DNA of 27,617 bases, taken from NCBI RefSeq assembly GCF_010093595.1, contig NW_022985441.1, forward strand, positions 196,120 through 223,736, in the 5' to 3' direction. The stretch comes from Mytilinidion resinicola (taxonomy: Eukaryota > Ascomycota > Dothideomycetes > Mytilinidiales > Mytilinidiaceae). Below the pieces are notes generated by a model. That model saw only the letters and a program-made list of their open reading frames with translations. It searched no databases and was not told the origin of the DNA. Below are positions 1 to 27,617 of the stretch, piece after piece; the first letter of the stretch is position 1, and every line of letters starts with the position of its first letter. The position numbers were made by a program, and so were the translations under genes.

Positions 1-95
1 GGTTACCCCGCCCGTTATCTATATAGCTTTAATGGCAAGCTTATTAATGCAGTTCTTGCCTCAGGCCTCTACGGCTGATGCCTTGGTCTGCGACA
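1..95 (-). repeat. Partial 3' LTR of the left copia element
   Basis: Bases 1-95 are identical to 5309-5403. The identity stops exactly at TGTCGCA on the minus strand, the inner edge of the 3' LTR, where the polypurine tract begins. The remaining part of the 194 bp LTR lies outside the window. Confidence 0.93.
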
Positions 96-109
96 CACCC
101 CCCCAGATT
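96..109 (-). promoter_or_regulatory. Polypurine tract of the left copia element
   Basis: On the minus strand a G-run (seven Gs, opposite 98-104) lies directly before the 3' LTR start and just after the pol stop codon at 110-112. This is the expected position of the plus-strand primer of an LTR retrotransposon. Confidence 0.75.
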
Positions 110-3100
110 TCACTCTGTTTCAGATGAGGTCTGACCGTCTTGTGGACTATCCTCTTCTGATGCGCATCCTGGATCAATCCGCGATGAGATATCAACCAGG
201 CCTAGTTGGCGTACAAAGTGTGCGTGTTTCTCTGTTGAGAGGGGTTTTGTGAAGCCATCCGAAGGCATGCCCGTGGTCGGAACCCACTGGACTGCAACTT
301 TGCCTCTTTGATAGATCTGCCTCAGCCATAAGCTATGGATATCGACGTGTTTGAGTTTTGAGGTTAACTGTGGTCTCTCTTTCTGGACCAGGCCTACTGT
401 CTGCTGATTATCACAGAGAATGCGAGGTTGTTGTTCTGGATCGAACTGTACCTGTGCGAACAGCCTGTATAGACTTATAGTCTCCCTCGCTGTGTGTGAC
501 AACGATAAGAGCTCCGCTTCAGTTGTAGATGTAGTTACAGTCTTCTGTTTAGAGGACTGCCACATAATCGGTCCATTGAACAGCTTCATGAGGTAACCTT
601 GCGTGGACTTTCGAGTCTCTGGATCATCCGCGAACGATGCGTCGCTTGACAGCTGTAGCACTTCATCATCGCCTGTCTCTACTGCTGTGGAATTCACAGA
701 GCCCGAGAACTCGATGGCATAGTACTTTGTGGTCTGGAGATATGAGAGAACTCGATTTGCACATCGCAGGTGCTCTGGTGAAGGGTTCGTTGCGAACTGA
801 CTCAACTGGCTGGCTGCAAAGGAGATATCTGGTCTTGATACTACTGCTGCGTACAATATCGAACCTACCTTTTCCTGCATCTCTGTGATCTGCTGCATAG
901 TAGCCTGTCCTTCGAAAGGTTGGGGACGATATGACGAAGCAAGAGGTGTATGAACCATTCTTTGTGACTTCTCTATCCCGTATTTGGTACAGATTTTGTC
1001 GATATATCCATCTTGGCAGATCCAAAGCTTCTTGTTGATAGATTCTCGCAGGATCCTGATGTTGAGGAAGGAGATTGCTTCGCTCAAATCCTTAATCCCG
1101 TACTTGTTGTGTACTGCTGACTTGAATTGCTTGATGTGGTGGACGCTTTCTTGTTGTGCAATGCAATAACAAGGAGATCGTCTACGTAGAGAAACAGGAT
1201 GAGGCCTGTCTCGTTGTTGATGAGGATGCATGGTTCATCTGGGCAATGATTGAATCCCAGACCATTGAGGAATGACACGAGTTCATCGAACCATAGCTTT
1301 GGTGACTTTCGCAGGCCGTAGAGCGCTTTGAGCAGTTTCCAAACCTTTCCTGGTGTTCCATACCCTGGTGGACAGGCAGTATAGATCTCGTCGTCCATAT
1401 CTGCGTTGATGAAGGCGTTCTTGAAGTCAATTTGATGACATAGAAGCCCAAACGCACAAACGAGTGCCATAAGGATACGGAAGCTCCGATACGCTCCAGT
1501 GGCTGCATAGATGTCGTCAGAGACATTATGTTGAAGATCGCCTCTTACGCATATTCGAGCTTTGTGACGAATAAGGTAGCCGGCGGCATCGAACTTGTAT
1601 GTGAAAACCCATTTTAATGGCAGCACCTGTTTATGCTCTGGGTAATCAACGAGTTCGAAGGTTTTCTTGTCTTTGAGTGACTTAACCTCGGCTTCTGTAG
1701 CTTGCTTAAAGCTGTCCCTTTCTGGATGACGCTTTAGCTGGTGCCAGAATTCCGGTGGTGGCATCAAGTCCTTTCGATGAGTTCTTAGAGTCCGCGCCGA
1801 TGCAAATACATGGGCCAGTTGTTGACCTAGTTTTGCACGTTCTAGTTGCAAGGCATGTGCCTGTCTCCGTGCCTTCTTCTGCACTTGGCGTGCAGTAAGC
1901 AGCTGCGTCGAGTTTGCTGTAGCACTTGAAGGATCTTGCGGTATTGTGCTTGGTCTTCTTGATCCAAGTGATGTTGGCGTAGGATATGGCTGTGCATTTG
2001 GCCTATCCATTTGACTCTGTGTCTCTGCTGCTGTTTGTGCAAGCAGAGGTTGTGGAAGAGGCAGGAACGTTGACGGAACCTCGTATTGAACTAAGTCAGG
2101 ATTGATGACGGTGGTGTCTTCCAATGGGTGAAGTTCCGTGTCTGTGTCATCTAGATCGACTTCATTGATGCTTATAGCAAGTGCTTGTCCGGTCTCGGGA
2201 ATGCTTATAGAGAGCTGTGGATCATACATGACCTTCTCGTCTATCCGTACATCCCGAGATATGACAACACGATCTAGATGCGGGATCCAAACTTTGTAGA
2301 TGTTGGTTGCGTTTAGTCCAACAAGCCATCCCTTAATTGCCTTGTCCTGCAGCTTTGCCCTTGCAGGACGGTCTCTTCTGTGCTTGATCAAGACGTAGGC
2401 AAGGGATCCAATGATTTTGATGTACGAGAGATTTGGCTTGCGGCCATGTACCATCTCAAAAGGTGTCTGCCATTGCTTTCGTTGTACAGGGGTGCGATTG
2501 AGAAGACGAGTGGCGTGAGCTACTATGTATGGCCAGAGCTTATGGGGTAGTCTGCTTTGTATACGGAGCTTGCGTGCCACGGCCATGATCACCCCCCCAG
2601 AACGCTCTGCGAGGCCATTTTGATCTGGAGTGTCAGGTGGAGATGGATTGAAGGTAATTCCTCTTGCAATCACGAGATCCTTCCACCGCTGGCTTAGCCC
2701 CTTCTCGCCATCCGACTGGATGTATCGTGTGGTGAAGCCCCAGTTGTTATTGGTGATGGCAAGGAATTCTTGCGTCACTGCAACTAGTTCTTCTTGCGTT
2801 TTGTATGGGAGATTGAAGGAGACATGGTATGCTGAATAGTCGCAGTAGAAATGTACGACCCACGCATTGAGATTGAATGCCTCTTCTATGTGAATAAGAT
2901 CCAGGTGGACCTTTTCAAATGGATAGGTTCCTCTCCACGTTGGAACGCGTGAAATTTGTTGGTGTGCTTGCGCAAGCTGACATTCGGGACAGAGCTCTGA
3001 GGTCCGTTGGAAATCGCGAGTGCCAAGTGCTACTCCTTCAACTGCGTGTGGTACTTGCTCAAGAGCTTCTTTCCTAATGTGCCCTAATCTGGCATGCCAA

Positions 3101-4926
3101 ATATCCATTGATGCTGTGGCAATCTGGGGCGTCCTTGACTTCCTTGCCATGGCAAAGGCTTGCGCAGCTTTGGTGTGTGATTCGGCTTTGAAAACGGAAT
3201 CCTGAATGTGTGGTTCAACGACCCGGAATGCGCCGTGTTTGGTTGCCCTGAATGCGTTTGATCCATCTGAATACTCCATCCAGCATGTCCTCGTGTTGAA
3301 GAAGAGTCCTTGCCCTTCGAGAGAGTCCATGTTGATGAGATTCCAGTGGAAACCTGGCACGTATGCAACGTTATCGAGCTTGATGAGACCAGGACCTGAC
3401 GGAGTGTCTACATGGACCATAACGTCTCCTGTCCCCTCGATGTGCGCATCTGTGTCGCCAAATCGTATGATTTCGTCCTGCATCGACTTGTACCTAGCGA
3501 ATCTGGATAGGTCGTTGCAGACATGCGTATCTGCACAATTGTCGAGCCGGAAGTAGTTGTCGTACTTGTCGTTTGCTGACGTGCTGAATGCAAACTTTGA
3601 CGTAGCAAAGGATGCCCTTGTCCTAGCAGGGGTCGATGACGAAGTAGCATTGTTGGTTGCTTTTTCAGGTTGGGTATTCGAAGTGTCAGTAGGCCAAAAC
3701 TTTGGTAGCGTTATGCTGTTTCTAAGGAAGTTCTTCTCGATCTTTGATCGGAGCCGTTTGCTTCCCTTGATTGCTGTAATGACCTTTGACTGAACTTGAA
3801 CTATTGGCGTCCAATCTGATGGTGCGCATGCTGGGTTGAGATATCGGCAGTCTGCGTACTTGTGTGCCAGTCCGCACACGCAGTCTCGAAGGCATGTTGG
3901 AGAATTGGTTATTGTTGGAGTTGAATCGGCCCTCTGTCTCGTCCGTTTTGGCTGATGATTATCGTCATCCGATGAATCCGAATTATGACCGTGCTTTCTG
4001 CCTTGAAGGGTGGCGTGTGCAGCGCGCCCTCTTGCAGTCTTTTCGCTTGGCGGTGCCATGGTCCTAAACTGCTTGATGCAGAAGCCTATCGTAATTCTCT
4101 TATCGGAGAGAACTGGATTCAGCCGGCGGAAGGACCTGAGGTTCCTGTTGATGGTATTCTGCGCCTTCTGCACGATCGTAGTGTCGACACCGTCCTCTGT
4201 CTCGTCGGAGTCAGAGTCATTATTAAGTGTCATTGAACCGGTGCTTGCATGCTGTGGATTGATCTCGTTGAGCGCAGTAAGAAGTGCGTTAGAGATGTTC
4301 TCCATTGTCATTGCGGTTTGTCTGATGAGGGTTGTTTCTCCCTCGACATGAGCCTCTTTTGACTTCATGTAATTGTAAAACGGAGGATTAAGGTCCCGAG
4401 AAGCTTCGATGAAGGCATCGCATATCTGCGACTCGCTCAGGTTTTCGATCTTATACCGCTTCGCATTGTTAACGAGAGTAGGCCATCGACTGAGCCATTT
4501 GTCGAGACCAGTGCTGCTATGCCCCTTCTTGAGCTTCTCAAACTCTTCCCTAACGTTCTGTTTCTGGTCTTTTGCGGTCGGCTGGATGCTCTCAGCTAGC
4601 GCAATAAGCTTGCCTCGGACCGTATGAATTCCGAGGTAGTGTTGCTTAAACTCCTGGCAGACGGTGATGTCAATGCGTTCGGAGACTTTATCGTACTTCT
4701 TCTTTTCGCTATCGTAGATAGCTTGAAGGCTGTGGAATTTCTGGATCGTGTCCTTGCTTGCCGAGTCTGGTGGTTTGGTGACAGTGAAGACCAAGTTTTC
4801 AATGCCTTCGGGGTCACAGTAGTTCCACACATCGTTCCGTATAGCAAGGTCCTCGATGGCGTTCATCCAGTCGGTCCAGTTGTTACGCGCGTTAAGCATC
4901 GGAAGGTTGTGATCCTTGATCGACAT
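110..4926 (-). pseudogene. Copia gag-pol polyprotein, broken by one frameshift
   Basis: The first frame runs from ATG 4926 to a stop at 1084, and the second from about 1160 to the stop at 110. The frame also runs back to a TTG at 5004, but 4926 is the first ATG. Visible in order: UBN2-type gag; a CxC-x3-H-x4-C knuckle near residue 350; a protease site D462-N-C-A in place of the usual D-S/T-G; the HHCC integrase finger (WHARLGH and CPEC, about 605-645); the integrase triad D676, D739, E774; reverse transcriptase with YVDD at 1247-1250; then, in the other frame, RNase H with the SSDASFADD and TEAELLSLS motifs. The frames switch at about 1150-1165 by a one-base indel. Function: reverse transcription and integration of the element. 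With this break, pol would lack RNase H unless frameshifting or an assembly error explains it. Confidence 0.93.
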
Positions 4927-5198
4927 CGTTGCCGTAATTCCGCAGATGGTAACGGATTGTTGCAAAATCAAGATGATCCGTCGTATCCGATCTTGATTGT
5001 TCAAAGGCCATAACTCAGTCGATTTCTGAGTCCTTATCTTTGAATGTTGAGGTTGTGATGTTGCTTTTTCTGCAACCCCGCTTCTCGTGGAATCGGCGGA
5101 GGATTGTCGCCGCTTCGTAAGAACAACTGCTCCATTGAGAGGAGAATTGCCTGATTTATTTGTCGCTCGTGATGCTGTGTAGCAGGAGAAGAGCTACC

Positions 5199-5209
5199 GG
5201 GCTCATAAC
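5199..5209 (-). promoter_or_regulatory. Primer-binding site, half tRNA-iMet type
   Basis: Minus strand GTTATGAGCCC begins at the base next to the 5' LTR end. It is complementary to the anticodon stem-loop (GGGCTCATAAC) of fungal initiator tRNA-Met. This is the half-tRNA priming known for copia and Ty5, in which the cleaved tRNA primes rather than its 3' end. Confidence 0.8.
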
Positions 5210-5403
5210 TGTCGCACTTTGGTGTGCATGGGGCGAAGCAGGGTTGGAAGATGATTTCAAGCAGCAGAGTATGATTCATGTGTGTGACTTGTGTGTGTGT
5301 GTCGGTCGGGTTACCCCGCCCGTTATCTATATAGCTTTAATGGCAAGCTTATTAATGCAGTTCTTGCCTCAGGCCTCTACGGCTGATGCCTTGGTCTGCG
5401 ACA
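5210..5403 (-). repeat. 5' LTR of the left copia element (194 bp)
   Basis: It begins TGTCGCA and ends TGCGACA, a perfect 7 bp terminal inverted repeat with TG...CA ends. The inner end abuts the primer-binding site. A TATA-like CTATATAGATA (minus strand, about 5324-5333) is the likely promoter. The outer 95 bases match the 3' LTR at 1-95 exactly. Confidence 0.92.
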
Positions 5404-5905
5404 GCTTATTATCTAGCGTATTGTTATGTAAGCGCGCTAACTCCTCATGCCAAGACATCCTTAAGGCTATCTTGCACGGATAAATTCGGAGCGCATGTTC
5501 CTAATGGCTAAGCTTCTTTATATTGTAGAAGTATCTTCTCTTGTGATAGAAATATCATTTACGTACTCCGAAATTTGAAAAGGTGTTAATAGCTGTCGTG
5601 TAGCAGGGGTGCAAACCTAAAATCGATCTAGACGTCGTGAACGGAACGATCAACAGCATGACCAAAACCATCGTATTTTTCGTACTGTAGACTGGTTCCT
5701 AGAAGGAAAGTATCCCAAGAAAAATAATACACTGACTATGGCTTGATAGAGTCGCGAGGAAAGGAGTTAAGATGCTTGAACAATAGGTTTATCTCGGCGC
5801 AGGGTGTTTCTCGACCCGCAGTGAGGGACGTTACCAAGCACGAGGATTCAGTTCGCAAGCTCCACCGGCGTGGTCAATCATTCGTTCAACACCCAATCTT
5901 TTTTC
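5404..5905. other. Intergenic stretch, no gene seen
   Basis: AT-rich sequence between the copia element and the LOR gene. I see no open frame with protein-like composition, no RNA gene and no notable repeat. It holds the 3' flank of the LOR gene. Confidence 0.6.
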
Positions 5906-6623
5906 CTACTTCTCATTAAACTCATCTACTAATATTAGTGCCCATTCGCTAATATGTTCAAGGTAACATACCCATGCATATACACATTGCCACCATAAGT
6001 GCTTGATCAACATTTGGCTCAACTATGAGTCTGTATCCTTGCTTGTTAAAAAGCAAGTCGCGAGGCTCTAGTAGCTTGCGTTTGATAGAGGCAAGTTCTG
6101 TTTGAGTTCGTTCGAGAGTGATCTTAGCCCCGAGATGCAACAAACTCTCTTCCCTATATACAATTAGTTTTCACTCGACTTTATTTGAGATTGTATCTAC
6201 ATTTTGAATTCCTCTACTATTCTAGAAGGTGAAGTAAAGGTTGCTATAGCTTTTAAGCCTATAACTATACAACTATAAGTATATGCAATGTCCTGTAAAA
6301 TCACCGCTACACTTACGCTTAAAGCGTCTCTCCACATTTAAAAACTTCACACCTTGCGAGTCGGTACAGTAATAGGTTCGACGGAATGTGAGAAACTTCT
6401 TCCGGATGTCGAATAGTTTAATGCCTTGAGAGTCTGTCACTCTCTTGCGACCCGAAAGCGAGAAGGTATGCCCCTTAACTTGAAAGCGATGTTGACCATT
6501 AGAGGTCCTAATGTCGAAAGAATCACCAGAAAGCGAGGCGATCTTTTCTTTAAGTAGTAGGGTCTCCTCTTCAGAGAAGATGAAATTTTGGAAGTGGCCA
6601 ATTGGTTGCGAAATAGAATCCAT
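5906..6623 (-). CDS. LURP-one-related (LOR / tubby-like C2) family protein, three exons
   Basis: Model: exons 6623-6317, 6148-5972 and 5925-5906, giving 167 residues with all phases consistent. Intron 1 (168 bp) is GTAAGT...ACTAAT...AAG. Intron 2 (46 bp) is GTATGT...CACTAAT...TAG. The last exon adds only D-E-F-N-E-K. The start is the first ATG; the frame extends upstream only to a TTG. The central part (SLSGRKRVTDSQG, then FLTFRRTYYC) and the C-terminal QGYRLIVEPNVDQALMVAM fit the beta-barrel LOR family (PF04525) in sequence and length. LOR proteins are small soluble tubby-like folds. Plant members act in defence, but the fungal role is not established. No signal peptide or membrane segment. 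The least certain junction is the acceptor of intron 1. Probably cargo of the surrounding transposon. Confidence 0.82.
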
Positions 6624-7019
6624 GTTGTTAGGTATAGGCAAGCTTTTTTGTTCTGATTCACTTCTGTGGTAAGTACTTGTATAATCTAGGAATACTATAA
6701 ATAAACGAGTCTTTAAATAGTTAGCTGTTAAACAGGTATTCCTATTTATAAATAGATGCCCATTTATAGGATTAACGTAGACGCACTATCACCTTGCCGA
6801 CTGCCATCGACGGGCTCTTCGACAATCAAGAGTACGATGCTATTCATAGCTTTATCATCATGTCGGCCAACGGGAAAAGTAGAGCGGGGCAGGAGGAGTC
6901 GAGGTGGCAGAGCTCAGTGGTCTGGTGGTAGTAGCACTCGATTCTTCACACATGACCAGACATCTAGGTGCCGGATATTAACCAATTACGAAAAGTAGAA
7001 TTTATAGAGCCTTAAATAG
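6624..7019. other. Intergenic stretch between the LOR and patatin genes
   Basis: Contains the LOR promoter side (AT-rich, 6660-6760) and the patatin 3' flank. A short plus-strand frame at 6756-6998 has low-complexity Arg/Ser/Gly composition and no recognisable family, so I do not call it a gene. Confidence 0.55.
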
Positions 7020-10000
7020 TCACGATATGCGAAGACGTTTACATACTAACTGCGATGACTTTGAAACATAATTTCGCTTCATTGGCAGCTCCCATGCCCT
7101 ACACCGCTCACAGTCGCCGACATTTGAGCTTCTATGATCTGGAAGCCCAAATACAGAATCAAGGTACTGCTGTTGAACTAACCATTGCATGCTGTGAGGA
7201 AAACCGCCGATTGCGTAACGATGGTCGTGCCCAACGCGTACGTATATGGTGACGATCTCAGTCGGGTGCCTCACGTGGAAAATGACTCTCTTCCTGAATC
7301 TTGAACATTGGGTACATATATCAGCTGGTCCTTCGAGGTCCCCAAGACCAGTAGAGTCGATGATAAAATCCAAACCTCTTGGCGAAAGCTTAGCAAGCAG
7401 TTCAAGGACCTTGGGGCTGTCGTTCCTGCATCGGATTGATCCTTCGCAGCGATAGAAGCCATTGTCAAACTGTGGAACACAATCAAGCTCGAAGAAGAAG
7501 GAAGCTATCAAGAGAGAAAAGACAAACTCCTGAATGTCGCGGGATATGTGAGGCTGAGTATTCACCGCCTCACGCAGTTTCGGCATCATGGACGTATCAT
7601 CGATGGCGGCTGGTTCATTAAGGTGGACGTTGAAACGGAAGTATCTCTTTCGCGTTTCAGGGTCCAAGCGGCTGATAACAGCGTTCCAAGTGACCTCTCC
7701 ATCCATTGAAGAGGGAATATAACGGCCGATTCGAGGAATGAAGCCGTCTTTTAAGATATGCCTGAAGTGGGGCGCATGTGGAGACTGATCTTGCTCAGTG
7801 CCGGTTCCGAGAGACAGAACGATGTCTTCTTTACAATCACCAGGCCAGATGAGCTGACTTTCGCAGAGTCCTAATATGATAGGGTTGTTGTTTTTCATGG
7901 CCCCGTCTTGGTATGTTCCAAACAAGTCTAAATGTGCAACTTGGAAGAGACTAAAGGCTACATTAGCAAGATCTAATAGGTAGTGATTCGTGTACTAACA
8001 TTGGAGCGGCAGAGGTAGCTCTAGCACTTATGTTCTAATTAGTCAAGTACATAAGATTGTTCTAGACCTTTACTTACGCTTCCCATACAAATGGGCTTTC
8101 ATCGATACTGGTATCAATTGGCTTCACGTGTGTGTAACCTTTATCAGTCTTAGTAAAGCATCAGTGTACCAATTGAATAGCCATACCTTCACACTTCTTC
8201 ATGCTGTTATAGTTCGAGAACAAGAACGCTGAGCAGTCTGTTATATTTGTAGCAGTTACGGCAACTTTCGCACCTGCGTAGGCGGAGGTTGCTGGATCTC
8301 TTAGACGCCTGGTAGCTCCAAATGTGCGCTGAAACTGCGTTTCTAGATTAGCTGTGTTGTACTGCCCGTCCGTAATCCAGGTTCGCAGATGGTTACGCCA
8401 CCTGCGTATCAAAGAACCCGATGTATCCTGTGTTTTCCGAAAGAATTGCTCAAAAACACCGTTGAAGGTTTGATCGCATTGATGCACGCTCCAATTGTAG
8501 AGAGATAGCGTTAAAGCAATCAACCCTCCTACATATAATTAGCTGTGTCATAAATATAGAAGATTAGGAAGGCAATGTACCAGAACTTGTTCCTATAGAA
8601 ATGTCAAAAAAGTCTTGTAGACGACAGGTCCCCAAGGCCTTCTGTATCAACAAAAGACACTCCAATGGAACAACACCTCTAATTCCTCCACCATCAATGC
8701 TTAGTACCCTTGTGCCAGCTGTTGGAGGCTTGATCCTAACTTTCAGAGCGCCTGGCTTAGGTGTCGTGCCGCAGAGGATACATGCCGCGATGGTATAGTT
8801 ATACTCTTTTCCTTGATCTAAATCTCCAAAGATACGTACGCATGTATCGCATATGGCGTGTCCGCAACTAAGCATATGCTGCGGTACTCTTAAACAGCAA
8901 AAGAGGCAGGACTTTGTTGTTTTAATGTCTTTCCAATAATTCCCTATACTTGCAGTACGACTGCTACTCGCTGGGACGGTTTTTAATGACTTAAAAAGTG
9001 CACAAAAGTGCTTCTCCACTCGGCGACTTTGATACTCCCCCATGCTTTCATTAAATGCTTCAGACGATGCCTTAATGAATGAAGGGCGATACAATAATCG
9101 ATATAAGTGTCGTGGTGCGAAGCCTGATACTTCTGTTAGATCTTCTTTTAAATAAGAGCAGATATTTTTCCTTACTGTGTCCGCCTGCGGGATATGCGTC
9201 CATAAAGAAGCTGGAAGCGAGGAATCTAATAATATCCTCATACATTATCATTCCCTCTCTTCCTGCTTTAATGATAGTACTAATGTGATCTTGACTACCA
9301 TTGAGGGAGTGATTTACTCGCGTGGCTTGAACTATGTAAAATGGGTCCTGTAGAGACACTGTGCTATGCGCGAGCGCTGCTTTGATAAGGGCATTAAGGT
9401 GCCGAGCGCTGAATAACCAGCAATGCTGACGAAGCTCATTTTTGACTTGATCAGTTTGCCGTAAAATTTCTTCTTTCAAAGGGCGGTGTCTAGCTAGCTG
9501 AGAAAGACGTTCATCAATAATGAAGGTGGTAATTTGAGAGAAGAGCTTGGTGTTGTTGAGAAGTCCAGCGCAAATTTTTCGAAGACCCGTTTGATCTTTT
9601 TGAGAGGATACGACGATGAGACGAGCGCGGATCCTTTTAGGAAAAGTCGAACTTAAGATATCCCACTGTGTCAAAAAAGTGCGGATGTCTTCTAACGCGT
9701 CGCAATCGTCGACAAAAATCGTTAAAACACTAACGAACGGCAGCACTACACGGGACAGCAAAGCGTCCATTATGGTCTGGTGTTCGGTGCATGGCCAGTT
9801 TACAACATGCGCAGTAGACTTATGGCAAGATGCGGGTTTCTGCTGTGCTAATATATGCTCAGTGAAATAACCGTCGGCAAAAATGATGGGGCTTTGGCAT
9901 GTCCTTGACGTCGTTTCGACCCTAATCCCAAGAAAGCTGTCTGACTGAGGTTTCCGGAAATTATTATGGGGGAACAGGTGACGTAATGCGACATTCTTGT

Positions 10001-10166
10001 GCCCTTTTCCCAAGAAGAGTAGAAGACTTGGAGTCTGCGTTGCACTATCGGGAAGAGTGTTGATAATATGCTCTAGCTGGGAGGTATCGTTTACTGTTAT
10101 TAAAGGCTTGGAAGCTGAGGAGCTTGTTGCTAGCTGCAACCACGCAGTGTGATTCTTACAGGACAT
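7020..10166 (-). CDS. Patatin-like phospholipase with N-terminal NTPase-like region and RING finger, six exons
   Basis: Model: exons 10166-9176, 9123-8581, 8528-8187, 8138-8078, 8026-8000 and 7950-7020, giving 964 residues. All five introns are 48-52 bp with consistent phases and visible branch sites. Residues 1-330 resemble the NTPase-like N-terminus of fungal patatin proteins, but the P-loop is degenerate (GKGHKNV at 53-59). A C3HC4 RING-type finger lies at 403-448 (C403, C406, C417, H419, C422, C425, C445, C448). The patatin domain starts at about 469, with oxyanion loop DGGGIRG (474-480), nucleophile in GTSSG (Ser510), the WEAARATSAAP block and catalytic Asp670 in DGA. The Ser-Asp dyad is intact, so lipid acyl hydrolase activity is expected. 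The start is the first ATG of the frame. It is divergent from the DUF3723 gene across 160 bp. Patatin-like genes are recurrent Starship auxiliary genes. Cytosolic; no signal peptide. Confidence 0.92.
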
Positions 10167-10326
10167 CTTTGTTCTGAGAAAGAATTCGGGGGAGGGCCAT
10201 AGGCTATTATAGTCGCGCTTGCTAATGATAAATATAGAATTGTGTTGGTGTTTCGTTGTAGTTTCATCACATACTGGCTGCACCTTCCAATATAAAAAGG
10301 CGAGCGACCGTTTAAAAAATTTAAAA
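10167..10326. promoter_or_regulatory. Shared divergent promoter of the patatin and DUF3723 genes
   Basis: Only 160 bp separate the two start codons. A TATAAAAAG box at 10291-10299 faces the DUF3723 start at 10327, unusually close to it. On the minus strand, TATATTTATC (about 10228-10237) lies 62-71 bp upstream of the patatin start. The arrangement suggests co-regulation, which is inferred from spacing only. Confidence 0.55.
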
Positions 10327-12796
10327 ATGGAAAACGACGAAGTCTTTAGGAGGCTTGCGGAGACCCGAAGCTACTTTCGGGGATCTGCAAAGCTCCCTTT
10401 ACGATGCCTACAATTCGAAACGCAGGAAATGGAAGGCGCCCGGACTCTGGACGCCAAAAATATCTCCCGGTTGTTAAGAATCTATGAAACTGAGGGCTGC
10501 CATCGTCTTGAGCCGGAGCACCGTATTGCCGCATTAATCAATAAAGATATCCTCGCTCATACGCTTAGAAGAGGAGATGGAACGCGAGAGTTTCAGACCA
10601 CGGAACTTATGGATCAAAGAGAAGACCCACTTCTGCTAGAATTCGAGAACGGTGTCCATATCACGTGCTTGCATGGGCAACATAGAATTGAAGCAGCTAA
10701 ACAGTACCTAGATAACATTGAGAAATGGTGGGTTATAGACCTTTATCTCGATGGTATGCTTCACTTCCAGAAAGCGAACTGTCCTAAACTCCTAATAGAT
10801 CTCCCTAACACCATCGCTCTGCATCTACGGACAGAATACTCTAACGCTCGTGCGTTCTGTGATGGGGATATATTTCGATATCTCCGGAAGTACTCAAAAA
10901 ACGAAAATAGAGCACAGGAGAGCAAGTGGCAAGCAAGACTGAAAGATTCCGAAAGTAAAGAGAAGGATATTAAGAAGTTAGTGTCAAAGATGCGTCCCTT
11001 ATGCGACGCATTTGACGACCTTCTCCCGTTCATTGGCTTGTGGGCAACACTTCGACTTGGCACTTTTCACCGCTATTTAACGTTGAGATGCGAACAGGTA
11101 GGCTCACCTAGATCTTAAAATAAGCTGCTTACATCATTCTTAGGAACTTATTCACTACCTATCGTATATCCGTACTACGTGGTCATTCATCCTCTTAGAC
11201 GATGCAAGGCTATTTGCACTACTAGACCCTCGAACTGTTTCCTTTTTAGAGCTCCTTTCACCCCTTTATTCATCTGCAGATTGGGCAGAGATTGAAGAGT
11301 CAATGGGTAGCCGGTACCTCTTTCCAGCGATCGTAGACCAGGAAGTTAGAAACGACATCCTTCCCAGATTAAAGTCTCAAAGCCGAATTCCGTCGTTGCA
11401 CACCTTTTCCGAGGACACTAAATACTTGGAGCCTTGCGCAAAGGTCATGAAAGGGCTATTACGACCAAAGTTTAAAGGAAGCATTTTTCACGCCTTTAGA
11501 AAGGGTTTTAATCCCTCCCCCCAATCATCCGTCCAGTGCGCCGAAAAAGTATTTAAAAACACCTTGACCAACTTGCGACCTAGGGTTCAATTCCAACTCA
11601 AATATCTCGAGGCTTGGCTTTTTTCTATGCGCCATTTCCCGAAACTGATAGAGTATAATCCGCGCAAAGACCACGGTAAAATAAAGCCTAAGACGAAACT
11701 TTGCGACATACTGTGGGGTGATCTTGGTCTCTTAGTAGAGACTGGGGGCTTTAACTTACCAGAGGCTTCACGACTAGCAAACGCAAACCATCTGGAAAAC
11801 ATGGTCAAAGATTTCGTGGTTGGAGTCTGTCTAGGCGACATCTACGATGTTCAAGAGGCGGACGTAAGGGCCGTAGTTAGGAGTATCTACGATAGCATTG
11901 TCAGCATCGGCTCGACTCCGCGGATTACAACAAGCCCCCCGCTCACCATTAACGACATTCAACAATCAAAGTTACAGCGATGCGGTCGTCCATACGAGAA
12001 ATCCCATCTATTAGATCGAGAGTTCCTATTCATCACAAACATGGGCGACCTTAGGCCGGAAAGAGTTAGAGAGTATATTACCTCGTTCGGTATCAAGAGA
12101 GAGATATTTCGAGCGTTCTTTGACATTCCCTCGTTCGAAATCATGGATGATAATTTGCAACATTCCCCAGAGTCACCGGACTCGGGCCTATTCGCGGCAC
12201 ACCCGACACCCCCTCAAGCAAGCTACAGCGAGGCTACGCAAAATCAAGGCGAAGATCCTGACCCGAGAGAGCAAAGTGGAACAAGACAGCAAGGCGAAAG
12301 TTCTGGAGAAGGTCCTCAGCAAAGAGATAGCAATACAGGTAGTACGTCGAAGGAGCGGCATAGCACAGCATCTATCGGACCACTAATGTACGGTCCATTG
12401 ACGGTAAGAACAGAGGAAGACTACGAAGTATTCACGCGGAGGATCGTCCACAAACCCGTTGTGCTTTATGTCATTGAAAGTCGTAATGTGTACATGTTTC
12501 CGTCCGCCGATCCCGATTTGCGACGGCCTACTCTTCAATACCTCCTTGATCGTGGAAAGTGTGCCTTTGGTATCCCGAATATGGAGGAAAAGAGTATTGA
12601 TTGGAAAGGGATTCAGGATGTATTAACCGTAGGAGACGGTATCATTTTTGCTGTGGCGAATCTTAGATCAGCATCTTCACTCTCTGCGCGTGCTAAGGTC
12701 GGCGTAGAAGCACTAGCTGACATACGACGACTATGTGGATCGATTCCAAAAATAGATATAGAAATATTTTTAACAATGTTTCCATTTAACGGATAA
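10327..12796 (+). CDS. DUF3723 family protein, two exons
   Basis: Model: exons 10327-11097 and 11144-12796 with a 46 bp phase-0 intron (GTAGGC...TTAG), giving 807 residues. The frame continues 5' of 10327 without in-frame stops, but homolog-like sequence begins at this ATG. The N-terminal block (LDAKNISRLLRIYETEGC at 41-58, LEPEHRIAALIN at 61-72, CLHGQHRIEAA at 114-124, WWVIDLY at 134-140) is characteristic of DUF3723 (PF12520). The order of these blocks, ending in G-x-H-R-x-x-A-A, resembles ParB/sulfiredoxin-fold proteins (inference). A Ser/Gln/Glu-rich linker lies near residues 590-660, followed by a folded C-terminal part. The function is unknown. DUF3723 genes recur as Starship auxiliary genes and here pair with a patatin gene. 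No membrane segment or signal peptide is evident. Confidence 0.9.
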
Positions 12797-13247
12797 ATAG
12801 AAATCCTATTTTAAGATACAGCCATTTCTCCAAACTATATATACGAATATAAAGGCTAGTAAAAGGGCATTAATTCAAAATGACTTCTATGTAAGCTGAT
12901 AGGTTACTAGAAGCTTATATATACTAACTGGTAAATAGGGATTCAGCCCGGAAAAATCATACTAAGCCTACTAGCTCTAGTAGTTATGGTGGTACTATAA
13001 TCGCTACTATTATAGTAGTAGTTGTTATCTTATTTATAGCTACTGTTCTATACCTTCAACATCGGCTAAGCCGATACCGAAAGCCAAGGACCGAGAATGC
13101 AAATGAAGGCAGTCCTGTTGGGTGGTATAGTTGACGAGCTTGAAGCTAAGAATAGACTCTTAATAGTCCTATCTATAATCTATTTATAGATCCATGCACA
13201 CATATAAAGCTTATTCCTTCTCTTAATATTATCTATCACGATTTATT
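12797..13247. other. AT-rich intergenic stretch
   Basis: No gene seen. It holds short self-complementary runs such as actactattatagtagt-like sequence near 13000-13020. A TATAAA at 13203-13208, 40 bp upstream of the kinase-like start codon, is a plausible core promoter. Confidence 0.55.
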
Positions 13248-14220
13248 ATGGCAGCGAGTGATAAACGTAATACGCTTTTCCCTCGGTCGGAAATCAGCAC
13301 GCCGAGTCCTAAGCCCGAATTATCCCAGGGTCCTAATACGCTACAAAAACGGAAATTCATTCATGAGCGTGGCGACCCTACCCAGAGATTTCCAGTAAAA
13401 GCTTCTACGAATCCGGGACTATTTCCGCAATTTACTTCTCTCACTCTATCAAAAGGCTCGCCATGGGTAAAGTATCAAAGAGTGCTTGAGGAGGATCAAG
13501 GAGGCCCGTCTACTGTCGCCTTCAGAAAGGACTCAACATTTCCGATTGTGGTTGTAAAGAGTTATCTCGCAACAGATTCTTCTAAAGTCCAAGACGTCTT
13601 TAGAACTCGACATCCAAACATTGTTAATGTATTGGATGCTTTCTATGAAGACGATACTACATACATTGTCTACGAATATATGACTAGATCAATTGCTGAG
13701 GTCCAGGCTACCCCGTTGGGAAAGTTTGAGGAGTTTGAAATTGCTGCAATATGTAAAGAGGTACGAGCATTAAGCACAATTGTTATTGTATGCTTATATA
13801 TTGCAGGTTATTGAGGGACTTTTATTTCTACACGATCTAGATATTATTCATGGGTCCTTTACCAGTAGCATAGTACTTCTAAATAGAGAAGGAAATGTGA
13901 AGATTGGTAAGCTCTTACGTCCTACAACATATAAGATACTAAATGGAACTGTAGCTAATATCGGAGAGAGTGTCCTAATATCGAGCCCAATTAGCAAAGG
14001 TATAGATATTCAAGCATTGGGTCGCTTTATCCTGCAATTAATGGAGCCAAGCTCTATTCTCCAGCAAACGTCGACTCTCAGCCTTAAATACCCTGAATAT
14101 TGGTCTATTACTTCAAAAGAGTTTCTATCACAAGTAAAATCTGAAGCATTAATCAGTTTGAAGAACGTGCGTATCCTTCCCCCTTCTATTATTCAGGTTA
14201 GACTAAGGAGACAAGCATAA
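13248..14220 (+). CDS. Protein-kinase-like protein, probable pseudokinase, two exons
   Basis: Model: exons 13248-13760 and 13807-14220 around a 46 bp phase-0 intron (GTACGA...TGCAG), giving 308 residues. The first ~80 residues are a basic, Pro/Ser-rich tail. The kinase-like fold follows: a degenerate Gly loop (EDQGGPSTV), a Lys in VVVKSY equivalent to the ATP-binding lysine, RHPNIVNVLDAFYED, YIVYEYM, EIAAICKEV joined across the intron to IEGLLFLH, then IIHGSF where HRD is expected and VKIGKL where DFG is expected, and a late QALGRFILQLMEP. The catalytic Asp and the DFG Asp are both absent, so phosphotransfer is unlikely. A family of such inactive kinases is common in accessory DNA of filamentous fungi. 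Possible role as a scaffold or decoy is inference. The short C-lobe fits these proteins. Confidence 0.83.
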
Positions 14221-14483
14221 TTTTCTACAAATGTCACCGGGTCCAGCATGCTTAAAACCTCACGTCTTGGTGGCAGAACGAGCTGTAAGGCCAAATTGGA
14301 AGATCTTCAATGCGCCATTTTGATGACAGTGTCGAGGCTATGTAAGAGGGATATCATATATGAGGGGCGGAAGGATTGTGAAGCAAGGTTTCTGTAAGAG
14401 GAGAGTGCACGGCAGGGAGCTCGTAGATGGAATTGACGATATTCGTGTATTGAGAGACGAATCCTTAAGGAATCGTGATGCAT

Positions 14484-14509
14484 GGCCTGGGGCTATATAT
14501 ACCCCGGCC
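14484..14509. repeat. Inverted repeat around a TATA-like core
   Basis: GGCCtGGGG - ctatatata - CCCCgGCC: two GC arms with one mismatch flank an AT loop. It could form a cruciform or hairpin, or be a binding site. No gene is clearly controlled by it. Confidence 0.5.
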
Positions 14510-14538
14510 TGAGCGAGCACGTAACTCGCAGAGGCCTC

Positions 14539-14555
14539 GCAGGCTATACGCCTGC
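14539..14555. repeat. Perfect 6 bp stem hairpin
   Basis: GCAGGC-tatac-GCCTGC, 30 bp right of the preceding inverted repeat. No T-run follows, and intrinsic terminators are not expected in a fungus, so its role is unknown. Confidence 0.5.
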
Positions 14556-15304
14556 GCAGGTAGGCTGCATGAATTGGAAGGATGTATCTGTATCCTATCC
14601 GGTAAGTTAGCTATATAGTTAGTTAGATCACAACTTTGTATATATAGGCATTTCCAGCCATACAGATTTGGTGTGCGTGGTGTGCGTGGTTGTGAAGCTT
14701 GATGGGTGCGGGGTCATGCACGTTGAGCTACGCGGTACGTTGAGCTACGTAGGACTAATGAGCGCACGCGAATTAGTCCGTGGGGCGGATACCCCTGTGT
14801 GCAGTACGACGCTCCCTCTAGCGGCCGAGTTGCGCAATCGTTGTAGAATATTCTACCCGCGTGGTGTGCCGCGTTCCTGGTTCTCGGCGCCGCGTGCGGC
14901 ATTTCTCACCTTCTGGCGCAATATGCCGCCGTAGGCCGACGCACATAGAAAAACACGGCGAAACGCGAAATAGTACAATCGGCCGCAAAATGCGGCCAGG
15001 CCTGCACCCATAGGGGTCCGAAACGCCCCATCACAAACTATGGAGATACGCCGGCGCGCGGCTCATCGATAACCCGGGCAGACGCGACCTCAAGAAAGTC
15101 AACCTTTACAACACCAGCGCGCGAGGCAAAGTGAGCACTGTGTGGCATCATCAATGTTTATATTATAGACTGCGTGCTAACTACACGGTAGCAATAATAA
15201 TGGTGCACGCAACGGTGGCTCCCCTCTGGGCAACAAACACGCCCTGCCGAGCCACGTGCCGCCTCTCACCACCCACGGCCAGATACGACATGTCACATAC
15301 AACG

Positions 15305-15401
15305 CGTTCGCAGCGCGACCTGCAAGAGCCTGGCGGTGCTGGACCGCCACCCAGCTTGAAGGAGCTGGGCAGGGTAGTCCCCATATCTTAAAACAAACTC
15401 T
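15305..15401 (+). repeat. 97 bp direct repeat, copy 1
   Basis: Aligns without gaps to 15803-15899 with about nine differences. It folds as two adjacent hairpins, TGGCGGT-gctgg-ACCGCCA and CCCAGCT-tgaagg-AGCTGGG, enclosed by CCTG...CAGG. Confidence 0.8.
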
Positions 15402-15802
15402 CAATCTTTTCCGCATCACTCGGCGACACTAGCACCTCTATTCTAACTCCAGTCCCTCGCCTGAATTTGCTCGCATAGTGGTATACACGAGTCCGACGAC
15501 GCAGATCGATGTCCAGCCGGATGAAACTGGACGTAACAGTGCCTCCGCAAGAAAGAATCATTCTCACCTCACCGCGTGGCCGAGCAGCGCCCACACTGCT
15601 ATTACTTCGGCCACTCACTTCACCACTCTCACTTCGCGGCCCACGAGAACTCGGTAGCGCCAGTTTGATACCCAGCCCGAAGAAGCCAGCAAGACAGCTA
15701 CAATCATCTCGAAACAGCTCGATCCTAGCCTCTCCGCACCAGCCAACGACGCCCGCCGGCCGACCAGCCTGAAACCCCCCCCCCTGCCCTTACACTTGAA
15801 AA

Positions 15803-15899
15803 CGTTCGCAGCGTGACCTGCAAGAGCTCGACGGTGCTGGACCGTCACCCAGCTTGAAGAAGCTGGGCAGGGTAGTCCCCTTGTCTCAAAACAAACTCT
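15803..15899 (+). repeat. 97 bp direct repeat, copy 2
   Basis: Second copy, offset 498 bp. The first hairpin changes to GACGGT-gctgg-ACCGTC, a paired substitution that keeps the stem. The second becomes CCCAGCTT-gaag-AAGCTGGG, one pair longer. Sequence outside the 97 bp is unrelated between copies. Confidence 0.8.
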
Positions 15900-16440
15900 T
15901 CCTCTTCCTATCCTACGACAAGCCACGTCAAACAGTCGAACTGCGACGTCGCCAACAGCAGCGACATACAACCGCTTCCGCGGCTGCCTAACGGAATCTC
16001 CCGCCTCGCTTAACTTCACGGCGCTCCTCCACACGCTCTACCGACGACGCTTCTCCTCGCAAACCATCGCGTCTACACCAACCTCATTCTGCCGTCCTCA
16101 CCGGCCTCTGCCCGCAATCAACGGCAGCGGCACAGTACGGCAGCACTTGGGCAGACGTACCGAACGCCGCCAAACAGCCACCACCCGCCTTCTGGTACAG
16201 CAACCATCTCACGATCAGAAATGAGGCAGGGTTGATCCAGGATTCGACATCACTACAGATGAGTACAGCCGCCTGAAGGGTCAGATTGAAAGAGTCTCTA
16301 GAAGAATCAAAAAACCGGAGGACTCGCACACCGGCGTACGAGGCAGTGCACTCAAGCGGAAGCACGCCGAGGCCTTCTGTGAGGAGCTCCCACAATTCAA
16401 GGACGCACCAAACCCCTGGCGAGACAGTGCTATTGCGGCG

Positions 16441-19400
16441 ATGATAGGGTGGTCCATTTCAAGAGTAGACAACCAACCAAGCAGTCGTAAACGCGCTCCT
16501 CAACACGCTTCTGGACCCGAGTCAACTACAGGAGATACCTCATCTACTCCAACACCCCGCTCGCGGCACGCGTCACCCCAGCTTGCGCCCGTTCGTACGC
16601 GTCAGCCGAGCCCCGACAGCGACTCCTCCCCCAGCGCGTCGAGACGCACACAATATCGCCCGAACAGACAGACGATTGCCCACCGGACCCATCAACCGCC
16701 CTTTTCCTCCCCGAGCCAGCCGCCGACACCTCCACCGATGCAGGCAACCACAACCATGAATAACGATGGCAAGTCGGGGTTCAGTGATATAATGTTCACG
16801 GTGATGGACGCAGGCTCCCCCATAGGTGTCATCCAGTCATCATATGTCCTGGAGGCTGAGGTCGGCCAGCGTGTGCAAAAACTCAGAGCGGACCTAGAAG
16901 CATATCCACAACTATCCACCAACGGCCGGCTCAACCACAACATCTACATCTTGCCGTGGCAGTTCCAACACCTCCCTGTGATAGCAGACGGCACACTCAT
17001 TGCAGCCTTGAGGGATCTTACGGAGAAGGGTAGCATGCAAGCTCATATTGAGGTCCTGCCTGTGCCACCACTGCAATTCGGCCACAACCCTCTACTCGCC
17101 CAGCCGCACGGCTCCGGACTACAGCTTATCACTGGACCAGCAGGTCGTCAAGTGCAGGTACAGCCCGACCAACACTCTGGCGATGCACTCGAAACTAGCG
17201 ATGACGTGGACATGCCCGATTATAGGCAGGAGATTAAGGAAGAGTTAACAGACGTGGAGTCTGTGTTCGGAGGTGGTCCGGACAACGGTGACTTGTCGTC
17301 CAGTGGTGTCAAGCGACGCCCATCGGCTTCGCTCACAGACGCCCACACTGAAGGAGCACACAAGCGGCCAAAGGTGACGGACGATACACCCCAAGGAGCA
17401 GAGGAGGCAACGCCGCTCGAGCCAGTTACGGTCCATGGCAACAATCAAGACGACGCCGCGACGTCAGGCGAGAACGAAACTCTTGAGACTCTGGAAGGGC
17501 TGCAGCTGCTTCACCAGGACACGGCAAGCAAGCACAACAAACGCGCTCGCACCCTATCGGCTGAGCGACTCTCGCCGGATGAGAACTCAACCACCCCAAC
17601 GCCACTCGCGAAGCAGTCCAAACCCGACAATAAGAGCACCATCGTGATACGCAGCCAAACCCCGGTAGGCGCGTTTGGTCGCTCAGCATCCGTGCCGTCC
17701 TTTAACACTCCGACTCCGGCCGGCGACAAACTTCTGCAGGAGGCGGCACCGCATGCCAGCGCCTCCACCCCTCGTCTGAGCCTCCACGACGGAACAGCGG
17801 CCAGCGCTGACAACGGCGACAAACTTCTGCAAGAGGCGGCACCGCATGCCAGCGTCTCCACCCCTCGTCCGAGCCTTAATGCCGAAGCAGCTGAGGTCCC
17901 CGAAGTCAGCGACAAACTGCCAGCGACACCACTGAAAGCCAACGCCCCAAGTCCTCGTTCGAGCCGTGACATCAAGCAGACGACTGCTCCCAAAACGAAC
18001 GAATCGCAGCACTCCGCGGGAGAAACCGGCAAACCCATAGTGTTGTTAGACGACGAACCCTTCGACCCAGATGGGGAAGAGCCCGAAGAAGACGATTGCG
18101 AAGAGGACAACGACGACTCAGACGAGAAGAGGGAGTACAACCAACGCCTGTTCCTAGAGCAATTCCTCAAGCAGGGCTCCAGCGATTTGCACAGCCAACT
18201 GGCGCATGTAACACTAGCCGACATCGATCGCATACTAAGATACTTCCCTCTCATCAAGCGAGAACAACTCCTGGTTAACGAGATGTTCATAATCCCCAAC
18301 TGGGGCCTAGCACCAGGATTCAAGATCAGTCCATACCAGCTACTGTTTATAGCATGGGCATTCGAACTAGAGCGATCTATCGTAGGCGGCGGAACCTGCG
18401 CAGACGAGGCAGGGGCCGGGAAGACCATAGAGATGTATGGACTCTGGCTCATGAATTACTTCCACTATCAAAACGCCGGAGAAGTGAAGGCCGCCTGGAA
18501 GATGGGTACATACGCTGGTCAACATCTACCAAAAGGAGCACATCCAAGTGCTAAATGCCCACAAGCGAAAAAAATGCCGATTACCTGCTTCTGTGAGAGT
18601 TCCCGGGACGTGCTATACCCAAAGGCCGCACAGCGAGGCTGCACAGTACTCATCACACAACCCGGAGGCATGCCAGGGTTCGTGAAGGATGCGAAAGGAA
18701 TGCTACTCGGCGGCGACATTATGAAGCGGCCCTATCCTCCTCGGATTTCCATGCTTGCGGGTGGCTACACCTATGATGAGCTCGTTGGAAAGCTCACCAA
18801 GCGGGAGCTAAAAGAGATCGCGAAGGTCATCGATTGGACGGAAGAGGACGAGTGGGAGAGCCGGCCAGAAAACCAGTTCCACGAGGTCAACAAAGTCGAG
18901 AAGTCCATGCCGTGGCCCGAACCTACCTTCTCGAACTTGCTGGAGGGCAACACTACCAGACCTGGACGATCGTCACCACACGCCGCCCGGTTCATGCTTG
19001 TCACAACGCGGGCCAACCTTCAGAATCGAGTCATCACCCCATTCCAGACCACCCGATTCAACACGTGGAGGTTCTCTGCTAACTCCAAGATCAACAACCG
19101 TAGGCACACCAAGTCAGCTCTGCAAGTGGGACGTATATTCTGGGACGAATGTCACTTGGACGCAATGGGCAAGATTATCCCAACTTTTATTCGAGGGCAG
19201 GTGGAAGACCACCAGAAGGCCTATGGCTGCAACCCATTTATATGGGGTGCATCTGGTACGCCGGACAATGGGAACCCACTGTTGCCAATGTTTATGGTTC
19301 TAGACGGGCTGAGGACGAAGAAATGGTCAGACCGGGGGCTGAAAGGAACTAAGCACGATGTGCTCCTCGAAATCACACCAGAGTCGATAGCGGCGAAAAG

Positions 19401-20469
19401 GAAACAATTCGACACGCTAATTAACACCGCCAAAACGCACCCAGACAAGGCAATCGGCGACCCTAACTTCAAGACCCTAGCCGGCTTCTTCCGTAAGGTG
19501 GTTCCGATGTTCCAGATACGCCGTAGATCCGCAACGCTTTGGTTCGACGGTACTCCGGTAATTCCAAAAAACAGCACTCTGGAACTAGTAACCGTGCAGC
19601 TCGAACCGTGCGAGAAAGAGAGGGCAATCTTGGAGGAACTGGAAGGAATGGTCAAGATCGAGCAAACCCGCAGGCACAAAGAGCTGGTAGAGGAGTGGAG
19701 AGACAATGGCGCACTAGGACCAAAGCCTGAGGCGCCCAACGTAGCAAACTCGGCGTCGTACACTAACGCGAAGACTGCCGCAACTATTGCAGAGTTAGTT
19801 GAGCACTGGGAAGGTATAAGCAAGAACTTGAGCTGCACTATACGTGACCCAATCGTGCAAGGCTGGATCCGCAACCCCCTCTCCGGAGACTTCACCACGC
19901 TCCTCGATCGCCTAACTGCCAACTGCGCAAAGCTAGCCGAAACACTCAAGCTTTGCGAAAAAGTCCAGCAGGAAAAGAGACTCGATGGGACGAGGGCCAA
20001 GATCACTATCGCAACTCGATCCCCACTCGCTCTAGCATGCTGGTACAATCGACTGGTCCAAAAATACGACAGCAAGCAAATCTTACTGTACAAAGCCGGA
20101 GCGACGCCCAACGAGCGGAAGAAGTTGCAATCCGATTTTGACGACGACGAGAGCAAATGGGTTATGATGTGCACGCTCCATTCTGTCATGACTAGTATTA
20201 ACTTGCAACGAGCCAACTACAATCTTATGGTCGAGCCTAGCCACAAGATGTCCGAGATCCAGCAGTACTTCCATCGCTCCGACCGCCGAGGCCAGACGGA
20301 GAAGATTGTGCACGGGTACCTCCTCATCAATTCATGCTCTTCACTAGAAAGGAGGATGTTGCGATCTATGGACTTCTCCGAACTGTTGGACGAGCAGGTG
20401 TACAAGGTAAAGGATGGTGTCAAGTCTAAAGGACGCGGCACCAAGTACGACGCCATCGTGATAACGTAG
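16441..20469 (+). CDS. SNF2-family DNA-dependent ATPase/helicase-like protein, single exon
   Basis: 1342 residues from the first ATG of the frame; ATG 16738 is another plausible start, and the frame is open upstream to 16225. Residues 1-620 are mostly Ser/Pro/Glu-rich and disordered, with three 31-residue tandem repeats (about 428-520) and an acidic run at about 541-565. The two-lobed SF2 ATPase follows: Walker A in ADEAGAGKT (Lys661), DECH at 902-905 in place of DEAH, SGTP at 938-941, a motif-IV region near 1187, and motif VI QQYFHRSDRRGQT at 1274-1286. All core ATPase motifs look intact, so chromatin or DNA translocation driven by ATP is expected. No bromodomain, chromodomain or RING is visible. 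It is not close to a familiar Swi2/Rad54 protein, and its subfamily is unknown to me. Probably cargo of the surrounding element. Confidence 0.88.
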   Translation: MIGWSISRVDNQPSSRKRAPQHASGPESTTGDTSSTPTPRSRHASPQLAPVRTRQPSPDSDSSPSASRRTQYRPNRQTIAHRTHQPPFSSPSQPPTPPPMQATTTMNNDGKSGFSDIMFTVMDAGSPIGVIQSSYVLEAEVGQRVQKLRADLEAYPQLSTNGRLNHNIYILPWQFQHLPVIADGTLIAALRDLTEKGSMQAHIEVLPVPPLQFGHNPLLAQPHGSGLQLITGPAGRQVQVQPDQHSGDALETSDDVDMPDYRQEIKEELTDVESVFGGGPDNGDLSSSGVKRRPSASLTDAHTEGAHKRPKVTDDTPQGAEEATPLEPVTVHGNNQDDAATSGENETLETLEGLQLLHQDTASKHNKRARTLSAERLSPDENSTTPTPLAKQSKPDNKSTIVIRSQTPVGAFGRSASVPSFNTPTPAGDKLLQEAAPHASASTPRLSLHDGTAASADNGDKLLQEAAPHASVSTPRPSLNAEAAEVPEVSDKLPATPLKANAPSPRSSRDIKQTTAPKTNESQHSAGETGKPIVLLDDEPFDPDGEEPEEDDCEEDNDDSDEKREYNQRLFLEQFLKQGSSDLHSQLAHVTLADIDRILRYFPLIKREQLLVNEMFIIPNWGLAPGFKISPYQLLFIAWAFELERSIVGGGTCADEAGAGKTIEMYGLWLMNYFHYQNAGEVKAAWKMGTYAGQHLPKGAHPSAKCPQAKKMPITCFCESSRDVLYPKAAQRGCTVLITQPGGMPGFVKDAKGMLLGGDIMKRPYPPRISMLAGGYTYDELVGKLTKRELKEIAKVIDWTEEDEWESRPENQFHEVNKVEKSMPWPEPTFSNLLEGNTTRPGRSSPHAARFMLVTTRANLQNRVITPFQTTRFNTWRFSANSKINNRRHTKSALQVGRIFWDECHLDAMGKIIPTFIRGQVEDHQKAYGCNPFIWGASGTPDNGNPLLPMFMVLDGLRTKKWSDRGLKGTKHDVLLEITPESIAAKRKQFDTLINTAKTHPDKAIGDPNFKTLAGFFRKVVPMFQIRRRSATLWFDGTPVIPKNSTLELVTVQLEPCEKERAILEELEGMVKIEQTRRHKELVEEWRDNGALGPKPEAPNVANSASYTNAKTAATIAELVEHWEGISKNLSCTIRDPIVQGWIRNPLSGDFTTLLDRLTANCAKLAETLKLCEKVQQEKRLDGTRAKITIATRSPLALACWYNRLVQKYDSKQILLYKAGATPNERKKLQSDFDDDESKWVMMCTLHSVMTSINLQRANYNLMVEPSHKMSEIQQYFHRSDRRGQTEKIVHGYLLINSCSSLERRMLRSMDFSELLDEQVYKVKDGVKSKGRGTKYDAIVIT
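17722..18000 (+). repeat. Three in-frame 93 bp tandem repeats inside the SNF2 gene
   Basis: Copies start at about 17722, 17815 and 17908. The first two share long identical runs (GDKLLQEAAPHAS); the third is diverged (SDKLPATPLKANA). The period of 31 codons keeps the frame, so copy number could vary without breaking the protein. Confidence 0.85.
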
Positions 20470-21200
20470 CGGTAAGGCAACACTGCGTCATCGGCACGGC
20501 GGAGCTCGAGCTCAATGTCAGAACACAACGTTGGCTTAGGATGATACGCCTACTTGATGTGGGCAGTGGCTTTATAGCAAGCCTTGCTGCTGGAGAAGAG
20601 TAGCGTATATGGAGGCTGGAAGGAAGCATACTACTAGTTTAGAAAGAGTAGCATAGCATAAATAGTAACTCCAGCCACCTTACTCTAGCTCTCTGCAGTG
20701 ATAATAAGTACTTACTATAGTTAGCTGCAAAATGTAGTAAGTTAGACAAGTTTCTAGCCCCGCCGCAGTTTATAGCTAACTGCGGTAGATAGCCTAAAGT
20801 TTCTAGCCCTGCCGCAGTTTACAGCTAAGGTAAAATGCGCACATCTGCTAAAACTACAGGTTTCGCAGAACGCCAAAAAAATCCGCAGGGAACTATTTCC
20901 CTGACGTAGGGACGCACCTTACACCGTGGTGATTATGTAGGACTTGCGGGGTCATTTTACACTAGCCGGGATTGGTAAGTGCTTCAATCAGAAGTACCGA
21001 CTAGGGTGGCGACCTTGCATGCATTTACGTGTGATAGCAACAACAAGGCTAATTAATAACGACTTCCCAGTATGAGTATCAGAAGTGATGGGAGCTTGAT
21101 AGTGGTGCTATGACGACGGAATTCGGTTACGCCATGAAAGAAGGCTCTCCGCAAATCAGGCGCGAAGGCAACAACGCGAACGTAATTTTTAAGTAGGAGG
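20470..21200. other. Intergenic stretch between the SNF2 gene and the second copia LTR
   Basis: About 730 bp without a protein-like open frame on either strand. It holds the 3' flank of the SNF2 gene and the repeated hairpin at 20751-20830. Confidence 0.55.
20751..20830. repeat. 49 bp-spaced direct repeat with hairpin
   Basis: tttctagcccYgccgcagttta occurs at 20751 and 20800. Within the first unit, CCGCAGTT (20763-20770) pairs perfectly with AACTGCGG (20778-20785) over a 7-base loop. The second unit has only the left arm. Confidence 0.7.
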
Positions 21201-21500
21201 TGTTCTGAACGTTCAGGAGTGGCTACGGTACACTATTTATATAGGATTATGGGAAATCTCGATGTGTACACAGAGTCTGAGCTGTTTGAAGTCAATGTAC
21301 CCCTTATATTTTCCGGCACAGTGGGTTTTCCGTGACCCAGGGACGGACGTTACTGCGGCTGGATTATCACTGTTGAATGTCACGGTTAATGGTGGCTGAA
21401 ACGATGTGACAAGGGGTGAGAATGGATACATATATGAGGCACCCCGCCCATCCATAGCCAGACAATAAATGAAAAAGCAGACACAATCACTTGCTCAACA
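21201..21500 (+). repeat. Probable 5' LTR of the second copia element
   Basis: The right end is well placed: it ends CAACA directly before the primer-binding site. The left end is inferred from TGTT at 21201, which matches AACA at the end and gives a 300 bp LTR. A TATA-like tatttatatagg lies near 21234-21245. No second copy is present to confirm the boundary. Confidence 0.6.
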
Positions 21501-21514
21501 GGTTATGAGCCCGG
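21501..21514 (+). promoter_or_regulatory. Primer-binding site, half tRNA-iMet type
   Basis: GGTTATGAGCCCGG directly follows the LTR end. Its GGTTATGAGCCC is complementary to the initiator tRNA-Met anticodon stem-loop. The left copia element uses the same 11-base core. Confidence 0.8.
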
Positions 21515-21823
21515 CTCGCACGATTCAGGTTTTGAGAGATATATACCTACAGCTAAGCTTCCGCAGCAAGTGATGATCTTATGAGCGATGAAGTTAATAT
21601 CTGCGAAACAGTCCAATAAGAACTCGGAACAAGACGGATCACCCTCCATCCGACGAAACCACAAACACCATAAATGTGATAGGGGTAGATATCACAGTGA
21701 TAACCCCTGTGATAGGCGAATTGAAACCATGCCGAAACGGAAGGGGCAGAATCGACCCCACAACATGCGCTCTACGTCGTGCATATGAAATGACACCGAG
21801 AATACAAGAAGAGGTCGGGAAAG

Positions 21824-22528
21824 ATGTCAACTCCAACGACAAGATCGCGAATTGACCTCCTCAAACCGCAACCACTACGAAAGAAACAGCGAAACAAAAC
21901 CCACCGCTGGACAAGAGAGGAAGTAAATGACATCTCTTATCTTCGGCTAGACCGTAAGTGGACTTGGGGTCAGATTCAAAGCACGCTTTTCCCGTCAACA
22001 TCGGTTGGCGCAGTCAAGATCGCATTCTTTCGCCTACCTCTTGAGGAGCGTATACGCCGCGCGTTAATCGTGTCCTCCCGCACCGGGGCCATTGAGCACT
22101 CCCGGTTTGAACAAGAACCAGACGCCCTATCCTCTAAGGCTGGGAAGAAACGTATCACCAACAACAACAATATCACGCGTTACAACCTCCGACCAAATAG
22201 ACCCACGAGTTTCCAGGGAATTAGGTCGCAATACCCGGTTGACCGCCGACGATTTCCCCACTTCTCCAGGGCGTGCGAAAAACACTCTGAGCTACGCAAG
22301 GCACCAGACGGAGACTACGAGCCCCCTTCCCATTCGCCCACGCCAGGCTTGTCTGATCGCAGCCCTTCTATCATCTCAAGCAAACTAAGTGAAGCTTCAA
22401 GCCTCGAGCTTTTTGGCCTAGAGGCACGCTCCGCCACCGCATCCGACTACGCCACCTCTGTCGCCCCAAGCCCGCTCAGCAACGAATCAGAGTTTTTCAG
22501 CGCAGAGGAGCACCCAATTTCACCATGA
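21824..22528 (+). CDS. Upstream ORF of the second copia element, SANT/Myb-like
   Basis: 234 residues from ATG 21824. After a basic N-terminus (RSRIDLLKPQPLRKKQRNK), residues about 27-75 contain HRWTREEVNDISYLRLDRKW...GAVKIAFFRLP. The spacing of W, EE, L and W fits a SANT/Myb trihelix. The rest is Ser/Pro-rich and probably disordered. The ORF ends in ATGA, where its TGA overlaps the ATG of gag, so gag could be translated by termination-reinitiation. Most copia elements have no such ORF. A role in nucleic acid binding or integration targeting is inference. It is intact although the element is truncated. Confidence 0.7.
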   Translation: MSTPTTRSRIDLLKPQPLRKKQRNKTHRWTREEVNDISYLRLDRKWTWGQIQSTLFPSTSVGAVKIAFFRLPLEERIRRALIVSSRTGAIEHSRFEQEPDALSSKAGKKRITNNNNITRYNLRPNRPTSFQGIRSQYPVDRRRFPHFSRACEKHSELRKAPDGDYEPPSHSPTPGLSDRSPSIISSKLSEASSLELFGLEARSATASDYATSVAPSPLSNESEFFSAEEHPISP

Positions 22529-23886
22529 CCAACATTACAAAGTTTGAGCAATTCGGCCTGAATGCGTTCTACAATGCCATTCCAACATTGGACAACGCTA
22601 GTGACTGGTTCAGGTGGAACCAGAAGGTTAACGAATTCATCCGAATATCTGCTGTTGCCGAAGACGGAGCAACTCCACCTATAGAAGAAGAGGATGCACA
22701 ACAATGGCAGCACCGCCATAAGTTCTACACGGCGATGATCGCAGCAAAGCTGACACACAATGCCGCGCAACGGATCAATGCTTTTGAAATCCATCAAGTT
22801 CAATCTCTTTTACAGGCAGTTAAGGAGAACTTTAAACCAGAAGGTTCAGGGACGTATGTCAACCTACAGCGGCGGTACATGTCCCTCACGCGAGAAAAAT
22901 ATGGGAGCACTCAGGCCCTAGGAGCCGAGATTAGAAGGATTCACGCTGAGAAACTTCTCCTCGACCCTGATTGTGTTACTTCGGAGATTGAGCGCACATT
23001 CTTCTTCATGCACGCGCTGGGCGCTGAATACAAAGGCTTCCGTAATCATATCTTCAGGCAGATGGACCTCGTCAACGATAGAGACGCAAACGGGCATATC
23101 ATTAAGGCTGCACCCACATTCGACTATGTCGAAGGCAAGGCAATTAAGGAAGAACATAGGAAGGGGCAGCTGGGAAAACAATCAAGTGACGTGCAGGCGC
23201 TCCCTGCTCTTACTCTGATTCGGGGGCCTGGCCAGAAGAACCTTATTCCGTCATCCGATGGAACCACATGCCAAATCGAGATTAACAACGTTCCCTACTG
23301 CTCCTTCTGCCGAAAGCCCTACCACATCGAAACCGAATGCTTCAAGAAAAATCCGAGGCTGAAGGGCCAAGGGAAAGATGAAGAGGGACACAAGGCAAGG
23401 GCACAGGGCTCGCAAGCCAACGGTCGCAAACCGTCAAAGAGACAGCACTCTACTGACGATGAGGATAACGATGCGGGTGGCCCGAAAGACCCAAAGAAGC
23501 CCACCTTCATGGTAATAAAGGCTACAGGAGAAGACGTCAATGCGGCATTTAGGAAGGGCGTTGGAAGCAATTGCGCCGCACTCACCCATACCCTCGCGAT
23601 GATGACTACAAGGACGCTCCCAATCCGCGACGCCTGGATCATCGACAGTGGCTGTGCCCAGCATGTGTGCAACAACGCCTCGAAGTTTATTCAGATGGGC
23701 ACGTACCATGGGCCCGCACTTCGGAGCGTTAATGCATCCACATCTCCCTCAGGAGCGGTCGACTGCATTTCCCGCGCGCCGCCTTCTAGACAACATCGCC
23801 CCGTCCAGCTTAGTCAACCTCGTATACTTCTTTTAACCTGCTTGCTTTGCTTTGCCTGCTCCGCTGCGCTGCACAACATATGGTAG
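22525..23886 (+). pseudogene. Copia gag with start of protease, 3'-truncated
   Basis: The frame opens at ATG 22525, overlapping the ORF1 stop. Gag features: a UBN2-like region (SDWFRWNQKVNEF, then long helices to about residue 200) and a CCHC knuckle CSFCRKPYHIETEC (C259, C262, H267, C272), followed by a charged linker. A protease active site D374-S-G lies in AWIIDSGCAQHVCNN. The copia-like sequence stops at about residue 410 (SVNASTSPSG). The last ~43 codons to the stop at 23886 are unrelated read-through of the flank. The element is therefore non-autonomous, lacking integrase and reverse transcriptase. Its gag differs clearly from that of the left element. Confidence 0.88.
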
Positions 23887-24094
23887 CTGAAATTCTTCCT
23901 TGATCTGCTGCAGTACGCGATTAAGCCCCGCTGCCACAATGCTACGTTTTGTCTGAACTCGCTCTGTGTCATTTTATTTTGCACGGTCTTACTGCGTCAA
24001 GACCCGCTCTTCCTCTCAGCTCGCCGTTCAGCTCACTACCCTCCGCAGGTGAAGCGCCAGCGCCCCCGATCGAGCGCGCCCAAATTGAAGTCGG

Positions 24095-24120
24095 GGTCGA
24101 AGGTCGAAGGTCGAAGGTCG
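24095..24120 (+). repeat. Heptamer microsatellite ggtcgaa, about 3.7 copies
   Basis: Perfect tandem copies of ggtcgaa, ending ggtcgc. Confidence 0.8.
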
Positions 24121-24306
24121 CTCGTACTCCTGAGCGCTCTCACATGCCCTTGTTGAGGGGACGCGCAGTCGAAGCCAAGCATCTAGCAGCTTTTGGCGTT
24201 AGATCAGCTCCTCGCTGATATGAAAAGCGATTTACTAGTAGGTTATTGGAAGTCGCCTGGAACTTCGATAACGTAGGCGTTGCATGTCAGAACATTGGCG
24301 GAGGCG

Positions 24307-24585
24307 CTAAAAGCGGATAGGTCTTCGGGCGTATCCGAGGATGTGTCGCCGGGCCTCTCCGTCCTTAAAGGGAGATAGGGTGTCGGCAAGGTGCTGTCTA
24401 CCAGGCTGGTGACAGACATCCAGGTGGAACTGCGAAAGGTACTGTAACGCCCTGTAGTGATGAATCAGAAGCCTCAGCTCGCTAAAAGCCTGTTGGAAAG
24501 CCTTGTAGGAGTCGCGGAGCTCTGCGCGGTCGTTGGCGCGAGTACAGCGGGTATGGCGGGCACCTTTACCGTAGGACCGCTCGGA
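24307..24585 (-). other. Unassigned open frame without a start codon
   Basis: 92 codons open between an upstream TGA (24588-24586) and a TAG (24309-24307), minus strand. The translation looks protein-like and helical (RAELRDSYKAFQQAFSELRL near the middle, then HHYRALQYLSQFHLDV). There is no ATG near its 5' end, so it would be an exon or a fragment. I do not recognise the family, and chance in a GC-rich stretch is possible. Confidence 0.3.
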
Positions 24586-24774
24586 TCAGCCTTTCAGGTG
24601 TCATCGCTTCACAGCGTTAACCTTCGAGTAACATAACAATTCCGCTCCTAGTTACACTGATAGCCTACCAATAACATCTGGCGTTACCTATAGTTGGCGA
24701 TAAAGACGAAGAACTAAACTAAGAGTTATTTCGTACGTGATTGCGTAAAGTAATAGGTTGAGAGCCAGCAGGTA

Positions 24775-27316
24775 TTAGTGAGACACTTTATGTACATCAT
24801 GTGCATGCCTTTTGAAATGCTTTTCGCCACTAAGTTCCGCAGAACATCTGGGATGCTCACATTCAAAGTCTTTCTGATACTCGGGCTCCTTGAAGTGGGT
24901 GTCCACATGCTTGTTAAGGACATCTTTTCGCCGTCTGCAGCGCATCCGTTGTCCGTACAGGAGCTCGGTGTCGCCTATACAAATGAGGCACACTGGGTAG
25001 GGAAGCTCCATGGGAAATGGGCGCTGGCCAGCCTCATCTTCGTCAGCCGCAAATGCGCATTCTTCTTTCTCGTAAGCTTGACTTATTCGCGAGTCAAAGC
25101 AACCAAGAATCGGGCCTCTATCCTGGCCATTATTCAGGGCCTTCTGTCGCTTGCTCTTAACGGATGGCTCGACGATTTCGAAGACAAAAGAATTCGGCTT
25201 GTTTCTTTTTGAAGCTTTGGGCTGACGAGTTTCTTGTCGACGACAAAGCCTAGCCATGGCGGAGATAAAGTTGATGCGAGCATTATGGGTTTCGAACGGC
25301 TTAAAGAGCATGCTAGCAACGGTGGCCCGCTCTCGAATTTCGAAGTCAGCGACCGGGAGGGTTAGAACCTCAGTCGCCGGCTTCCCGCTTAGCTGCCTAG
25401 CTATCTCGATCGTGTCGACCGAGTCGTGGAAATCGCGAATGGCTTTATCCACTCGTTTTCGCCTTAAAGCATTGTATGTTTTAGCAATCCATTTTTTACA
25501 GTCCTTATACTGCTTGTACAGTTCGGTTCCTTTGCCTTTTATAATAGGATAGTACCCTTGAGAATGAAGCTCTTTTGCGTATCCTGTACGTTCGTTACGA
25601 AGCGCTACAAGCTTAGGATTGTTCTGGACCTCTTCTAGCTGGCTGTCGTTAAGGTCCGCCGGTGCGCGTCGATCCCGCGATAGACCCATCCTCGCGACGG
25701 ATTCAATAAGGAGATCTTCAGAAGGACTTCCAAAATAGATGGCCTGAAAATCGCGTGCAATGTGCGTCGGAGTATAGTACTTTTCATATGTACTGCCAAG
25801 ATGGCCCATATTTTGGTTCCGCTCTGCCTCAGTCATGTTGCCTGGCGGATTCCAATGGTATTAGCATAGGAAAGAAGAAGGGACTTTAGGAAATTGCTCT
25901 TACGATCAATGTTCCTGCCTGAAGCTCGTCGTAGCTGATATAGCTCTAATGCTACTTTAAAGCCTGCAACACGCCCTAATCGCACAAATATGTCCCGATA
26001 CTTTGCATATGGGAACGCCTTATCTTTTAAGATTTCAACACCTCCAGTCGTATGCTTGGCGTCGCAGAAGAAGGGCCGATTCAATACTTCATGGTCCCAA
26101 TCAACATAAAGCACGTCGCGGTGGGCCGGTATAACTAGGTTAAAGATCTCTTGAACGCTCTTAAACTTATTCCGGAACGCGTTTTGGCTAACGCCAATAG
26201 ACAAGATGTGTGAAACAATACAGAACGCAGGAAGTCCTTCAAGGTGGAACGTGTATTTCTTCCTATGGTGGTAGAAGTAGTTAGCGAGATGCATTACAGC
26301 ATATATCGTGCAACTCACGGTTTCCCATCTTTCTCCTTGTTCTTAACGTGCTCAAGGTTCACATTCGCAGCGATTGTAGTCTTGGTAGGGTCTTCAAGAC
26401 TGCGTACTACCATAATTTTGATGTCTTTAAACGATAGCGCCATGTTACTACCTCTGTTGCTTGCGCTTTCGACAAGTGCTCCTGGTCTTGTAGCTGTTGC
26501 TGCGCTAAGGAGAAGAAGAAGTGAAATCTGGACTCGAATAAAGCCGTGAAGAGGTTTGGTATCGTCTACCCAGAGGGCGTGGAGAATGGCGTAAAGGTCC
26601 TGGACGAACATAGCGTGCTTTTCCTTTTCCGATTTGTCAAGCTTAAGGCTTGGGATCCACTTCCACAGCTGTTAGTCTAGCTTTACAAGAAGAGTATATG
26701 GCCAGAACTTACATTGCAAACATCAGTAAGGACATCACCGTTCATCTTATGGCTTGTAAGGTCCATATAGCACATGCTAATTCGTTTCCAATAGGTCCGC
26801 ATTGAGCTCTCCTTCTTAATTCGAAAATGTTTCTTCCGCCAGCGGAGATATGCTTTAAACACCTTTGGATCGCATTCACGCAGCTGGTTCTCTGGGTTTT
26901 TTTTGGTTGTTTTTTGAATCTTTAGGCAGTACCTAGTTTGCAGCAATTAGAGGGTGTAATGATGAGCTTGTGGGAATTTTTATAATTTACCTCTCCCAGA
27001 ATTCGCCTTCCCTCTTCCATAGTTTCTGGGTATAAGGAGTATGGTTCGGTTTCGCGGGTCCGTCCTCCCCTAACTCAGCAATGTCTTTCAGTATTTCCTC
27101 AGCTTCGGAGTCCAATTCCACGTCTAATCCTGCATCTAACTCTGCATCCGACTCTGCATCTGACTCTGCATCTGATTCCGTATCTGGATCCGTGTCTAGA
27201 TCTGGGTAGATGTCTGGGTCCGAGTATGAGTCCGAGCAGTCCGAGTCGCATTTAGCAAAGTCTAAGTCCGGACCTAGGCTTGCATGGGGAGGCGAGTATG
27301 GGTTTTGATTTGACAT
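24775..27316 (-). CDS. DUF3435 tyrosine recombinase, Starship captain, five exons
   Basis: Model: exons 27316-26991, 26932-26713, 26659-26319, 26262-25904 and 25841-24775, giving 770 residues. The introns (58, 53, 56, 62 bp) have good donors and branch sites, and every phase fits. The start is the first ATG. Exon 1 encodes an acidic Asp/Ser-rich N-terminus. The recombinase core (PF11917) shows Arg240 in TATRPGALVE, RLGRVAGF, the Y404-x-x-R407 box in LYQLRRASGRNID, then AERNQNMGH with His429 and YEKYY, where Tyr438 stands nine after His429 as in other tyrosine recombinases (Tyr437 is the alternative). The C-terminus carries two C2H2-like fingers (C700, C703, H727, H731; C743, C748, H761, H766), typical of the family. 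It would cut and join the Starship ends. No stop or frameshift is seen. The transcription direction places the element to the left. Confidence 0.93.
27130..27185 (-). repeat. 12 bp minisatellite in captain exon 1
   Basis: Imperfect tandem copies of tctgcatctgac encode repeats of S-D-A-E in the acidic N-terminus. The unit is a multiple of three, so the frame survives copy-number change. Confidence 0.75.
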
Positions 27317-27617
27317 AGTCTTTGGATTCACGGCCCTGGTAGCTAGCGCTCTCGTCGCTCTTGAAACTGGAGCCGTTTCGATCGCCGCACCGCCGACTTT
27401 GTGTTATTATGCTAGTCTAGCGGGTACGTAAGTAGTTGGAGTCGGAAGAGAGGACGTAGTCTGGCGACGACGAGTTTGCCGAACGGGTAAGTTGAGCATT
27501 GTAGATGAGGATTAAATCGCCGGAGAGGAAGTGGAACGAAGATGGTGTAGGGGGAAAGAGAGAGGAAGTGGAACGAGGATGGCGAAGGGAGAGAGGGCGA
27601 AGAGAGAGAGAGAGAGA
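27317..27617 (-). promoter_or_regulatory. Captain 5' region and candidate Starship end
   Basis: No gene is called. The captain frame is open upstream for about 30 codons without an ATG. A 30-codon minus-strand frame starting MLNLPVRQTRRR could be an upstream ORF. TTAC (minus strand) occurs at 27428-27431 and 27487-27490; TTAC-like motifs are used as targets by several Starships. Two 37 bp tandem copies and a GA microsatellite end the window. The transposon edge may lie here, but no repeat pair can be tested. Confidence 0.4.
27523..27596 (+). repeat. Two imperfect 37 bp tandem repeats
   Basis: gagaggaagtggaacgaRga starts at 27523 and again at 27560 with few differences. The array runs into a (ga)n microsatellite to the end of the window. 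Confidence 0.8.

Follow-up and report, generated by a model that had tools for sequence, protein, structure and literature searches.

A probable Sanctuary-type Starship with an apparently intact captain and RIP-mutated sibling copies in the genome of Mytilinidion resinicola

The window analysed here, a stretch of 27,617 nucleotides of the Mytilinidion resinicola genome, carries on the minus strand at 24775..27316 a five-exon gene with an open 770-codon frame for a DUF3435 tyrosine recombinase. Exon 1 (26991..27316, 326 nt) has its start codon at 27316 and encodes an acidic Asp/Ser-rich N-terminus that the alignment shows in homologues as well; it is followed, on the same strand, by exon 2 (26713..26932, 220 nt), exon 3 (26319..26659, 341 nt), which carries ATRPGA (R240) and K288, exon 4 (25904..26262, 359 nt), which carries YQLR (Y404 and R407), and exon 5 (24775..25841, 1067 nt), with GH at 428-429, Tyr438 nine residues after the His, and the C-terminal Cys/His pairs (CLIC 700, HVDTH 727, CEHPRC 743, HFKRH 757). 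The original prediction had joined five exons in consistent phase into 770 residues, and this model stands: the exons sum to exactly 770 codons plus a stop, and the four introns (58, 53, 56 and 62 nt) are all GT-AG. By sequence the acceptor of intron 2 is ambiguous, 26669 giving 773 and 26660 giving 770 residues with equal Pfam scores; 26669 was dropped and the 770-residue model preferred because the three extra residues are absent in 12 of 14 aligned homologues and fall in gaps in the other two. With acceptor 26669, retention of one or more introns brings in a stop at or before codon 441 in all 15 combinations. The upstream leader (27317..27617, minus strand) extends to the window end and includes the start of a GA-rich minisatellite.

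The joined exons match PF11917 strongly (254.6 bits, E 2.3e-75, profile positions 1-396 of 418; exon 5 alone, 116.7 bits), which bears out the predicted DUF3435 identity, and the core motifs (the Arg of TRPGALV, Y-x-x-R, GH and the Tyr nine residues after the His) and C-terminal zinc fingers named in that prediction were all found as claimed. The gene had also been called intact, and it looks so: the frame is free of stops, and the protein departs from only 12 of 245 near-invariant columns (at least 13 of 14 homologues agreeing), none of them catalytic; the same test, leaving out each of the other 14 rows in turn, gives 1 to 84 departures. Among the 40 PF11917 matches listed genome-wide, a lower bound counted by exon, 31 contain at least one stop, and three of the nine without stops are the window captain's own. 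Foldseek listed 82 matches within an E of 10; recombinases took the first six places, and no match reached 0.001. A profile search of the PDB using 30 homologues of the captain retrieved nine matches within an E of 1, every one a zinc-finger chain.

Typical Starship accessory cargo is present in the window, namely a DUF3723 gene and a patatin-like phospholipase gene, both named as accessory gene classes in the accessible text of a recent study (PMC12506042). The DUF3723 gene (10213..12796, plus strand; PF12520, 193.7 and 227.6 bits) consists of two ORFs (10213-11118 and 11144-12796) joined into 845 open codons by an intron at 11098-11143, chosen among five frame-keeping candidates as the one that loses least sequence. 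The patatin-like gene (7020..9244, minus strand; PF01734, 74.4 bits, profile 1-187 of 191) yields, once introns 8580-8529, 8186-8139, 8077-8027 and 7999-7951 are spliced out, an open stretch of 674 codons, the splice sites having been picked by hand. An intronless ORF of 1414 codons (16225..20469, plus strand) resembles SNF2/helicase genes, with 43-47% identity to three SNF2 and/or helicase-domain proteins; it has no Pfam match at E 0.001, and its best hit in a PDB sequence search has an E of 0.47. Six cargo ORFs matched NCBIfam only far below cut-off, no NLR or ferric reductase, likewise typical of Starship cargo, was recognised among the window ORFs scanned, and neither Rfam nor tRNA scanning found anything in the window. 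Two overlapping ORFs at 13227-14220 (plus strand) resemble a split protein-kinase-like gene, by a weak match (E 0.0048).

Two retroelements are nested in the window. A copia-type retrotransposon with RVT_2 and Pol_BBD domains (1..5834, minus strand) runs out of the window at its left edge; its right end was placed from the start of the homology to contig C17, its index of repeat-induced point mutation (RIP) is low, and it looks frame-broken because two overlapping frames each hold part of the reverse transcriptase match. Inside the element lies a copia-derived gag-like repeat (about 21371..23758, plus strand), in the place of which C17 has an 11.2-kb stretch.

Both captain and cargo recur elsewhere in the genome. 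The captain end (23751..27617) is common to C17:54293-58159 and, from 23767, also to C13:41636-45479, while the cargo stretch 5832..21370 is colinear with C17:24216-43045 at 81-87% DNA identity, with one 3.3-kb interruption in C17. Part of the cargo also recurs at C13:4163-15499, window 14621-21790 finding no C13 match among those listed (40 of 147 candidates scored). A further partial cargo copy, of window 10806-14617 at 82% identity, lies near the other end of C17 (C17:1216373-1220177, minus strand).

The differences between these copies are almost entirely of the kind made by RIP, a mutational defence of the fungus itself. Over 3867 bases of the captain end, 636 of the 641 differences between C17 and the window are C>T or G>A, as are 658 of the 659 between C13 and the window over 3844 bases, and in the three-way alignment only 5 of 3747 columns differ in any other way. 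A C17 cargo piece compared base by base with the window behaves likewise (272 of 272 differences over 1797 bp). The changes in C17 and C13 lie mostly at CpA/TpG and CpG, and the composite RIP index of the captain end is -0.09 in the window, 1.14 in C17 and 1.28 in C13. Since they differ almost only by C>T and G>A, the three were, where read, nearly identical until RIP acted on two of them. The damage is severe: the captain frame holds 41 stops in C17, 36 in C13 and none in the window, both sibling start codons are altered, and so are two (C17) and three (C13) of the four splice donors. The two siblings have 483 RIP sites in common where about 375 are expected from dinucleotide context, an excess too small to tell joint from separate mutation. 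RIP of duplicated Starships is known, and the derelict, RIP-immobilised examples in Paecilomyces and Spiromastigoides, as far as the accessible text describes them (PMC11623301), look like the C17 and C13 copies; unlike those cases, a near-identical copy without visible RIP is found here in the same genome.

The siblings also reveal a 5' terminus, that of the window copy itself lying beyond the window, where TAAATATATATAG would be expected some 450-610 bp past its end. C17 and C13 are alike up to ...GATGCATTTCCACTACTATATATATTTA and then diverge abruptly into unrelated flanks. Searched genome-wide with up to three mismatches, the 26-base terminus pattern occurs at three sites (C17 and C13 with none, C31 with three), and its reversed control at none. 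The C31 site belongs to the AT-rich remains of a more distant captain (C31:19119-20368, L034), which have a 5' terminus of this kind; over the first three exons of the window protein they reach 42-51% identity to it. At one common offset outside the terminus stands a hexamer, ATAACT in C17, ATATCT in C13 and ATACTT in C31, the last with one mismatch to the target consensus ATWHCT given for Sanctuary in the text available (PMC12506042). When 200,000 random triples were drawn from 27,457 segments of ten AT-rich loci, a fraction of 3.5e-5 matched as well at any common offset, a figure to be read with the mismatch tolerance set post hoc, the triples taken as independent, and three variable bases between hexamer and terminus. 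On the other side, no recognisable element end was found in the 3.1 kb left of the C17 match, which hold an AT-rich repeat and a transposase-like ORF pair, presumably of pogo type.

A search of about 5.8 billion proteins with the captain (7992 candidates scored) found 53 homologues within an E threshold of 0.001, of which the closest is 71% identical, so that the exact protein is absent among them; mis-spliced gene models of very different length would be missed by this search. One homologue, P0002 (786 residues; R260, A263, K308, Y424, R427, Y458), fits the Sanctuary captain of Bipolaris sorokiniana in its length and its six putative active-site residues, as printed in the accessible part of the original description (PMC12506042). 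Another, P0026 from Alternaria ventricosa, agrees with P0002 at 98% of aligned columns (a gapped BLASTP comparison gives 90.4% over 594 columns), and the Frontier captain of that species is reported, in what is accessible of its description, at 98.1% to Bipolaris (PMC11857905). P0026 would accordingly correspond to the Frontier captain, and its 98% identity to P0002 puts Frontier in the same group as Sanctuary. The window captain is 63.2% identical to P0002 over 760 columns and about 58% to P0026, a partial gene model, over 608. A captain phylogeny, proposed as a check alongside the original prediction, agrees: in a 26-row tree rooted at its midpoint the window captain falls into a 21-row clade (100/100) together with the captains of Sanctuary and Frontier, its neighbour there being a protein from Zopfia (84/77, short of the starred level). 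A navis has been delimited, in the text available, by captain identity of at least 50% over 25% coverage (PMC12289983); the window captain stands above this level with respect to Sanctuary, its 63.2% being a BLASTP identity and not the result of MMseqs2 clustering.

The likeness to Sanctuary extends beyond overall identity. The two captains, comparable over nearly their full length, have the same putative active site and a C-terminal finger region, and in Sanctuary, to judge from the published text accessible, as in the siblings here, the captain comes first, points inwards and is associated with ATWHCT-type sites. There are also differences. In Sanctuary about 350 bp separate the captain from the 5' edge (PMC12506042, accessible text), whereas here the distance from the common terminus to the captain start-codon position is 756 bp in C17 and about 909 bp in C13; the disparity between the siblings is mostly due to the GA-rich minisatellite between captain and terminus (window 27523-27617; near 5250-5680 in L031 and L032), which differs in length between them. 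In the same text Sanctuary has a Chromo gene within 3 kb of its 3' end, whereas none was found in the mapped sibling spans (55 PF00385 matches genome-wide, none in these spans, in which no 3' edge was recognised; the window's left flank reads N). Nor did any ToxA cargo come to notice in the window. Frontier resembles the window element in having a captain of the Sanctuary group but, in what could be consulted of its description, differs in cargo. Among the openly accessible papers searched, none names both 'Mytilinidion resinicola' and 'Starship', which carries little weight.

Taken together, the evidence makes it very probable that the window gene is the intact captain of a Sanctuary-type Starship that moved recently and exists in multiple copies, one of them without visible RIP. 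The recent mobility suggested in the original prediction is upheld by two copies elsewhere that differ almost only by RIP and have a common 5' terminus with unrelated flanks. Because near-identical copies wrecked by RIP stand beside an intact one, the element appears to have jumped not long ago, and the different flanks of the copies are indirect evidence that points to insertion at separate sites. Captain molecules would bind the element ends and cut through Tyr438 in the manner of the Cre and Xer recombinases, and the element would move by excision and re-insertion beside ATWHCT-like hexamers. It would have reached at least three places in the genome; RIP would afterwards have made derelicts of the siblings in C17 and C13, and the copy in the window would either have come after RIP or have escaped it. 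Judged from intactness alone, the window element may still be able to move.

These two histories of the window copy concern timing only, not the identity of the gene. One, which we regard as a serious possibility though somewhat short of even, is that the window copy coexisted with the others and either escaped RIP or met it in weakened form, rather than arriving later. The nested gag-like repeat speaks in its favour: the C14 copy of this piece is 99.1% identical over the 1759 bp compared, so some duplicates do stay clean. Three other copies of the same piece, however, are only 81-83% identical, showing that RIP-like decay reaches this group of retroelements, and two of the Starship copies, otherwise hardly diverged, are heavily hit while the third shows nothing. 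The other history, advanced more tentatively still, is that the clean window copy arrived after its twins had been wrecked, by a cross or by horizontal transfer, and is still mobile.

That the copies stem from segmental or subtelomeric duplication and not from transposition appears improbable: the C17 and C13 copies each lie less than 60 kb from a contig start, as such a duplication would have it, but the likeness between C17, C13 and C31 breaks off at one and the same base, beyond which the flanks are unrelated, with an ATWHCT-like hexamer at the same offset outside the terminus. Still more improbable is a solo or domesticated DUF3435 gene near Starship debris that moves no cargo; the edges of the window copy itself do fall outside the sequence read, yet captain and cargo recur together and colinearly in C17, and in C17, C13 and C31 the captain lies just inside the common terminus. 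A Crypton, being a short element with little beyond its recombinase, is rejected, since the colinear recurrence of captain plus cargo spans more than 20 kb.

Starships, giant transposons moved by their captain recombinase, take genes from one fungus to another, and whether an element is still able to move depends on an intact captain. With one clean and two RIP-mutated, formerly near-identical copies in a single genome, the damage can be traced at single-base level, and this matched set therefore makes the persistence of Starships in RIP-competent fungi testable; the matched copies also define the 5' terminus without a second strain. If the window copy did arrive late, RIP would cull Starships without clearing them, as unmutated copies keep arriving, and captains only about 42-63% identical would still have one target hexamer in common. 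Sanctuary-type captains, represented in the accessible literature by two named elements from crop-associated Pleosporales, are extended by this set to what is probably a fungus of the Mytilinidiales. A further locus in this genome, C12:1173021-1197875, combines within 25 kb a DUF3723 gene, a 77% match to the window helicase region and captain remains, with many stops, and is probably another derelict Starship.
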